Source of the DNA: Planctomycetaceae bacterium
GTDB lineage: Bacteria; Planctomycetota; Phycisphaerae; Phycisphaerales; UBA1924
NCBI GenBank assembly: GCA_021294835.1
Contig: JAJTDF010000003.1
Span: 1 to 64,000, forward strand
Direction of reading: 5' to 3'
DNA length: 64,000 bases
Part shown: one piece after another, positions 1 to 64,000 of the stretch
How the letters are laid out: each line of letters starts with the position of its first letter
How positions within the stretch are numbered: position 1 is the first letter of the stretch
Notes under the pieces: model-generated
The model's database searches: none
Told to the model about the DNA's origin: nothing
What the model saw: only the letters and a program-made list of their open reading frames with translations
Translations under genes and position numbers: made by a program

Positions 1-194
1 CGTTCTGATCTCCCCCTCCTCTCCGAACGCCCTGTTCACTGGGAGAGCGAGAGCGCGAGAGTTTGGGCGGATCGGGTGCCGGAGAGGGCGCGTTCCGCGC
101 CGGGCGGATGATTCTTGGATCGAAACCGAGAGCGCCGAACCCCCGCCGTGGCGTGGCAAACGGGCCAAAACGCTCGGCTCGGGCCGTAAACGAT

Positions 195-224
195 AAGGCC
201 CCCGTCACCTTTGACGAGGGCCTT
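195..224 (-). terminator. Hairpin after tRNA-Asn
   Basis: A near-perfect inverted repeat: AAGGCCC and CGTCA on one arm pair with TGACG and GGGCCTT on the other, with one C/A mismatch and a CCTT loop. It lies 4 nt beyond the tRNA 3' end in the direction of tRNA transcription and is followed by a weak T-rich stretch (TTATCGTTTA on the minus strand). It is probably the tRNA terminator or a 3' processing signal; the poor U-tract keeps confidence moderate. Confidence 0.6.
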
Positions 225-227
225 GAA

Positions 228-299
228 CTCCCCGTGTAGGACTCGAACCTACAACCTATCGGTTAACAGCCGATCGCTCTACCATTGAGCTAACAGGGA
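228..299 (-). tRNA. tRNA-Asn(GTT)
   Basis: The minus strand folds into a full cloverleaf. The 7-bp acceptor stem pairs TCCCTGT with ACGGGGA (one G-T wobble), the D arm holds AGCTCAATGGTAGAGC, the anticodon stem ATCGG/CCGAT encloses the loop CTGTTAA, and the T arm contains GGTTCGAGTCC. The anticodon GTT reads asparagine codons. The discriminator base is G, as is usual for tRNA-Asn. CCA is not encoded (TTC follows), so the 3' end needs CCA-adding enzyme. The gene stands alone between infC and the window edge. Confidence 0.95.
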
Positions 300-738
300 C
301 CGAATTGTCCCGCCGACACCTCCGGCTTACGCCTCGCGCCTCGGCAGGGGCCAACTTTAGCGGCTCCGTTCCATCGGTCAACCCAGCCCCCCACTCCAGC
401 CCGCAACCAGTTCCACCCGCCCCACACCCACCGATTCGCCCGCCCGCCCCAGCCCCACCGGCCCCGCTCGGCCCCAAAAGTCCCCTTCGCACCGGGGCCT
501 GCCCGCCCCAGCCTGCCTCCCCCGCGGCCCGAGAAGCACCAAAACAGCCCCCGGCCCGCCCACGGTCCAACAAGTGCCCCCCGCCAAGTCGCCCACGCCG
601 GGCCCGACCCAAAGCACACCCAACGCACACCCAAAGCACAGCGACAGCCCACCCAGGCGGCCCAAAGGCCAGCCGATCCCGGTCACGCTCCCGCCGCCCT
701 TCTGCCCAACCCGGGCAACTCCCTGATCTTCAGACCGC
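300..738. other. Intergenic, no gene seen
   Basis: This stretch lies between infC and the tRNA and is extremely C-rich on the plus strand. Open frames on both strands are Pro/Arg/Gly low-complexity translations without a recognisable domain or ribosome-binding site. The ribosomal genes rpmI and rplT, which often follow infC in bacteria, are not here. No convincing terminator for infC was found. Confidence 0.6.
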
Positions 739-1476
<738 letters not shown>

Positions 1477-1479
<3 letters not shown>

Positions 1480-1492
1480 GGTCAGAGCTCCT
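1477..1492 (-). promoter_or_regulatory. infC AGGAG and ATC start codon
   Basis: On the minus strand AGGAG (1492-1488) is followed by 8 nt and then ATC-ACT-CGT, encoding I/M-T-R just before the conserved IF-3 start. No ATG, GTG or TTG lies at a proper distance from this site. A CTG sits only 2 nt after AGGAG, which is too close. This arrangement matches non-canonical initiation for IF-3 autoregulation. Confidence 0.65.
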
Positions 1493-1545
1493 GAATCAAG
1501 GACAGCCACAAGCCGCAGGACGCCCCGCAGCCACGTGAGTCAAAT

Positions 1546-1561
1546 GGTTGACCCGTCAACC
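1546..1561 (-). other. Hairpin in infC leader
   Basis: A perfect 7-bp inverted repeat (GGTTGAC, two-base loop, GTCAACC) lies about 70 nt upstream of the infC start, inside the inferred 5' leader. It is not followed by a U-run, so it is not a terminator. It may shape translational control of infC, but that is conjecture. Confidence 0.35.
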
Positions 1562-1718
1562 CCTCCACCGCAATCCACTGGGCTGGATGGCGACCGGCGT
1601 GTCGAGTTGTCACCACCACGCCGCTCATGAGGGCTGGCACGCGACAACAAGTTGAACAAGACACACGTTGGTCATGACGAGAGAACAGGGCCACGGCGTC
1701 CGTGCCCCATTCGTTTCC

Positions 1719-1748
1719 AGTATAACACACAAAAACCGGGCGTGTCCA
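1719..1748 (-). promoter_or_regulatory. Candidate sigma-70 promoter for infC
   Basis: On the minus strand TGGACA (1748-1743, 5/6 match to the -35 consensus) and TATACT (1724-1719, 5/6 match to the -10 consensus) are separated by 18 nt, in one of the few AT-richer patches nearby. Transcription from here would give infC a leader of about 230 nt. The rest of this 480-nt gap holds no gene that can be supported on either strand. Confidence 0.5.
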
Positions 1749-1962
1749 CCGATCTCTCCGCCCGCTTGCCCAATGTCGCCGGCCGCACCCATCGCGCCTC
1801 CAGTTGGCCCTCGCCCCCCGCACCCCCCCCACCCCCGTCCAGCCCGCCCCCATCACCCGCCAACCCTTGGTGCATATGCAGCCATCCCCCTTTCCGGGAC
1901 TTTCCAGTCCGCACCCGCCCAGCCCCCTTGCGGTCCGCTCCCAAACAGATGACAATCTCACC

Positions 1963-3429
1963 ATGACCATCGCCCTCCCGGCGTTCCGTTCCGCCTCCGG
2001 CCCCACCCGCCGCAGCCCCCGCCCCCGACATCTCGCCGGCCTCCTCGCCATCGCCGGCAGCCTGCTCACCGCCGCCTCCGCCACCGCTCAGGACCTCACC
2101 CGCCGCGCCAAGCCGCAGGAGATGCCCATCGCGGTCGTCAACGCCTCCGTGCACCCCGTCAGCGGCCCGCCGATCCCCAATGGCTTCGTCCGCTTCGCCG
2201 ACGGCAAGATCAGCGAGGTCGGCTCCATGGAAGGCGGCCGCATGTTCACCGCCGACACGGTGATCATCGACGCCGCCGGCAAGCACGTCTACCCCGGCCT
2301 CATCGGCCCCTACACCCAACTGGGCATCACCGAACTCGGCTCCGTCCGCGCCACGCGAGATTTCAACGAAGCCGGCGACATCACCCCCGAGGTCTACGCC
2401 GCCGTCGCCGTCAACCCCGACTCCACCCTCCTCCCCGTCACCCGCACCAACGGCGTCCTCGCCGCCGGCGTCTTCCCCACCGGCGGCACCATGCCCGGCC
2501 GCGCCAGCGCCATCGTCATGGAAGGCTGGACCTGGGAGGACATGACCGTCAAGCGCGATCTCGGCTTGGTGGTCTCCTGGCCGTTCATGCGCACCGTGCG
2601 CGCCGCCTGGATGGACCGCAGCGAGGAGGAACAACTCCGCGAAATCCGCACCAGCCTTGAACGCATCCGCGAAACCTTCCGCACCGCCCAGGCCTATGCC
2701 GATCGCAAGGCCGCCGCCCCCGACACCACACCAACTGACGTCCGCTACGAGGCCATGCGCTCGGTCATGCCCGCCCGAGGCCCCTCGTCCGACCCGGCCT
2801 CCCCCGGCCCCCTCACCCCGCCGGCCCTCCCCCTGTTCGTTGAAGCCGCCGATTACGACCAGATCACCTCCGCGATCGCCTTCTCCAAGCAGTTCGGCGT
2901 CCGCATCATCATCGTCGGCGGACGCGACGCCCCCCTCTGCGCCGACCTGCTCAAGGCGAACAACATCCCCGTGATCATCTCCGGCACCCACGTCATGCCC
3001 AAACGCGACGACAGCGACTACGACGAGCCCTACCGCCTCCCCGCCCGCCTCCACGCCGCCGGCATCCCCTTCGCCATCGCCAGCGGCGAAGAAACCCCGC
3101 ACGAACGCAACCTCCCATACGTCGCCGGCATGGCCGCCGCCCACGGCCTGCCACGCGATGTCGCCCTCCGCGCCATCACCCTCTCCGCCGCCGAGATCCT
3201 CGGCATCGCCGACACCCTCGGCTCACTCCAGCCCGGCAAGTCCGCGACGCTGATCATCACCGACGGCGACCCGCTGGAAGTCGGCACCAACGTCGAGCGC
3301 GCCTTCATCCGGGGCAGCGAGATCACCCTCCGCAACAAACAGACCGATCTGGCCGACAAATACCGCGAGAAGTACACCCCCGGCTCGCCCGCCGCCCCCA
3401 AACCGGCCGACGCTCCAGCCCCCAGGTAA
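1963..3429 (+). CDS. Secreted amidohydrolase-like protein lacking the metal motif
   Basis: 488 residues. The start is the ATG directly before an Arg-rich n-region and the hydrophobic stretch HLAGLLAIAGSLLTAASATAQ, a good signal peptide cut after ATAQ; longer in-frame starts are Pro-rich junk. The body has the amidohydrolase layout: an N-terminal beta-sandwich (VVNASVHPVSGPPI), the HVYPGLIG transition, a TIM-barrel region and a C-terminal strand with LQPGKSATLIITDGDPLEV, like imidazolonepropionase-type enzymes. In active members PGLID is followed by HxH, which binds zinc; here the segment reads PGLIGPYTQLG, with no histidine. Later GEETPHERNLPYVAGMAAAHG keeps some barrel-end residues. It is probably periplasmic and may be non-catalytic or use a different chemistry; the substrate is unknown. 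Confidence 0.8.
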   Translation: MTIALPAFRSASGPTRRSPRPRHLAGLLAIAGSLLTAASATAQDLTRRAKPQEMPIAVVNASVHPVSGPPIPNGFVRFADGKISEVGSMEGGRMFTADTVIIDAAGKHVYPGLIGPYTQLGITELGSVRATRDFNEAGDITPEVYAAVAVNPDSTLLPVTRTNGVLAAGVFPTGGTMPGRASAIVMEGWTWEDMTVKRDLGLVVSWPFMRTVRAAWMDRSEEEQLREIRTSLERIRETFRTAQAYADRKAAAPDTTPTDVRYEAMRSVMPARGPSSDPASPGPLTPPALPLFVEAADYDQITSAIAFSKQFGVRIIIVGGRDAPLCADLLKANNIPVIISGTHVMPKRDDSDYDEPYRLPARLHAAGIPFAIASGEETPHERNLPYVAGMAAAHGLPRDVALRAITLSAAEILGIADTLGSLQPGKSATLIITDGDPLEVGTNVERAFIRGSEITLRNKQTDLADKYREKYTPGSPAAPKPADAPAPR

Positions 3430-3456
3430 ACGCCGCGGCGATCCGCGCTGCCCCCC

Positions 3457-3942
3457 TCACGGAATCTCGGCCTCGACCAGTTGCGCCAGCAGGTCCATCG
3501 ACTCCTGCCAGCCGCGCTGGCAGAGTTCGATCGGGATCATCTCGGGAATGCCCTCTTGAACAACCGTCAGGTCGGTCCACTCGGCCGCCTCACCCTTCGC
3601 GCAGATCGCATCAGGCGGGGTGACCGCCAGCTGCCGCAGGCTCACCGTCACGCTCATCGCCGCCGGAAGATTGGGCTCCAGAAATCGGTCCGTGTACCGC
3701 AGCCGGGCGCCAGGCACCAGTTCCTCGTAATGTCCGGTAAACTGATGACTCCGCCCGGAATGAAGGCTGGTAAACGACATGCGGTACCAGCCGCCGACCC
3801 GGACATCCATCTCGTGGACGGTCGCAAAGTAGCCGTGCGGCGGCATCCATTTGCACATCGCCCCCGGTTCAACAAACGCGCGGAACACACGCCCGCTGGG
3901 GGCCCGCAGCAGCCGCTGCAGTCGAATAGTCTGGCCTGTCAT
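3457..3942 (-). CDS. SRPBCC / AHSA1-domain protein
   Basis: 161 residues forming a single SRPBCC (START-like) domain of the AHSA1 (activator of Hsp90 ATPase-like) kind. It opens with IRLQRLLRAPSGRVFRAFVEPGAMCKWMPP, has the central VGGWYRMSF and YEELVPGARLRYTDRF strands, and ends with the long helix GWQESMDLLAQLVEAEIP that closes the ligand cavity. Such domains bind small hydrophobic ligands; the ligand is not predictable here. No signal peptide, so cytosolic. It is convergent with the amidohydrolase upstream and alone in its transcript. Confidence 0.85.
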   Translation of the reverse strand: MTGQTIRLQRLLRAPSGRVFRAFVEPGAMCKWMPPHGYFATVHEMDVRVGGWYRMSFTSLHSGRSHQFTGHYEELVPGARLRYTDRFLEPNLPAAMSVTVSLRQLAVTPPDAICAKGEAAEWTDLTVVQEGIPEMIPIELCQRGWQESMDLLAQLVEAEIP

Positions 3943-4367
3943 CCCGGAATCCCTCCTTGTGCCGCCGTGCTCTCACCGAAGCGGCGAACAGTCAGCCCGT
4001 CCTCATGACGCCCGCCCGCCACCCACGCACTGCACACCAGTCTGCACCGGCTCATTGACAGCAGTCGGCCAGCTGTTGCGGCCGCGACTGAGAAGGCGGA
4101 AGGCTTGAATCCGGGCTCGGCCCGGCCGCCCGGCCAAACACCCCATCTTGACCAGCCAGCATGCAACTTGGAGGCGAACAATCCCCATAAGGCCGTGCCC
4201 ACGTCTCCGCAGCCGGGCGACCCAGCCACTGACCATCCATCCCCGGGGCGGCCGCAGGCACCCCCCGCCGCTTCTACCGTCGCTTCCCGTCCATCTCCCG
4301 CCTCACACCCGCCCGCCCCGGGCCGCCCAACAACCATTCACCCCGCACCCATCCGGATCCCCAACCC
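3943..4367. other. Intergenic, no gene seen
   Basis: About 425 nt between the divergent SRPBCC and adaptor genes. It must hold both promoters, but no hexamer pair convincing enough to mark was found. Open frames here are Pro/His/Arg-rich and show no domain. Confidence 0.5.
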
Positions 4368-5738
4368 GTGCTCAAGTGGATCATCATCCTCACGCTCCTG
4401 CTGGCGATCGCGATTGCCGCAACCGCCGGCGTGCTCCTTGCCACCAGTTCCGGAGCTCGGGACTTTGTCAAATCGCGCTGGTTCCCCGACGTCAAGACCG
4501 AAGTCCGGCTGGCGCCGGTCGAGAAGGGCGACCTCACCCGAACGGTCAACGCGCCCGGATCGGTGGAGCCCAAGACCAAGGTGCAGATCTCGGCGCAGGT
4601 CGCCGCTCGCATCGTGGCCCTGCCCTTCCGCGAGGGCGACGCGGTCAAGGCCGGCGATGTCCTCGTCCGGCTTGACGCCCGCGACCTGGCCGCCGTGGTG
4701 GAAAGCGCCCAGGCCCAACTCCGAGGCGAGCAGGCCCGCCTCTCCGGCGCCCAGGCCGCGCTCGATCAGGCCGTCGCCGACCACCGCCGCATCGAGGCGC
4801 TCTTCGCCAGCCGCGACGTCTCCCAGCAGCAGCTCGACGACGCCACCGCCGCCCGCAGCCGCGCTCAGGCCAACCTTGAAGCCACCAGACACGCCATCGA
4901 GGTGGCGCGAGCCCAGATCACCAGAGCCCAGAAGGACCTCGACAACACGGTGATCACCGCGCCGTTCGACGGACGGATCGTCAAGCTCAACGCCGAGGTC
5001 GGCGAGTTGGTGCTCGTTGGAACACTCAACAACGCCGCGTCGGTGATCATGGAGGTCGCCGACCTCTCCACCATGCTCATGAAGGCCCGTGTTGACGAAG
5101 CCAACATCGCCCCCGTGCAGGCCGGGCAGCGGGCCGCCGTCTTCATCAACGCCTTCCCCAAGCGCGAGTTCCCCGGCGTCGTCGAACGCGTCGGTCTCAA
5201 GCGCCTCGTCGACCGCGACGGCACCGGCTACTTTGAAGTCGAGGTGCTGCTTGATCGCCCCGACAACCTCACCCTCGCCTCCGGCTTGACAGCCAACGTC
5301 GACATCGCCGTCGAAACGCTGCGTGATGTGCTCAAGGTCCCCTCCCAGGCCATCATCGACCGCCGCGTGGACGAACTCCCCTCCAGCGTCCGCGAAAGCC
5401 CGCTGGTCGACCGCTCCCGCGCTTTCGCCCGCGTCGTCTACGTCATCAAGGACGGACTCGCCCACGTCCTGCCGGTCACCGTCGGCTCCTCCGATCTCAC
5501 CCACACCGTCATCACCGCCGGGCTCGAAGCCGACCGCAAAATCATCGTCGGGCCGTTCAAGGCCCTCCAGACGCTCAAGAAGGGCGATCAGGTCATCGAC
5601 GAAGTCGAAGCCGCAGCCGCTCGGGCCGCTGCCAGTGCAAACAGCGCCAAGGGCGCCAAGAGCGGCAAGGGCAGCAAGAGCAAGACCGGCGAGGACGCCG
5701 GCGACGAGGAGGACGACAGCCCCGTCGAGACCGAGTGA
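4368..5738 (+). CDS. MacA-like periplasmic adaptor (HlyD/MFP family)
   Basis: 456 residues, GTG start at the beginning of a single N-terminal membrane anchor (LKWIIILTLLLAIAIAATAGVLLA). The family layout follows: a beta strand APVEKGDLTRTVNAPGSVEPKTKVQISAQV, the first half-lipoyl (VVALPFREGDAVKAGDVLVRLD-type), a coiled-coil hairpin of about 110 residues, the second half-lipoyl DNTVITAPFDGRIVKLNAEVGELV, and a beta-barrel domain. Adaptors of this type link an inner-membrane ABC or RND pump to an outer-membrane channel. The C-terminal 50 residues are Ala/Ser/Gly/Lys then acidic low complexity. The two genes downstream supply the ATPase and permease. No outer-membrane factor is present. Confidence 0.9.
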   Translation: MLKWIIILTLLLAIAIAATAGVLLATSSGARDFVKSRWFPDVKTEVRLAPVEKGDLTRTVNAPGSVEPKTKVQISAQVAARIVALPFREGDAVKAGDVLVRLDARDLAAVVESAQAQLRGEQARLSGAQAALDQAVADHRRIEALFASRDVSQQQLDDATAARSRAQANLEATRHAIEVARAQITRAQKDLDNTVITAPFDGRIVKLNAEVGELVLVGTLNNAASVIMEVADLSTMLMKARVDEANIAPVQAGQRAAVFINAFPKREFPGVVERVGLKRLVDRDGTGYFEVEVLLDRPDNLTLASGLTANVDIAVETLRDVLKVPSQAIIDRRVDELPSSVRESPLVDRSRAFARVVYVIKDGLAHVLPVTVGSSDLTHTVITAGLEADRKIIVGPFKALQTLKKGDQVIDEVEAAAARAAASANSAKGAKSGKGSKSKTGEDAGDEEDDSPVETE

Positions 5739-5800
5739 CCCGCCACCCGGCCGCCGCCCGCCCCATCACCCGCCCCAACTGGCCATCCCCCGAGCCCCCC

Positions 5801-6604
5801 GTGACCATCGCCCTGTCCGACATCACCAAGACCTACCAGGTCGGCGACGAACCCGTCCTCGCCCTCCGTGGGGTCACGCTCAACATCGCCAAGGGCGAGT
5901 TCGTCGCCATCATGGGCTCCTCCGGCTCCGGCAAGAGCACACTCATGAACGTGCTCGGTTGCCTCGACCGCCCCACCTCCGGCTCATACACCCTCAACGG
6001 CCAACGCACCGACACCCTCTCCGCCGGCCGCCTCGCCCAGATCCGCAACCGCGAAATCGGCTTCGTCTTCCAGAGCTTCGAACTGCTCGCCAAGCAGACC
6101 GCCCTCGCCAACGTCGCCCTGCCCCTGCTCTACTCCCGCCGCTTCTGGTGGGGCTCCTCCCGCCGCGCCCGGGCGGCGCTCGAACGTGTCGGCCTGGGCA
6201 ATCGGGTGGACCACCGCCCCAGCCAGCTCTCCGGCGGCCAGCGCCAGCGCGTCGCCATCGCCCGCGCCCTGGTCTGCGAACCCTCCATCCTCCTCGCCGA
6301 CGAGCCCACCGGCAACCTCGACACCACCACCAGCGAAGAGATCATCGCCCTGTTCAAGAAACTCCACAACGAAGGCCAGACCATCATCATCGTCACCCAT
6401 GAAGAGGACGTGGCACGGCACGCCGACCGCATCGTCCGCCTCCGCGACGGCCGCATCTTCTCCGACTTCCCCCGCAAGGACGACCCCATCCACTCCGACT
6501 TCCTCCGCCGAATGATGGAAGAGGCCATCAACCTTGGAAAACAAGCCGGCGGCGACCCACTCCCCGTCCCCGCCCCGGCAGCCGCATCCGGAGGCGCGGC
6601 ATGA
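5801..6604 (+). CDS. ABC transporter ATPase, MacB/LolD type
   Basis: 267 residues. It contains Walker A GSSGSGKST, Q-loop region FVFQSFELLAKQTALANVALPL, signature LSGGQRQRVAIARAL, Walker B ILLADEPTGNLD and the switch histidine in IIVTHEEDVARHADR, so it should be an active cytosolic ATPase. The GTG at 5801 precedes TIALSDITKTYQVGDE, where the family begins; an earlier in-frame GTG at 5735 overlaps the adaptor stop as GTGA and would add 22 Pro/Ala-rich residues, so either is possible. The end overlaps the permease start by ATGA. Together with its neighbours it forms a MacAB-type exporter of peptides, lipids or drugs; the substrate is unknown. Confidence 0.93.
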   Translation: MTIALSDITKTYQVGDEPVLALRGVTLNIAKGEFVAIMGSSGSGKSTLMNVLGCLDRPTSGSYTLNGQRTDTLSAGRLAQIRNREIGFVFQSFELLAKQTALANVALPLLYSRRFWWGSSRRARAALERVGLGNRVDHRPSQLSGGQRQRVAIARALVCEPSILLADEPTGNLDTTTSEEIIALFKKLHNEGQTIIIVTHEEDVARHADRIVRLRDGRIFSDFPRKDDPIHSDFLRRMMEEAINLGKQAGGDPLPVPAPAAASGGAA

Positions 6605-7845
6605 TCGTCTTGCGCCTGCTGCTTCAGACCGTCGTCCTCGCCCTCGGCCAGCTGTGGGTCAACCGCGTCCGCGCCCTGCTCACCACCCTGGGCATCGTCA
6701 TCGGCGTCTTCTCCACCGTCGCCACCGTCGCCGGCACCTCCGGCCTCCGCTCGTTCGTGCTTGAGCAGTTCGAGTCCATCGGCGCCAGCCGCTTCGTCGT
6801 CTTCGGGCGGATCCCGCGCGAGCAGCCCGGACGCTTCTCTTTCCAGCAGGTCGCCCTGAAGAAGCGCGAAGCCATGGGCATGGAGGCCGCCTGCCCCTCC
6901 ATCGGCCGACTCACCGCCGTCAAGGGGTTCACTGCGCCCGTGCAATACGGCGACCGCTCCGAACGCAACGTCCGCATCCAGGGCATGGACGAGGACTGGC
7001 ATTTCATCGAAGGCCGCGCCATCACCTTCGGCCGCCCCTTCACCCGCACCGACGAGGAAGAGCGCCGGCTGGTCTGCATCGTCAACGACAAGGCCATCGA
7101 GGAACTCGGCCTCCCCGCCGACCCCAGCGGCCAGAAGTTGCTCATCGACGGCCGCCGCTTCCTCATCGTCGGTGTGGTGGAAACCAAGACCCTCCCGGCC
7201 ATGTTCGGCGGCGGCGAGCCGCTGACCGAGGTCTTCATCCCCTTCGCCACCGCCGACGCCATGAAGCCCGAGCCGGTGTTCGGGCTGTTCATCCAAGGCA
7301 CCCTCGCCCGACCCGAGCTCTATGAGGAGGCCCGCGCCGAGGTCACCGCCTACATGCGCAAGATCCGCAACCTCCAGCCCGACGACCCCGACACTTTCCG
7401 CATCCAGTTCGTTGAGCAGTTCATCGAACAGCTCAACCAGGTCGGCGTCGGCATCACCCTCGCAGCCACCGGCATCGTCACCATCTCGCTGATCGTCGGC
7501 GGCGTGGGCATCATGAACATCATGCTGGCCTCGGTCTCTGAACGCACCCGCGAGATCGGCCTTCGCAAGGCCGTCGGCGCCAACCCCACCGTCATCCTCC
7601 TCCAGTTCCTCGTCGAGGCCATCGTGCTCTGTCTGGTCGGAGCCGCCATCGGCCTGGCCATCGGCTTCCTCTTCGTCTTCGCCCTGGGCGCCATCCCCGG
7701 CTCGCCGATGAAGAACGCCGAGGTGCCCCTCTGGGCCACCGTTCTGGCAGTCGGCTTCTCCGCCGCCACCGGCGTGGTCTTCGGGTTCTTTCCCGCCGTC
7801 CGCGCCTCCAGGCTTGATCCCATCGTCGCCCTGCGGCACGAGTGA
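6601..7845 (+). CDS. ABC transporter permease, MacB type
   Basis: 414 residues with the MacB fold: one N-terminal membrane helix after LGQLWVNRVRALLTTLGIVIGVFS, a large periplasmic MacB-PCD-like domain (roughly 50-270), then three C-terminal helices starting at VGVGITLAATGIVTISLIVGGVGIMNIMLASV. The cytoplasmic coupling motif SERTREIGLRKAVGA is intact. The start codon overlaps the ATPase stop (ATGA), indicating translational coupling. The gene ends the three-gene efflux operon. Confidence 0.93.
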   Translation: MIVLRLLLQTVVLALGQLWVNRVRALLTTLGIVIGVFSTVATVAGTSGLRSFVLEQFESIGASRFVVFGRIPREQPGRFSFQQVALKKREAMGMEAACPSIGRLTAVKGFTAPVQYGDRSERNVRIQGMDEDWHFIEGRAITFGRPFTRTDEEERRLVCIVNDKAIEELGLPADPSGQKLLIDGRRFLIVGVVETKTLPAMFGGGEPLTEVFIPFATADAMKPEPVFGLFIQGTLARPELYEEARAEVTAYMRKIRNLQPDDPDTFRIQFVEQFIEQLNQVGVGITLAATGIVTISLIVGGVGIMNIMLASVSERTREIGLRKAVGANPTVILLQFLVEAIVLCLVGAAIGLAIGFLFVFALGAIPGSPMKNAEVPLWATVLAVGFSAATGVVFGFFPAVRASRLDPIVALRHE

Positions 7846-7932
7846 TCCGCCCCATCACCACCCCCGCCATCGCCCCCGCCATCGCCCCCACTTCGCCCGC
7901 CTCACCGCACCCTCCCCCGGCGGGGCTCTCGC

Positions 7933-7938
7933 TATCCT
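7933..7938 (+). promoter_or_regulatory. TATCCT box just before pgl
   Basis: TATCCT lies 6 nt before the pgl ATG, where a -10 element would give a leaderless transcript. The gene has no Shine-Dalgarno sequence. No -35 match was found. Confidence 0.3.
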
Positions 7939-7944
7939 GCGCCC

Positions 7945-8799
7945 ATGGCCGATGACGTGCACCCCGCGATTGAGCCCTACCAGGTCATCCAGCCCCCCAA
8001 GCCCCCCGCCCTGGGCGGCAGCGTGGTGGTCCGAAACAGCGTCGACGAGATCCTCGACGCCGTCGCCGCCGACCTGCTCATCCAGGCCGTCAATTGCGTC
8101 CGCGCCTTCGGCGACTTTCACCTCGCCCTCTCCGGCGGGTCCACCCCGCTCCCGCTCTATCAGCGGCTCATGATCGACCCCCGCTACCGCGAACTGCCTT
8201 GGTCGCGTACCCACCTCTGGATCGTTGACGAACGCCGCGTCCCCTTCGACGACGCCAAGTCCAACTTCCGCGCCATCGACGAGATCATCGGCCAGCACTC
8301 CGGCATCCCGCGCGAGCAGGTCCACCCCATGCTGGCCATGTCCCCCACCGCCGACGCCGACTACGAACGCGCCCTCCGCCAGGCCCTCTTCTTCCGCGAG
8401 AAGGGCCAGGACCGCCTGGACTTCGTCCTCCTGGGCATGGGCAACGACGGCCACACCGCCTCCCTCTTCCCCCACTCGCCAGCCCTGCAGGCCGGGCACG
8501 AGACCCTCGCCCACGACGATGCCCGCCCCCGCCTGGTCCGCATCAACGACGGCCCCGCCGTCACCCCGCCCGACCGCGTGACCATGACCTTCCCGCTGCT
8601 CAACGCCGCCCGCTTCATCGCCGTGCTGGTCACCGGCGCCGGCAAGAAGCCCATGCTCTCCCGCATCGCCGCCGCCCGCGCCGGCAAGGACACCGCCACC
8701 CCCCCCACCCCCACCGACCTGCCCATCCTCGGCATCAAGCCCGTCGCCGGCGAACTCCGCTGGTACTTGGATGCCGACGCCTGCCCGACCCCGGCCTGA
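7945..8799 (+). CDS. pgl: 6-phosphogluconolactonase
   Basis: 284 residues of the glucosamine/galactosamine-6-phosphate isomerase superfamily, Pgl type. It hydrolyses 6-phosphogluconolactone in the oxidative pentose phosphate pathway in the cytosol. Diagnostic segments are FHLALSGGSTPLPLYQRL (phosphate loop), LWIVDERRVPFDDAKSNF and FVLLGMGNDGHTASLFPHS, whose Asp and His belong to the active site. The N-terminus is about 20 Pro-rich residues longer than usual. No partner genes (zwf, gnd) are adjacent. Confidence 0.93.
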   Translation: MADDVHPAIEPYQVIQPPKPPALGGSVVVRNSVDEILDAVAADLLIQAVNCVRAFGDFHLALSGGSTPLPLYQRLMIDPRYRELPWSRTHLWIVDERRVPFDDAKSNFRAIDEIIGQHSGIPREQVHPMLAMSPTADADYERALRQALFFREKGQDRLDFVLLGMGNDGHTASLFPHSPALQAGHETLAHDDARPRLVRINDGPAVTPPDRVTMTFPLLNAARFIAVLVTGAGKKPMLSRIAAARAGKDTATPPTPTDLPILGIKPVAGELRWYLDADACPTPA

Positions 8800-8955
8800 C
8801 CGCAGGCCCAGCGCCAACCAGCCCCCCGCCCCCCCGCCAACCGTGGCACCGGGCTTCTGCCCGGTGTCCTTCACCGTGCTCCGCGCGATCAGCCGGCACC
8901 ATCGCGCCAACCCCCAGTCGCCGGAGAATCCAAACAGAAACCTTGCACACGGTCC

Positions 8956-8983
8956 ATCCGTATGGTACGGTAACCGTACGGAT
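8956..8983. promoter_or_regulatory. Nested inverted repeats, possible operator
   Basis: The 7-bp arms GTACGGT and ACCGTAC (8965-8979) flank a single base. A second pair of 7-bp arms, ATCCGTA (8956-8962) and TACGGAT (8977-8983), overlaps it. The element sits in the 450-nt gap between pgl and the pseudouridine synthase gene. Symmetry of this length suggests a binding site for a dimeric regulator or an RNA hairpin. No regulator gene is adjacent. Confidence 0.4.
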
Positions 8984-9042
8984 CGCCCTTAGGCCCCGCC
9001 CCCTCCGCGCGCTCACCTCGGCCAGCCTCTGTCCCCCCACCC

Positions 9043-9083
9043 CCACTTATCCACACAAACCCCTCCCCCAAAATCCACGGCAG
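9043..9083 (+). repeat. Intergenic repeat copy A with DnaA box
   Basis: First of two ~41-bp copies. It begins CCACTTATCCACA, which contains TTATCCACA (9047-9055), a perfect DnaA-box consensus, followed by a C-rich tract and AAATCCACGGCA. The second copy lies 86 bp downstream in the same orientation. The surrounding intergenic region is less GC-rich than its neighbours. Confidence 0.6.
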
Positions 9084-9128
9084 ATGGCGAACACTCATAA
9101 AACACCTTACACCCCACTCCTCCTGATC

Positions 9129-9168
9129 CCACTTATCCACATACACCCCCCTCTCAAATCCATGGCAA
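9129..9168 (+). repeat. Intergenic repeat copy B with DnaA box
   Basis: Second copy: CCACTTATCCACA with the same perfect TTATCCACA (9133-9141), a C-rich tract and AAATCCATGGCAA. It differs from copy A at a handful of positions and by one base of length. Two DnaA boxes are too few to call an origin, and no dnaA, dnaN or other origin-linked gene is near. Confidence 0.6.
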
Positions 9169-9249
9169 GCCCCCGCCAAGCCCTCCCTCAACTTCCCTGA
9201 CCCGCCCCGCCGCCCCACCCCGCCCCACCCCGTAACCTCCCGCCCCCCC

Positions 9250-10062
9250 ATGGCCACCCTCTCTATCCCACCCAACCCCGACGTCACCTTCGGTATCGAG
9301 TACCTCGATGACGACCTGGTCATCGTCACCAAGCGTGCCGGCCTGGTCACCCAGCCCGGCAAGGGGCACGAGACCGACGCCCTGCTCAACGGCCTCTTTG
9401 ACCGCTTCGGCCCCCAACTGCAGAACCTCGGTCGCGACCGCGACTTCGGCCTCCTCCACCGCCTGGACCGCGAGACCTCCGGCCTCCTCGTCGTCGCCCT
9501 CAAGGGCCGCGCCTACGACGCCCTGCGCGAGCAGTTCGCCGCCCGCGCCGTCCGCAAGTACTACTGGGCCCTGGTTGCCAAGACCCCCAAAGAGGCCGCC
9601 GGCGTCATCAACAAGCCCATCGCCGAGGTGGATCCCAAGCGCCCCGGCGACAAGAAACTCGCCAAGATCGCCTCACCCCCGCTCGGCAAGCCCGCCGTCA
9701 CCGCCTGGCGCGTCGTGCAAGGCGGCCCGCTCGGTGCCCTGCTCGAGTGCCGCCCGCTCACCGGCCGCCTCCACCAGGTCCGCGTCCACCTGGAAGCCGT
9801 CGGCTGCCCCATCATGGGCGACGGCCTCTACGCCCCCGCATCCGTCGCCCGCGCCGCCCCGCGCCTCGGCCTGCACGCCCACCGCCTCGCGTTCGACCAC
9901 CCCACCACCGGCCAGGTGATCGACGTGCGAACCCCCTTCCCCAAAGACCTCCGCAGCACGCTCCGCCTCCTCCGGCTGGATCTCCCCACCGTCGGCCAGT
10001 CCAGCCGCCCCGCTGAGCCCGACGCAGACGACTCCGCCCACGACCCGGCCGAACCCGACTGA
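9250..10062 (+). CDS. RluA-family pseudouridine synthase
   Basis: 270 residues. The catalytic motif is intact: GLLHRLDRETSGLLVVALKG, in which the Asp of HRLDR attacks the uracil. The upstream strand YLDDDLVIVTKRAGLVTQPG and the later GRLHQVRVHLEAVGCPIMGDGLY and LHAHRLAFDHPTTG blocks are typical of RluA/RluC/RluD enzymes, which modify rRNA or tRNA uridines in the cytosol. No N-terminal S4 domain is present, so it is nearer RluA in layout. The last ~30 residues are an acidic Pro-rich tail. The target uridine cannot be told from sequence alone. Confidence 0.9.
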   Translation: MATLSIPPNPDVTFGIEYLDDDLVIVTKRAGLVTQPGKGHETDALLNGLFDRFGPQLQNLGRDRDFGLLHRLDRETSGLLVVALKGRAYDALREQFAARAVRKYYWALVAKTPKEAAGVINKPIAEVDPKRPGDKKLAKIASPPLGKPAVTAWRVVQGGPLGALLECRPLTGRLHQVRVHLEAVGCPIMGDGLYAPASVARAAPRLGLHAHRLAFDHPTTGQVIDVRTPFPKDLRSTLRLLRLDLPTVGQSSRPAEPDADDSAHDPAEPD

Positions 10063-10092
10063 CCCGCCCGCCGCCGCCCCGCATCAGGTGCA

Positions 10093-11829
10093 TCACCCCC
10101 GTCCGCTGCGCCGCGCCACCCGCTCCGCCGTGCGTTGCCGTCGCACCAGCGCGTTCAGCGTCCCGAGCCCGTCGCGCTCCAGGTCCGCCAGCGTTTCCGG
10201 TCGCCCCCGGCTTCCCATGACGCCCGCCGCCAACAACCCGAACCGCCGCGCCAGCAAGGCACCATCCGCCGGCGACAACCCGCCCGCCTCGCCCCGGGCC
10301 TTCTTGGCCGCCTGCTTGTTGCCCAGTGCCGCCCCAGCGCTCGCAACCACCGCCGCCACCGCCCGCACCACCGCCGGGTCCGGGTCCAGCCACGCCTGCC
10401 AAGGGCACAGCCGCGCCGTCCAGTCCGGCACCACCACCGCCGCCGGCCCCACCCGCTGCGCCCGCCGCTCGTCGCCTTCAGCCGCCCGTCCCTCGGCGCT
10501 CATCCACCGCGTCACCGCCTTGGACATCGCCAGCCCCGCCGGCGCCGCCAGCCGGCCGCCCCGCTCCGGGTCATGCCGGTCGATCGCCTCCGCCAACGCC
10601 GCCATGCACGCCGTCAGCACGTCCCGCGCCCGCTCCGGCGCCAGGTCCTGCAGCGCTGTGCCCACGTTCGCCTGCACCGTGCTCAGCAGCAGCATCTGCT
10701 GCCCGATCGCCAGCCCACCCTTGAGCTGCGTCGCCCACCGCAGCAGCGTCTCCGCCTCATCCAACCCCTGCGCTGATGGGTGCAGCCGGTCAATCCCCGC
10801 GATCACCTCAGCCGCCCGCTTCCGCAGCAGCACAAACCCCCGCGCCAGCGCCTGCTCCTCCAGCGGGTCCGGCCAACTCCGCCGCAGCGCCGCCGCCACA
10901 TGCCCCGGCACCGTCGGCTCATACTCCCGCCCCGCCACATCGCCCCGCAGGCACACCGCATGCGTCAGCGCCGCCTCCGCCATCGCCACACTGCGGGCCG
11001 ACCACTCCACACCCGGCGTCGCCCCCTCCAGGTTCAGCCCCCGCAACCGGTCCAGCCGGTGCAGCCGCACCGCCCGCTCCACCGATGCCGCCGACACCCC
11101 CAGCCTCGCCCCGATCGCCGACGCCGCGATCCCCAGCCGCAGGGCCCGCCACGCCAGCCGGGGCACGTTCACACCCGCCCGCCCCGCGCCCCGGTCCTTC
11201 TCACGCCCGGCCAGCAACCTCGCCACCGCTGATGGCGACCGCCCCAACGCCGCCGCCGCCGCCCGCGCCGCCTTCGCCCGCGGCACATCGCCCATCGCCC
11301 CCGCGATCTCCGCCGCCCGCGCCCGCTCCTCCGGCGCCATCCGGCTGAACTTCGCCGCCTTGGTCACCCGCTCCCCCAGCCTCGCCCGCACCGCCTCCGC
11401 CAGCGAAGCCCTGAACACCACGCCGATCCGCACCCGCTTGCCCGGCTTCTTCCGCAACGTCACCCGCCTGCCCGGCAGGCCCGCCCGCCTCAACCGGTCC
11501 AGCGTCCGCACGCTGATGCCCCACGCCCGCGCCAGTTCCCGCCCGCTGACAAACTCACCCGCAGGCAACTCATCCTCGGTGTAATGCGCGTTCACGCTCA
11601 GCCGCTCGGTCAAGGCCCCCAGATCCGCCAGCAGCGCCTCGCCCGGCAACAGCGCCAGTTCGCCCGACCCGCTGCCGTCCGGGCGATACCCCGTCACCTG
11701 CAGCACGATCCACTCCAGCGGATACACCTGTGCCGGATCCAGCCGCCCCAACAACTCCTCGCACCGCTCCACGTGCCGCCGGGCCGCCGCCGGCGGCACG
11801 AACTTCAACCCCTCGGCCAGCTCGGCCAT
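10093..11829 (-). CDS. Sigma-70-like protein with extra N-terminal HTH domains
   Basis: About 578 residues from the ATG at 11829; a GTG at 11862 and an earlier start at 11958 are possible. Residues near 95-125 form a MerR/excisionase-like HTH (SGRELARAWGISVRTLDRLRRAGL). Two further HTH-like segments follow (AAAALGRSPSAVARLLAGRE and LGIAASAIGARLGVSAASVERAV). The C-terminal half lines up with sigma-70 regions: QMLLLSTVQANVGTAL with region 2.1, AIDRHDPERGGRLAAPAGLAM with the usual KFDxxRGxKFSTYAxWxI, and LARRFGL...RPETLADLERDGL with region 4. From memory, planctomycetes have a sigma family with this N-terminal layout. Here the aromatic promoter-melting residues and the DLIQEG-type core-binding motif are not recognisable, so it may be a divergent regulator rather than a working sigma factor. 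It is divergent from the DoxX gene and convergent with the pseudouridine synthase. Confidence 0.6.
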   Translation of the reverse strand: MAELAEGLKFVPPAAARRHVERCEELLGRLDPAQVYPLEWIVLQVTGYRPDGSGSGELALLPGEALLADLGALTERLSVNAHYTEDELPAGEFVSGRELARAWGISVRTLDRLRRAGLPGRRVTLRKKPGKRVRIGVVFRASLAEAVRARLGERVTKAAKFSRMAPEERARAAEIAGAMGDVPRAKAARAAAAALGRSPSAVARLLAGREKDRGAGRAGVNVPRLAWRALRLGIAASAIGARLGVSAASVERAVRLHRLDRLRGLNLEGATPGVEWSARSVAMAEAALTHAVCLRGDVAGREYEPTVPGHVAAALRRSWPDPLEEQALARGFVLLRKRAAEVIAGIDRLHPSAQGLDEAETLLRWATQLKGGLAIGQQMLLLSTVQANVGTALQDLAPERARDVLTACMAALAEAIDRHDPERGGRLAAPAGLAMSKAVTRWMSAEGRAAEGDERRAQRVGPAAVVVPDWTARLCPWQAWLDPDPAVVRAVAAVVASAGAALGNKQAAKKARGEAGGLSPADGALLARRFGLLAAGVMGSRGRPETLADLERDGLGTLNALVRRQRTAERVARRSGRG

Positions 11830-11961
11830 CAACGTCGCCCGAATGCGTGGCAGAGGAGGCACGGCAAACCATCGTAACGGCCGCCAAAGCCCGCCTGCCG
11901 ACCCCCGTCCCCCCCCGGATTGGCCCTCCCAGCCCCCGATGGCCGATAGTCCATTCACCCC

Positions 11962-12975
11962 ATGGCTTTGTCCTTCAAAGAACGTGTCGGCCTCGCCATC
12001 GCCCCATTGGCCCTGCGGCTGATGCTGGCCGCCACGTTCCTCTGGGCCGGTGCCGGCAAGCTCTTCCAGGATGCCCCCTTCTCCGGCGAAAGCGCTGCGA
12101 AACTGGCCAATCTCGGCGTGAACATCTTCCCAACCCGCAACCAGCCCGCCGCCCCCGGCGCCTCACCAACCCCCGCGCCAAGCGCCACCCCCAGCCTCAG
12201 CCCACCCGCAGCCCCCCTGCCCCCGGCCGCCGAGCCCGGCTCCCCCCAGCCCAAGTCGCCCGCCCGCTCTCGCCCGGCCCTGCCGCCCGCCGACGGCAGC
12301 TTCACCGTCGCCAAGACCGAGCCGGCCGCCCCCGTTGAAGAACTCCCTCAGCCCATGGCCAGCACCAAGGGCGCCCCCAAAGCCAACGGCGCCGGCAAGC
12401 CCGCCCCCAAGGCCCAGACCCCTGCCCCCGCCCCCAACCCCGCCGACGCCGCCCCGCAAGCCACCGGCCGCCCGCCCTTCCTCGCCGCCGACTTCCCCGA
12501 ACCGGTGCACCTCCGCCGCGTCTACGGCCTGGTCCTCAAGCTCGATGCCGCCGCCCGTCCGCCCTCGACCGCCAAGAACCCCGTCTCGCTCTGGCCGGGC
12601 TTTGTGTCCTCCGGTCCCTGGCTGGTGGTCTTCGCTTGGTCCGCCGCCATGGCCCAGCTCTTCGGCGGGCTGATGCTCCTGCTCGGCCTGTTCACCCGCT
12701 TCTTCGCCGCCGTGCTCTGCTGCGTCATGCTCAGCGCCATGTGGCTTGATCAGCTCGGCCCGGCCATCTGGAGCGGCAACACCTTCCTTGGCGTGCTGCC
12801 CGCGTACACCTGGTGGGACCCGGCCCAGTGGAACGTGTTCTACTGGCAACTCGCCCTGATCGCCTCCGCCTTCGCCGTCGCCCTGCTGGGCAGCGGCGCC
12901 GTAGCGCTCGACAACGCCACCGGCAAGGGCGCAGGCGGCAGCGCCCCGCAGCCCAAGAACGCCGAGGTCGGCTGA
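11962..12975 (+). CDS. DoxX-family membrane protein with Pro-rich insertion
   Basis: 337 residues. The first DoxX helix is PLALRLMLAATFLWAGAGKLF. Then about 150 residues rich in Pro, Ala and Lys interrupt the domain, which resumes with the segments LVVFAWSAAMAQLFGGLMLLLGLFTRFFAAVLCCVMLSAMW and VFYWQLALIASAFAVALLGSGAVALD. Ordinary DoxX proteins are only ~130-180 residues and have four helices; they are linked to membrane redox or thiol stress. The insertion probably forms a long flexible loop outside the membrane core. The start lies 132 nt from the divergent sigma-like gene if that gene begins at 11829. Confidence 0.75.
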   Translation: MALSFKERVGLAIAPLALRLMLAATFLWAGAGKLFQDAPFSGESAAKLANLGVNIFPTRNQPAAPGASPTPAPSATPSLSPPAAPLPPAAEPGSPQPKSPARSRPALPPADGSFTVAKTEPAAPVEELPQPMASTKGAPKANGAGKPAPKAQTPAPAPNPADAAPQATGRPPFLAADFPEPVHLRRVYGLVLKLDAAARPPSTAKNPVSLWPGFVSSGPWLVVFAWSAAMAQLFGGLMLLLGLFTRFFAAVLCCVMLSAMWLDQLGPAIWSGNTFLGVLPAYTWWDPAQWNVFYWQLALIASAFAVALLGSGAVALDNATGKGAGGSAPQPKNAEVG

Positions 12976-13000
12976 TCGCTCGCCCGCCCGGCAGCGAACG

Positions 13001-14101
13001 ATGTTCCCGGTGTCCAGCCTTCCTTCCCAGCCCGCCCCTGCACCCGCCGGCACCCAGCCCCCCGCCCGCGTGCACACCCGCAGACTGGCCCCGCTGCTGA
13101 TCTCGCTGGCCGTTCACGCCGTCCTCGCCGCTGCGCTCACGCTGCTGGCCTTGCCGGTCGTGCTCCCCAGCCCCGCGCCGCCGCCGGCCTCGCCGCCCAC
13201 CTCCCGCGTGCTGCTCACGCTCAAGCCGCCCTCACCCGCAAGCACCACGCCCGCTTCCCCCGCCCCGCAAGCCCCGCCGCCTTCACCGCCGGTTACCCAA
13301 CCGCCGCCATCACCGCCGCCCACGCCGCTGCCGCCGCCGCCCGCAGCCGCCAACCCCGGCTCCGCACTGACCATCCGCACCGTGGAGCTTCCCCCGGCGC
13401 CCGCCCCGCTGCCCGGCCGCCCCGCCGCATCGGCCCCACCGGCCCCGGCCGGCCAGCCCGGCGAACTCTCACGCCCGGCGCCGTCCGCCCCGGCCGGGTC
13501 GCCGGCGGTCTCATTCGCCGGCCTGGTCGCCGACGGCTCCCCCGCTCAGTCCATCGTCTACGTGGTCGACGCCTCCGGGCCCATGGTCGCCTCGCTGCCC
13601 CTGGTGCTCGCCGAACTCCGCCGCTCGGTCCGCACGCTGGCTCCGGGGCAGAGGTTCAACGTGGTGCTCTTCTCGCAGCGCGAGGGCAGCGCCGGCGTGG
13701 ACGCCTTCGCAACCGATCTCCGTTCCCCCACGCCCGACACCCTCAGCGACCTGGACCGCTTCCTCGGCGAAGCCCGCCCGGGCGGACGCAGCAACCCCAT
13801 GGCCGGCCTGCGGACCGCCCTCGCCCAGCGTCCGCACGTCGTCTTCCTGCTCACCCGCGCCATCGCCCGCTCGGGCGGTGCCGCGTGGGATGTGGGCTTG
13901 GACCCGCTGCTGGCCGAGCTTGACCGTCTCAATCCCGTCGATCCCGCCTCCGGCCGCCGGGGCAGCATCATCAAGACCATCCAGTTCCTCGAGCCCGACC
14001 CCACCGGCGTGCTCCAGGCCATCGCCCGCGCCCACGGCTCCGGCGTGATCGCCGAGGACCACCGCGTGCTCTCTGAAGCCGATCTGCAGGCCGGGCGTTA
14101 A
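13001..14101 (+). CDS. Membrane-anchored von Willebrand A protein, degenerate MIDAS
   Basis: 366 residues. After an N-terminal cytoplasmic stretch comes one membrane helix (APLLISLAVHAVLAAALTLLALPVVL), then ~130 residues of Pro/Ala-rich linker like that of TonB-type proteins, then a vWA domain from about residue 175. The strand IVYVVDASGPM aligns with the metal-binding DxSGSM motif, but the second serine is proline. FNVVLFSQREGSAG and GRSNPMAGLRTALAQRPHVVFLLT are the following vWA strands and keep a T/D-poor metal site. It is likely a periplasmic binding or scaffolding protein. It follows the DoxX gene by 25 nt, so the two may be co-transcribed. Function unknown. Confidence 0.7.
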   Translation: MFPVSSLPSQPAPAPAGTQPPARVHTRRLAPLLISLAVHAVLAAALTLLALPVVLPSPAPPPASPPTSRVLLTLKPPSPASTTPASPAPQAPPPSPPVTQPPPSPPPTPLPPPPAAANPGSALTIRTVELPPAPAPLPGRPAASAPPAPAGQPGELSRPAPSAPAGSPAVSFAGLVADGSPAQSIVYVVDASGPMVASLPLVLAELRRSVRTLAPGQRFNVVLFSQREGSAGVDAFATDLRSPTPDTLSDLDRFLGEARPGGRSNPMAGLRTALAQRPHVVFLLTRAIARSGGAAWDVGLDPLLAELDRLNPVDPASGRRGSIIKTIQFLEPDPTGVLQAIARAHGSGVIAEDHRVLSEADLQAGR

Positions 14102-14114
14102 GCCCCGAGCCGGG

Positions 14115-14120
14115 TATCCT
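14115..14120 (+). promoter_or_regulatory. TATCCT box just before tmk
   Basis: TATCCT lies 9 nt before the tmk ATG, the same hexamer as before pgl. tmk has no Shine-Dalgarno sequence. A -35 element was not found. Confidence 0.28.
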
Positions 14121-14129
14121 GCCCCCCAC

Positions 14130-14828
14130 ATGGCCCCACCGCCCGCCGAACCCGCCGCCGACCCCCGCATCGCCTCCATTCTCCGTCCGTGGGCCGGGCG
14201 GTTCATCGTCTTTGAAGGCCCCGACGGCTCCGGCAAATCCACCCAGTTCCGCCGCCTCACCGACGCCATCAACGCCTCGGGCATCGCGCTGACCACCGTC
14301 CGCGAGCCCGGCGGCACCGTCACCGGCGAGGCCATCCGCCAGGTGCTGCTCGACCGGGCCAACACCGGCATGTCGCTCCGCTGCGAGATGCTCCTGTACA
14401 TGGCCAGCCGGGCCGAACTGGTCGAGTCCACCATCATGCCGTCGCTGCGGGCGGGCAAGCTGGTCCTCGCCGACCGCTTCGTCTCCTCCACGCTCGCCTA
14501 CCAGGGCGCCGCCGGCGGCCTGCCTCTGGCCGACATCGGCGCCGTCGCCCGCGTCGCCACCGGCGGGCTGCTGCCCGACCTGATCGTCCTGTTTGATGTG
14601 GACACCCAGACCGCCAGCCAGCGCATGGGCCGCAGCCTGGACCGCATGGAAGCCAAGGGCGTGCCATTCCACACCAAGGTCCGCCAGGGCTACCTCGACC
14701 AGGCCAAGGCCGATCCCGGCCACTTCGCCGTCGTCGACGCCCGCGCCAGCGAGGACCAGGTGTGGGCGTCGCTGCTCGACACGCTGACCCAGCGCCGCCC
14801 GACCGGCCCCGCCCAGCGGGTCATGTAG
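14130..14828 (+). CDS. tmk: Thymidylate kinase
   Basis: 232 residues. It phosphorylates dTMP to dTDP with ATP, for DNA synthesis, in the cytosol. The P-loop FEGPDGSGKST, the dTMP-contact TVREPGG and the LVLADRFVSSTLAYQG block (the DRx motif) are intact, and DLIVLFDVD plus the LID-like SLDRMEAKG follow. About 20 extra residues precede the P-loop domain. The gene is 28 nt after the vWA gene and is convergent with the hydrolase downstream. Confidence 0.95.
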   Translation: MAPPPAEPAADPRIASILRPWAGRFIVFEGPDGSGKSTQFRRLTDAINASGIALTTVREPGGTVTGEAIRQVLLDRANTGMSLRCEMLLYMASRAELVESTIMPSLRAGKLVLADRFVSSTLAYQGAAGGLPLADIGAVARVATGGLLPDLIVLFDVDTQTASQRMGRSLDRMEAKGVPFHTKVRQGYLDQAKADPGHFAVVDARASEDQVWASLLDTLTQRRPTGPAQRVM

Positions 14829-14913
14829 CCCGCTGCCGGCCTCGACCACCACCACGCCGCCTCCCACCGGGCTGACCATCGACTCGCCGGGCGTGCCCCG
14901 CACCACGCGGCCG

Positions 14914-15666
14914 TCACACCCCCCAGTCGTCCAACGCCTCGGCGATAAAGCGGTTCACCTCGTCCGCGTGCGTCCAGGTGATCAGATGCCCCGCCCCGGG
15001 AATAGTCCGATCCGCCCGATCCGCCGGGTCCGGGATCACCTGGTCACGTTCACCGTGAATGTGGCGCACCGGAATCGTCCGCCCCGCCACAGTCAGGTTC
15101 GGGCGGCACCCCCAGCCGTTGCAGGCCCATGCCGCCCACTTGAGAAACGCCGGCCGATTGGCTGTCGCCATGTCCACCAGTGTCGCGGCATGCGCCGGCC
15201 CCAATTCACACCGCCTGGCAAACGCCCGCGCCATCGGCCCGTACAGCCGCCGGTGCAAGGCATCGGGCAGCAGCCCCCCGAGCGCCTGCTGCGTCTTGAA
15301 CGTCCGCGTGAACTGCTCACGCCCGCGCACCCCGCAGATCAGCACGATGCCCGCCGGCGCAGGGTCCATCCACTGCGCCATCTCGAGCGCCACCTGCCCG
15401 CCGAAGGAAAACCCCGCCAACACGAACGGCCCCGGCGCCGGGCCGAGCCTCCCGGCGAGGCGACGCGCGTAGCGCTCAAGCGGTTCGCGGCCTTCGGGCT
15501 CGATCCACGGCAGCACCGCAGAACCCGCGATGGCGCTCAACTGGGGGGTGAACAGCCGCCCGTCGGCGGCCAGACCGGGCAAGAGCAGACAACGCACGCC
15601 CTTGGGCCAGGGGCTGCGGGGCGTGCTCTGCGCGGCTGGGGGGGCGGATTCGCGATTCACAGGCAA
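14914..15666 (-). CDS. Alpha/beta hydrolase
   Basis: 250 residues with a full catalytic triad: nucleophile Ser in AGFSFGGQVALEMA, acid Asp in HIHGERDQVIPD and His in PGAGHLITWTHADEV. The oxyanion region is LLPGLAADGRLF. It is most like small cytosolic esterases or BioH/MenH-like hydrolases; the substrate is unknown. The start is unclear: a TTG at 15666 or GTG at 15660, with no Shine-Dalgarno site. It begins 24 nt after the stop of the adaptor gene, so the two are probably one transcript. Confidence 0.85.
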   Translation of the reverse strand: MPVNRESAPPAAQSTPRSPWPKGVRCLLLPGLAADGRLFTPQLSAIAGSAVLPWIEPEGREPLERYARRLAGRLGPAPGPFVLAGFSFGGQVALEMAQWMDPAPAGIVLICGVRGREQFTRTFKTQQALGGLLPDALHRRLYGPMARAFARRCELGPAHAATLVDMATANRPAFLKWAAWACNGWGCRPNLTVAGRTIPVRHIHGERDQVIPDPADRADRTIPGAGHLITWTHADEVNRFIAEALDDWGV

Positions 15667-15690
15667 GGCTTGGTCGAACGACCCGACGGA

Positions 15691-17571
15691 TCAACCCGGC
15701 TGGGCCGGGGCCGGCTGCGCAGCCGGGGCCGCCGGCTGATCGCCGGCAGGGGGCCGACGCTCGGCGTTGCCGCCCTCGGGCCGCTGAGCCCGGGGGCCGC
15801 CTGCCGGGGCGCCCGCTCCGGCAGGTTCCGCAGGAGTCGCAGCAGGCCGTCCGCCCGCCGTTGGCGCCCCGCCGGCACCAGCGCCGGCGGGAGCACCACC
15901 GCCCGGCCGACCACCAGGAGGTCCGCCGGCGGGCATGATGCGACCGTCGGGGAGCATGTTCAGTCCCACCGCCGCCAGCTGCTTGGCGTCCCACGGACGA
16001 TCCACCACCTCGCTGGGGGTCGGCTCACGCAGCAGCACCCGCTCGCCGGCCTGCAGCCCGGTGACGATTTCCGCGAAGCGATCGCTCCGCCTCCCCACCC
16101 GGACCGGCCGCTTGGCGAAGCGGCTTCCCTCGGGCACCAGCACGTAGCGCACAAGCCCGTCGTTGAAGATGGACTGCAGCGGCACCGTCAGCGCGCTGCT
16201 GACCTTGTCCAGAAGAATGGTCGCCTCGGCCCGCATCGAGGGCTTGAGCATGGACGTGTCACTCGTATCCAGCCGGAGCTTGACGGTGTACTCGCGCAGG
16301 TTCGGGTCGCGCCAGCCGCCGCTCTCGGCGATCACGCCGATGGTCTCCACCGCCCCGGGGACAGCACGGCCGCCCAGCGCGTCGATGCGGATCGTCGCCG
16401 GCTGACCGCGACGCATGCGCCCGGTCAGGCTCTCATGAACGCGAACGCTGGCCAGCATCTCGCTGGTGTCCGGCAGCACGATGAGCTGCTGGTTGCGCGT
16501 CACCTGCCGCCCCACGTCAAGCGTCCCCTCGCTGTTGTTGCCCCAGCGGTCCCGATTCAGGCTCGTCGCATAGACCACCAGCCCGTCGCTGGGTGCCTTC
16601 AGCACCGCCAGGTCCAACTGCTCCTTGAGCTTGTCCAACTTAGACTGACGGAGGCGCAACTGCTCTCGCTTGTTGCGAAGATCCGCCTCCTTGCTGGCCA
16701 GTTCACTCTCAGCCTTTCGGATGGTCTTGTCCAGATCCGCCCTCGCCTGGTCGACCGCGGACATCTTCACCTTGCGGTCGCGCACATACTCAAACTCGTC
16801 GTAGACCTTGATGTCGAGTTTCGCGGTCTCCAGGGCCGCGCGGGCCTCCAGGAACGCCACCTCGTCCCGCCGCAGTTCATCGCGAGACAGGAAGCCGCGC
16901 TTCTCCAACTCCACGCTCTGCTGATACTTCTCGCCCAGCCGGTCCAATTCGCGGATCGCTCGCTCCAGGGCCAACTGATTCGCCTGCCGCTTGCTGGTGA
17001 CCTCGCCCTCCTCCCACTTCTTCAGTTCCAGCTGCGCCACCTCCACCTCCAGCCGGGCCTTGCTGATCAGCGAGGCGTTCTCGGTCTGCTGGATGATCAC
17101 GTCGTTCTCGCCCACCACCACTTCGGCGCGGGCGGTCTCCACCCGCAGCGTCTCCTCGTCCACCTGCGTCTGGATCGAGTCGGCGTTCAGCCGCACCAGC
17201 ACGTCACCCGCCTTCACCTGTGTGCCTTCCTTAACGATCTCCACGATCGTGGTGGGCTGCTCAAGCTGGTTGCGGATGTCGATCTGACGCCGGGCCTCCA
17301 GTTCACCTGTGGCCGTCGAGGTGATCTCAAAGCTGGTGACCGAGGCCACCGCGATATCCGGCGACTCCGGAGCACCGTTGTTGGTCGCCTTGCCCGCCGG
17401 TTCAGTCTGCCCCCCGCCGGCCTGCTGCCCCTCCGCGTTGGGCGTCGCCGCCTGCAGACCCATCATCACCGCTACTGCCGATCCAGCTGCCGCTGCCAAC
17501 GCTGCAGCCCAGACAAGGCGGGAACCACGGCGACGCCGGACAGCCGGCGATGAGACAGACTGAACAGTCAT
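15691..17571 (-). CDS. RND/HlyD-type adaptor with long coiled coil, no pump alongside
   Basis: 626 residues from the ATG at 17571, chosen because GGAAGGA lies 6 nt upstream. An N-terminal membrane anchor (LVWAAALAAAAGSAVAVMMGL) is followed by a first half-lipoyl (EIVKEGTQVKAGDVLVRLNADSI), about 200 residues of Lys/Glu/Leu-rich coiled coil, the second half-lipoyl (LAVLKAPSDGLVVYATSLN), a beta-barrel domain and a membrane-proximal domain (VPLQSIFNDGLVRYVLVPEGSRF...GLQAGERVLL). The last ~90 residues are Gly/Ala/Pro-rich. Unlike the other two adaptors in the window it has no pump gene beside it, only the alpha/beta hydrolase. It is probably periplasmic; its pump must be encoded elsewhere. Confidence 0.88.
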   Translation of the reverse strand: MTVQSVSSPAVRRRRGSRLVWAAALAAAAGSAVAVMMGLQAATPNAEGQQAGGGQTEPAGKATNNGAPESPDIAVASVTSFEITSTATGELEARRQIDIRNQLEQPTTIVEIVKEGTQVKAGDVLVRLNADSIQTQVDEETLRVETARAEVVVGENDVIIQQTENASLISKARLEVEVAQLELKKWEEGEVTSKRQANQLALERAIRELDRLGEKYQQSVELEKRGFLSRDELRRDEVAFLEARAALETAKLDIKVYDEFEYVRDRKVKMSAVDQARADLDKTIRKAESELASKEADLRNKREQLRLRQSKLDKLKEQLDLAVLKAPSDGLVVYATSLNRDRWGNNSEGTLDVGRQVTRNQQLIVLPDTSEMLASVRVHESLTGRMRRGQPATIRIDALGGRAVPGAVETIGVIAESGGWRDPNLREYTVKLRLDTSDTSMLKPSMRAEATILLDKVSSALTVPLQSIFNDGLVRYVLVPEGSRFAKRPVRVGRRSDRFAEIVTGLQAGERVLLREPTPSEVVDRPWDAKQLAAVGLNMLPDGRIMPAGGPPGGRPGGGAPAGAGAGGAPTAGGRPAATPAEPAGAGAPAGGPRAQRPEGGNAERRPPAGDQPAAPAAQPAPAQPG

Positions 17572-17810
17572 GGACGATCCTTCCGGAAATCTGCCCGCCC
17601 CGGCGGACAGGACCAAACGCGATGCCAACAGACAGGAGGTACCCCGATTCTAGTGAATGGGTTCGCTCGGGCTGCGAGAACAACAGCAGATCCCGCACCC
17701 TCACTGGTGCGTTCAGCTATGATAGGTCTTTGGAAGGGTGCCTGCACAACTTCACCCCCGCCGGCACTCTTCCCTTGCGTCCGGGCTCACAAGGCGTTTC
17801 CAGCTTCCGC

Positions 17811-18677
17811 ATGGCACCTGTCGCAGACACCCATGTTGCTCCGCCGGCTTGCTCGCAGCGGCCCTTGCTGCTGGTGGTCGCTGCCGACAACGAGGCGCGG
17901 GCTGTCATCCAGGGGCTCACCGGTCGAGCCGGCAGCCCACTTCCGCCCATGTGGACTCCGCTCCACATCCACTCCGGCATTCACCTTGTCCTTTGCGGAG
18001 TCGGCAAGGCTCCTGCTGCAGCTGCCACCGCCGCCGCCCTCGCCCGTACCGAGCCCGCAGGTGGCTTTACTGCCGTGCTCAGCCTCGGCATCGGCGGGGT
18101 GCTCCCTGCCACGGAGGCCTCGGCCGTCTCGTCCGTCTCGTCCGTCTCGTCCGGGCCGGGGACAGACTCGCTCTGGCAGGCCCGTCCATCCGTGGGCGAC
18201 ATCGTCCTGGGAGACTGCAGCATCCTCGCTGATGAGGGTGTCGAGACGGACAGCCCGGGCGGGTTTGTGAGCGTCGCCGACATGGGCTTCCTGCCCTTCA
18301 CCGGCCACACCGGCGCCACCGCTGCCGATCCGGCCCTGCTCGACCGGCTCCGGTCGCTGCTGTACCGCCTGCCGCCCGTCTCCGGCGGTCATACCCCCGC
18401 GTGCTTCGTCGGCCCTGTCGCAACCGTGTCGGTCTGCAGCGGAACCGACGCCCGCGCCGCCGCCATCTCCGCCCGCACCGGCGGCCTTGCCGAGTGCATG
18501 GAGGGCGCCGCCGTTGGCCTGGCCGCCTCAGTTTTTAAAACCCCCTTCGCCGAAGTGCGTGTGATCAGCAATCGCACCGGCCGCCGCGAAGCCCAGTCGT
18601 GGGACATCAAGCTTGCGATGGCAACGCTGACGAGGGTGTCGCAGGCCGTCGCCCGACTGGCATTCTCGGACCGCTGA
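17811..18677 (+). CDS. mqnB: Futalosine hydrolase
   Basis: 288 residues from the ATG before APVADTHVA; longer in-frame starts overlap the divergent adaptor gene. It is a nucleoside-phosphorylase-superfamily protein: LLVVAADNEARAVIQGL at the N-terminus, GVGKAPAAAATAAAL, VLSLGIGGVLPA, and the purine/ribose-binding CMEGAAVGLAA followed by EVRVISNRTGRREAQSWDIKLA, the segment typical of futalosine hydrolase. It would cleave futalosine to hypoxanthine and dehypoxanthine futalosine in the alternative menaquinone pathway. Other mqn genes are not in the window. An in-frame 9-bp tandem repeat lies in a surface loop. Confidence 0.85.
   Translation: MAPVADTHVAPPACSQRPLLLVVAADNEARAVIQGLTGRAGSPLPPMWTPLHIHSGIHLVLCGVGKAPAAAATAAALARTEPAGGFTAVLSLGIGGVLPATEASAVSSVSSVSSGPGTDSLWQARPSVGDIVLGDCSILADEGVETDSPGGFVSVADMGFLPFTGHTGATAADPALLDRLRSLLYRLPPVSGGHTPACFVGPVATVSVCSGTDARAAAISARTGGLAECMEGAAVGLAASVFKTPFAEVRVISNRTGRREAQSWDIKLAMATLTRVSQAVARLAFSDR
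18126..18152 (+). repeat. 9-bp tandem repeat, three copies
   Basis: GTCTCGTCC occurs three times head to tail inside mqnB and encodes a Val-Ser-Ser triplet repeat in a loop between conserved strands. The unit is a multiple of three, so copy-number change would keep the frame. Confidence 0.7.
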
Positions 18678-18872
18678 AGCTGTTGAACTGCACGGTTGAT
18701 GCGACCAAGACAGTCTGCGCGTTCCGCGCCGACCAGCGAACGCGGACGCACATTGCCGCATGAGCCCAGCCGGGGGAGCGAGAAGCCGATCCGACTCGAG
18801 GTCGGCTGGCCGCGCGCACGTCCGGAGAACCGGTCGGCGACGCCCCCCACCGCCCCAACTGCGAGGCGAGCC

Positions 18873-20216
18873 ATGGGTTTCGGGAAGCTCAACTTGACGT
18901 TCCTGAAAGGACTGCGGAGCAACGCTGCCGGCAGAGGTCCGGTCGCTGTGGATTGTGGCGCGTCCGGCATCAAGGCCTTGCAGCTTGAGTTCACTGACAC
19001 GCCGACCGTCGCCGCTGCGGCCTTCCTGCCGTGGACAGACCCGACCACCGATCCCGCCAAACGGCTGTCGGCGCAACTGGCGGCATTGCCCAAGTTCCTC
19101 AAGTCCGCCGGCATGAAGGGCTCCAGGATGGTCGCCACCGTGCCCGCCGCACAGACCTACTGCAAGCACCTGCAGCTTCAACTTCCCGAGGATGACCCGA
19201 CCGGAGCCTCTGAACTGGTCGCCGGAGCCATCGCCGGCCAGCTCGGCTGCGAGCCGCACGGCCTGTGCGTCCGACACATGGTGGTGCCCTCCGCAGGCAG
19301 CGCCGGCCGCAGCGAGGTGATCGGCATGGCCGTGGGACGGGGGCTGGTCAAGCAGTTCATGGATGCGGCCCGCGCCGCCGGCATGGACCTGGTGGCGATC
19401 CATCCCGAGGCTGTCGCCCTGCTGCGGGGCTTTGACTCACTGGCCCGACGCGGGAGCGATGCCGACATGGTCTCGGTGTACATCGATCTCGGGGCCGCCA
19501 CCAGCAAGGTGATCGTCGCCCACGGCACAGAACTGGTCTTTGCGAAGGTCGTCCAACTTGGCGGACAGTTCCTTGACCAGGCCATCGCCCGCTCCCGAAA
19601 CTGCTCGATGGCCGAGGCCGGCGACATCCGCCGCAGCTTGCTCAGCGGTTCTGGCGCCCGGGCCGCTCCCGCCGCCGCGCCGGTCGCAACGCCGGCCGAC
19701 GGCGTCACCACGGCGCTCCCGGGACTCGGCGCGGCCATGGCCGCCGCCTCCAAGGCCCCGGTCAGATCGTTCGCCAGGGCCACCCCCGCCGAGCCCGGCT
19801 CGGCTGACAGTGGCGGCATCGCCTCGTCCACGCTGGCCGCGGCGACCGAACGCCGCGTGGGGGCGCAGCCAGCCGGCCTCCAGGTCGTGACCGCAGAAGT
19901 TGACGACCTCGACCGGTCTGCCATCGGCGAAGCGGTCGACATCCTGACCGACGAGATCGCTCTGTGCCTGCGGTACCACGACGGCCTGTTCCCCGCCAAG
20001 CACGTCACCCGGGCGGTGTTCGTCGGCGGAGAATCCCAATCAGTGGTGCTGTGCCAGCACATGGCTCGCAAACTCCGGCTGTCCTCCCATGTCGCCGACC
20101 CGCTCGCCCGCATGGGCAGAACCGACAAACTCACCGCCGTCGGCGTGGATATCACCAAGCCCCAGCCCGGATGGGCCGTTCCGCTTGGCTTGTGCTTCTG
20201 CCCGACCGATCTGTAA
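18873..20216 (+). CDS. pilM: Type IV pilus assembly protein PilM
   Basis: 447 residues from the ATG before GFGKLNLTF, preceded by GAGG. It has the actin-like ATPase fold of PilM: VAVDCGASGIKALQLEF (phosphate loop 1), SVYIDLGAATSKVIVAHGTELVFAKVVQLGG (phosphate loop 2) and VFVGGESQSVVLCQHMARKL (adenosine region). About 65 Ala/Pro-rich residues interrupt the domain after SRNCSMAEAGDIRRSLL. PilM sits in the cytoplasm and recruits PilN at the inner membrane. First gene of the pilMNOP-ATPase operon. Confidence 0.88.
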   Translation: MGFGKLNLTFLKGLRSNAAGRGPVAVDCGASGIKALQLEFTDTPTVAAAAFLPWTDPTTDPAKRLSAQLAALPKFLKSAGMKGSRMVATVPAAQTYCKHLQLQLPEDDPTGASELVAGAIAGQLGCEPHGLCVRHMVVPSAGSAGRSEVIGMAVGRGLVKQFMDAARAAGMDLVAIHPEAVALLRGFDSLARRGSDADMVSVYIDLGAATSKVIVAHGTELVFAKVVQLGGQFLDQAIARSRNCSMAEAGDIRRSLLSGSGARAAPAAAPVATPADGVTTALPGLGAAMAAASKAPVRSFARATPAEPGSADSGGIASSTLAAATERRVGAQPAGLQVVTAEVDDLDRSAIGEAVDILTDEIALCLRYHDGLFPAKHVTRAVFVGGESQSVVLCQHMARKLRLSSHVADPLARMGRTDKLTAVGVDITKPQPGWAVPLGLCFCPTDL

Positions 20217-20275
20217 GCCCGTACGGCATATGGCCCCCGGGCTGATGCCGGACTCTGGACCGAGGGAGCCGCTCC

Positions 20276-21139
20276 ATGCTGACGCGACAATCCGCCAACG
20301 CCCAGTCATTCATGCCCGAGGACTACCTGCTGGCCAGGCGGGAGTCCAAGGCCAATTCGATCAACCTTCTTCTCTTCGGGGTTGTGCTGTGCGCCGTCGT
20401 TGGAGCCTTCTTCGTCACCCACCGTCAGTGGAACACTGTCCGCGCGCAGCAGCAGGCCATCAACGCTCAGTACGCCACCGAGGCCGAAAAGATCGAACAG
20501 CTCAAGCTGCTGGACACCCAGAAGCAGGACATGCTTGAGAAGGCCGAGATCACTACCGGCCTGATCGAGAAGGTGCCCAGGTCCATCCTGCTTGCTGAGG
20601 TGGTCAATCGCATGCCTGAGCGCATCACACTGGCCGAATTGGAACTCAAAAGCCGTCGCATCCGCGAGGAGGCTCCCAAGAAGCCGGCCGCCGCCGGCCC
20701 CAAATCGCTCTCCGCATCCAACACCAAGCAGGGGGGCAAGGGCGGCAAGGGCGGCAAGAACACCAAGGAAGCCGCGCCCCCGAAACCCCGTCCGCCCAAA
20801 ATGGAGTTCACCCTGAGCATCCAGGGACTGGCCGCCAGTGATCAGGACGTGGCCGACTACCACGCCTCCCTCAAGGAATGCGGACTGCTCGAACGGGTGG
20901 ACCTGGTCTCCACCGAAGGGACCCGCGTTCAGGATGTGCCCGTCCGCCGGTTCCGCATCGAGGCCCAGCTCAGCCAGTCCGCTGACGCCCGCTCGGTCAT
21001 CCCACTGAGTGTTGCGAGGCTCAGGACCCCCGCACAGCTTGGGACGCGTCCCGCAGCCGAGAGCTTCTTCAGGCCCGCCGGTCCCGGCCAAGTCAGTACG
21101 GCACCAACAGGCGGCCAGAACGCCGGAGGTGAACGGTGA
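20276..21139 (+). CDS. pilN: PilN-like inner-membrane assembly protein
   Basis: 287 residues. The N-terminal ~25 residues, including PEDYLLARRESKANSINLLLFG, fit the cytoplasmic PilM-binding segment. One membrane helix follows (LLLFGVVLCAVVGAFFV), then a coiled coil (residues ~45-110) and a ferredoxin-like domain split by a basic Gly/Lys-rich insert (QGGKGGKGGKNTK). The C-terminal ~50 residues are Pro/Ala/Gly-rich. It is called by position after pilM and by topology, since the family is poorly conserved. Its stop overlaps the pilO start (GTGA). Confidence 0.8.
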   Translation: MLTRQSANAQSFMPEDYLLARRESKANSINLLLFGVVLCAVVGAFFVTHRQWNTVRAQQQAINAQYATEAEKIEQLKLLDTQKQDMLEKAEITTGLIEKVPRSILLAEVVNRMPERITLAELELKSRRIREEAPKKPAAAGPKSLSASNTKQGGKGGKGGKNTKEAAPPKPRPPKMEFTLSIQGLAASDQDVADYHASLKECGLLERVDLVSTEGTRVQDVPVRRFRIEAQLSQSADARSVIPLSVARLRTPAQLGTRPAAESFFRPAGPGQVSTAPTGGQNAGGER

Positions 21140-21723
21140 ACGCAATCTCCTACCGCCAACTGATCTTCATCGCACTGCTCCTGGGCATTCCGCTGGCCAG
21201 TTTCTTCATCGTTTTCAGGCCCCAGAACCAGGCCATCGCCCGCGCCCGGCAGGAGATCGAACTCAAGCAGGCCATGCTGTCAAAGCTGCGTGAAGCGACC
21301 GCCCGCTCCAGCGATCTTGAACGCGCCAACGCCGAGATCGGCGAATCCATCGCCGCCATCGAATCCCGCCTGCCGTCGGACAAGGAGATGGACCTCGTCC
21401 TTCGCGACGTCGCCAAGATCGCCGAGAACGCTGGACTGCTCATGAAGAACTTCAAGCGCAGCGAGAAGCCGCTGCCGGCCGGACTGGCCATGGAGCAGCC
21501 GCTGACTGTGGAGATCGAAGGCGACTTCGACGGCTTCTACCGCTTCCTTCTGGAACTTGAGCGGCTTCCCCGAATCACGAGGCTGCCCGACTTTCAGATG
21601 GAGCGCATGGACGACGTCGATGGCGCTTTGACCACAAGGTTCACGCTGTCGGTGTACTACCAAGGTGAAGACCCGGCCACCCTGTCCGATCGTCCGACCG
21701 CCAGCGCAGGAGCATCCAAGTGA
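21136..21723 (+). CDS. pilO: PilO-like inner-membrane assembly protein
   Basis: 195 residues, GTG start overlapping the pilN stop. One membrane helix (LIFIALLLGIPLASFFIVF) is followed by a coiled coil (ARARQEIELKQAMLSKLREA...) and a C-terminal ferredoxin-like domain containing EIEGDFDGFYRFLLELERLPRI, a recognisable PilO signature. PilO pairs with PilN in the periplasm to align the pilus machine. It overlaps the next gene by GTGA. Confidence 0.88.
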   Translation: MNAISYRQLIFIALLLGIPLASFFIVFRPQNQAIARARQEIELKQAMLSKLREATARSSDLERANAEIGESIAAIESRLPSDKEMDLVLRDVAKIAENAGLLMKNFKRSEKPLPAGLAMEQPLTVEIEGDFDGFYRFLLELERLPRITRLPDFQMERMDDVDGALTTRFTLSVYYQGEDPATLSDRPTASAGASK

Positions 21724-22439
21724 GCACCCCAACGGACCATACCAGCCTTGGCCCGGTTGACCCCGGGCATAACGCTCACGCCGAAGGCGGCGGCCATGAC
21801 ATGGCGCTGACCGCCGACATGTCCGCCTCGCTGATCGGCGTCCAGGCGGGCACGGCACGGCGAAGGTTCACCTCGGGCAACGTCACCATTGCCCTGTTGC
21901 TCGTGCTCGCCGGCGGTGCACTCGTGTTCATGCGGCACATGGGCCTCGGCGCCGGCATGGCTTCCGCTATGGACGGCGAGAAGCTCGCCGAGGTGGAGGC
22001 CCCGAAGATTCGGGGCGACTATGCCGCCGTGCTCGCCGACCTGACCACCTCAAGAACCACCCACCAGGTGCCGGTCGACAAGCTCAAGAAAAACCCCTTC
22101 CGGCTGATCAACAGCGCCATCACGCCCGCCGTCACCGGGGCGGACGGCTCGGCGGACGCGAGCGCCGCCCGTCGCCAGTTGGAGGAGGCGGCCAAGAAGC
22201 GAATGGCCGAACAGGCCGATTGGGAGAAGAAGGTCGCCGCCGCGGAGTCGCAACTCAGGCTCAACTCCATCATCGGCGGGTCTTACCCGCTCGCTCGCGT
22301 CAGCGGGCAGAACGTCCGCGTCGGCGACCGCATCGGCGAGTACTTCACCGTCACCGAGATCGGCGCTCGTCATGTCACCCTGCAGGTGGACGGCGGGCGA
22401 CAGACCACGCTCAGTCTCGACCCGGCCGGACGCAACTAA
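21720..22439 (+). CDS. PilP/GspC-like periplasmic protein
   Basis: 239 residues, GTG start overlapping the pilO stop. A membrane helix (VTIALLLVLAGGALVFM) follows ~50 cytoplasmic residues. A periplasmic linker with a short coiled coil leads to a C-terminal beta domain, LRLNSIIGGSYPLARVSGQNVRVGD...EIGARHVTLQVDGGRQTTLSLD, resembling the PilP / GspC homology region that contacts the secretin. Unlike classical PilP it has no lipobox and uses a membrane helix, which is GspC-like. Called by position and the C-terminal pattern. Confidence 0.7.
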   Translation: MSTPTDHTSLGPVDPGHNAHAEGGGHDMALTADMSASLIGVQAGTARRRFTSGNVTIALLLVLAGGALVFMRHMGLGAGMASAMDGEKLAEVEAPKIRGDYAAVLADLTTSRTTHQVPVDKLKKNPFRLINSAITPAVTGADGSADASAARRQLEEAAKKRMAEQADWEKKVAAAESQLRLNSIIGGSYPLARVSGQNVRVGDRIGEYFTVTEIGARHVTLQVDGGRQTTLSLDPAGRN

Positions 22440-22466
22440 GCCCGGCCGCGGGCACGGAGGAGTCGG

Positions 22467-24542
22467 ATGCTGGATCAGAACGGAATCGGTCGCATGCGCA
22501 AGGCCGAAGATCTCGACACACTGCTCAGCCAGCTTGGTGTGGACCCAAGCGCCGCAGCCGCAGACCAGGTCCGCCCTGCGGTCAAGGCGGCCGAGCCGGC
22601 GCCGATCCGCAAGCACACCCTTGACCTCAACCACCAGGCCATGGCCGGACTGCCCGCCGTGCCCGCCAACCAGCGCCCTTTCGCAAAGCCGTTGCAGCCT
22701 GTCGACGATCCCGCCGTCAGCACTGCCCAGCGACTTCAAGCCGCCGCTGCCGAGGCCACTGTCGGCCAAGCCATTGCGCCCGTCTGGCGCCCCGAAGACA
22801 AGGATGCACCCCCCACCCCCCCCGCCGCCGCCGGCGATGTAGGGAACTACCTCCTGCGATCGGGACTGATTACCGCTCAGCAGCTCCAGGCCGCCCAGCA
22901 GGTCGCCGCCCAGACCCCCGGCAAGTCCATCGCCGACATTCTCATCGAGCAGGGCGTGGATGAGGCCAAAGTTCTTCGGGGCGTAGCGGAACGCAGCGGT
23001 CTGCCCTTTGAAACCATCGATCTGGCCAAGGGCCTCGAGGGCGGCTTCGACGGAAAACTTCTGCAGCGCCTGACCATTGATTTCTGCAAGCAGCACATGG
23101 TGCTTCCGCTCCGCATGGAGTCCTCTCGCGCTGTCGTGGGCTTCGTGCACCCGCACCAGGCGTTCCTGGTCGATGAGATCAAGCGCCGCCTCGGCGTGCC
23201 CGCCGTTCGCTGCGTCGTTGTCACCGGCTTCGACATCCGAGGAGCCTTGGAAATCTCCGGCGACAAGGCCGGATCGTCCGCTATTGACGTCAACGACATC
23301 CTCCGCGATGTCGACGATGGCGACGTTCAGGTCGAGAAAAAAGAGCATCAGGAAGTCGACCTGGAGAAGGAGGCCGGCGAGAGCCCGGTCATCCGCTACG
23401 TCAACTTCATCATCCAGAAGGCCGTTGAAGAGGGCGCTTCGGATATCCACATCGAGCCCTCGGAAAAGAAGATCAAGGTCCGCTTCCGGATCGACGGCGA
23501 GATGTTCGAGATGATGAACCCGCCGCCCTCGATGAGCGCGGCCATCACCAGCCGCCTGAAGATCATGGCGAATCTGGACATCTCCGAGCGACGCCTGCCG
23601 CAAGACGGCCGCATCCGCTGCACCGTTCAGAGCCGCAAGCTGGACCTCCGCATGAGCACCTTGCCGGTCACCGGCGGCGAGAAGGTCGTCATGCGCATTC
23701 TCGATACCCGCTCGATCAACGTAAAACTCGAGGACCTCGGCTTCGACGAGTCGATTCTCCGCACCTGGAAAGGTCTCTGCGACGCCCCGCACGGGATCGT
23801 GCTGGTCACCGGCCCGACCGGCTCAGGCAAGACCACGACGCTGTACTCCTCGATCCGCCAGCTCGACAAGAACGGCATGAACATCTCCACCGTTGAGGAT
23901 CCGGTGGAATACCACCTCGACGGCATCAACCAGACGCAGACCCACGACCGCATCGGCATGACGTTCGCCAAGGCCCTCAAGGCCCTGCTGCGTCAGGACC
24001 CCGATGTGATCCTCGTCGGCGAAATCCGTGACCTGGAGACCGCCGTCACCGCCGTGCAGGCTGCCCTCACCGGCCACCTTGTGCTCAGCACGCTGCACAC
24101 CAACGACGCCCCGGGCTCGGTCACACGACTGGTCAACATCGGCGTCGAGCCGTTCCTGGTCTCCGCCGCACTCAATGGCGTGCTTGCACAGCGTCTGCTC
24201 CGCCGCCTCTGCTCCAACTGCAAGAAGCAGGTGCCCCCAAGTCAGGAGATGCAGGAGTTCCTTCACCTGCAGGGCCTCCCCACCGACACCATGTGGACGC
24301 ACGCCGGCTGCAAGGAGAAGTGCCGCAACACCGGCTACTCCGGCCGACTTGGCATCTACGAACTGCTCACCGTCGACGACCAGCTGCGCGACGTGATCGT
24401 CCGCAATCCCAACGTTGCCGAACTTCGCCGCCTGTGCATCGAACGCGGCATGGTGAGCCTCCGCCAGGACGGCCTGAAGAAGGCCAGTCGGGGGATCACA
24501 TCCGTCGAAGAGGTCCTCCGCATCACCGAAGCGGCCGCCTGA
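22467..24542 (+). CDS. Type II secretion / type IV pilus assembly ATPase (GspE/PilB)
   Basis: 691 residues with GGAGGAG before the ATG. Residues ~130-290 form a GspE N-terminal (MshEN-like) domain (LLRSGLITAQQLQAAQQVAAQ...IADILIEQGVDEAKVLR). The core has an ATP-binding EGASDIHIEPSEKKIKVRFRIDG, Walker A GPTGSGKTTTLYSS near residue 450, the Asp box, Walker B DPDVILVGEIRD and the His box LSTLHTNDAPGSVTRL. Four cysteines in LCSNCKK...GCKEKCRNTGYSGR form the zinc site of GspE/PilB. It powers pilus or pseudopilus assembly from the cytoplasmic face. The first ~110 residues are a variable Ala/Pro-rich extension. The operon holds no secretin, GspF/PilC or PilT. Confidence 0.92.
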   Translation: MLDQNGIGRMRKAEDLDTLLSQLGVDPSAAAADQVRPAVKAAEPAPIRKHTLDLNHQAMAGLPAVPANQRPFAKPLQPVDDPAVSTAQRLQAAAAEATVGQAIAPVWRPEDKDAPPTPPAAAGDVGNYLLRSGLITAQQLQAAQQVAAQTPGKSIADILIEQGVDEAKVLRGVAERSGLPFETIDLAKGLEGGFDGKLLQRLTIDFCKQHMVLPLRMESSRAVVGFVHPHQAFLVDEIKRRLGVPAVRCVVVTGFDIRGALEISGDKAGSSAIDVNDILRDVDDGDVQVEKKEHQEVDLEKEAGESPVIRYVNFIIQKAVEEGASDIHIEPSEKKIKVRFRIDGEMFEMMNPPPSMSAAITSRLKIMANLDISERRLPQDGRIRCTVQSRKLDLRMSTLPVTGGEKVVMRILDTRSINVKLEDLGFDESILRTWKGLCDAPHGIVLVTGPTGSGKTTTLYSSIRQLDKNGMNISTVEDPVEYHLDGINQTQTHDRIGMTFAKALKALLRQDPDVILVGEIRDLETAVTAVQAALTGHLVLSTLHTNDAPGSVTRLVNIGVEPFLVSAALNGVLAQRLLRRLCSNCKKQVPPSQEMQEFLHLQGLPTDTMWTHAGCKEKCRNTGYSGRLGIYELLTVDDQLRDVIVRNPNVAELRRLCIERGMVSLRQDGLKKASRGITSVEEVLRITEAAA

Positions 24543-24551
24543 CGGCCCGAC

Positions 24552-27500
24552 TCAGGCCGGCTGGGGCTCGGCCTTGCCCGCGCCGGGGATCGGACCAACC
24601 GCCGAGACGACCTCCGCGCTCCGCCCCGGGATCCGCCCGCTGTGCCCGCCGCCGTCGGCCTCCGGGGGGATGTGAACCGCCCGCCGACCGGCCAGCAGCA
24701 CGTAGATCGATGGCACCACCAGCAACGTGAACACCGTGCTGATGGTCATGCCCGCGACCAGCACGATGCCGATGGAGTTGCGGGCCTCAGCACCGGGGCC
24801 GGTCACCAACACCAGCGGGAAGTGGCCGAACACCGTCGCCGCCGAGGTCATCAGAATCGGCCGCAGCCGCGTCTGAGCCGCTTCCTTGGCTGCCGAGAGC
24901 TTGTCTACTCCCTGCTCACGCAGGTGGTTGGCGAACTCGACGATGAGGATGCCGTTCTTGGCCACCAGCCCCACCAGCGTGATCAGCCCGACCTGCGAGT
25001 AGATGTTCACGGTCGTCAGGTCAACATAGGTGAAGACGAGCGCCCCGGTGATCGCCAGCGGCACAGAGCCAAGCAGCACGATCAGCGGGTCGCGGAAGCT
25101 TGAGAACTGCGCCGCCAGCACAAGATAAATGAGCCCGAGCGCAAAGCCGAGGGTCACCGTCAGGCTGGCCCCCTCGGTGCGGATCTGCCGGCTCTCACCG
25201 GCGTAGTCAATCGCGTAGCCCACCGGCAGCACCTCACGGGCGATCTGCTCCAGCGCGAACAGGGCCTCCTCCTTGGTCACGCCGGGAGCCGCCTCACCGT
25301 AGATCTTCATGCTGTCGCGTTGCTGGAAGCGGTTGAGCGAGCGGGGAGCTGTCACCGTTTCCAGCCGCACGAATGACGACACCGACACCAGCCCGCCGCT
25401 GGATGATCGCATCTTGAGTTGCAGGATCTGCTCGGGCGTCACCCGCTCGGACGGGGCGATCTGAGGAATGACCTTGTACGAACGGCCATCCAGATTAAAC
25501 CGATTCACATACCCGCCCGAGAGCATCACCGCCAGTTCCGAGCCCACCGTCGCCAGGTCCAACCCCAAGTCGGCCACCTTCTCGCGATCGATCACGATTC
25601 TCGTCTGCGGCAGATCAATTTTCAGGTCCGTGTCCGCGAACATGAACTTGCCGGACGCGAACGCCCGCCCCACGATCTGCTGGGCCACCGCCTCCATCCG
25701 CTCCGGGACGTCGTTGGCGGTCACCATCATCTCCACGCCGAACTGCCCGGCCCCCGGCAGCGGCGGCGGAAGCACCGGAATCGCCCGCACCGCCGCCACC
25801 GACGACACCGCCCCGAACGCCTGCTGCTGCACCTGGAACGAGCTCGCCTCGCGGCTGCTCCAGTTCTTCAGCAGAGCCCCGCCGAAGCCGAACGACGGCT
25901 GCAGGATGCTGAAGGTCTGCACCGTGTCCGGCAGCGCCAGCATCCGCTGCGAGACCTCGGTCGCCGCCCGCCGCATCGCATCCAGCGAGGCGTCCGGCGG
26001 ATTCTGCAGGATGAAGAACACGAAGCCCTCGTCCTCGGTTGGCGCCAGCTCCTTGCTGCTCAGGCGGTACATCGGAATCGCCGCAATCGCCACCAGCACG
26101 GTGGCCAGAGCCATCGACCAGCGCATCTGCAGCGTCGTGTCCAGTACGCGGCCGTACAGCGCCCGCAGCCGGTCGAACCGCCCATTCACCCAGCGGGCAA
26201 AGCCGCTTTCCCGCCCCTTCTCGCTGGCCAGATACGCGCTCATCACCGGTGAAAGGGTCAGCGCCACCACGCCGCTCACGATCACCGCCGCCGCCAGCGT
26301 GAAGGCGAACTCCTTGAACAGCACGCCCGTCAGCCCGGCCTGAAAGCCGATGGGGGCGTAGACGGCCGCCAGCGTGATGGTCATCGAGATCACCGGCGAA
26401 AGCAGTTCCCTCGCGCCCGTCAGGGCCGCCTGCAGCCGCCCCATCCCGTCGCGGAGGTGCCGCTCCACGTTCTCCACCATCACGATCGCGTCGTCCACCA
26501 CCAGTCCCACGGCCAGCACGATCGCCAGGATCGTGAGCAGGTTCAGCGAAAAACCCAGCACCAGCATCACCAGACACGCCCCCACCAGCGACACCGGAAT
26601 GGCGATCAGCGGGACCAGCACCGTCCGCAGCGAACCCATGAACAGGAAGACGATCAGCCCGACAATGGCCACCGTCTCCGCCAGCGTTTTGGAGATCTCC
26701 TTGATGGCGTTGTTCATGTAGAACGTGCCGTCAAACGCCAGGATCATGTCGACGCCGGTCGGCAGCGCTGGCCGCACCCGCTCCATCGTCGCACGCAGCC
26801 GCTCGGCCACCTCCAGTTCGTTGGCGCTCGGCAGCGGCCAGACCGACAGGTAGATCGCCGGTCTGCCGTTCAGCCCCGTCTCTGAGATCGCCTCCTCGCT
26901 GCCCAGTTCCACCCGGGCCACGTCCCGCAGCCGCACGATCACCCCGTTCTCCTCCCGGATGATCAATCGTTGGAAGTCCTCCACCGAGCGAAGGTCCGTG
27001 TCCGTCAGCAGGTCCACCTGCACATCCGCGTTCTTGCTGGTCCCCACCGAGGCCAGAAAGTTGTTCCGCGACAGCGCACGCTGCACCTCCAGCGGCGTGA
27101 CGTCCAGCGCCGTCAGCCGCTCGCGATCCAGCCAGATCCGCATGGCCAGATTCCGCGGCCCTTCAATATCCACGCGCTGCACGCCCTCGATAGTCGAGAA
27201 CGCCGGCTGAACCTGCCGCGAGAGCATGTCGGTCAGTTGCATCAGGTCCATGCGGTCGCTGGTGAAACTGACGTAGAACGTCGCGTACGGGCGGTCGGTC
27301 CGCTGGATGTTCACCACCGGCGATTCCGCCTCCTGGGGCAGTTCGCTGCGGACCTGGTTGAGCCGTGCGGATATCTCAGCCAGGGCCGCGTTGGACGGGT
27401 GGTTCAGCCGCAGGCGAACGGTGATGGTGCTCAGCCCGGCGATCGAGGTACTTTCGATGTAGTCGATGCCGTCGATGGCCGCCACCGCCCGCTCGATCGG

Positions 27501-27698
27501 CGTGGAGATGAAGCCCCGCACCGTTTCGGCCGAGGCGCCGATGTACGCGGTGGTGATCACCACCGACGAACTCTCGATCCGCGGATACTGCCTCACCGGC
27601 AAGAGCGAGATGGCCCGGAACCCGATGGCCAGAATGACCAGGTTGACCACCACGGCCAGAACCGGCTTGCGGATGAAGATGTCGGTGAGGGCTTTCAT
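24552..27698 (-). CDS. RND efflux pump, inner-membrane subunit
   Basis: 1,048 residues from the ATG before KALTDIFIRKPVLAVVVNLVILAIG; upstream in-frame codons encode Gly-rich junk. This is a full-length HAE-1/AcrB-like pump with 12 predicted membrane helices and two large periplasmic loops. Recognisable blocks are VRQYPRIESSSVVITTAYIGASAETV, the TM4 proton-relay segment VLAVGLVVDDAIVMVENVERH with its Asp pair, and the TM10-12 region GLITLVGLVAKNGILIVEFAN. It is driven by proton influx and exports drugs, dyes or lipids. It is transcribed after its adaptor (182-nt gap). No TolC-type channel gene is in the window. Confidence 0.94.
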   Translation of the reverse strand: MKALTDIFIRKPVLAVVVNLVILAIGFRAISLLPVRQYPRIESSSVVITTAYIGASAETVRGFISTPIERAVAAIDGIDYIESTSIAGLSTITVRLRLNHPSNAALAEISARLNQVRSELPQEAESPVVNIQRTDRPYATFYVSFTSDRMDLMQLTDMLSRQVQPAFSTIEGVQRVDIEGPRNLAMRIWLDRERLTALDVTPLEVQRALSRNNFLASVGTSKNADVQVDLLTDTDLRSVEDFQRLIIREENGVIVRLRDVARVELGSEEAISETGLNGRPAIYLSVWPLPSANELEVAERLRATMERVRPALPTGVDMILAFDGTFYMNNAIKEISKTLAETVAIVGLIVFLFMGSLRTVLVPLIAIPVSLVGACLVMLVLGFSLNLLTILAIVLAVGLVVDDAIVMVENVERHLRDGMGRLQAALTGARELLSPVISMTITLAAVYAPIGFQAGLTGVLFKEFAFTLAAAVIVSGVVALTLSPVMSAYLASEKGRESGFARWVNGRFDRLRALYGRVLDTTLQMRWSMALATVLVAIAAIPMYRLSSKELAPTEDEGFVFFILQNPPDASLDAMRRAATEVSQRMLALPDTVQTFSILQPSFGFGGALLKNWSSREASSFQVQQQAFGAVSSVAAVRAIPVLPPPLPGAGQFGVEMMVTANDVPERMEAVAQQIVGRAFASGKFMFADTDLKIDLPQTRIVIDREKVADLGLDLATVGSELAVMLSGGYVNRFNLDGRSYKVIPQIAPSERVTPEQILQLKMRSSSGGLVSVSSFVRLETVTAPRSLNRFQQRDSMKIYGEAAPGVTKEEALFALEQIAREVLPVGYAIDYAGESRQIRTEGASLTVTLGFALGLIYLVLAAQFSSFRDPLIVLLGSVPLAITGALVFTYVDLTTVNIYSQVGLITLVGLVAKNGILIVEFANHLREQGVDKLSAAKEAAQTRLRPILMTSAATVFGHFPLVLVTGPGAEARNSIGIVLVAGMTISTVFTLLVVPSIYVLLAGRRAVHIPPEADGGGHSGRIPGRSAEVVSAVGPIPGAGKAEPQPA

Positions 27699-27880
27699 GG
27701 AGCTGTTCCGCGACCCCCGGGACCCATCCTGACACACGCCCGCCCCCGCACACCACCCTGCCGCAGTCTTCCCCCGCACGCCACCGCCCGACTCCACACC
27801 CTGCATCCACACCGCGTCACCGGTCCGCTGACAGCCGAAACACGGCCACCACGCTCACCGCCAGCCAGCCACGCCCGGGA

Positions 27881-29173
27881 TCATTTGCCGGCGGTCGGCT
27901 GCGGCTCGCCCGCGCCCGGGGCCGCTGATCCGGCCGGTCCGCCCGTGGCCCCGCCCGCGGGCACCTCCGCCACCAGCGCACCCTCGAACAGCTTGAAGCT
28001 GCCGTCGGCCGCCACCTTGTCCCCTTCGTTCAATCCGCTCAGCACGATGGTCCGGTTGCCCACCGCCGGGCCGAGTTTCACCAGCCGCTGGCGGGCCCGC
28101 TGCTTGGCGGGGTCCTTCGGGTCCGGCCCGACCATGAAGACGTGGTCGCCGAACGAGGCCCGTCGCACCGCTGTGCTCGGCACCGTCAGCATTCTCTGCT
28201 CATCCCCCACTGGCACCGAGATGTCCACGAACATGCCCGGCTTCAGCCGCCCGGCCGAGTTGTCCACCACGCCCCGCACGCGAACGTTCCGCGTCCCGCT
28301 GTCCACTGTTGCATCAATCGCCGACACCGTGATGGTCACCGGTTCGGCCCCCAGCACCTCCGACACCGCCTGCACCGCATCGCCCACCTTCACCCGGCTG
28401 ATCTGCTCCTGAGGGATGGCGAAGTCCAGGAAGATGTCCGGCGTGATCTCCTGCAGGGCCACCACCTGAGAACCTTCGGCCAGATACTGCCCCGGATGCG
28501 TCGACCGGATGCCCGCTCTGGCCTGGAATGGCGCCCTGATGGTCTTCTTGGCGATCTGCGCCTGCACTTGGGTCACCCGCGCCCGCGACTGATCCAGTTC
28601 CGCCGACACCCGCTGTACCGTCGCCCGCTCGCGCTCCATGTCCGCTCTGGCCCGGTCCAGGTTCGCCGCAGCCCGGTCAACATCGCTGCGGGCCACTGCC
28701 GCCGATTGGCTGGCCTGCTGATTCCGCTCCAGTTCCGCCTGTGCAAAGCGAACATCCACCTCCGCCACCTTCACGTTCGCCTGCGCCACCTCCAGCGCCG
28801 CCTCGGCCAGCCGCACCGCCGCTTGTGCCGCCACCAGATCCGCCCGCTCGCTGGTGGCGTCCAGCCGCAGCAATTCCTCACCCGCATCCACCGTCACGCC
28901 GGAGTCAAAGCCGACATATTCAACCACGCCGGCCAGTTCATTGCTGACCATCACCGACCGCTTGGCCACCACATTGCCCACAAGCCTCGCCGTCGGCCGC
29001 CAGGCCGTCCGCTCCGCAGAGACCGTCACCACCGCCGTCGGCATCTCCGGCATCTGCTGCTGCACTGCCGACTGATTCATCCAATGCCGCCACCACGCCA
29101 CACCGCCTGCAGTGACCGCCAGGAGGCCGAACATGACCCCAATCCCGACAACACGCTTGGTATCCAACTGCAT
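27881..29173 (-). CDS. RND efflux adaptor (AcrA/MexH-like)
   Basis: 430 residues from the ATG before QLDTKRVVGIG, 3 nt after GGAGGAGC-type purines. An N-terminal membrane helix (VVGIGVMFGLLAVTAGGVAWW) leads to a half-lipoyl (GFDSGVTVDAGEELLRLDAT), an Ala-rich coiled-coil hairpin, the second half-lipoyl (TIRAPFQARAGIRSTHPGQYLAEGSQVVAL), the beta-barrel and the membrane-proximal domain (VPSTAVRRASFGDHVFMV). It should bridge the downstream RND pump to an outer-membrane channel. The final ~25 residues are Gly/Ala/Pro-rich. Confidence 0.93.
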   Translation of the reverse strand: MQLDTKRVVGIGVMFGLLAVTAGGVAWWRHWMNQSAVQQQMPEMPTAVVTVSAERTAWRPTARLVGNVVAKRSVMVSNELAGVVEYVGFDSGVTVDAGEELLRLDATSERADLVAAQAAVRLAEAALEVAQANVKVAEVDVRFAQAELERNQQASQSAAVARSDVDRAAANLDRARADMERERATVQRVSAELDQSRARVTQVQAQIAKKTIRAPFQARAGIRSTHPGQYLAEGSQVVALQEITPDIFLDFAIPQEQISRVKVGDAVQAVSEVLGAEPVTITVSAIDATVDSGTRNVRVRGVVDNSAGRLKPGMFVDISVPVGDEQRMLTVPSTAVRRASFGDHVFMVGPDPKDPAKQRARQRLVKLGPAVGNRTIVLSGLNEGDKVAADGSFKLFEGALVAEVPAGGATGGPAGSAAPGAGEPQPTAGK

Positions 29174-29238
29174 GCTCCTCCCCGCCCGCAGGGCCTTGCC
29201 GGCCGCACGCACGGCCGTCGCAGCCCGTGCAGGGGAAC

Positions 29239-29267
29239 ATTCTTGACGGACCGAACCGAACGGTCAA
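29239..29267 (-). promoter_or_regulatory. Efflux-operon promoter with overlapping dyad
   Basis: On the minus strand TTGACC (29267-29262) and AAGAAT (29244-29239) are spaced 17 nt apart, a good -35 and a fair -10 for the adaptor-pump operon. The same stretch, 29243-29267, is an imperfect dyad: both ends read TTGAC/GTCAA and the middle carries CGAACCGAACGG. The dyad fills the promoter spacer, as operators of TetR-type repressors of pumps do. No regulator gene is adjacent. Confidence 0.5.
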
Positions 29268-29461
29268 CAAACAGCCGGCAGAAACCACGCCCCCCGCTGC
29301 CGCTCTTGCGCGGTCTTTACCCCAGACTCGGCTGATTTTGCCGCACAGCCCTCAAGTGTGCCGATTGCCCTTTCACGCCCGGGACGACGGCTGTGTAGCC
29401 AACGACCACGGGCGAACGTCCAACCAACGGTCAGAAGAGCCGTTTTTCAGGAGAGCCACGC

Positions 29462-29953
29462 ATGGCAGACAACAACACAGGCAAGGAAATGACCGTCATC
29501 GGCGCCGACACCCTGATCCGGGGCGAGATGACCTTCACCGGCTCGGCCCGCATCCTCGGCCGCTTTGAAGGCAAAATCCACTCCCAGGGCCGTGTCGAGA
29601 TCGGTCAGACCGCTGAGTGCAAGGCCAGCGTCGAGGCCGGCACCATCATCGTCGACGGCGTCATCGAGGGCGACGTCATCGCCCACGAGCGACTGGAACT
29701 TCGAGGCACCTCCCAGATCCGCGGCGATCTCACCGCCGCCAAGCTCGTCGCCAGTGAGGGCGCCAGCTTCACCGGTCAGTGCTCCGTCGGCGCTGAGGCC
29801 GTCAAGAACGTCAAGAGCATGGGTGATGCCGCCCTTCGCGCCCCCGTCCGCACTTCGGTCACCACCACCGCCGACGGCGACAACGTCATCGCCGGGCTGG
29901 AAAGCAAGCTCGCCGGCTTCGCCCGTTCCAAGGCCGTCGCCGCCGCCGAGTAA
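29462..29953 (+). CDS. Bactofilin
   Basis: 163 residues, with AGGAG 9 nt before the ATG. The bactofilin beta-helix spans about residues 10-120: TVIGADTLIRGEMTFTGSARILGRFEGKI, then regular GxVxIGxTAxxxAxVxAGxIIVDGxIxGDV rungs and ERLELRGTSQIRGDL. Bactofilins polymerise without nucleotide into filaments that act in cell shape, stalks or polar localisation. The C-terminal ~45 residues are a flexible tail. It is followed by a second, unusual bactofilin and a coiled-coil gene on the same strand. Confidence 0.93.
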   Translation: MADNNTGKEMTVIGADTLIRGEMTFTGSARILGRFEGKIHSQGRVEIGQTAECKASVEAGTIIVDGVIEGDVIAHERLELRGTSQIRGDLTAAKLVASEGASFTGQCSVGAEAVKNVKSMGDAALRAPVRTSVTTTADGDNVIAGLESKLAGFARSKAVAAAE

Positions 29954-30008
29954 TCGCCGCTCGACCCGCTCTGCTGCGGGTTGAACACGTGACTTCTCTC
30001 TCCTCCTC

Positions 30009-30038
30009 GTCCCGATGCGGCCCCTGCCGCACGGGGAC
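30009..30038 (+). other. Strong hairpin between the two bactofilin genes
   Basis: GTCCC and GGGAC enclose a symmetric internal loop and then TGCGGC/GCCGCA with a CCCT tetraloop. No U-run follows, so it is unlikely to be an intrinsic terminator. A smaller hairpin (ACCCGC/GCGGGT) lies just upstream at 29964-29981. These may set the relative expression or mRNA processing of the two bactofilins. Confidence 0.45.
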
Positions 30039-30140
30039 GGGGCGGCCGCCCCGGGCATTCCGCACGGAGCTTCCGCCCCGTTCCCGTGCCAGACACATCC
30101 GCACACGGCACGACCCGAGGCGCCCAAGGAGCCGTCCGCG

Positions 30141-30596
30141 ATGCCCTCCGGTGCACACTCAATGACCAAGCCTCTCACCCGCGTGGTCCGGTGCCTGCAC
30201 TGTGCCGCGGCGTTTCGGGTTCCCGACGCCGCCACCGTGCTCACCTGCCCGACGTGCTACCAGCGCGTTCGGGTTGAGGATGTCGTGGTTGAAAACGAGC
30301 TGGTGCTCCCCAGGCTCGAAACCTGCGGACGCATCGTCATCCGCCGACGCGGACGCCTCTACACCCGGCTTGGTGTCCGTGCCAGCCTCGGCGTCGAGGT
30401 TCTGGGCGAACTTCAAGCCGAAACCGTCAACAGTTGCCGAGTCTACATAGGCCCGCAAGCCACTTTCAGGGGCGACTGCCAGGCCGGAGGCATCACCGTA
30501 GAAACCGGAGCCACGATCCTCGGCGGCCGTTTTCAGATCGACCGCAACCTCCTGGACCCTTCCGAAACCCACACCGCCGCCTCCTGCAGGGCCTGA
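30141..30596 (+). CDS. Zinc-ribbon bactofilin-like protein
   Basis: 151 residues from the ATG at 30141, 9 nt after AAGGAG. Residues 18-39 hold two CxxC pairs (CLHC and CPTC at C18, C21, C36, C39), a zinc-ribbon pattern. Residues ~55-135 continue with bactofilin-like rungs: CGRIVIRRRGRLYTRLGV, VEVLGELQAETVNSCRVYIGPQATFRGDCQAGGITVETGATILGG. It therefore joins a metal-binding head to a short beta-helix. Position 187 nt after a canonical bactofilin suggests it co-polymerises with it or caps it. Role unknown. Confidence 0.75.
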   Translation: MPSGAHSMTKPLTRVVRCLHCAAAFRVPDAATVLTCPTCYQRVRVEDVVVENELVLPRLETCGRIVIRRRGRLYTRLGVRASLGVEVLGELQAETVNSCRVYIGPQATFRGDCQAGGITVETGATILGGRFQIDRNLLDPSETHTAASCRA

Positions 30597-30747
30597 TCCG
30601 CTGCAATCCGGGCAAACACCCCCCTTGGCTTGCACCGCTCCTGAGGAACCGCCGACCGATGCTCCTGCTTGACGGTGTCGCGCCGCTCCGCTGTGAGCCT
30701 TGCCATACGCCGGGCCTTCGTCCTGATCACCCTCACCACGATCACCC

Positions 30748-32160
30748 ATGCCTCCCATCTCCGCCCAGAATGCGACGAACCCGACCGGATCGGATGTGAT
30801 CCGCGAGGTGTTCCTCTCCCCGCGGGTGGTGGACCGCGAGGCCTTCAACGAGTATGCCACTCAGCTCCGTCGGCTGATCGAGCAGACCGCCGAACACGCC
30901 GGCCAGCTCCGCAACGCCGCTGACGACGCCAACACCGCCCAGCAGAATCTGCTGGCTTCGGCCGCTCGCAACCAGCCGAAGGTCGAGGCCGCCCTGAAGA
31001 CGCTCGCCGCCATTGAGGCCCGCAGCCTTGGCGTGGAGCGGCTGATCAAGCAAGCCGAGACCCAAGCCGCCAGACTGGCCGAGCTCGAAGCTCATGCCGG
31101 AAGGGTGCTTGAGGATCGTCTGGGCGAAGTCGCCGCCACCGTGGAACGGCACGTTTCCGACGGCCTGGAGCGCATCGCCGCTGCCGCGGAACAGAGCACT
31201 GCGTCGCTCACCGCTCAACGAGAGGCCGCTCAGACCCAGATCAAGCTGGCAGCTGAGGACTCCGCCGCCCTGATCAGCACTGCCGCCGCCGCCGCCGAGA
31301 GCCGCTACGCCGAGATTCGATCCGAGGCTGCCCGGGTGATGCAGGAGGCCCAGGCGAAAGCGGCCGAACTCAGCGCCCTTCACAGTGCAGCGCTGGCCGA
31401 GACCGAGCGTCGTCTCCTGACGCTGGCCGAGGTCGCCGACCGCAAGATGGCTCAGCTCAACGCCACCGGCGACCGCATCAGCCAGCAATTCAACTCCCTG
31501 CTCGCCCGGGCGGAGGCCCTGCTGCTGGATGACCCGCAGACCGGCGCGCCTTCCCCTGCCTCCACACTGCCCGCCCTGGTCAAACAGGCCGAGCACCTCA
31601 GCGACGATGCCGGGTTCGCCACCCGCCAGCTCGCGGCCGTCCGCCAGCAGGCCGACCTCGCCCGCGAGCTGCTCGGCAAGAGCATCCTGACCGCCGCCGA
31701 ACAACTCGACATGCTCGCCGCCGAAGCCGACAAACTCAAAGCCGGCGTCGGCGACCTTCGCCACGCCGCCGCCACCGCCGCCGAGAGCGCCGCTCACCGG
31801 AAAGCCGAGATCACCGCGGCCCTTCAGGGCCCGCTGGTCGAGATCGAATCGATTGGTGATGAACTGCGCCAGCGTCTGACCGACGCCATGCGACAGGTGC
31901 AGGAAGCCGAGGCCCGCTCGCGGCAACTGGGCGGAGACACCAAGACCGTTGTCGACATGCTCAGCGGTCTGGTCGACAAGCTCGAACCCTGGCGCCCGCT
32001 CCTGATCGAGCAGAAACCCGGCGAACTGCCCGCCCCGCTGGCCAAGCTCATTCAGGAAGTGCAGGGCAAACTCGCCGCAGACCTCGCCCGAGTTGCCGAT
32101 GGGCTGGGCGGCATCTTCGGCCGCACCAGCGATCTGGCCAAGAGCCTCTCCAAGCCGTAA
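30748..32160 (+). CDS. Long Ala-rich coiled-coil protein
   Basis: 470 residues, no family recognised. From residue ~35 to ~440 the sequence is almost all heptad-like Ala/Glu/Gln/Leu/Arg helix (for example LRNAADDANTAQQNLLASAARNQ, and AELEAHAGRVLEDRLGEVAATVE), with one Pro-rich break near residue 265 (DPQTGAPSPASTLPAL). There is no signal peptide or membrane helix, so it is cytosolic. It follows the two bactofilin genes on the same strand and could be a filament-associated structural protein. An MCP-like signalling domain was looked for and not seen. Confidence 0.75.
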   Translation: MPPISAQNATNPTGSDVIREVFLSPRVVDREAFNEYATQLRRLIEQTAEHAGQLRNAADDANTAQQNLLASAARNQPKVEAALKTLAAIEARSLGVERLIKQAETQAARLAELEAHAGRVLEDRLGEVAATVERHVSDGLERIAAAAEQSTASLTAQREAAQTQIKLAAEDSAALISTAAAAAESRYAEIRSEAARVMQEAQAKAAELSALHSAALAETERRLLTLAEVADRKMAQLNATGDRISQQFNSLLARAEALLLDDPQTGAPSPASTLPALVKQAEHLSDDAGFATRQLAAVRQQADLARELLGKSILTAAEQLDMLAAEADKLKAGVGDLRHAAATAAESAAHRKAEITAALQGPLVEIESIGDELRQRLTDAMRQVQEAEARSRQLGGDTKTVVDMLSGLVDKLEPWRPLLIEQKPGELPAPLAKLIQEVQGKLAADLARVADGLGGIFGRTSDLAKSLSKP

Positions 32161-32309
32161 ACCGCCATCAGGCCGGCGGCCCTGCATCGCCGCCCCCACT
32201 CCCACCGTTGGCATGCATCGGCCGGCGTTTCTCGCCTCGCGCGACGATCAGCGCTCTGACCTGGCTCGCACATGTCCGGCCTCGGGGTACCATGGGCAAA
32301 GGAGAGTCC

Positions 32310-32900
32310 ATGGTCCCCTTCGCTCCGTCCGGCCACATCCTCATCACCGCCGCCCGCCTGACCGCCTCAGCTGGTCTCGCCAGTGCCCTGCTGCTCTCGG
32401 CCTGCGCCTCAAACACCACCCCGACCCCGGCCGCCAGCACCTTCCAGATGCCCGCTTCCGCCAAGCCGATCGAGGCGATGTCTCCCCTGGCGTTCATGAC
32501 CGGACGCTGGATGGCCGTGAACCCCAATGGCACGCTGAATGAGGAGCACTGGATGTCCCCGCGGGGCAACCACCTGCTGGGCACCTTCCGCCAGGTGCGC
32601 CGCGACGGCAAGCCTGCCCTCATTGAAATCTCGCTCATCACGGCCGAGGCCGATGGGGTCAAGCTTCGTCTCCGCCATCTGCACACCAATCTTGAGGTGC
32701 CCGAACGCCGCAAGGACGTGAACGTCTTCACCCTCATGTCAGCCGCCAACAACCGGGCCGAGTTTGCCGGCACTGGGGCCGCTCAGGATGTGCAGGCGGT
32801 GGTTTACGAGCTCACCGGTCCCAACCAGCTCACCATGTCCGTCCGGTTCGCCCCCACCAGCAAGGAAAAGGGCTACTCCACCGTCTACACCCGCGAGTAA
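32310..32900 (+). CDS. DUF6265-type lipoprotein
   Basis: 196 residues from the ATG at 32310, chosen because AAAGGAG lies 5 nt upstream; an ATG at 32292 overlaps that site. The signal peptide ends in a lipobox (ALLLSAC), so the mature protein is lipid-anchored from the Cys. The domain begins MSPLAFMTGRWMAVNPNGTLNEEHWMSPRGNHLLGTFRQV, the pattern I know from DUF6265 proteins, a small calycin-like barrel of unknown function. It stands alone between the coiled-coil gene and the terminator of the giant gene. Confidence 0.82.
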   Translation: MVPFAPSGHILITAARLTASAGLASALLLSACASNTTPTPAASTFQMPASAKPIEAMSPLAFMTGRWMAVNPNGTLNEEHWMSPRGNHLLGTFRQVRRDGKPALIEISLITAEADGVKLRLRHLHTNLEVPERRKDVNVFTLMSAANNRAEFAGTGAAQDVQAVVYELTGPNQLTMSVRFAPTSKEKGYSTVYTRE

Positions 32901-33064
32901 GCCGGACCGACCGCCATCGGGAACCAACCTGACCGGTCTGCGGGCCGCCCGGCTGCCTGCGGCCTTCAGTAGCTCCGCATCTGCCTTCAGGCGGCCCCGG
33001 GGCTGAAGCCGCTCGCTGCCCGTCCACGTTCACCCGAGCCTCCTGCCCACTGCTGTCAAAGAAA

Positions 33065-33092
33065 AAGCCCCGATCCCAAAGGACCGGGGCTT
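33065..33092 (-). terminator. Rho-independent terminator of the giant gene
   Basis: An 8-bp stem AAGCCCCG/CGGGGCTT, extended by three inner pairs around a CAAA loop. On the minus strand it is followed by TTTTTCTTTG, a proper U-tract. It lies 43 nt after the stop of the giant gene. Confidence 0.88.
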
Positions 33093-33134
33093 GTTGATGC
33101 ACGTAAGGACCGGGCCTGTCAGGGCCGGTCGGGA

Positions 33135-36100
33135 TTACCGCACGCCGAAGATGCGGCGGAGCAGCAGCTCGCTATTCTGCTGACCGAGGAAGAACTGCGT
33201 GCCGGAGTTCACCGAACCCTGGCCGGCCAGAGCGCGGCTGAGGTTCAGGTACCGCGGGCCGGTGCCCGCGACCGTCGTCGCCGGCGGCAGCGGCTGAGCG
33301 CCGACCTCGGGAATCGGCCGCAGGGCCGCCGCGTTGCCGGTGTCGCCCATCGTGTCGGTCACAACGGCGTCCGGGGTGGCCGGGTTGCCGTCGGTGTCGA
33401 TGGTGAACAACCCGGTCGGAGCGGTGATACGCAGACCCAGCAACTCGCCGACCTGACGGCCGACGATGTACGTGAGCTGACGGATGAACCGGTCAACGCC
33501 ATCAGCCGAGGGCGAGTTGCCCAGAGCGTTCAGCGACGGCATGAACACCACGCCCTGATCGGTGCGACGGGCGTTGAACGGGTCGGAGCCCTCGGTGGCC
33601 CCGAACGTGCCGTTGTTGAAGAACGCCGGCGGCTCAAAGCTGCCGGACAGGATCACCGTGCTGGTCCGATCGCGTTCGGTCGAGAAGTCGGCGGCATTGG
33701 CGCTGAACCGCACGGTGTTGGCCGGCAGATTGGTCACACTGGTCGGCGTTCCGTTGAACAGTTGGTTCAGCGAGGCGATCAAGCCCGGCTGGTTGCGGTT
33801 GGCGTTGCCATTGAGGATGTAGTCCAGGATCGACTGCGACCCGATCAGGCCGGTGAACCCGTTGATCGACGGGTCATAGGCGGCCAGATTGGTGAGGCGA
33901 CCGCCGGTCTCCAGCCAGTTGACGATGGCGCCGCGGGTCTCGATGAGGATGTTCTGCGGGCGGGTCTGCGGGACCGGGCTGATCGACGCCAGCTGCACGA
34001 TCTCCACGCCGTAATCCGACTGGATGGCGCCCTGCACGTACACGGCGAACGAACCGGGGCGGGTGGCCGAGCCCTGCGACGGGGGCACAGTGAACTCGAT
34101 GTAGTAGTCGCCGTTGGCGTCATAGCCGTACTTGGTCGTCTCGCTCTCACCCACCACGCGGTTGGGCGTGGGGTTGAGCAGGTCGATCTCCGAGGGCGAG
34201 GCCAGCAATTGGCCGTTGGCCAATTGATCCGCAACGGTGCGTTCGAACAGACCGAACTGGACGAATCCCCGCAGGTCACGCAGCCGCAGACCGATCTGGT
34301 TGTTCAGTTCAAACTGCTCGGGAACCTGCGAGCCGAAGTTGCCGCCGTTCTGCTGCACCTTCAGAGTTACGCGATAGCGCGTGCCGGGCAGAATGGCCTG
34401 GCCGCCGTTGAGGTTGAACACATCCACATCGGGCCGGGTCTCGCGAGGTGCGCCCTTGCCGCCGATCTCGCCCGTCGCACCGTTGACGGTCAGGATGTCG
34501 CCGTTTGCCACACCGTCGAACCGCCCCGTGGTCGGGTTGGCCCGGTACTCGATGATCTGGCCGCCGGTGGAGACGCCCCGGACGATGTCGTCCGACCGGA
34601 CGGTTCCGGCACCGTTGCCCTCGAACTTGCCGTTGGCGCCGGGGTCGAGCGTGAACCGCCACTCACCAATGGTGATCGACGGAGTCGCCGTCGGTCCGGC
34701 GAGCACCGACGGCAACTGGGCCGTCGGCGTGCCGGCGGGAGCAAAGTCGTTCGGACGGGGCGGCGTGACCAGATCGATCCCCGAGGCCGAAGCCGAGGCG
34801 ATCGTGATCACATCATCCCCGTTGCCGAACACACCGTCAACGCCGGGTGTTCGGACCACGTTCATGGTGCCGGTGGTGCCCACCACCGCCGTGTTGTGCT
34901 GCAACGCCACGGAGGTGATTACGTCGTCGTTGGTCCCCAGCACGTTGTCGATGCCCGCGGCACGGGTGACGCGTGCCAAGCCGTTGTCACCAGTGATCGT
35001 GTCGTCGGCGCCCCCCGGACCGTTGAGGTTCAGCGTGAAATCGAAGTTCACGCCCACGGTGGCCGCACGCGTCACCACGCCGGCGCCGAAGTCCGCCGGA
35101 ACCGGCAGATTCGCGACGGTGTTCCCGCCGGCGACCGAGGACGCCGGCACCGTGCCCTGTCGCAGCCGATACACCACCGAGGGTCCCAGCGGAGACGCCA
35201 CCGTGATGCCGTTTGCCAGTTCGCCCGCGGTGTCAAAGTCCGCTGGCACAGGAACCGAGCCCGCCGGCACCGTACTCAGCACCTTGGTATCCGGCGTGAT
35301 GATGTCATCGGCAGTGTTGAAGATCCGGTCCGGACCGGCCGTCCGGGTGACCACCACGTTGTTTGCGTTGGCGCCGATGATCACGTCGTCATTGACGCCG
35401 TTGTGAATACCGCGGATGCGATCCCCGCCCGCGTCCAAGAAGAAGTCGAACGGGGCGCCGACCGACGAATTGACGTTGACGATGTTCCCGTCGGAGAACA
35501 AGTCGCTGTAAGGCAGCGGAGCCGCCACCACCGCGTCCCGCTCCGGCAGGCCGACGGTCGACCGCGACACCAGAGCCCCCTCGACAAAGCTCAAGGAGAG
35601 CACGCCGTTGGTGCCGAACACGATATCGTCGCCCACCAGCGGGTCCGGCGCGTTGCGGATGCCGTCGGCACCCGGCAGCAGCGTCCACGTCCACACCGAG
35701 CCGTCGCTCGAGAGTGTCCGCACGGTGCTGCCCAAGCTCGGGAAGTTCGCCAGCGAGGCCTCAGGCGCATCGGTGATCGGCACCGCCGCCGGCTCGTTGA
35801 CCGACGAGGTGATCACGTCGTCACCGTCGCCGAGGATGTTGTTGGCCCCGGCGGTGCGGGTGATGACCGTGCCGATATTGGTACCGCGGATGATGTCGTC
35901 GTTCACGCCGCCGTTCAGGCCGCGGACTCCATCGGCGCCGAGGTTCAGGACGAATTGGAAATCCGGGCCGGTTGACGCGGTGCGGGTCACCACGCTGGCG
36001 GGCGTCGCAAAGTCTGCGTTCCCCGGCAGGTTCGCCGGCGTGTTACCGCCCGCCACCGTCGCCGCAGCCTGGAGCAGCGTCAGGGTGATCTGGTCATCGG

Positions 36101-39100
36101 CGGTGCCGAAGATCAGGTCAGCGCCCGCACGCCGCTCCACACGCACCAGCGCGGGGCCCGCGCCGCCGTCGCTGCTCTCGCCGATCAGCACGTCGTCGTT
36201 GCTGTCGTCGCCGGTGCCCACGATCCCGTCGGTGCCGGGGTTCAAGTTGGCGATGCCGTCCGGGCCGACGTTGTACGTGAAGGCGAAGAACGAGTCGCCC
36301 GCTATCGCCGGCATGAAGTGAGTCTGCGTGAGCGGGAACTGCGCTGCGCTGCTGATCGGTACCGAGGCGGTCGGAGCGCCCAGGCCGTTAGCCAGCGGAC
36401 GTCCGGCGAAGCCGCTGTTGCGGTCGTCGCTGATGGTGATGGAGAAGTCGTAGCTGCCCGTCGCCAGCGGCGCCGGAGCCACGTTCACCACGGCCACGTC
36501 CAGCAGTGGAGACGGCGTGAACTGCGTCGGCAGGAATGCCGGATTGACATCCGCGGAGGTGGTACCCAGCGGATCGCGTGAGCCCACGTACAGCACGTAC
36601 TGACCGGTCTGCTGTACGAGGAAGATCTGGTCGCCGTTGACGTCGCCCGCTTCCGGGTCGCTCACCGGAAGTGCCTGAAGTGCGCCGGTCGCCGTCGCCA
36701 GCTGCCCCGGGCCCTGGCCCGTCGTGTCCATCTTCAGCAGGTTCACCGCTGCCGCCACCGCGTTGCCGCGGAGGGCGCCCAGCCGGATGATCTGGCCGGC
36801 CTGCAGCGTGATCGAATACAGGTCAACATCCGAACCACTCAGGTTCGTCGCGCTGGTGTCGGGATGATCACCCAGCACGCCTCGCAGCGTGTAAGTGCGG
36901 CCCACTGCCGGCAGGGCGCCGGCGCGACCCGAGTCGCTCATCATCACATCCAGGCTGGCCGGATCGGTGTACGTCACGAGCGTCGGGCCGGCGACCCCGG
37001 TGCCCGCGAAGAATCTGTCGCCGACGTCGCCCACCGGCGTCACGAACCGATACCCGTCACCCGGAAGGCCGTCGGAGTTGCCGTCAATCGTGCCGTCCTG
37101 GTTGACTGCTCGCAGAGATGTGGACAGCTCGAACCGGTAAATGCCGGGACCGGCTTGGCTGGGCCGAGTGTCGAAGCCCGGCGTGTTGTTGATGTTGTTG
37201 CGGCTGGTGACAGCCTGGTTGAACACGATGATCGCCGTCCGCGTCGCCTCGTCGTACGACACGCGGTAGTCCGGGTCCGAACCGGTGTTGCTGAGCACAA
37301 ACTCGCGACCGTCGGCACGCACGTCGATGATCGACAGGGCCGACGCCGACGGGTTGGCCGGATCGAACAGGCTCAGCGGATTGATCTGCTGGTTGAAGGT
37401 GATGCGAGCTGTGTACACCCGGGCGAACTCGGTCACCGTCAGGCTGACCACCTGAATGCCCGTCGCCACGGTCTCCAGGCGGGTCACGCGGAAGTTGCCC
37501 ACGCCCTGCCCGTTGGCCAGCGACGTCGAGCCGCTGATCACCGAGGTGACGGTGCCGTTGGAGATCACGCGGTAGCTCTCGCTCTGCAGCTGAGAGCCGA
37601 CAATGCCACCGGTGACACGAACGGTGCCGATGGTCGAACGGCCGTCCGAGGCGATGTCGTCGCGTGTGCCGAGGAAGCCGTCCACGCCGCGGCGTACGCC
37701 GGCCGCAACGTCAGACTGGATCATCTGGCCGGTGACCGTCACCGTCGTGATGTTGCCGTTGGTGGTCACATCGTCAGAGTTGACCGACGTGAACAAGCCG
37801 TCCGGGCCAAGGTCGGTGCCGGCGAGGATCGACGACTCGCGCATCACGCCGTTGACCGTGGTGGTGCGGATGTCATTGCGGGCGGAGACAAGGGCGTTCT
37901 CCATGCCTGTCGTCGTGACCGTCGTGAACGACCCGCCGCTGCGCAGCTGCGAGAAGACCATCGGACCGGCGATGTTCACCGTCGTCACGTCCCGCAGGAT
38001 GCTCACCGTGGTGCGGGTCAGGCCGGCGGGCGTGCCGGTGGCCCCCGTGGTACGGATCGTGCCCGCCGAGCGAGCCTCGATGCGGGCGTTGCCGCCGGAT
38101 GGAGCGGAAATGCCGCCGGTTGCGTTCAGCGTGCCCAGGTTGCCGCCCACCAGCAGGTTCAGCCGGTTGGTCGACAGGTTCGGTGCCGCGCGGCCCACGT
38201 TGGCCGTCGTCAGGTCACCGCCGACCCGGATGTCGCCGGTGGTCACGGCGCCCCCGGTCAGGCCCAGCGTGCCCACGTTGCCGTCGACGTAGATGCCCGA
38301 GTCGCCGACGAACGGCAGGGCCGTCGTCAGTGTCGTGATCGTCACGTCATCGGAAGTGACCACGTCGAAGTTGCTCAACTGGCTCGCCGGGGTCACCGAG
38401 CCCGGCTCGATCACCAGACTGCTGACGGTCGCCAGACGGGTCTGGTTAGCGCCGGTGCCGGCCGGAGCAGTCAGGCTGTTGCGGACGATGATCCGGTTGG
38501 TGTTCTGGTCATAGACCGCCGCCACATTCGCACCGGTCAGGCGGATGCGGATCGTTCCGGCTCCGCCGGGCAGAGTGACCTGCGTGACGGTGCCGTTGAT
38601 CGGCAGCGCTGTGACGCCCGCGCCCACCGGCAACGCGCCGTTGAAGGCCACCGGCGAGTTCACTGTGTTGGTGAATGCCTGCAACACCGAGGCCGCCGCC
38701 GAACCCGTCACGTTGGTCAGGCTGGTATCGGCCGCGATCGACACCCGTGCGTTGACCGCGGTGGAAACCACACCCGACACGCTCACCGTGCCGACCGTCG
38801 AGAGCCCTGGCACTGACAGTTCGTTGCTGTCGCCGGACGCATAGACCCCGTCATCGCCCGCCGTGGTGCCGGCGGTGATCGTCACCGTGTTGGTGCTCAG
38901 CGGGGCGGTTGAGTTGCGTCCCGTGATCGTCACGTTGCCCACGCGGCCCGCCTGCAGCGAGTCCGCATTGGCCCCGGCGCCGCCGGGGCGGCTGTCGGCG
39001 CCGAAGTTGGGCGAGAAGTCCGCGTTGCGCGAAGCCACGCCGCCGATGATCGCCAGGCCCTGCGCCCGGCCGCCGATGGTCACGGTGTTCACGCCGTCGC

Positions 39101-42100
39101 CCGCCGCGATGTAGCTCGCGGTGTTTCGAAGAGCCGTCACCGCGTCAGTCTGACTGTCGCTGAGCAGGTTGCCGGTGATGTTCACGGTCGCCAGCGTGCG
39201 GCCGGCGTAGATGCCGACCTCGAACGCCGAACCGGACGCTGTCACCGAGGAAATGTCCAGCCCGGCCCAGATGCGGGGACCGTCAATACCCGCAGTCGCG
39301 ACCACGCCCGGAGGCAGTTGGTTGCGGAACGAGTCGCCCGTTACCGGCGTGTTGGATGCCAAGGTCGGATCGACGCCCAGGTTGCCGAAGGCGCCGCTGC
39401 CGGTCACAGCGATAGTGCCGATCGATCCATCGCGGGCGACGACCGAGCCGAACAGGTTGCCGTTGGTCACACGGACGGTGGTGATGTCGCCGTCGCGGGC
39501 CTCAACAGAGTTGCCCAGCGCCGAACGCCGGATCGAGCCGTTGGTGACCGTAACCGTGCCGATGCCGCCGGAGTGGCTGAGGATCGACCCGCCGAAGTCG
39601 CCCACCACCGTCACGGTGGTGATGCGGCCGAAGGCGACAATCTGCGGATCGCCGATCTGGTCGGCGGCGCTCGAGCCCGGCAGGGCAAACGGGCGACGCA
39701 CCGATCCGATGTTCACCGTGCCGATCGTCGACGCCGAACGCACATCCGCATTCAGCTGGGCCCCCGCCTTGAGCGTGGTGATCTTCCCGTCAACGTCGAT
39801 CGCGTCCGGCGTGGAAACCACGTCACCCGAAGTGATCAGACGGCGGCCGATGCTGCCCTTGGCGTCCACCGTGCCCAGGTCGCGGCGAATGCGCAACGTC
39901 GCCAGCATGTCGCGGCCGGACCGCAGCGTGTTCAGGTTGCCGTCTGCGGTGTCGGTGGTTTCGATGCGGCCGCTGATGTCGCCGCTGGTCGTCGAGATCG
40001 TGCCGATCGTGCCGGAGGAGAAGATGTTGGCGTCGATCGAGTTGGTCGCCGTGATCGAGCTGATCCGGCCGTCCGGGCCCTCGGCCGAGATCTGACCGTT
40101 GATGATCGACCCGCGCACGGTGATGGTCTCGATCGGACCGGCGATCGTCAGCGTGGAGGAACGGATGCTGCCCGATGCCGTCAGCGACCGCAGGCCGCCG
40201 GAGATGACCACAGTCGACCGCATGTCATTGGTCACCGTCATCGAGGTGATGCGGTTGTCCACGCGGAAGTTCGAGCGGATGATGTCGCGGGCCGACACCG
40301 TGCCGGTGATGAAGCCGCCGACGTCCACGATGGCGTCGGAGATCACGCCGACCGAGGAGTTGGTGACCTGCAGATTGGCCATGTTGCCCGTGGTCTGGAT
40401 CAGCAACTGACGGAACTCCAGCGGCTCGCCGCCGAGCGTGGAGTTGCGGAAGTTGTCCGCCGTGATGGTGCCGATGGTGCCCTGCGTGCGGTCGTCCGCC
40501 ACCGGCTCGATGCTGCGGGCCTCGATGCGCGACGCATCGATGTTGCCGCCCACACGCTGGCCGTTGGACAGCGCCGAGGTGAAGCGCACGGTGCCGATGT
40601 TCTGGCCGTAGATCGTCGATCGGGTCAGGCTCACGCCCGTGCCCGTCACCGTGCCGATGCGGCCCGCGGGGATCTCGCTGTCGCCGATGTTCAGGTTTGT
40701 CTGCGAAGCGCGGGCCGAACGCCACCAGGCGTCGAACGCCGAGGCGCCGATGAACGCGCCGTCGATCCGGCCCGAGGTGATGTTCACCGAGTTGATGCCC
40801 AGCGGAGCCGCCGGCGTGCCCACGCCCGCCGAGATGATCAGACCCGAGATCACCGGGTTGCGCACCCGCGTGCCGCCCACCACGCTGTTGATCAGCGTGC
40901 TGGCCGCGACCGACGCCACCGGGAACGGGCTGTCGCCCGGCCCGATCAGGCCGTCGCCCACGTCCACCGTGGTGATGGCCGCCGCGTAGATGTTGCCCAC
41001 CAGACCGTCGAACCGGTTCTCGGCGGTGGAGTTGTCCGTGTTGGCCACCACCGTGCCCAGCACGCCCGTTGCGCCCTGCAGAATCACGTCGCCGATGCTG
41101 CCCGAGGCCCGCACCGACACCACGTTGCCGCTCCGGACCACCAGGCCGTCCAGGAACGGATCCATCACCGAGCCGAGATCTTCCAGACTGTTGCTTGTCG
41201 TGCCGGAATCCCAGTTGATCGGCACCACCACGTCGCTGCCGAAGCGGTTGCCGCCGCCGGCCACGTTGAATCCGGCCGGATCCACCCCCAGCGCTCCGCC
41301 GATGGCGTTCACCAGCCCGCCCGCGTTGCCCACCCGCTGGCCGAAGCGACGGTCGCCGATGCCCGGCGTATTCGTGCCCTGGCCGGCGTATTCCGTGCTG
41401 CCCAGGTTGCCGCGGGTCACCTCAAGGGTGTCCAGCGAGCCCGCGTCGACCATCACAAAGTCGCCGTTGACGGTGTTGTTGACGATCCGGGCCGCCCCGG
41501 TCACGTTCATCCGCAGAACATCGAACTCGGTGCCGGCGGGGCCGGTGAAGGTGATCGTGCCGGCGCGGGCCGTGCCGCCACCGCCGCCGCCGTCGACCGT
41601 GATGTTGATCAGGCCCAGCGCGATCACGCCGGGGGCCACGCCCGTGAAGGTCACGTTGCCGCCGGCGGGAACCGTGATGTCGATCCGACCGACGGTGATG
41701 CCCTGGCTGACATTCACCGGCAGATACCGCAACTGACCGCTGCCGCCCGTCGGCAGCGTCACCGTGAAGCTGGCGCCGCTGTCATCCAGGAACACCTGGC
41801 TGGTGCCCGAGGGCAGCGGAAGGAAGGCATTCTCGTTCGGCGTCGCACCGCCGGTGCCCAGCGTCACATTTCCGCCGATCTGCGTGAAGCGGATGTCCGA
41901 GCCCGCACCCATCTGGATGGTCGGCTGGAACAGCGCCACGCGGCCGCCGATGATGAACCGGTCGATCCGCGAGTTGGCGCTGGTGGTGATGGTCACCGCC
42001 GGGCCATTCATGTCGTTGGTCGCGGACAGTTCGCCGATGTGGCCCGGCGTGCCGTTGTTGCCCGTCCGGATAACCACCGGGCCCGATGCGCCTGGCGTCT

Positions 42101-45100
42101 TGCGGGGCGTGCCGTTGGTCTGCACGCCGATGCCGCCGGCGAACACCATCGCGCCGATCTGCCCGCCCACCACGATGTTGCCCGCGTTGAAGTCGCCGTT
42201 GCCGGCCGCGAACAGGCCGAAGGCGTTGGTCGCCAGCGTGCCCAGGTTGCCGCCGATGGTCAGCGAGCCGGACTCAAAGTCGGCGCCGATCAGCACGCCG
42301 TGCACGTTGCTCTGAACGTTCACCACCAGACCGCGCATGCTGGCCAGATCGCGGGCGGACTCGATGGACACCGAGGTGATGCCGTTGGAGAACGCCTGGC
42401 TGGAGTCGCCGGCGACAAAGCCCGCGCCCACGCGGATCAGGCCCACGTCGCCCGAGGGCACTGTGACCTGCGAACCGACTCGCGAGGTCGAGCCCGAGGA
42501 GTACATGCCCAGCGTCGTGGGCAGGTTGCCCGAGATCGTCGCGGTGTAGTCGATCGCCGTGCCGGTCTGGCCGGTGGCGGTGTCATCGGGGCTGGAGAGC
42601 ACCAGGAAGTACACGTCCGTCCGCGTCGGCGTGAAGCGGAACCGGGCCGTGGTGATCTCCTGCGGGGACTGCGCCTGCGGATTGGCGAACGGGAACTGGT
42701 GCGTCGCCACCACATTGCCGTTGCGGTCCACCACGCGGGCGTAAACCCGCTCGCGGCTCTGCGGCTGAGGCGTCGGCGGCGGCGGATCGCGGAACTCGAC
42801 GTTCAGCACCACTTCCTGGCCGACCCCGGCGGCGAACGCGAACGCGTCAGAGTTGTCCTCGTCGGTGTTCACGCCGTCACGCAGGCCCAGTCGCCCGTTG
42901 ATGATCACACCCCGGTTGCCGGCGCCGACGAACTCGGCCCCGGTCAGCAGGTCGTTGCGGTACACGCCGGCGCCGAACCACGCCGCCTGTCCCGCCGAGC
43001 CGTTGGCCCCCACCACCGCCCCGATGACCTGCCGCTGAGGATCCTGATTCGGCGGATCGAAGTTGAAGACCTGCTCCAATTCGCCGTACCGCAGGAAGTC
43101 CAGCCTCGCCAGCGTCGGATCGTTGATGTTGCCCTCAACGGTGATCGGCGTCGTCGCACGGCCGCCGATGAGGATCTGGCCAACTGTGCGGCCCACCACA
43201 ATGGTGTTGCCTGTGGCGACCACCGGGTCGGTCGTCGCCTGAGCACCGGGCAACTGCCAGTTGCCCAGATCGCCGGCAACCACCAGCGTGCCCAGGTCGC
43301 CCCGGACGTCAAGCGAGCCGAGCATCACGCCCACGTCAAAGCGCCGCAGCGTGCCCGCAACGGCGCTGGAGCCGAACAGCATGCCGTGGATGGAGACCGA
43401 GCCGAGGTTCTGGCCCACGCCGTCCACCGTGCCGGCAAAGATGCCCATCCGCAGCCCCGAGGGCAGAGCCCGGTCGCCGGGGAGGCCGTCGGTGAAGCGG
43501 CCGAACTGGTCGCGGGCATCCTCCAGCAACTGCCCGTTGTAATCCAGCAGAGCCGGCGCCACGGCGCGGGCGGTGCCCGTCGGCACCAGTCCGCCGCTGA
43601 AGCCGCCCGGGCCCTGGTCCACCCGCACCAGATTGGCGCCCTGACGCACTGACGGCATGATCGACGCGAACGCGATCTGCGTGTTCACGTTCGGGTTGAC
43701 GCCGTGATAGGTCACCGGTGTCCGCGGATCGCGGACATACGGCGAGCCGATGATCACCGACCCGGTGCCGATCGGCAGCCCCCCGGGGTTGGTCCCGCCC
43801 TGGGCGCCCTGCCCGTTCGGGAAAGCCAGTCCGAAGCCGCCCTGCTGAATGTCCCCGTAGATGCCCTGCACGCTGTCGGGCAGCACGAACACGATGTTCT
43901 GGTTGGCGTCCTCCTCGACGGTGCCGCCGATGAAGGTGATGCCGCTGGTCGAACTCACGCCCAGCAGATCCACCCGCCCGATGCCGTCGTTGAAGTCGGG
44001 CACGCCGTCGCCGTTGAGGTCGACATTGAGCACCTCGCCGTCACCGCCGTTGCCCAGCGTGAGGGTGTTCTGCAGGGCCCGTCCGTACGTGTCCTGAACG
44101 AACGCGTTGGCGAAGAAGCCGATGACGTTGTCGATCTGGATCTGGTCAGCCGTCGTCGTGATCGCCGGCGCGTTGGGGGCCGCCGGGTTCACCGAGGGCT
44201 GACGCCGCAAGATCCGCACCGTGTCAAAGCCCTGGTCATTACGGATCATCAACTGCAGGCTGCCCGCATCACCCGTCGCCTGATTGATGAACTGTGCAGC
44301 GAGATTCGGGTCCTGCAGGAACACGTCATCGGTCAGTTCCAGCACCTGGCGACCGTCGGCAAGCTTGAACGGCACCAGCGTGCCGTTCCGGAACAACTGA
44401 ATCGACGTGAACTGGTCGAGGCCGTCGGTGCCCGTATTCGGCAGGGTCAGGCCGAAGGCGGTCATGACGCGGGCCGTCTGCAACTGGCCCGCAGGGGGCA
44501 TGAACTGCAGATCCACCGTCTGCGTGCCGCCCACGCTGAACGTCAGCGCCTGGTTCTGCGCTGCGCCGGCGAGCGGGGCAAGCTGGCTGGCGCTCAGACC
44601 GAGCGTCGGCACATCATCGGTGTTCCGACGCACCAACAGCCGCGAGCTCAGGCCGTTGCGAGTCGTCGCCGGGAAGGCGTACACGCCCGTCGAACTGCTC
44701 GTCAGGCTCGAGTTGTCGAACTGCTCAAGGCCGAACAGCGAGCGGCCCGAGACCGCCATCTGAGCGCCGAAGATGCGGGCGTCGACCGTCTGGTTGAACC
44801 GCGAGGGCGCAAACACGCCGGAGATGGCGTCGATGAAGATCGTGTCGGTGCCGGCCACCGCCGCGCCGCCGCCCAGGGTGTTGCGGGTGAACTCGATGGT
44901 GTCGAAGAACGCGAACTGATCCTCAGGAGCCCCGCCCTGCGCCGGCGTCGCCCGGCTGATCACAATGTCCGACGTCGGCGGATCCGGCACCGGGTTGGCC
45001 GTCTGCCGGGCGAAGCGGAACTGCGAGGTGACATCCAGCCCGCGATACAACAGCCGGATGCGGGTGGCGCCCGTCTGGATGCCGTTCGCGTCGAAAGTCA

Positions 45101-45935
45101 GCTGGGCGTCCATGTTGGTGTCGGGCTGACCCGCCACCGTCGCCGTTGAGAGCGTGACCGTCGCACCGGCCATCGGCCGCTGCCGACCGATGCCGCTGGC
45201 GGTCTGCGCAGGGCTGTACCGGCTCGCACCGCCCCCGTTGAGCAGTTCCGGGTTGCTCGTCGCCGTGCCGTAGCTGAAGCTGACCACCGGCGCGATGTTC
45301 ACGCCCCCCACGTTCTGCGCCGTCAGTGTGAACCGCACGCCCGCGCCGCTGGACGAGGTGCCGCCGCCGGCCGGCGGGTTGGTCACCAACGCCGGGGCGT
45401 TTCCGCCCGGAGCAGCCGCATAGTTGTAATACCGAAGCCGCAGACGCGACTCGCCCTCAAACGCGCCCGCCGCCGGGCCGTTGCCCGACCGCAGGCCCCC
45501 CGCCGGCGCCGCGCCCAGCGTGTACTGCGTCACCACCGTGTTCGGCGTGGTCACACCCGCTGTGCCGGGCTCGTCGTTGAAATCCTCAGCCACGGACTGA
45601 AACGGCTGGAACGCCTGAATATCTCGCGACAGCATCGGCACCAGGTAGCCGAACTGCGTCGTCACACTGGCGCCGTTCGGCACACCCTGACGAGGCAGCG
45701 TCACCACGTTGTTGCCGCCGAACACCAGGTTCGTGCCCGGAATCGCCTGTCCGGCCGCCCCGATCGGCGGCAGGATCGTCGCACCGAACATCAGTTGCCG
45801 AGCCTCAAGCTGCTCCAGTGGAGTCGCCGCCTCATCCGTACCCCCCGCTCGGGACAGAAGCTCGCGTGCATTCGAGGCGGGCTGGGCAGATTGATTCTTC
45901 AGCAGATCACCCAGCAGCTTCACGATCGTCTTCAT
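33135..45935 (-). CDS. Giant cysteine-free surface protein with planctomycete LExR-type leader
   Basis: 4,266 residues in one uninterrupted frame; ATG at 45935, 7 nt after GGAG. Residues ~37-50 (TPLEQLEARQLMFGAT) resemble the LEPR-XLL leader of planctomycete exported proteins; there is no classical signal peptide. No cysteine was found anywhere. Residues ~1-850 include an EF-hand-like DLNGDGVPDFNDG. From ~880 to ~2,790 the sequence is a run of ~20-25-residue GxIxTVxVxGxxxxSxI repeats, suggesting a long beta-solenoid. A PPC-like domain lies at ~3,010-3,130 (GRTYTLRGVLGDH...GSDVDLYSITLQAGQ...GQYVLYVGS). Six Asp-rich repeats fill ~3,215-3,820. The last ~230 residues resemble a metzincin domain with its zinc site lost. 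It is probably exported and filamentous, for adhesion or cell-surface structure. It is monocistronic, with its own leader and terminator. Confidence 0.9.
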   Translation of the reverse strand: MKTIVKLLGDLLKNQSAQPASNARELLSRAGGTDEAATPLEQLEARQLMFGATILPPIGAAGQAIPGTNLVFGGNNVVTLPRQGVPNGASVTTQFGYLVPMLSRDIQAFQPFQSVAEDFNDEPGTAGVTTPNTVVTQYTLGAAPAGGLRSGNGPAAGAFEGESRLRLRYYNYAAAPGGNAPALVTNPPAGGGTSSSGAGVRFTLTAQNVGGVNIAPVVSFSYGTATSNPELLNGGGASRYSPAQTASGIGRQRPMAGATVTLSTATVAGQPDTNMDAQLTFDANGIQTGATRIRLLYRGLDVTSQFRFARQTANPVPDPPTSDIVISRATPAQGGAPEDQFAFFDTIEFTRNTLGGGAAVAGTDTIFIDAISGVFAPSRFNQTVDARIFGAQMAVSGRSLFGLEQFDNSSLTSSSTGVYAFPATTRNGLSSRLLVRRNTDDVPTLGLSASQLAPLAGAAQNQALTFSVGGTQTVDLQFMPPAGQLQTARVMTAFGLTLPNTGTDGLDQFTSIQLFRNGTLVPFKLADGRQVLELTDDVFLQDPNLAAQFINQATGDAGSLQLMIRNDQGFDTVRILRRQPSVNPAAPNAPAITTTADQIQIDNVIGFFANAFVQDTYGRALQNTLTLGNGGDGEVLNVDLNGDGVPDFNDGIGRVDLLGVSSTSGITFIGGTVEEDANQNIVFVLPDSVQGIYGDIQQGGFGLAFPNGQGAQGGTNPGGLPIGTGSVIIGSPYVRDPRTPVTYHGVNPNVNTQIAFASIMPSVRQGANLVRVDQGPGGFSGGLVPTGTARAVAPALLDYNGQLLEDARDQFGRFTDGLPGDRALPSGLRMGIFAGTVDGVGQNLGSVSIHGMLFGSSAVAGTLRRFDVGVMLGSLDVRGDLGTLVVAGDLGNWQLPGAQATTDPVVATGNTIVVGRTVGQILIGGRATTPITVEGNINDPTLARLDFLRYGELEQVFNFDPPNQDPQRQVIGAVVGANGSAGQAAWFGAGVYRNDLLTGAEFVGAGNRGVIINGRLGLRDGVNTDEDNSDAFAFAAGVGQEVVLNVEFRDPPPPTPQPQSRERVYARVVDRNGNVVATHQFPFANPQAQSPQEITTARFRFTPTRTDVYFLVLSSPDDTATGQTGTAIDYTATISGNLPTTLGMYSSGSTSRVGSQVTVPSGDVGLIRVGAGFVAGDSSQAFSNGITSVSIESARDLASMRGLVVNVQSNVHGVLIGADFESGSLTIGGNLGTLATNAFGLFAAGNGDFNAGNIVVGGQIGAMVFAGGIGVQTNGTPRKTPGASGPVVIRTGNNGTPGHIGELSATNDMNGPAVTITTSANSRIDRFIIGGRVALFQPTIQMGAGSDIRFTQIGGNVTLGTGGATPNENAFLPLPSGTSQVFLDDSGASFTVTLPTGGSGQLRYLPVNVSQGITVGRIDITVPAGGNVTFTGVAPGVIALGLINITVDGGGGGGTARAGTITFTGPAGTEFDVLRMNVTGAARIVNNTVNGDFVMVDAGSLDTLEVTRGNLGSTEYAGQGTNTPGIGDRRFGQRVGNAGGLVNAIGGALGVDPAGFNVAGGGNRFGSDVVVPINWDSGTTSNSLEDLGSVMDPFLDGLVVRSGNVVSVRASGSIGDVILQGATGVLGTVVANTDNSTAENRFDGLVGNIYAAAITTVDVGDGLIGPGDSPFPVASVAASTLINSVVGGTRVRNPVISGLIISAGVGTPAAPLGINSVNITSGRIDGAFIGASAFDAWWRSARASQTNLNIGDSEIPAGRIGTVTGTGVSLTRSTIYGQNIGTVRFTSALSNGQRVGGNIDASRIEARSIEPVADDRTQGTIGTITADNFRNSTLGGEPLEFRQLLIQTTGNMANLQVTNSSVGVISDAIVDVGGFITGTVSARDIIRSNFRVDNRITSMTVTNDMRSTVVISGGLRSLTASGSIRSSTLTIAGPIETITVRGSIINGQISAEGPDGRISSITATNSIDANIFSSGTIGTISTTSGDISGRIETTDTADGNLNTLRSGRDMLATLRIRRDLGTVDAKGSIGRRLITSGDVVSTPDAIDVDGKITTLKAGAQLNADVRSASTIGTVNIGSVRRPFALPGSSAADQIGDPQIVAFGRITTVTVVGDFGGSILSHSGGIGTVTVTNGSIRRSALGNSVEARDGDITTVRVTNGNLFGSVVARDGSIGTIAVTGSGAFGNLGVDPTLASNTPVTGDSFRNQLPPGVVATAGIDGPRIWAGLDISSVTASGSAFEVGIYAGRTLATVNITGNLLSDSQTDAVTALRNTASYIAAGDGVNTVTIGGRAQGLAIIGGVASRNADFSPNFGADSRPGGAGANADSLQAGRVGNVTITGRNSTAPLSTNTVTITAGTTAGDDGVYASGDSNELSVPGLSTVGTVSVSGVVSTAVNARVSIAADTSLTNVTGSAAASVLQAFTNTVNSPVAFNGALPVGAGVTALPINGTVTQVTLPGGAGTIRIRLTGANVAAVYDQNTNRIIVRNSLTAPAGTGANQTRLATVSSLVIEPGSVTPASQLSNFDVVTSDDVTITTLTTALPFVGDSGIYVDGNVGTLGLTGGAVTTGDIRVGGDLTTANVGRAAPNLSTNRLNLLVGGNLGTLNATGGISAPSGGNARIEARSAGTIRTTGATGTPAGLTRTTVSILRDVTTVNIAGPMVFSQLRSGGSFTTVTTTGMENALVSARNDIRTTTVNGVMRESSILAGTDLGPDGLFTSVNSDDVTTNGNITTVTVTGQMIQSDVAAGVRRGVDGFLGTRDDIASDGRSTIGTVRVTGGIVGSQLQSESYRVISNGTVTSVISGSTSLANGQGVGNFRVTRLETVATGIQVVSLTVTEFARVYTARITFNQQINPLSLFDPANPSASALSIIDVRADGREFVLSNTGSDPDYRVSYDEATRTAIIVFNQAVTSRNNINNTPGFDTRPSQAGPGIYRFELSTSLRAVNQDGTIDGNSDGLPGDGYRFVTPVGDVGDRFFAGTGVAGPTLVTYTDPASLDVMMSDSGRAGALPAVGRTYTLRGVLGDHPDTSATNLSGSDVDLYSITLQAGQIIRLGALRGNAVAAAVNLLKMDTTGQGPGQLATATGALQALPVSDPEAGDVNGDQIFLVQQTGQYVLYVGSRDPLGTTSADVNPAFLPTQFTPSPLLDVAVVNVAPAPLATGSYDFSITISDDRNSGFAGRPLANGLGAPTASVPISSAAQFPLTQTHFMPAIAGDSFFAFTYNVGPDGIANLNPGTDGIVGTGDDSNDDVLIGESSDGGAGPALVRVERRAGADLIFGTADDQITLTLLQAAATVAGGNTPANLPGNADFATPASVVTRTASTGPDFQFVLNLGADGVRGLNGGVNDDIIRGTNIGTVITRTAGANNILGDGDDVITSSVNEPAAVPITDAPEASLANFPSLGSTVRTLSSDGSVWTWTLLPGADGIRNAPDPLVGDDIVFGTNGVLSLSFVEGALVSRSTVGLPERDAVVAAPLPYSDLFSDGNIVNVNSSVGAPFDFFLDAGGDRIRGIHNGVNDDVIIGANANNVVVTRTAGPDRIFNTADDIITPDTKVLSTVPAGSVPVPADFDTAGELANGITVASPLGPSVVYRLRQGTVPASSVAGGNTVANLPVPADFGAGVVTRAATVGVNFDFTLNLNGPGGADDTITGDNGLARVTRAAGIDNVLGTNDDVITSVALQHNTAVVGTTGTMNVVRTPGVDGVFGNGDDVITIASASASGIDLVTPPRPNDFAPAGTPTAQLPSVLAGPTATPSITIGEWRFTLDPGANGKFEGNGAGTVRSDDIVRGVSTGGQIIEYRANPTTGRFDGVANGDILTVNGATGEIGGKGAPRETRPDVDVFNLNGGQAILPGTRYRVTLKVQQNGGNFGSQVPEQFELNNQIGLRLRDLRGFVQFGLFERTVADQLANGQLLASPSEIDLLNPTPNRVVGESETTKYGYDANGDYYIEFTVPPSQGSATRPGSFAVYVQGAIQSDYGVEIVQLASISPVPQTRPQNILIETRGAIVNWLETGGRLTNLAAYDPSINGFTGLIGSQSILDYILNGNANRNQPGLIASLNQLFNGTPTSVTNLPANTVRFSANAADFSTERDRTSTVILSGSFEPPAFFNNGTFGATEGSDPFNARRTDQGVVFMPSLNALGNSPSADGVDRFIRQLTYIVGRQVGELLGLRITAPTGLFTIDTDGNPATPDAVVTDTMGDTGNAAALRPIPEVGAQPLPPATTVAGTGPRYLNLSRALAGQGSVNSGTQFFLGQQNSELLLRRIFGVR
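33429..33464 (-). other. Degenerate metzincin zinc motif in the giant protein
   Basis: The residues VGRQVGELLGLR, followed by I, align with AHExxHxxGLxH of matrixin-like metalloproteases, but H, E, H and H are replaced by R, Q, E and I. The ~60 residues before it (TSTVILSGSFEPPAFFNNG, then FGATEGSDPFNARRTDQGVVFMPSL) also follow the strand pattern that precedes the motif in planctomycete metzincins. It is likely an inactive fold kept for binding. Confidence 0.5.
34480..36300 (-). repeat. Six Asp-rich protein repeats within the giant gene
   Basis: Each repeat has a hydrophobic strand (FxFxLNLGADGIRG or similar), a DDxIxGxN turn, a VTRTAG strand and an NxLGDGDDVIT turn. Copies lie near 36300-36085, 35970-35800, 35700-35570, 35450-35285, 35050-34785 and 34665-34480. 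Two linkers are nearly identical as well (VAGGNTxANLPxxADF near 36060 and 35130). The GxxDDxIT turns recall calcium-binding RTX nonapeptides but are not canonical. Confidence 0.7.
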
Positions 45936-45962
45936 GCCGGACTCCAAGTGCAAGCGAACCAC

Positions 45963-46048
45963 CCGGCGTGCGCCGGTCTATCCCACGAGCGAGCTTCACG
46001 GGACCCATGTCCCGACGCGAACAACTCCCGCCCCCACCCGTGCGGGAG
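45963..46048 (-). promoter_or_regulatory. Three consecutive hairpins in the giant-gene leader
   Basis: Three perfect inverted repeats lie in a row upstream of the giant gene: CCGGCG/CGCCGG with a 2-nt loop (45963-45976), CGGGAC/GTCCCG with a CCAT loop (45999-46014) and CTCCCGC/GCGGGAG (46025-46048). None has a U-run. They may stabilise the very long mRNA or control its translation. The remaining ~350 nt up to the divergent membrane-protein gene show no gene. Confidence 0.45.
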
Positions 46049-46402
46049 GCAAACATAGCCGCCGGCGTTCATCCCTGCACGGGATCTCCACGCCCTTCCG
46101 GATTCCCCGCCTGTACCCATCCAGACGCCCCGCCGCCTGACGCACCGCCTGCCACCCTGCCCGCTCCACCCCCGCTGCCCGCCCGAAGTCCGCCGTGGCG
46201 CGGCACATACCCCCCGCCAACCCAGCGGACAGCCACAGGCTGGTTCGCCTCCAACCCAAATCCGGTTCCCAAACCCCATCACTCATCATCTCAGATTCCC
46301 CAACAACACATCCACACCTACCGACACCCCCCGCCGCACGCGATCTCCTCCGCCTGCTTCTGCTGCCCAGCCACCCACCCTGCCGATGCATCTCAGTATT
46401 CC

Positions 46403-47494
46403 ATGTCCACCCCGATTGACCAGGCCGTTGAACCCCTCTCTCACGCCGTTGCCGGATTGCCCTGGGGCGTCCACGCCGCCGCCGCCGGCATGTTCGTCGC
46501 CGGGCTGATCCTCTGGCTCCTCGGCCGGCGGGTGCTCCAGCCGGCCACCGTGCTGCTGGGAGCCGCCATCAGTGCCGCAGTCGGCTATCTCCTCCTCCCC
46601 AGCATGGCCGGTCAGCAGGTCGGCCCACTCGCCCCCATCCTCGGCCTGGTGGTCGGGGCCATCGCCGGCGCCTTGGCCGCCGCCCTGCTCTACCGCCCGC
46701 TGATCGCCGCCTTGTTCGGTATCGTTTTGGGTTGCGCTGTCGCGCTCACCGTCTCCGCAGTGCTCTCTGTCACCCGCGGAGGCCCCCTGCTCCCGGCCGC
46801 CGCCTTGAGCACCCCCGATCGCCCCTTTGCCCTCTCCCGTGTCGACCCCCCCGGCTCCGGCCTTGGCGGCGAAGAACTCCCGCCCAAGCCCACGGTCCCT
46901 CAGGACGGCCCGGAGGCCGAGCCCTCCGACGAGCCGCCCCCGGCACCGGCCTCTCCCGCCATCACCCCCCCCGCCACCAGCCCCAAGGCCAAGCCGGCCC
47001 CGAACCCACCGGCCGAAGTTGCCGACTCCCGGCCCACCGCCGCCGCCGATCAGGCCGCTGATCCGAACACTGCCGCCTCCTGGAAAGCCGCCGGCCAGGC
47101 CGTTGGCCGATTCACCCGCTCACTGAGCGACTGGTCGCGCCGGTGGTGGACCAGCCTGCCCGCGTCTGAACGCACGCTGGTCGGCATGGGCTGGCTTGCT
47201 GGCGCCGCCATCGGGCTGGTGGTCGGTCTGGTCTGGCCCGCTCGCGCCGCCGGAGTGATCACCGCCGCTGTCGGCTCGGCCCTCTTCCTGGCCTGCGGGA
47301 CCTGGCTCGCCCACGCCACCGCCATGCCCGGACGCCACGCGCTGGAGCTTCCCGCCGCCGCCTGGTCGCTGATCTGGCTGGTCGCCAGCCTGATCGGCAT
47401 CGCCGTGCAGTGGCACGGCCTTCGCGCCGTGGACGAGCCTGACGAGCAGGCTCCGCCGCCCCGCGCCAAGCGAAAGAAGAAGGCCGCCGCCTGA
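46403..47494 (+). CDS. Multi-pass membrane protein of unknown function
   Basis: 363 residues. Four hydrophobic helices lie in the first ~120 residues (including AAAGMFVAGLILWLLGRRVL, AILGLVVGAIAGALAAALLY-like and LFGIVLGCAVALTVSAVLSV), then a ~100-residue Pro/Ala-rich linker, then three more helices (MGWLAGAAIGLVVGLVWPA, VITAAVGSALFLACGTWLA, AAAWSLIWLVASLIGIAV) and a basic tail RAKRKKKAAA. The small-residue helices with GRRVLQPATVLLGAAISAAVGYLLLP recall TMEM198/DUF4203-type proteins, but this is tentative. No Shine-Dalgarno site. Convergent with pheA, divergent from the giant gene. Confidence 0.75.
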   Translation: MSTPIDQAVEPLSHAVAGLPWGVHAAAAGMFVAGLILWLLGRRVLQPATVLLGAAISAAVGYLLLPSMAGQQVGPLAPILGLVVGAIAGALAAALLYRPLIAALFGIVLGCAVALTVSAVLSVTRGGPLLPAAALSTPDRPFALSRVDPPGSGLGGEELPPKPTVPQDGPEAEPSDEPPPAPASPAITPPATSPKAKPAPNPPAEVADSRPTAAADQAADPNTAASWKAAGQAVGRFTRSLSDWSRRWWTSLPASERTLVGMGWLAGAAIGLVVGLVWPARAAGVITAAVGSALFLACGTWLAHATAMPGRHALELPAAAWSLIWLVASLIGIAVQWHGLRAVDEPDEQAPPPRAKRKKKAAA

Positions 47495-47538
47495 GCATCC
47501 CGGCCCGCCCTCCCCCGGGTCGGCGGCTCTGTCGGGCA

Positions 47539-48822
47539 TCAGCCCAGAATCCGCTGGCTCCGCGGATAGCTCCCCAGCACAATCAACTCGCGACAATGCC
47601 GCCTCGCCTTGGTGATGGCCGCGGCCACCGGCGCGTCGGATTGGTGCCCCTCGGCGTCGATGAAGAACGTGTAGCTCCAGTTGTTCCGCCCGCTGGGCCG
47701 CTTGTCGATGTGCGTCAGGTTCACCCCAGCCTCCTGGAAGTCGGTCAGCACACGCACCAGCGCACCCGGCTTGTTCAGCGTGCTGAACATGATCGAGGTC
47801 TTGTCATGGCCCGTCCGCCCGGCCTCGTGCCGCCCCAGCACGAAAAACCGCGTGATGTTGTTCGGGTCATCCTCGATGCCATCGAACAGCACGCTCACGT
47901 CGTACAACTCCGCCGCCAACTGACTGCCGATCGCCGCGAGCCCCTCCTGTTCCAGCGTGCCCCGCTCCGCCGCCTCACGCACCATCTGCACCGCCCGGCT
48001 TGAACTGGCCACCGGCACCAGTTCCGCCTGCGGATACTGCGTCGCCAGCCACACCCGGCACTGGCTGAACACCTCCGGCTTGCTGGCGATCCGCCGGATC
48101 TTCGAAGGCTCGCACGCCCCCAGCAGCGCGTGATGCACCTCCAACTGCACCTCGGCGCAGATGTGGATGCCCTGAGGGCCCGACTTCACCCCGCGAGGCG
48201 CCGGACGAGACGCCCCCGCCCCGCTCCCGCCATCACCGGGCATCGCACGCTTGGCAAATGCGTCCAGCGTCTCCACGATCCCCCCCATGATCGAGTTTTC
48301 AATCGGCACCAGCCCGTAGTCCACATGCCCCCGCTGCACCTCCGTGAACACCCCGGCGATCTCGCGCAGATCCTCAAACCCCACCGAACTGCCAAAGTGC
48401 TTCACCGCCGCCATGTGGCTGAAGCTCCCCTTCGGACCCAGGAAACCGATCGTCAAGGGCTTCTCCAACGCGAAGCTCCCGCTCATCAGTTCGCGATAGA
48501 TCCCCTCAATCGTCCGCCCCGGCAGCGGGCCGTTATTCATCGACAGCACCCGTGCCAGCACCTCCGCTTCCCGATGCGGCGCGTAGATCGGCGTACCCGT
48601 CGCCCGCTTCACCTTCCCCACTTCCACCACCAGTTCACTTCGCGCGTTGAGCAGTTCCACCAGCCGGCGGTCCACCTCGTCGATCCGCTCCCGCAATGCC
48701 GCCAGTGTCAGCGCAGCCGATGGCGCCACAGACCCCCCCAAAAAGGTGGTATTTGAGTTCGTGCTCACCCGATTGCGGGATGCGGAGCGGCCAGTTCGGG
48801 ACTTACGCGGTTGCCGTGCCAT
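47539..48822 (-). CDS. pheA: Bifunctional chorismate mutase / prephenate dehydratase
   Basis: 427 residues from the ATG before ARQPRKSRTG. After a basic ~35-residue leader comes an AroQ-type chorismate mutase helix bundle (LAALRERIDEVDRRLVELLNARSELVVEVGKVKR). Prephenate dehydratase follows (IGFLGPKGSFSHMAAVKHFG, VPIENSIMGGIVETLDAF, NNITRFFVLGR with the catalytic TRF), then an ACT domain (NKPGALVRVLTDFQEAGVNLTHIDKRPSG). It makes phenylpyruvate for phenylalanine synthesis in the cytosol. The ACT ESRP position reads DKRP. A ~25-residue Gly/Ala/Pro insert sits after ETLDAFAKR. The enzyme is usually feedback-inhibited by phenylalanine through the ACT domain. Confidence 0.95.
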   Translation of the reverse strand: MARQPRKSRTGRSASRNRVSTNSNTTFLGGSVAPSAALTLAALRERIDEVDRRLVELLNARSELVVEVGKVKRATGTPIYAPHREAEVLARVLSMNNGPLPGRTIEGIYRELMSGSFALEKPLTIGFLGPKGSFSHMAAVKHFGSSVGFEDLREIAGVFTEVQRGHVDYGLVPIENSIMGGIVETLDAFAKRAMPGDGGSGAGASRPAPRGVKSGPQGIHICAEVQLEVHHALLGACEPSKIRRIASKPEVFSQCRVWLATQYPQAELVPVASSSRAVQMVREAAERGTLEQEGLAAIGSQLAAELYDVSVLFDGIEDDPNNITRFFVLGRHEAGRTGHDKTSIMFSTLNKPGALVRVLTDFQEAGVNLTHIDKRPSGRNNWSYTFFIDAEGHQSDAPVAAAITKARRHCRELIVLGSYPRSQRILG

Positions 48823-48831
48823 GCAGCAGCC

Positions 48832-48837
48832 AACATA
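48832..48837 (-). promoter_or_regulatory. TATGTT box just before pheA
   Basis: On the minus strand TATGTT lies 9 nt before the pheA ATG, so a transcript from it would have almost no leader. There is no Shine-Dalgarno sequence for this start. Confidence 0.28.
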
Positions 48838-49058
48838 GCACACGCCCACCTCCCCCACCAGATGCCGCCGTCGACAACCTTGACCGAACCTCCGCCCCGT
48901 CCGGTTCGTTCGATTACAATGCCCGAGAACCCCCCAGGCGTTTCCAAAGCGTCAGGGGGTGGCCCGCCCGTCGTCCGGACCGCAACCGCAACCCCGCAGA
49001 CCGGTCTTGTCGTCAGGCAGGCCTCGCCCCACTCACCCATCGGTCAGGAGCACACACC

Positions 49059-49259
49059 ATGGACCATCTGGCGACCCTCAAGCAGCTCATCGCGGACGCA
49101 GAGGAAGACGTCAAGAAGGGCTTCGGTGGCAACAAGGCCGCCAAGGTTCGGGCCCGCAAGAAGATGCAGGAGATCAAGAAGGCAGCGCAGGATCTCCGCG
49201 AAGCCATGCTCGAGCAGGGCGAGCAGGGCGAGCAGGGCGAGCCCGAGAAGCCTGAATAA
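49059..49259 (+). CDS. Histone H1-like nucleoid protein
   Basis: 66 residues, with AGGAG 9 nt before the ATG. The core LKQLIADAEEDVKKGFGGNKAAKVRARKKMQEIKKAAQDLREAML, read in segments, matches the Hc1-type histone H1-like pattern known from chlamydiae and planctomycetes: a helix, a GGNKAAxxRxRK turn and a second Lys-rich helix. Such proteins bind DNA and condense the nucleoid. The tail is a 9-bp in-frame repeat coding Glu-Gln-Gly three times, then PEKPE, so it is acidic rather than the Lys/Ala tail of chlamydial Hc1. Divergent from pheA. Confidence 0.78.
   Translation: MDHLATLKQLIADAEEDVKKGFGGNKAAKVRARKKMQEIKKAAQDLREAMLEQGEQGEQGEPEKPE
49213..49239 (+). repeat. 9-bp tandem repeat, three copies
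   Basis: GAGCAGGGC occurs three times in tandem in the tail of the histone H1-like gene (Glu-Gln-Gly units), followed by a diverged unit. Copy change would keep the frame. Confidence 0.75.
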
Positions 49260-49456
49260 GCCGTTCGTCCGTTCCGGCCGGGCGCTGCGTCGCAGCGGCA
49301 ACCCCAGCGTGAGTTCGCCGCTGCAGCCGGTCAGGGTCGCTCCGGCGGTCCGCCGGTGTCGGTCCATACCAACCGGGGAGCCGTCCTTGGCCGCGTGCGT
49401 TGGCACGCCCGCCTATCAAAGCTCCCCATTCGCGTCTCTCCCGGATCTTCTCACGT

Positions 49457-50020
49457 ATGAGCAGCCCCTCCCTCACCACCGACGCTTCCGCCCAGCCGGC
49501 CCTCCCCGCCGGTCAGGTCGCCTTCAACCCGGCCAGCACCCCGGCGGCCAAAACCCCCATCTTCGACCTCTCGAAGATCGATCTGACCGCCTGCGCCGTC
49601 TCCAAGCACGAGCTCGAGAAAACCAACGCCCATCGCGACAAGCTCGCGCTGCTCGACAAGATCGTCTGGTACACGCCCAACTTCCAGCAGGGCGTCGCCG
49701 TCTGGCATGTCCGACCCGATGAGTTCTGGGTGCCCGGCCACTTCCCCGGTCGCCCCATCCTCCCCGGTGTGCTCCAGGTCGAGGCCTCCGCCCAGCTGGG
49801 CGTCTTCCTGTTCAACGCCCGCTGGCCTGCCCCCAAGCTCTGCGCCTTCACCCACATCAGCGACTGCGTCTTCCGAGGCCAGGTCGTTCCCGGTGACGAC
49901 CTCTACCTGCTCTGCCAGGAAATCCGCGTCACCGAGCGCCGCTTCGAGAGCTTCGTTCAGGGCGTCGTCAAGGGCAAGGTCGTCTTCTCCGCCACCATCA
50001 ACGGCATGACCATCGGCTGA
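49457..50020 (+). CDS. FabZ-like hotdog dehydratase
   Basis: 187 residues. The central motif HFPGRPILPGVLQVEASAQLG is that of FabZ 3-hydroxyacyl-ACP dehydratases, with catalytic His and Glu in place. The following strands (ISDCVFRGQVVPGDDLYLLCQEIRVTERRFESFVQGVVKGKVVFSATINGM) complete the hotdog fold. FabZ removes water from 3-hydroxyacyl-ACP in fatty acid elongation. The ~70-residue N-terminal extension is longer than in housekeeping FabZ (~150 residues in total), so it could be a paralogue with a special acyl substrate. No other fab genes are adjacent. Confidence 0.82.
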   Translation: MSSPSLTTDASAQPALPAGQVAFNPASTPAAKTPIFDLSKIDLTACAVSKHELEKTNAHRDKLALLDKIVWYTPNFQQGVAVWHVRPDEFWVPGHFPGRPILPGVLQVEASAQLGVFLFNARWPAPKLCAFTHISDCVFRGQVVPGDDLYLLCQEIRVTERRFESFVQGVVKGKVVFSATINGMTIG

Positions 50021-50204
50021 AGCCAACCGGCCCGATCGCCCCCAAACACACGCCGATAGGGCTTTGTTCGCAATCCGAGCGGCTTGCCTCGTTCTATTAT
50101 TTTGGCCGGTTGTTTCGGGGCCACCCGCCGCCGGGGCAAGGGGGGTGGTTCTGATTGGTTTGCCCGACTCTGTTGCGCCACACCGCTTGCCAAGGTCCAC
50201 GTTC

Positions 50205-53141
50205 ATGACCTCCTCCACACTCGCCGCCGTCCGTCCCGCCATCAACGGTTGGAACGCCGCATACCTCGACGAGCAGTATGCCGCCTTCAAGGCCGATCCC
50301 TCGTCGATTTCTCCCGATCTCGTCGCCTTCTTCCAGGGATTCGATCTGGCCCTCAGCCAGTCCGAAACCGCCGGCGGCGCGTCCACCGCTTCCCCTGACA
50401 CCCTCCGCCTGCACGCCGGCGTCACATCGCTCATCGCTGCCTACCGCAGCCACGGCCACTTCGCCGCCAAACTCGATGCCTTCGGTCGCTCCAGCACCCG
50501 CCCGATCGAGCTTGAGCCCGGCACCCACGGCCTCCGTTCAGCCGACCTCTCCACCATCATCTCCCCCGTTGGCGAACCCCACCTGGCCGGTCTGGCCGTC
50601 AGCGCCGTCATCCAGCGTCTGGAATCCGCCTACTGCTCCACCCTCACCATCCAGCTCGCCCACATCACCGACACCGCCCGCCGCCGATGGCTCATCGAGA
50701 AGCTCGAATCCGGCTCACCACTGGTTGCTCTGAGCCCCAAGGACAAGCTCGGCATCTTCGACAGCCTCCTGCGCTCCGAGCAGTTCGAGCGTTTCCTCGC
50801 CAAGCGGTACCCCGGCGACAAGCGCTTCAGCCTTGAAGGCGGCGAAGCCCTGATCCCCCTGCTGGATCGCCTGCTCGACACCGCCGTTGATACCGGCGTC
50901 GCCGAGGCCGTCATCGGCATGCCCCACCGCGGCCGCCTGAACGTCCTGAACAACATCCTCGGAAAGACCTACGAGCAGATCTTCACCGAATTCGAAGAGT
51001 CCTTCGAGGAGGACTTCGCCGACGGCGGCGGCGACGTGAAGTACCACCGCGGCTACTCCTCCGATCGCACGCTCCGCTCCGGCCGAACCCTCAAGGTCGT
51101 TCTCGCCAGCAATCCCAGCCACCTTGAGTCCGTCGCCCCCGTCGTCTGCGGCCGCGTTCGCGCCAAGCAGCGTCTCCGCAACGACGTGACCGAACGCTCC
51201 TCCGTCGTGCCCATCATCCTCCACGGCGACGCCGCCGCCATCGGCCAGGGCGTCGTCCACGAGACCAACAACCTCGCCCAGCTCGAGGGGTACCGCGTCG
51301 GCGGCTCCGTGCACGTCGTCGTCAACAACATGATCGGCTTCACCACCGTCCCAGAGGACGGCCGCTCCGGCGACTACTGCACCGACGCCGCGCTGGCCTT
51401 CTCCTGCCCCGTCTTCCACGTCAACGGCGAGGACCCCGAAGCCGTCGTCGCCGCCGCCCACCTGGCCATGCTCTACCGCCAGCAGTTCAAGCGCGACGTC
51501 TGGATCGACATGTGGTGCTTCCGCAAGTACGGCCACAACGAGCAGGACGAGCCCACCTTCACCAACCCCGTCCTCGCCAAGCTCATCGCCGGTATGCCCG
51601 GCGTGGTCACCACCTATACCCGCCGCCTCACCGCCGAGGGTGTCATCACCGAAGCCAAGCTCGAGGCCCACCGCGCCGAGCTCGACGCCGTCCTTGAAAA
51701 GGCCCAGAACGCCGCCAAGGGCAAGCCCCACGACCCCACCATCGATCCCGCTCTGGGCCGCTGGGCCGGCATGGGCTGGGACTACTCCCACGCACCCGCC
51801 AAGACCGCCATCTCCAAGCAAACCCTCAACGAGATCTGTACCGCCCTCGCCAAGGCCCCCGACGGCTTCAACGTCAACCCCAAGCTCAAGAAGCTCCTCG
51901 GCGAACGCGCCGCGCTCTCCCAGCCCGGCGCGCCCCTCACCCACGCCGACGGTGAACTCCTCGCCGTCGGCTCCCTCCTGCTCGACGGCGTCGCCGTCCG
52001 ACTCTCCGGCCAGGACTGCCGCCGCGGCACCTTCAGCCAGCGTCAGATCGTGCTCCGCGACGTGGGCACCGGTGAGGCCTTCAACCCGCTGAACCACATG
52101 CGTCCGCTGGCCGAGAGCCCCGACGACGCCGGCAAGCCCGGCTCCGACGGCGTCACCCGCCAGGCCAAGTTCTGCGTCTACGACTCCCCCCTGAGCGAGT
52201 TCGCCGTCATGGCCTTTGACTACGGCTATTCGCTGGCCGACCCCAACATGCTGGTGATGTGGGAGGGCCAGTTCGGCGACTTCGCCAACGGCGCCCAGAC
52301 CACCATCGATCAGTACATCGCCTCCGCCGAAATCAAATGGGAACGCTGGAGCGGCATGGTGCTCCTGCTGCCCCACGGCTACGAGGGCGCCGGCCCCGAG
52401 CACTCCTCCGCCCGCCTCGAGCGTTTCCTCCAGTTGTGCGCCAACGAGAACATGCAGGTCTGCTACCCCACCACCGGCGCCCAGATGTTCCATCTGCTCC
52501 GCCGCCAGCAGGCCCGCAAGTTCCGCAAGCCGCTGATCGTCATGACGCCCAAGAGCATGCTCCGCATCCCCACCAGCACGGTGGACGAGGTGCTCACCGG
52601 CCACTTCATGGACATCCTCGACGACCCCCACTTCGCCTCCGGCAAGGAGAAGACCGCCAGCGTGAAGAAGGTCGTCCTCTGCTCCGGCAAGGTCTATCAC
52701 GAACTGGCCGAGCGTCGTGCCGCCCTCAAGGCCTTCGATACCGCTCTGGTCCGCATCGAGCAGTTCTACCCGTTCAACTACGACCTCTTCAAGACCACCC
52801 TCGCCCGTTACCCCAAGAACGTTCAGGTCGTCTACGTGCAGGAAGAGCCCCGCAACGCCGGCGGCTACCAGTTCCTCTCCGACCTGCTCACCAACCAGCC
52901 CGACCCCACCGGCACCGGCGACGCCCCCGTGCTCACCCGCCTGCCCTACATCGGCCGCCCCACCAGCGCCACCCCCGCCGTGGGCAGCAAGAAGAAGAGC
53001 AAGAAGGAGCAGGAGGCCATCCTCACCGCCGCCATCGGCCCGCTGGCCAAGGACGGCGCTGACCCCAAGGCCGCCGGCGACGCCAAGGCCCACGTCAACG
53101 GCGCACCCAAGACCTCGGCCGCCAGCAGCAAGCGGGCCTGA
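50205..53141 (+). CDS. sucA: 2-oxoglutarate dehydrogenase E1 component
   Basis: 978 residues from the ATG before TSSTLAAVRPAINGWNAAYLDEQYAAFKADP, the family's usual start. The thiamine-diphosphate site is intact: VIGMPHRGRLNVLNNILGK, LASNPSHLESVAPVV, HGDAAAIGQGVVHETNN and DMWCFRKYGHNEQDEPTFTNP. The C-terminal transketolase-like half includes GAGPEHSSARLERFLQLC and ends with the common YIGRP(T/A)SATPAVGSKKKSKKEQ block; ~30 extra Lys/Ala residues follow. It decarboxylates 2-oxoglutarate in the TCA cycle. The E2 and E3 genes are not adjacent. TATTAT at 50095-50100 is a possible -10 element. A clear terminator follows. Confidence 0.96.
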   Translation: MTSSTLAAVRPAINGWNAAYLDEQYAAFKADPSSISPDLVAFFQGFDLALSQSETAGGASTASPDTLRLHAGVTSLIAAYRSHGHFAAKLDAFGRSSTRPIELEPGTHGLRSADLSTIISPVGEPHLAGLAVSAVIQRLESAYCSTLTIQLAHITDTARRRWLIEKLESGSPLVALSPKDKLGIFDSLLRSEQFERFLAKRYPGDKRFSLEGGEALIPLLDRLLDTAVDTGVAEAVIGMPHRGRLNVLNNILGKTYEQIFTEFEESFEEDFADGGGDVKYHRGYSSDRTLRSGRTLKVVLASNPSHLESVAPVVCGRVRAKQRLRNDVTERSSVVPIILHGDAAAIGQGVVHETNNLAQLEGYRVGGSVHVVVNNMIGFTTVPEDGRSGDYCTDAALAFSCPVFHVNGEDPEAVVAAAHLAMLYRQQFKRDVWIDMWCFRKYGHNEQDEPTFTNPVLAKLIAGMPGVVTTYTRRLTAEGVITEAKLEAHRAELDAVLEKAQNAAKGKPHDPTIDPALGRWAGMGWDYSHAPAKTAISKQTLNEICTALAKAPDGFNVNPKLKKLLGERAALSQPGAPLTHADGELLAVGSLLLDGVAVRLSGQDCRRGTFSQRQIVLRDVGTGEAFNPLNHMRPLAESPDDAGKPGSDGVTRQAKFCVYDSPLSEFAVMAFDYGYSLADPNMLVMWEGQFGDFANGAQTTIDQYIASAEIKWERWSGMVLLLPHGYEGAGPEHSSARLERFLQLCANENMQVCYPTTGAQMFHLLRRQQARKFRKPLIVMTPKSMLRIPTSTVDEVLTGHFMDILDDPHFASGKEKTASVKKVVLCSGKVYHELAERRAALKAFDTALVRIEQFYPFNYDLFKTTLARYPKNVQVVYVQEEPRNAGGYQFLSDLLTNQPDPTGTGDAPVLTRLPYIGRPTSATPAVGSKKKSKKEQEAILTAAIGPLAKDGADPKAAGDAKAHVNGAPKTSAASSKRA

Positions 53142-53190
53142 GGACCGGCCCTCGGTCAGCCGTCGCACGGTCAGGCAGCACACAACCACC

Positions 53191-53225
53191 AACGGGCCGG
53201 CCGCGCAACCGCGGACCGGCCCGTT
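53191..53225 (+). terminator. Terminator after sucA
   Basis: AACGGGCCGG pairs perfectly with CCGGCCCGTT, and CCGCG with CGCGG inside it, around a CAAC loop with one bulged A. TTTGTCATC follows. It lies 50 nt after the sucA stop and may also shield the convergent beta-barrel gene. Confidence 0.75.
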
Positions 53226-53271
53226 TGTCATCACGCTGCAAAATCGCTCCACCGGACCGCTCTGCGCCGCC

Positions 53272-54267
53272 TCAAAAACGCAGCAGTACGTTGCACCCCG
53301 CCACCGGCCCGTGGGTCACCACATCCCAGGTCAGCGATGCCGACTCGTACCGCTGCCCGAGCGCCCGGTAGCCGGCGAACACTCCAAACGTCCATCCGTC
53401 CAGCCGCCACCGATACCCCGCCAGCCCGATCGCCTGCCAGGCGAACTGCGAATCGTCCACATCAAACCCGCCAATATCACCCCGCACGCTCAGCACCAGC
53501 GAGCCGTTCAGATCTACCGCCGCACGCAGCCCCACCAGCGGTTCCAGCCATTCGGTGTTCGAGTTCAGTTCGCGGGCGATCCCCGCCGTCAGCACCTCGC
53601 CCCCCGGAAGCGTCACATTGGCCTCCGCCGTGGCGTCAATCCGCACATCCATCGCGGTCACCCGCAGTCCGCCCAGTGCGTCCAGCGTCCAGCGATGCTC
53701 ACCCCGGTCGCCGAACCGCTGATCGATCAGCCGGTACCCAGCCGCCGCCTCCGCCCACAGGTTCTTCAGCGTGGTCTGCGTCTCCGCCGAGACCGTTACT
53801 CCGCCGCCAAGCGGGCCGCTTCTGGCACGCCCTCGACCGCCCTCAAGTTCCGCCTTGGCGAACGCCCCGTTGAAGTTCAGCACCACCCGACCCAGTTCCA
53901 CGTCAACCGCCCCCATCAGCCCGAGTACCGAGTCCGACCGCTCCAGCACATCCGCGAACGAGGCCGCCACCTTGGTTTCTATCCCGCGCGACACCAGATC
54001 GCCGTCGTACCCGGTCAGCCACGCGTACGGCGAGATCGCCACCGCCACGCCCGATCCGCCCTCGGCCCCATCCGCCGGCCAGGCCGTCTGCGTTGTCGGA
54101 GTTGAAGTTGCCGTCGCTGCAGAACAAGGTGCAGCGCCGGGCGCCACCTGGCCGTCGGCCGCCGTCGCCCCGGGGCCGAACAACACACCCCAGCAAAGAA
54201 CCACCGCGCAACCCGCCGCCCCCATACGCGCACAATCCATAAGCATCAGATGCGTCTCCCGGGTCAC
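53272..54267 (-). CDS. Outer-membrane beta-barrel-like protein
   Basis: 331 residues (or 324 from a later ATG at 54246). A signal peptide (MGAAGCAVVLCWGVLFGPGATAA) and a ~50-residue Thr/Pro/Ala-rich linker precede alternating amphipathic strands such as VAISPYAWLTGYDGDLVSRG, AEAAAGYRLIDQRFGDRGEH, LGGLRVTAMDVRIDATAEAN and WTFGVFAGYRALGQRYES. The last residues LLRF end in Phe, the usual BAM signal. The family is not named with confidence; the pattern resembles OmpA/OmpW-sized barrels. It begins 16 nt after the DUF1254 gene, so the two are one operon. Confidence 0.72.
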   Translation of the reverse strand: MTRETHLMLMDCARMGAAGCAVVLCWGVLFGPGATAADGQVAPGAAPCSAATATSTPTTQTAWPADGAEGGSGVAVAISPYAWLTGYDGDLVSRGIETKVAASFADVLERSDSVLGLMGAVDVELGRVVLNFNGAFAKAELEGGRGRARSGPLGGGVTVSAETQTTLKNLWAEAAAGYRLIDQRFGDRGEHRWTLDALGGLRVTAMDVRIDATAEANVTLPGGEVLTAGIARELNSNTEWLEPLVGLRAAVDLNGSLVLSVRGDIGGFDVDDSQFAWQAIGLAGYRWRLDGWTFGVFAGYRALGQRYESASLTWDVVTHGPVAGCNVLLRF

Positions 54268-54283
54268 AGCACACCCACCCTCG

Positions 54284-55780
54284 TCACTTCACCCGCCTGA
54301 TCGCCGGCGGAGCCCACCGACCGTCAACGACCTCCGGCCGCGGCGAGTACAACCGCATCGTCACACCAAGCAAGCCGCTCGTCGGAGACGGCAGCCAGTT
54401 GGACTCTCTCTCAGCGCCCGGGCTCTGGTTCTGGATGAACAGCGTCAGCGAACCGTCCGAATTGTACTTCAGCGCGTCGCGATCGCCGATGGCAAAGCGG
54501 TTCAGGCGGTTAGCCGCCTGGAAGCCCTCCGCGTCGTACATGGTCACCGACCAGAATGCGTCCACCGGCGGCAACTGCTGCTTGCTGAAGTGCAGTTCAT
54601 ACCCGCCTTCGCCGACAAGCGGCTTGCCGTCCGCATCTGCAACACACAGCGGATAGATCGCATCTTCCGGCTGATTGGCGCCAAGCCCCATCATCGCCAC
54701 AATCGCCCGCTTGAGGTACGCGTTTCCGTACACGCCCATCGTGTCGGTGTTCATCTGCCACCCGTTCACGATCCGCGCCATCGTCGGAGCCTTCTCCTGC
54801 ATCTGCCGCAGAGCCAGCGCCGGTGCCCGCTTCAGGGCCGCCTGCACCGCCCCCGCAGCTTTCGACAGGTCGAACGACTCACCGGGCCGGATCCCGATCC
54901 GCTCAAGCCTCGCCAGAGTTGACCAGTCCGTGATCTGCGGCGGGTTCACCTTCAGCAGCTCCGCCGCATACGCGAAATACCGCTCCGCCGGCATGGTGTT
55001 CACCTGCGTCAGAGGCGGTGTCTTCATGTCCACCGTCGGGTCCGGCACAAACGCCGCCGGCTCCGTGCTCTTGCCCCACCTCGACAGCGGCGTCACCCGA
55101 TACCCCTTCTGCACCGCATGAACCGCCCGATAGTCCGCCGGACCGTTGGTCTGCGTCCGCCCGATCACCCACACCTGCGGAGTCGGCGCCTCGATTCGCT
55201 CCACCCCGCCGGGCAGGCTGCCGGTCCATCCTTTGGGAACCACGGCCCAGTTCCCCGCCTTCGTGCCGCTGGTGCGCTTGCCCGGCGACGCAAAGACGTT
55301 GGACCACATGTCCAGCATCGGCAGCAGGTAGTACCGTCCGCCGGTGTCCGGCGCCGACACGATCATCGGCTCGGAGTTCAGGTCCAGCCAGCAGATCGAG
55401 TACAGCGTGTCGAAGTTCGGCCGCACCACCTCGCGAAAATCCGCCGTCGGGAACGCGCTCATGTGGTGAAACTGGTTCATCGGCCCCATTGCCGGCTTCG
55501 CACCCGCTGAGTAGTTGGTGGTCACCCGCCGCGTCACGTCCATCGAGATCAGCGGATAGAAGTACACGTATGCCTCGATGCCGATCGCCAGCGCCTCCTC
55601 CTCGCTGATCTCGCCCGCTCCGGCGGAGACCGCCGCAGCCGAAGGCGCTGCCCCCCCGCCCTGCGCCCAGGCATGGTTCATGCAAGTCGCCGCCAGCGCC
55701 AACGCCGCCGCAGCGCCGACCACAGCGTGAACACAACGCCGACCCGCTCCCGCGAGCATCCAATCAGTGCGGTCCGTCAT
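54284..55780 (-). CDS. DUF1254/DUF1214-domain exported protein
   Basis: 498 residues; AGGAG lies 8 nt before the ATG. The signal peptide (VVGAAAALALAATCMNHAWAQ) precedes a DUF1254 domain (IGIEAYVYFYPLISMDVTRRVTTN, then NFDTLYSICWLDLNSEPMIVSAPDTGGRYYLLPMLDMWSNVFASPGKRTSGT) and a DUF1214 domain (GYELHFSKQQLPPVDAFWSVTMYDAEGFQAANRLNRFAIGDRD). These paired domains are common in exported bacterial proteins of unknown function. It is followed at 16 nt by a beta-barrel gene, so the pair may act together at the cell envelope. Confidence 0.92.
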   Translation of the reverse strand: MTDRTDWMLAGAGRRCVHAVVGAAAALALAATCMNHAWAQGGGAAPSAAAVSAGAGEISEEEALAIGIEAYVYFYPLISMDVTRRVTTNYSAGAKPAMGPMNQFHHMSAFPTADFREVVRPNFDTLYSICWLDLNSEPMIVSAPDTGGRYYLLPMLDMWSNVFASPGKRTSGTKAGNWAVVPKGWTGSLPGGVERIEAPTPQVWVIGRTQTNGPADYRAVHAVQKGYRVTPLSRWGKSTEPAAFVPDPTVDMKTPPLTQVNTMPAERYFAYAAELLKVNPPQITDWSTLARLERIGIRPGESFDLSKAAGAVQAALKRAPALALRQMQEKAPTMARIVNGWQMNTDTMGVYGNAYLKRAIVAMMGLGANQPEDAIYPLCVADADGKPLVGEGGYELHFSKQQLPPVDAFWSVTMYDAEGFQAANRLNRFAIGDRDALKYNSDGSLTLFIQNQSPGAERESNWLPSPTSGLLGVTMRLYSPRPEVVDGRWAPPAIRRVK

Positions 55781-56001
55781 GGGGTGTCTCCTTCCTGGTG
55801 ATTGCTGCACCACGTCCTCGTCCCGAGCCCTGCGCCGACTGCGCAGACACCGCTTCGGAACGAACCTTCGGAAGACACTGCATTATTGCCCGCACCCCCC
55901 CGCTGCCGCGATCCGTTGCACGCCGCTCCCCTTCAAACTGCCTCATAGGGGGGAGATGTCGGCCCCTCACCCGGCTTCGGCTGGCGGATGGGCTGCTTGC
56001 G

Positions 56002-57873
56002 TCACGCCGGCGTGCCGGTGCCGCCGCCCTCGCCGCCGCCGTTGCGGGGCATCTGGTGCTCCACCAGACTGCGGTACAGCGGGCACCGCCCCAGCAGTTC
56101 GCCGTGCGTCCCGCTGTCCACCATCCGCCCCGCCTCCATCACCACAATCCGGTCCGCATTGATCACCGTGCTCAGCCGGTGCGCCACCACCAGGCACGTC
56201 CGCCCCTTGGAGAACTCGGTGATCGCCTCGGCGATCCGCGCCTCGCTCTCCGAGTCGATCATGCTCGTCGCTTCGTCCAGGATCAAAATCGCCGGATCCC
56301 GCAGCACCGCCCGCGCGATGGCGATGCGTTGCCGCTGACCGCCCGAAAGCCCCGAGCCCCCTTCCCCCACCGGATCGTCATACCCCTTCGGCTTCTGCAG
56401 GATGAACTCCTCCGCCCTGGCCTTGCGCGCCGCCGAGCGAACCTGCTCGTCGCTGGCCGTCTCCACCGCGTACGCGATGTTGCTGCGGATCGTCCCCTTG
56501 AACAGCACCGTCTCCTGCGTCACCACGCCGATCTGCTGCCGCAGCCCCACCCGCGACACCGTGCGGATGTCCACCCCGTCGACATACACCCCGCCCGAGC
56601 CCGCGTCCGGCTCCAGCAGCCGCGGAATCAGCGACAGCAGCGTCGTCTTCCCGCACCCGTTGGGCCCCACGAACGCCACCGTCTGCCCGTGCCTGATCTC
56701 CAGCGACAACTCCCGCACCGCCGGCCGCTCCGCCCCCGGATACGTCAGCGTCACCCGGTCAAACCGGATGCTCTCGCGGTGCCTGGCCAGCGTCGGCAAC
56801 GCCTCGTCGCCCGTCAGTTCTTCAGGCAGGGCCAGCATCGCCGCCAGTTCCTGCGCCGCCGCCGAGGAGGTCTGCAGGTCGTGCCACATCCCCATCAGCG
56901 GCTTGAGCGACGCCGCCGCGATCCCCAGCGACGCCAGCGTGACAAAGAACTCCGCCGGCTGCAGCGACCCACGGATGATCGCATTGGCCGCCACCAGCGA
57001 AAGCCCGCCCAGCGCGAAGATCGTCAGCGACTCCACCAGCGGCGTGCCGATCGCCCGCGCCGTCCGGATCTTCATCTCAATCGCCAGCAGTTCCCGCGAG
57101 ATGGCCGCGAACCGGGCCTGCTCCCGCTTCTCGCTGGTCGACGACTTGACCACCCGCAGGTTGCTCCCCACCTCCACCAGCGCCGCCATCAGCCCACCGG
57201 TGGTGTTCAGCCCCGCCCGCGAACCCCGACGGATGATCTTCCCCGTCCGCCGAACCACCGTGTACAGAATCGGCGCCGCCACCATCGCCGACAGCGCCAG
57301 CCAGAAGTTGGTGTAAAACGCCGCCAGCCCCGCAGCGACACCCTTGGTCAGCTGCGCAAAGCTCCGGCTCAACAGCGTGTTGAAACCCGCCGCCAGCATC
57401 CCCGTGTCGCTGCTCACCCGCCGCACCAGCGTCATGTGCCCCATCCGCACCACCGTCGCCAGCGGCAGCCGAACCAGATGCGTAAACGTCCGCTCGCGAA
57501 GATCCGCGATCGTCTTGGCCACCACCGTCATCGACAAATACGCATGCATGAAGTTGCAGAACGCCCCGAACAGCGTCAGCAACCCGAGCGCACCGACCAC
57601 CCACACCACCGCCGTGAACTGCCCCGTCGGCAACGCATCGATCCACGCCTGCGGCACATGTCCGCCCAGGAACTTCGTGTTCGCCTCCTCCGCCAGCTTT
57701 GGCAGGTCCTTGGCCTTGGCCGGGTCACGCTGCAGAATGATCTCCAGCACCGGCGTCGCCGCCAGCAGGCCGGCCCCCAGCCCGCCGGCCGACAGCAGGC
57801 CGAACGTCAAGGCCGCCACCACCCGCCCCCGGTGTTCCAGCAGCAGTTTGGCAAATCTCCAGAAGTCCTTCAT
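56002..57873 (-). CDS. ABC exporter, MsbA-like fused permease-ATPase
   Basis: 623 residues from the ATG before KDFWRFAKLLLEH. Residues ~1-330 form a six-helix exporter membrane domain, unusually with a ~60-residue loop after helix 1 (ILQRDPAKAKDLPKLAEEANTKFLGG...). The ATPase has Walker A VGPNGCGKTTLLSLI near residue 405, signature LSGGQRQRIAIARAVL near 511, Walker B AILILDEATSMID and switch His in CLVVAHRLSTV. It works as a homodimer or half-transporter that flips lipids or other substrates across the inner membrane. It follows the YkgJ-type genes at 95 nt. Confidence 0.93.
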   Translation of the reverse strand: MKDFWRFAKLLLEHRGRVVAALTFGLLSAGGLGAGLLAATPVLEIILQRDPAKAKDLPKLAEEANTKFLGGHVPQAWIDALPTGQFTAVVWVVGALGLLTLFGAFCNFMHAYLSMTVVAKTIADLRERTFTHLVRLPLATVVRMGHMTLVRRVSSDTGMLAAGFNTLLSRSFAQLTKGVAAGLAAFYTNFWLALSAMVAAPILYTVVRRTGKIIRRGSRAGLNTTGGLMAALVEVGSNLRVVKSSTSEKREQARFAAISRELLAIEMKIRTARAIGTPLVESLTIFALGGLSLVAANAIIRGSLQPAEFFVTLASLGIAAASLKPLMGMWHDLQTSSAAAQELAAMLALPEELTGDEALPTLARHRESIRFDRVTLTYPGAERPAVRELSLEIRHGQTVAFVGPNGCGKTTLLSLIPRLLEPDAGSGGVYVDGVDIRTVSRVGLRQQIGVVTQETVLFKGTIRSNIAYAVETASDEQVRSAARKARAEEFILQKPKGYDDPVGEGGSGLSGGQRQRIAIARAVLRDPAILILDEATSMIDSESEARIAEAITEFSKGRTCLVVAHRLSTVINADRIVVMEAGRMVDSGTHGELLGRCPLYRSLVEHQMPRNGGGEGGGTGTPA

Positions 57874-57968
57874 CGCATCCCGTTGGTCCTGCCATCCCCC
57901 GCCACGCCCCCGCTGAACTCCGCCCCCTGTGCCGCAGTTCGCTGCCGGAATCATCCCGGATGCCCAGT

Positions 57969-58598
57969 CTAGCGAGCGTCCGCCGCACCCGGGCGGGGGC
58001 GATTGTCCGCCCCGGGCAGCATCGGCAGCCGCACGGCCACCGCCGGGTCCGCCTCCGGTCCGCCCCCCTCAGCCAGCCCGTCCGCACCCGCCTCCGCAAA
58101 CATCCCCAGCATCCCCCGCCACTCCCCATAGCGGTACGCAATCCCGTACCGCTCGTGCAGCTCCCGCAGCATCCCCAGCCCCCGCTCGGTCAGGTCATGC
58201 TGCCACCCCTGCGCCGCCCGGTCACAGAAATAGACCCGGCACCCCAAAGGCTTGATCGCGTGCACCCCGCACAGGTTGCCGTTCTGAAACGGGCACCCGC
58301 CCGCCGCCCTGGCCGCCTCCACCGCCCCGCTGCTCAGCCGCCCCCGCCCGGCACCAGCCAGCCGCCGCACGCAATACGCCGCCTCCAGCCCCGTCACATA
58401 CAGCAGGTGCCCCGTCTCCCGAAAGTTGCAGCACCGCCCCGAGGCCCAGCACGCCGGACCACGACGACCGATCTCCTGCGCCGCCATCGCATAGATCGCT
58501 TCCAGTTCAGCGACCACGGCCGGCGTGTCCACCGCCGTCAGCCACGCCGCCGCAAGATCCTCCGGGCTGTCCGGCGTCCTCGCCGTCTCGCTCGCCAT
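57969..58598 (-). CDS. YkgJ-type cysteine-cluster protein A
   Basis: 209 residues from the ATG at 58598, with GAGGGG upstream; a TTG at 58616 is possible. It has a set of conserved cysteines: CWASGRCCNF, CPFQNGNLCGVHAIKPLGCRVYFC, the CxxxxxCC...C...C...C pattern of YkgJ proteins, which probably bind an iron-sulfur or zinc centre. Unlike the next gene its first motif lacks CxxC spacing. The C-terminal ~40 residues are Gly/Pro/Ala-rich. It begins 24 nt after its paralogue, which suggests joint function. The role of the family is not known. Confidence 0.75.
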   Translation of the reverse strand: MASETARTPDSPEDLAAAWLTAVDTPAVVAELEAIYAMAAQEIGRRGPACWASGRCCNFRETGHLLYVTGLEAAYCVRRLAGAGRGRLSSGAVEAARAAGGCPFQNGNLCGVHAIKPLGCRVYFCDRAAQGWQHDLTERGLGMLRELHERYGIAYRYGEWRGMLGMFAEAGADGLAEGGGPEADPAVAVRLPMLPGADNRPRPGAADAR

Positions 58599-58622
58599 CC
58601 ACAGCCCCTCACGCAAAGAGGT

Positions 58623-59126
58623 TCAGATCTCGCAACTGTCCCGCATGATCCGCACCTGCACCACGCTGTGCAGCGTCCCCTTGTCAATCCCCGGGCACGT
58701 GTTCCGTGCCGAGGCCCAGGTCCGCTCGTTCCGCACCAGGCTCGGCCAGAACGGCCAGCTCCGGCACTGCCGGGGCCGGTCCTCATACACCCCGCACACC
58801 GCCTTGCCGGGGATCTTCTCGCGATCCAGAAACACGCAATCCAGCCCGTACGGCCCCGACCGCTCATTCAGCGACCGCCCCAGTTCCATCATGTGCGTGT
58901 ACCGCGCCATGAACTCCTCGGTGCTGATCCCCAGCCGCTTCGCCAGCGCTGCGCACTCAGCGTCGTTCACCAGCACATACCCCGAAGGCCCGCTGCAGCA
59001 GTTCCCGCACATCGTGCACGAGAACCGCAGCCCCAGCCCGCCCTCCGGGCCGCTCGGCTGCGCGAACCACTCCAAAGGCCCGATGTTGCCGCCGGAGTTA
59101 CCCGTTTCCGCCATGCCCTGGCTCAT
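58623..59126 (-). CDS. YkgJ-type cysteine-cluster protein B
   Basis: 167 residues; the ATG at 59126 overlaps the cyclodeaminase stop as ATGA, which decides the start over a GTG 6 nt earlier. It has the full YkgJ signature: FSCTMCGNCCSGPSGYV (CxxCxxCC), then DCVFLDREKIPGKAVCGVYEDRPRQCRSWPFWPS and a final NTCPGI. It most likely binds a metal or Fe-S cluster in the cytosol. Translational coupling to a folate-type cyclodeaminase and to a second YkgJ gene is notable. Confidence 0.85.
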   Translation of the reverse strand: MSQGMAETGNSGGNIGPLEWFAQPSGPEGGLGLRFSCTMCGNCCSGPSGYVLVNDAECAALAKRLGISTEEFMARYTHMMELGRSLNERSGPYGLDCVFLDREKIPGKAVCGVYEDRPRQCRSWPFWPSLVRNERTWASARNTCPGIDKGTLHSVVQVRIMRDSCEI

Positions 59127-59731
59127 CCGCACGCCCTCACCACCGCCGCCTGCCGGCTCGCCGCCCCCGCCAGCATCTCCGCCACCGCCGCCGCCTTGGC
59201 CGCCCGCTGGGCGTCGTCGGTCAGCAGCGGCAGGTTGATCTTCACGTTCTCCGCCGCCGCCCGCGCCGCCGTCTCCGCCAGCATCGCCGCGATCGCCAGA
59301 TCGCTCCGCAGAAACTTGTTCGTCTTCGGCGGCAGCGGCTCAAACAGCCGCAGCAGATCGCACGCCGCCGCCAGGCACGCCATCGGCGCCCCGATGCTCG
59401 CCTCCACCGCCTTGCCCATCTCCGCCTTGCGCCGCGCATCCTCTGCCGGCAGCCGCTGCAACTCGTTCAGCAGCCGATACGCCGCCGCATCCTCCTCAGC
59501 CAGGGCCAGAAACAGCCCCCGCGCCCGCTGCAACTGCCCCCGGTCCGCCTCCAGCGCCGGCTGGTGCTCGGCCAGGTCCTTCTTGCCGATCGAGTACGCC
59601 AGCACCATCTGCCCCAGCGCCGCCGCCGTCGCGCCTGTCAGCGCTGCCACCGCCCCGCCGCCCGGCGTCGGGGTCTTGGCCGCCAATCCGTCAAGAAACG
59701 CGCCGATCGGCGCCGTCGCAAGGTCGTTCAT
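59123..59731 (-). CDS. Cyclodeaminase/cyclohydrolase family protein
   Basis: 202 residues, all-helical. The N-terminal motif AKTPTPGGGAVAALTGATAAALGQMV is the folate-binding turn of formiminotetrahydrofolate cyclodeaminase and methenyl-THF cyclohydrolase (FchA). The later SDLAIAAMLAETAARAAAENVKINLPLL is the second conserved block. It should release ammonia from 5-formimino-THF or hydrolyse methenyl-THF in the cytosol. It is the first gene of a tight cluster with the two YkgJ-type genes. Confidence 0.88.
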   Translation of the reverse strand: MNDLATAPIGAFLDGLAAKTPTPGGGAVAALTGATAAALGQMVLAYSIGKKDLAEHQPALEADRGQLQRARGLFLALAEEDAAAYRLLNELQRLPAEDARRKAEMGKAVEASIGAPMACLAAACDLLRLFEPLPPKTNKFLRSDLAIAAMLAETAARAAAENVKINLPLLTDDAQRAAKAAAVAEMLAGAASRQAAVVRACG

Positions 59732-59786
59732 CGCCGCATCCTACCCCCACTCACCCCAGCACTCCCCCCCCTACTCGCCCCCCCGC

Positions 59787-60482
59787 TCACCCCACCGCCC
59801 GCACCAGCAGCACCACCGCGTGCGCCTCCACCGCCAGCCCCTCGCCCACCGCGTCCACCTTCTCGTGCGTCTTGCCCTTGATGTTCACCCGCTCCGCCGG
59901 CACCCCCAGCAGCCTGGCCAGGTTCGCCCGCACCCGCTGCTTCACCGGCCCGATCTTCGGCTTCTCCAAGATCACCGTCGCATCCAGGTTCCCCACCACA
60001 TACCCCCGCTGCGCCACCGCCTGCACCGCCGCCACCAGAAACTCCGCTGAATCGCGCCCGTCGTTCTCCGGAGCCTTGTCCGGGAACAACTGCCCGATGT
60101 CCGGCAGCCCCAGCGCCCCCAGCAGCGCATCGGTCACCGCGTGATACAGCACATCGCCGTCGCTGTGCGCCACCGGACCGAAGTTCACCGCCGCCGAGTC
60201 CCACGTCACCCCGCCGATGATCATCGGCCGACCCCGTCCGTGCGGCGGCCTGGGCTCCAGCCGGTGCAGGTCATACCCGTGCCCCACCCGAAACGGCAAG
60301 TCCGGCCCCGCCGCCGTCGTGTCCGCCGCAGGAGCGGCCGCCGGCGTCGCCGTGCCGCCCGCCCGCTTGGGCGGCAGGTTCACCCGTCGGCGGGCCTGCT
60401 GGCCATGGTGCCGCTTGGACGGGCCGCCGCCCGGCACAAGGGGTTCTCCTGCGGATCGGCGACGGGTCGGACGCTTGGCCAT
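59787..60482 (-). CDS. ispF: 2-C-methyl-D-erythritol 2,4-cyclodiphosphate synthase with basic N-terminal extension
   Basis: 231 residues from the ATG before AKRPTRRRSAG. The IspF domain starts near residue 68: FRVGHGYDLHRLEP (metal Asp and His), the flexible IGGV and HSDGDVLYHAVTDALLGALGLPDIGQLFPD, then the substrate block KIGPVKQRVRANLARLLG and VNIKGKTHEKVDAVGEG. It forms the cyclic diphosphate in the MEP isoprenoid pathway as a cytosolic trimer. The ~65-residue Arg/Lys-rich leader is absent from ordinary ~160-residue IspF; a later start would be needed to remove it, but no codon with a ribosome-binding site stands out. Confidence 0.94.
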   Translation of the reverse strand: MAKRPTRRRSAGEPLVPGGGPSKRHHGQQARRRVNLPPKRAGGTATPAAAPAADTTAAGPDLPFRVGHGYDLHRLEPRPPHGRGRPMIIGGVTWDSAAVNFGPVAHSDGDVLYHAVTDALLGALGLPDIGQLFPDKAPENDGRDSAEFLVAAVQAVAQRGYVVGNLDATVILEKPKIGPVKQRVRANLARLLGVPAERVNIKGKTHEKVDAVGEGLAVEAHAVVLLVRAVG

Positions 60483-60734
60483 GGGGTTCTCGTGTGCTCG
60501 TGGTCTTCCTCGTGCCCCTGCCCGATATCGCTCCCGCCCTTGCCCCGCCCGCTCAGCCTCCGGCCCTCGGGCCGACTCTGCCCCCAGCCTCCCCGCCAGA
60601 ATCGCCCCGCACCTCACCCCTCCCGGACAAACCTCCCCGGCTTATCCTATTTCCCCGTGTTGACGGCCGACGGCTCATGTCCGACGCCCTCGCCACCCGA
60701 ACTCTGACCTTCCAGCACTTTGGAGTTTGCACCG

Positions 60735-61505
60735 ATGACCCGCCGCCTCTCCCTCCGCGTCCCCGCTCGGCTCGCCCTCCTCACGCTGCTCGCCGCCGGC
60801 GCATCGCTCACCGGCGGCTGCTGGACCCCCGGCGGCCTGGCCATGTCGCTTGATCGCTACACCTACGAGAGCCACCCCATGACCCCGCAGACTGTCACGG
60901 TGGTCGACGCCCGCACCGAGCAGGAGCTCTGGTCCGTCGACATCCCCGTTGGCGACAAGCTCGTCGTCGAGTTCTTCCGCGATCAGGGCGACGGCTCCGC
61001 CGACCGCCCCGACCGCATGGTCTGGGACGTTTGGCCCATCAGCCAGAACTGGGGCGAGCCGCAGAACCAGATCAACGTGCCCCCCGCCAGCAGCCGCAAG
61101 CTCGTGGTGTCCGTCCGCAAGGCCCCCGAACTGCCCGGCCAGATGAAGCTCCCGCCCGTTGAGCCCATCAAGGTCGAGGACACCGTCCTCACCGCCGCCG
61201 CCGGCCTGGAAGTCGGCCGCTTCTACATCGTCGCCGCCCGCCTGAGCAAGGTCGACGCCGCCAAGGCCCGCTCCTTCCTCGAGAGCCAGAACATCAGCGC
61301 CGTCGTCGTCGACCGCCCCACCGGCGCCTGGGTCGTCGTCAACGACCCGTCATTCAACCAGACCGACTTCAACGCCCCCGGCTCCGCCGCCGACCGCCAG
61401 CAGGCCCTCCAGCGCGTCCTCGAAGCCGGCAAGGCCTGGATGCAGGCCGACCGCGGCGCCCCGACTAACTTCTCCATGGCCGCCTGGGAGCAGGTCGTCC
61501 GCTGA
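60735..61505 (+). CDS. Lipoprotein of unknown function
   Basis: 256 residues. The signal peptide RLALLTLLAAGASLTGGC ends in a lipobox with the mature Cys followed by Trp. The body has a beta-rich part (PQTVTVVDARTEQELWSVDIPVGDKLVVEFFRDQ, then WDVWPISQNWGEPQNQINVPP) and a C-terminal part with SKVDAAKARSFLESQNISAVVVDRPTG. No family was recognised. It is divergent from ispF, with a promoter region of ~250 nt, and 143 nt before the prepilin gene. Confidence 0.75.
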   Translation: MTRRLSLRVPARLALLTLLAAGASLTGGCWTPGGLAMSLDRYTYESHPMTPQTVTVVDARTEQELWSVDIPVGDKLVVEFFRDQGDGSADRPDRMVWDVWPISQNWGEPQNQINVPPASSRKLVVSVRKAPELPGQMKLPPVEPIKVEDTVLTAAAGLEVGRFYIVAARLSKVDAAKARSFLESQNISAVVVDRPTGAWVVVNDPSFNQTDFNAPGSAADRQQALQRVLEAGKAWMQADRGAPTNFSMAAWEQVVR

Positions 61506-61635
61506 GCCGCCCCGGGTCCCCAGCCCGCCCGCATCGATAGACCACCCCGTTCCGGGCAGCCCTTCACCGCTTCTTCAACACCGCTGCCGGCGGTGTGCCG
61601 CGCCCGCACTGCAGCCGATCCGGCCTGCAGTCCGG

Positions 61636-61641
61636 TATACC
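61636..61641 (+). promoter_or_regulatory. TATACC box just before the prepilin gene
   Basis: TATACC lies 7 nt before the prepilin ATG, at the spacing expected for a leaderless transcript. No Shine-Dalgarno site is present. Confidence 0.28.
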
Positions 61642-61648
61642 CCACACC

Positions 61649-62425
61649 ATGCCCCTCCACCGCCCACGCCCCGCCTTCACGCTCATCGAACTCCTCGTCG
61701 TCATCGCCATCATCGCCCTGCTCATCGGCATCCTCCTGCCCGCCCTCGCCTCCGCACGTGCCGCCGCCCGCACCACCAGTTGCCTCAGTTCCCAGCGGCA
61801 GATCTCCACCGGCATGACGCTCTATGCCAACGACTACCGCGACTTCATCCCCCGCGAAGGCGCCGTCATGCCCCCGCCCAGCCACCGCCGGGCCCGCCTC
61901 GCCTTCTGCATGGCCCTGCGTCCGTACCTTGACGACCGCGCCAGCCCCAACGCCGACATCAACGACCTCTACGCCTCCGCCCCCTACTACCGCTGCGCTG
62001 CCCGCCGCGCCGGCAGCCACCCCGTGCACTACGTCGCCAACGCCATGGTCTTCCTCGGCCCCAATCAGCCCGCACCCAACCCCGCTTCAGACATGACCGC
62101 CCGCCGCGGCCCCACCGCCCTCTTCAAGCACCCCTTCCCCGCCAAGACCATCTACCTCGCCGAACTCGCCGAGGACCGGGGCGACAACCTCTTCCGCCAG
62201 TGGGCCCCGCCTCCCTCCAGTCCCGAGGCCGACTTCCTCCTCGCCCAGTTCTACGACTTCTGGGACACCGCCCACTTCCAAGGCAACACGCTCGTCCGCC
62301 GCATCGAGGGCGACCGCCACGGCACCTCCTCCAACGCCCTCTACCTCGACGGCCACGCCGCCACCCGGCCCAAAGCCGTCTTCACCACCCTCTCCAGCTA
62401 CGACGACGGCCTCTACCGCCGCTGA
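61649..62425 (+). CDS. Prepilin-like protein with H-X9-DG motif
   Basis: 258 residues. A short basic leader precedes [24 protein letters not shown], the class III prepilin signal cut before Phe, with Glu at +5. Near the C-terminus, the His of [16 protein letters not shown] is followed by exactly nine residues and then DG, the H-X9-DG processing-associated motif typical of the large planctomycete pseudopilin families. It should be handled by the prepilin peptidase and inserted in the inner membrane or a pseudopilus. It stands alone here, ~37 kb from the pilMNOP operon. Confidence 0.9.
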
Positions 62426-62475
62426 ACCCGCCAACCGCCGGCCGCTGGCGTGGCGCGACGCGCCCAAAAACAAAC

Positions 62476-62499
62476 CGGCCCGACGCTGCCGTCGGGCCG
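62476..62499 (-). terminator. Rho-independent terminator of nuoB
   Basis: A perfect 10-bp stem CGGCCCGACG/CGTCGGGCCG with a CTGC loop. On the minus strand GTTTGTTTTTGGG follows, a good U-tract. It lies 34 nt after the nuoB stop. Confidence 0.9.
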
Positions 62500-62533
62500 A
62501 TGTTCACAGTGCTCGCTGATTCAAACCGTCGCC

Positions 62534-63103
62534 TCAGTTAGCGCCAACCGTCAACCCCACCGGCTGCGGACGGGGCACGTAGTTGCCCGCGACCGTCAGG
62601 CCCAGCGGAACCCGCTTGCCCGAACCCGGGGGCGGCATGCCCTCCTGGTCAATGTGCCGCTGAATCGCCATGATGCCCTCGATCAACTGCTCCGGGCGGG
62701 GCGGGCAACCGGGGATATACACGTCCACCGGAATGAACTGGTCAACGCCCTGCACCACCGCGTAGGTGTCAAACACGCCACCCGTGCTGGCGCACGCGCC
62801 CATGCTGATCACCCACTTCGGCTCGGTCATCTGCAGATAGATCCGCTGCAGCACCGGCATGGTCTTGATGCTCACGCGACCGGCCACGATCAGCAGGTCG
62901 CTCTGCCGGGGCGAAAACCGCACCGCCTCAGAGCCGAACCGCGCCACGTCGTACCGGCTGCACGCGGTCGCCATCAATTCGATCCCGCAGCACGCGGTGG
63001 CGAACGGCATCGGCCACAGCGAAGACCGGCGGGCCCAGTTGATCACCCGGCGAAGCTGGGTGGTCATGAACGTATCGGCGGGAAGTGCTGCTTCAAGACC
63101 CAT
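62534..63103 (-). CDS. nuoB: NADH-quinone oxidoreductase subunit B
   Basis: 189 residues from the ATG 5 nt after AGGAG. The four ligands of cluster N2 are present: the tandem C38-C39 in [13 protein letters not shown]104 in MGACASTGG and C133 in [27 protein letters not shown] is the other conserved block. NuoB sits at the quinone-facing end of the peripheral arm of complex I and passes electrons to quinone. The usual neighbours nuoA and nuoC are absent: upstream is a divergent gene and downstream a terminator, so nuoB is transcribed alone. Confidence 0.96.
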
Positions 63104-63358
63104 GACGACTCCTGAGCCGTGCTCACTCAACGGCATCCACCTTACAGCCAACAAACAACCTGTCGCCCGAAGGTGGTCCCCAGATAGTAGCCGACCCGCT
63201 CCGCCACCAGTCCGCCCACCCGGCCCGGCCACCACCCCGCACCCGCCGCACCCTCCTTTCGGCACGCAGCCGCTGCCCGGCCAGTCCTTCGAACACAATC
63301 CAAACAAAATCCGCCAGGGTTTCCACGAATCTCGTCCGAAAATCAGCGCGCTTTCTGC

Positions 63359-63364
63359 TATGCT
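63359..63364 (+). promoter_or_regulatory. TATGCT box just before the sulfatase-modifying-type gene
   Basis: TATGCT lies 7 nt before the ATG, in a locally AT-richer stretch, suggesting a leaderless transcript. No -35 match was found. Confidence 0.33.
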
Positions 63365-63371
63365 GGGCGAC

Positions 63372-64000
63372 ATGCGCCGTTGCTCACACATCCTGCTCGC
63401 GGCGGTCGCCTGCACCGCCGCCGCGGCACCCGCGCATGGTCAGTCCTGCTGCCCCTCGTCGCCCGCCACCGCCCGGCTGGCCCTTGCCCAGCCTGCCAGC
63501 ACGCCCGACCAAGCCACGCCCGAACCCAGCCCCGGCAACCCCGGCCCGGCCCCGGCGGCCCCCGGCCCTGTCGCCGCCCCAACCACTCCGCCCAGCCTCA
63601 CCCACGGCATGGCCTGGATCCCCGGGGGCGAGTTCACCATGGGCAGCACCGACCCGCTGGCCCGCCCCGACGAAAAGCCCCTGCACCGCGTCCGCGTCCG
63701 GGGCTTCTGGATGGATGCCACGGAGGTCACCAACGCCCAGTTCGCCGCCTTCGTGAAGGCCACCGGCTACACCACCGTCGCCGAGCGGCCGGTGGACTGG
63801 GAGGAACTCAAGAAGCAGGTCCCCCCCGGCACCCCCAAGCCCGACGCGGCCATGCTCCAGCCGGGCTCGCTGGTCTTCACCCCGCCAAGCCAGCCGGTCA
63901 GCACCGATCGGGCCGCCGCCTGGTGGACGTGGACGCCCGGCGCTTCCTGGAAGCACCCGACCGGCCCCGGCAGTTCCATCGAAGGACGCGACAGCCACCC
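63372..64000 (+). CDS. Formylglycine-generating-enzyme-like exported protein, 3' end cut by window
   Basis: The first ~209 residues of a protein that continues past the window. A signal peptide ([19 protein letters not shown]) and a ~55-residue Pro/Ala-rich linker lead to the FGE/sulfatase-modifying-factor fold: [50 protein letters not shown]. Such proteins either oxidise a sulfatase Cys or Ser to formylglycine or serve as non-catalytic binding domains. The catalytic cysteines lie beyond the edge, so activity cannot be judged. It is divergent from nuoB. Confidence 0.88.

Follow-up and report, generated by a model that had tools for sequence, protein, structure and literature searches.

The window, a stretch of 64,000 nucleotides of planctomycete DNA, encodes a giant protein of 4,266 residues. 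In our reading, which we regard as about evenly balanced, this protein is likely exported, its predicted shape is a beta-helical rod, and its C-terminal metzincin-like domain, which lacks the zinc site, likely acts as a non-cutting binding head. A more far-reaching version, which we put forward only tentatively, is that a Phycisphaerales lineage made a pseudoenzyme adhesin out of the protease at the tip of a giant surface rod, losing zinc and catalysis in one event, after which three positions would have been refixed as an Arg-Arg..Glu set gripping a partner, thereby defining a class of dead-metzincin-tipped beta-helix appendages. The gene, its surroundings and the parts of its product are as follows:

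47539-48858, minus strand: chorismate mutase-prephenate dehydratase (pheA-type) gene, the upstream neighbor on the same strand, about 1.6 kb off
33135..45935, minus strand: giant gene of 4,266 codons and a stop codon, running from the ATG at 45935 to the stop at 33135
45786..45818, minus strand: leader motif LEQLEARQLMF, residues 40-50
44136..45785, minus strand: N-terminal variable region, residues 51-600, poorly conserved and shorter in most homologues
42981..44126, minus strand: Asp motif and first beta repeats, residues 604-985, DLNGDGVPDFNDGIG
42486..42956, minus strand: first PPC-like stretch, residues 994-1150, read by eye
37701..41258, minus strand: predicted beta-helix region, residues 1560-2745, from AlphaFold2
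37101..37466, minus strand: possible Ig-like domain, residues 2824-2945
36396..36983, minus strand: second PPC-like domain, residues 2985-3180 (about 2984-3180), with the fold seen in a homologue
34491..36368, minus strand: Asp-rich part with GTxDD-type motifs, residues 3190-3815
33138..33953, minus strand: metzincin-like domain without zinc ligands, about residues 3995-4266
33426..33458, minus strand: dead active site RQVGELLGLRI, residues 4160-4170, in place of HExxHxxGxxH
33065..33092, minus strand: intrinsic-terminator-like hairpin 3' of the stop (33092-33065)

The single open frame of 4,266 codons and its coordinates were correctly given in the earlier note, and the frame lies on the minus strand; its longest form opens at GTG 45962 and would yield 4,275 aa. 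The GC content of 0.88 at its third codon positions is a coding signature. A protein identical to that of the window (P0002) represents 10 sequences on 10 contigs, and a protein search recovered as nearest relative a 4,210-aa protein with 44% identity in a match over 100% of the length; these identical sequences and the full-length homologue indicate that the giant gene is not a product of chance. In the source assembly (3.85 Mb in 170 contigs, with the window on contig C143) residues 1-978 have one match, and so does the C-terminal profile. Since a hairpin follows the stop, yet no sigma-70-type promoter-like site was found upstream of the giant gene, its transcription as a single gene is plausible at most from such signals. 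Among 46 loci, whose neighbor clusters include many shadow frames and some of which end close to the giant gene, the pheA-type gene lies upstream in 18, and no dedicated export partner was seen to recur beside the giant gene. A 470-aa plus-strand protein without a Pfam match (30748-32160 in the window) has relatives downstream of the giant, on the opposite strand, in 8/46 loci, the window included. Elsewhere in the window (22467-29212) a T2SSE/MshEN-type ATPase adjoins an AcrB-type pump and a HlyD-type fusion protein.

Other relatives from the protein search span 3,134-3,701 aa, and an alignment search added P0007, named in its source 'beta strand repeat-containing protein, partial'. A contig scan with the window protein alone recovered no relative; the C-terminal alignment recovered 29 loci, 21 of them labelled Phycisphaerae, Phycisphaerales or Phycisphaeraceae and the other eight Planctomycetota, Planctomycetaceae, Tepidisphaera, uncultured bacterium or Leptolyngbya. 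The locus labelled Leptolyngbya sp. PLA1 (L072) carries a giant of the window's family, and this label looks wrong. After removal of near-copies there are 52 giants besides that of the window, five of them cut short; together with the window's own these make 53 giants, the full-length members of which share one layout. Scans of the whole window protein against Pfam and NCBIfam (both at E 1) and against PDB sequences recovered no family, and among the papers listed by literature searches none was recognised as treating these giants. PDB-sequence matches of residues 522-596 to beta-lactamases (E 0.027-0.03) were taken as chance.

Of 397 genomes sampled from the class, 73 contain a match to the C-terminal profile. 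Among these are 26/45 genomes of f1, the family to which the window belongs, and three of f5, a different family within the order; the matched frames in f1 and f5 are 2,869-4,280 aa long, and in the remaining 44 genomes all matching frames but two are shorter than 1,300 aa. A profile of the beta-helix region, used at E 1e-10, matches in 62/397 genomes, including the identical set of 26/45 from f1. By neither profile, at the thresholds used, was the giant found in the other 19 sampled f1 genomes, which suggests that not every member needs it; just 2-4 candidates were scored per genome, and absence from these 19 is thus not proof. On an rpoB tree of the 45 f1 and three f5 genomes the giant gene is clustered yet patchy, its presence and absence requiring 6-7 changes versus 15-16 with shuffled labels. 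The deepest f1 branches are eight of the 19 giant-less genomes (G090, G113, G096, G201, G213, G221, G288 and G332), and the gene may have been gained in the crown of f1 or lost at its base. In another family of the same order (f3), frames of 19,806, 17,845, 12,459 and 7,175 aa match the beta-helix profile (G143:C1:491720-493168; G205:C89:164005-165450; G300:C20:26334-26726; G193:C1:3384208-3385008), pointing to far larger giants with related repeats.

The N-terminus of the giants bears a leader of the form LExRx[LM][LMF], present in 47 of the 49 with an intact N-terminus, the other two having near-variants. The NCBI LEPR-XLL model (NF012209) has no match in the window protein or in 15 homologues, and matches the leader of L100 at 21 bits. 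Over the first 90 residues of the window protein, hydropathy averaged across 15 residues peaks at 1.44, offering no clear Sec-type hydrophobic core. The giant protein would likely leave the cell by this leader. A search of the genome with SprA_N, for the T9SS translocon, gave no match, but control genomes were also without one; four secretin matches show that this genome has outer-membrane secretins, for which no link to the giant was found. The window protein has no cysteine at all among its 4,266 residues, and Trp (10), His (10) and Lys (14) are likewise rare. Cysteine depletion is real across the giant family: beyond the leader motif there are 10 cysteines in 165,654 residues, and 44 of the 53 proteins have none, versus 125 in 12,833 residues (roughly 0.97%) in 29 frames of small single-domain relatives, a rough rate as these frames were cut at their first Met. 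The earlier note took the missing cysteines as a sign of an exported filament. The count itself stands, but the argument is weak and was dropped, for of two other proteins of the genome with a similar leader (below the LEPR model cut-off) one shows 0 Cys in 558 and the other 2 Cys in 547 visible residues, so that, given also the scarcity of Lys, His and Trp, the absence of cysteine does not single out a filament. It may instead be tied to the kind of export.

The metzincin fold is seen in a structure model of the homologue L062, and the HExxHxxGxxH motif is absent from the window protein. In a profile alignment the three zinc-binding histidines and the catalytic glutamate are all lost in 49/52 scorable giants, namely 26 of f1 (window included) and 23 records without a family code, with the partial P0007 left unscored. 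The f5 giants retain HExxHxxGxxH (3/3), and the whole motif is kept in all 30 other rows, which come from 21 loci fetched from the other 44 matching genomes and include L102, a 4,138-aa giant of family f12. Intact motifs also occur in single-domain relatives, such as a 439-aa protein in L031; in that locus (L031:101-2292) two adjoining frames of 300 and 439 aa each encode a protease of this kind with HExxHxxGxxH intact. At the lost site the pattern R-R-x-x-E is nearly fixed: the first His has become R in 48/49, the Glu has become R in 44/49 and the second His has become E in 48/49, with R, Q and E being the corresponding residues in the window. These three columns rank 14, 38 and 13 in conservation among 226; the third His has given way to varied, mostly hydrophobic residues in the dead giants. 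A Met-turn methionine is a feature of metzincins, a group that includes the serralysins, and a candidate for it was found in 20/51 giants and 9/15 small rows, at differing columns. A tree built without the motif columns, on 68 of 82 rows (14 being too gappy), places one live/dead change on a branch with moderate support (83), long branches being present; a FastTree run recovered the same clade, but its node, read once the tree had been rerooted, carried 0.109. In the window's own genome an intact-protease query matched the giant alone (E 5.2e-5). The pseudo-protease end read in the earlier note is thus borne out and extended, as the zinc site is lost as a whole, with conserved charged residues in its place. 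As far as the sequences tell, the pattern is consistent with a single loss of catalysis and later reuse, and not with decay. Alternatively, the dead domain might be only a structural cap or a sorting or anchoring part, with the rod doing the work. The last residues of the giants (T.FFLG.QN...LL) are conserved too, and a T9SS sorting-tail model has weak matches in 2/15 homologues of alignment A4 (best E 0.0014); nevertheless, a mere cap would hardly need conserved charged residues exactly at the former active site, and we consider this explanation unlikely.

The rod that would bear the proposed binding head is predicted from residues 1560-2745, for which AlphaFold2 gave a confident beta-helix of stacked beta coils (pLDDT 85.9). 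The simple repeat periodicity gave a weak signal, and the structure model was used in its place. The earlier claim of a beta-solenoid of about 1,900 residues is upheld by structure prediction for this modelled part. Among known structures it is best matched by 3p4g, a beta-helical antifreeze protein that depends on calcium, and by the HMW1 secretion domain; with Foldseek alone no PDB entry reached E 0.001. In the alignment of 53 proteins, with conservation scored on the 50 longer than 2,850 aa, there are two conserved stretches, one covering residues 600-3185 or so and one reaching from residue 3815 to the C-terminus, and residues 51-600 and 3190-3815 are variable. Ig-like, PPC-like and metzincin folds are predicted as modelled in a homologue: the C-terminal model is that of L062, not of the window protein, and its PPC-like part has the PPC/collagen-binding fold at the second PPC-like stretch. 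The PPC-like domain proposed earlier thus corresponds to two stretches read by eye, the second of which is backed by the homologue's fold; the Pfam PPC model (PF04151), searched at E 1, finds nothing in the window protein and matches 2/15 homologues (best E 0.036). The Asp-rich repeats are indeed present, at about residues 3190-3815. This part measures 630 aa in the window protein, 582 in a giant of the same genus, 214 in P0004 and 18-93 in the other 50; in most homologues it has about one ninth of the length reached in the window's genus.

Two further explanations bear on the rod. The giant might be an S-layer or outer-envelope building block packed side by side on the cell, in keeping with the S-layer proteins RsaA and SbsC among the structural matches and with a net charge of -102 that would suit calcium-held packing; we judge this to be quite improbable. 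A secreted polysaccharide-degrading or -binding protein, with the beta-helix as its working part, is more doubtful still, as beta-helices look like many unrelated proteins and no enzyme family was found in Pfam at E 1 for the giant sequences. That the gene is a decaying relic and not expressed might be read from its lost active site and the promoter-like site that was not found, but in 53 giants (that of the window and five cut short among them) the frame is long and open, conservation is strong and the replacement residues are nearly fixed, which makes a relic exceedingly improbable.

The reading of a rod with a binding head suggests the following scheme. The leader would take the giant protein out of the cell, where it would fold into a rod placed on the cell surface, with the Asp-rich part perhaps binding calcium. 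In the ancestor the rod might have ended in a live protease, a state that persists in the giants of f5 and f12; the window's lineage would have lost catalysis once and kept the cleft for holding, so that the former substrate cleft could grip a protein or polysaccharide partner. These giants thus offer a testable molecule for an old riddle, the role of giant genes in planctomycetes. They also present a clear case of a protease end that turned, apparently a single time, into a pseudoenzyme, and live forms in other families allow direct comparison. The family recurs, and its window member lies outside every Pfam and NCBIfam model at E 1.

Giant genes as such have long been known in this phylum. 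According to the accessible part of PMC5177795, genes longer than 5 kb occurred in each of the 29 planctomycete genomes that could be examined in 2016; the 12.8-kb gene of the window likewise exceeds this length, and the 'candidate new class of surface appendage' of the earlier note is to that extent not upheld. The same portion of that source cites more than 90% of giant genes as encoding surface proteins or PKS/NRPS, and links one strain's largest giants to cell adhesion, carbohydrate binding and an outer-membrane location. Whereas the giants there are counted by length, those described here belong to a single defined family in which the layout is conserved and the protease end is dead. Another giant with beta-helix domains from the PVC group is described in the available text of PMC12057145, and such a giant is not seen in the accessible part of PMC7029141, which reports a Phycisphaera proteome of 173 proteins. 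In the portion of PMC10868602 at hand, Vibrio sp. VB16 is described as having a giant LEPR-XLL protein with RTX and serralysin domains; that protein shares with the window's giant a LEPR-type leader, giant length and a metzincin-type domain near the C-terminus, there a serralysin, whereas the window protein belongs to a different phylum, has lost its active site and has no match to the LEPR model. No RTX family, and hence no RTX calcium repeat, was found in the window protein with Pfam at E 1. Archaemetzincin and the snake-venom and ADAM proteases, all metzincin-type, are structural matches of the C-terminal end, which in the window lacks their zinc ligands and catalytic glutamate. The antifreeze protein 3p4g resembles the beta-helix at 12% identity, with no sign of ice binding on the window side. 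A counterpart with a live tip is L102, from another family (f12) of the same class, which shows BLAST matches at 22-28% identity; its 4,138-aa open frame shares the leader (LEPLEGRLLLT), the beta repeats, the DGVFGTADD motif and the protease-like end, but differs in having an intact HELAHNLGLEH and nine cysteines.
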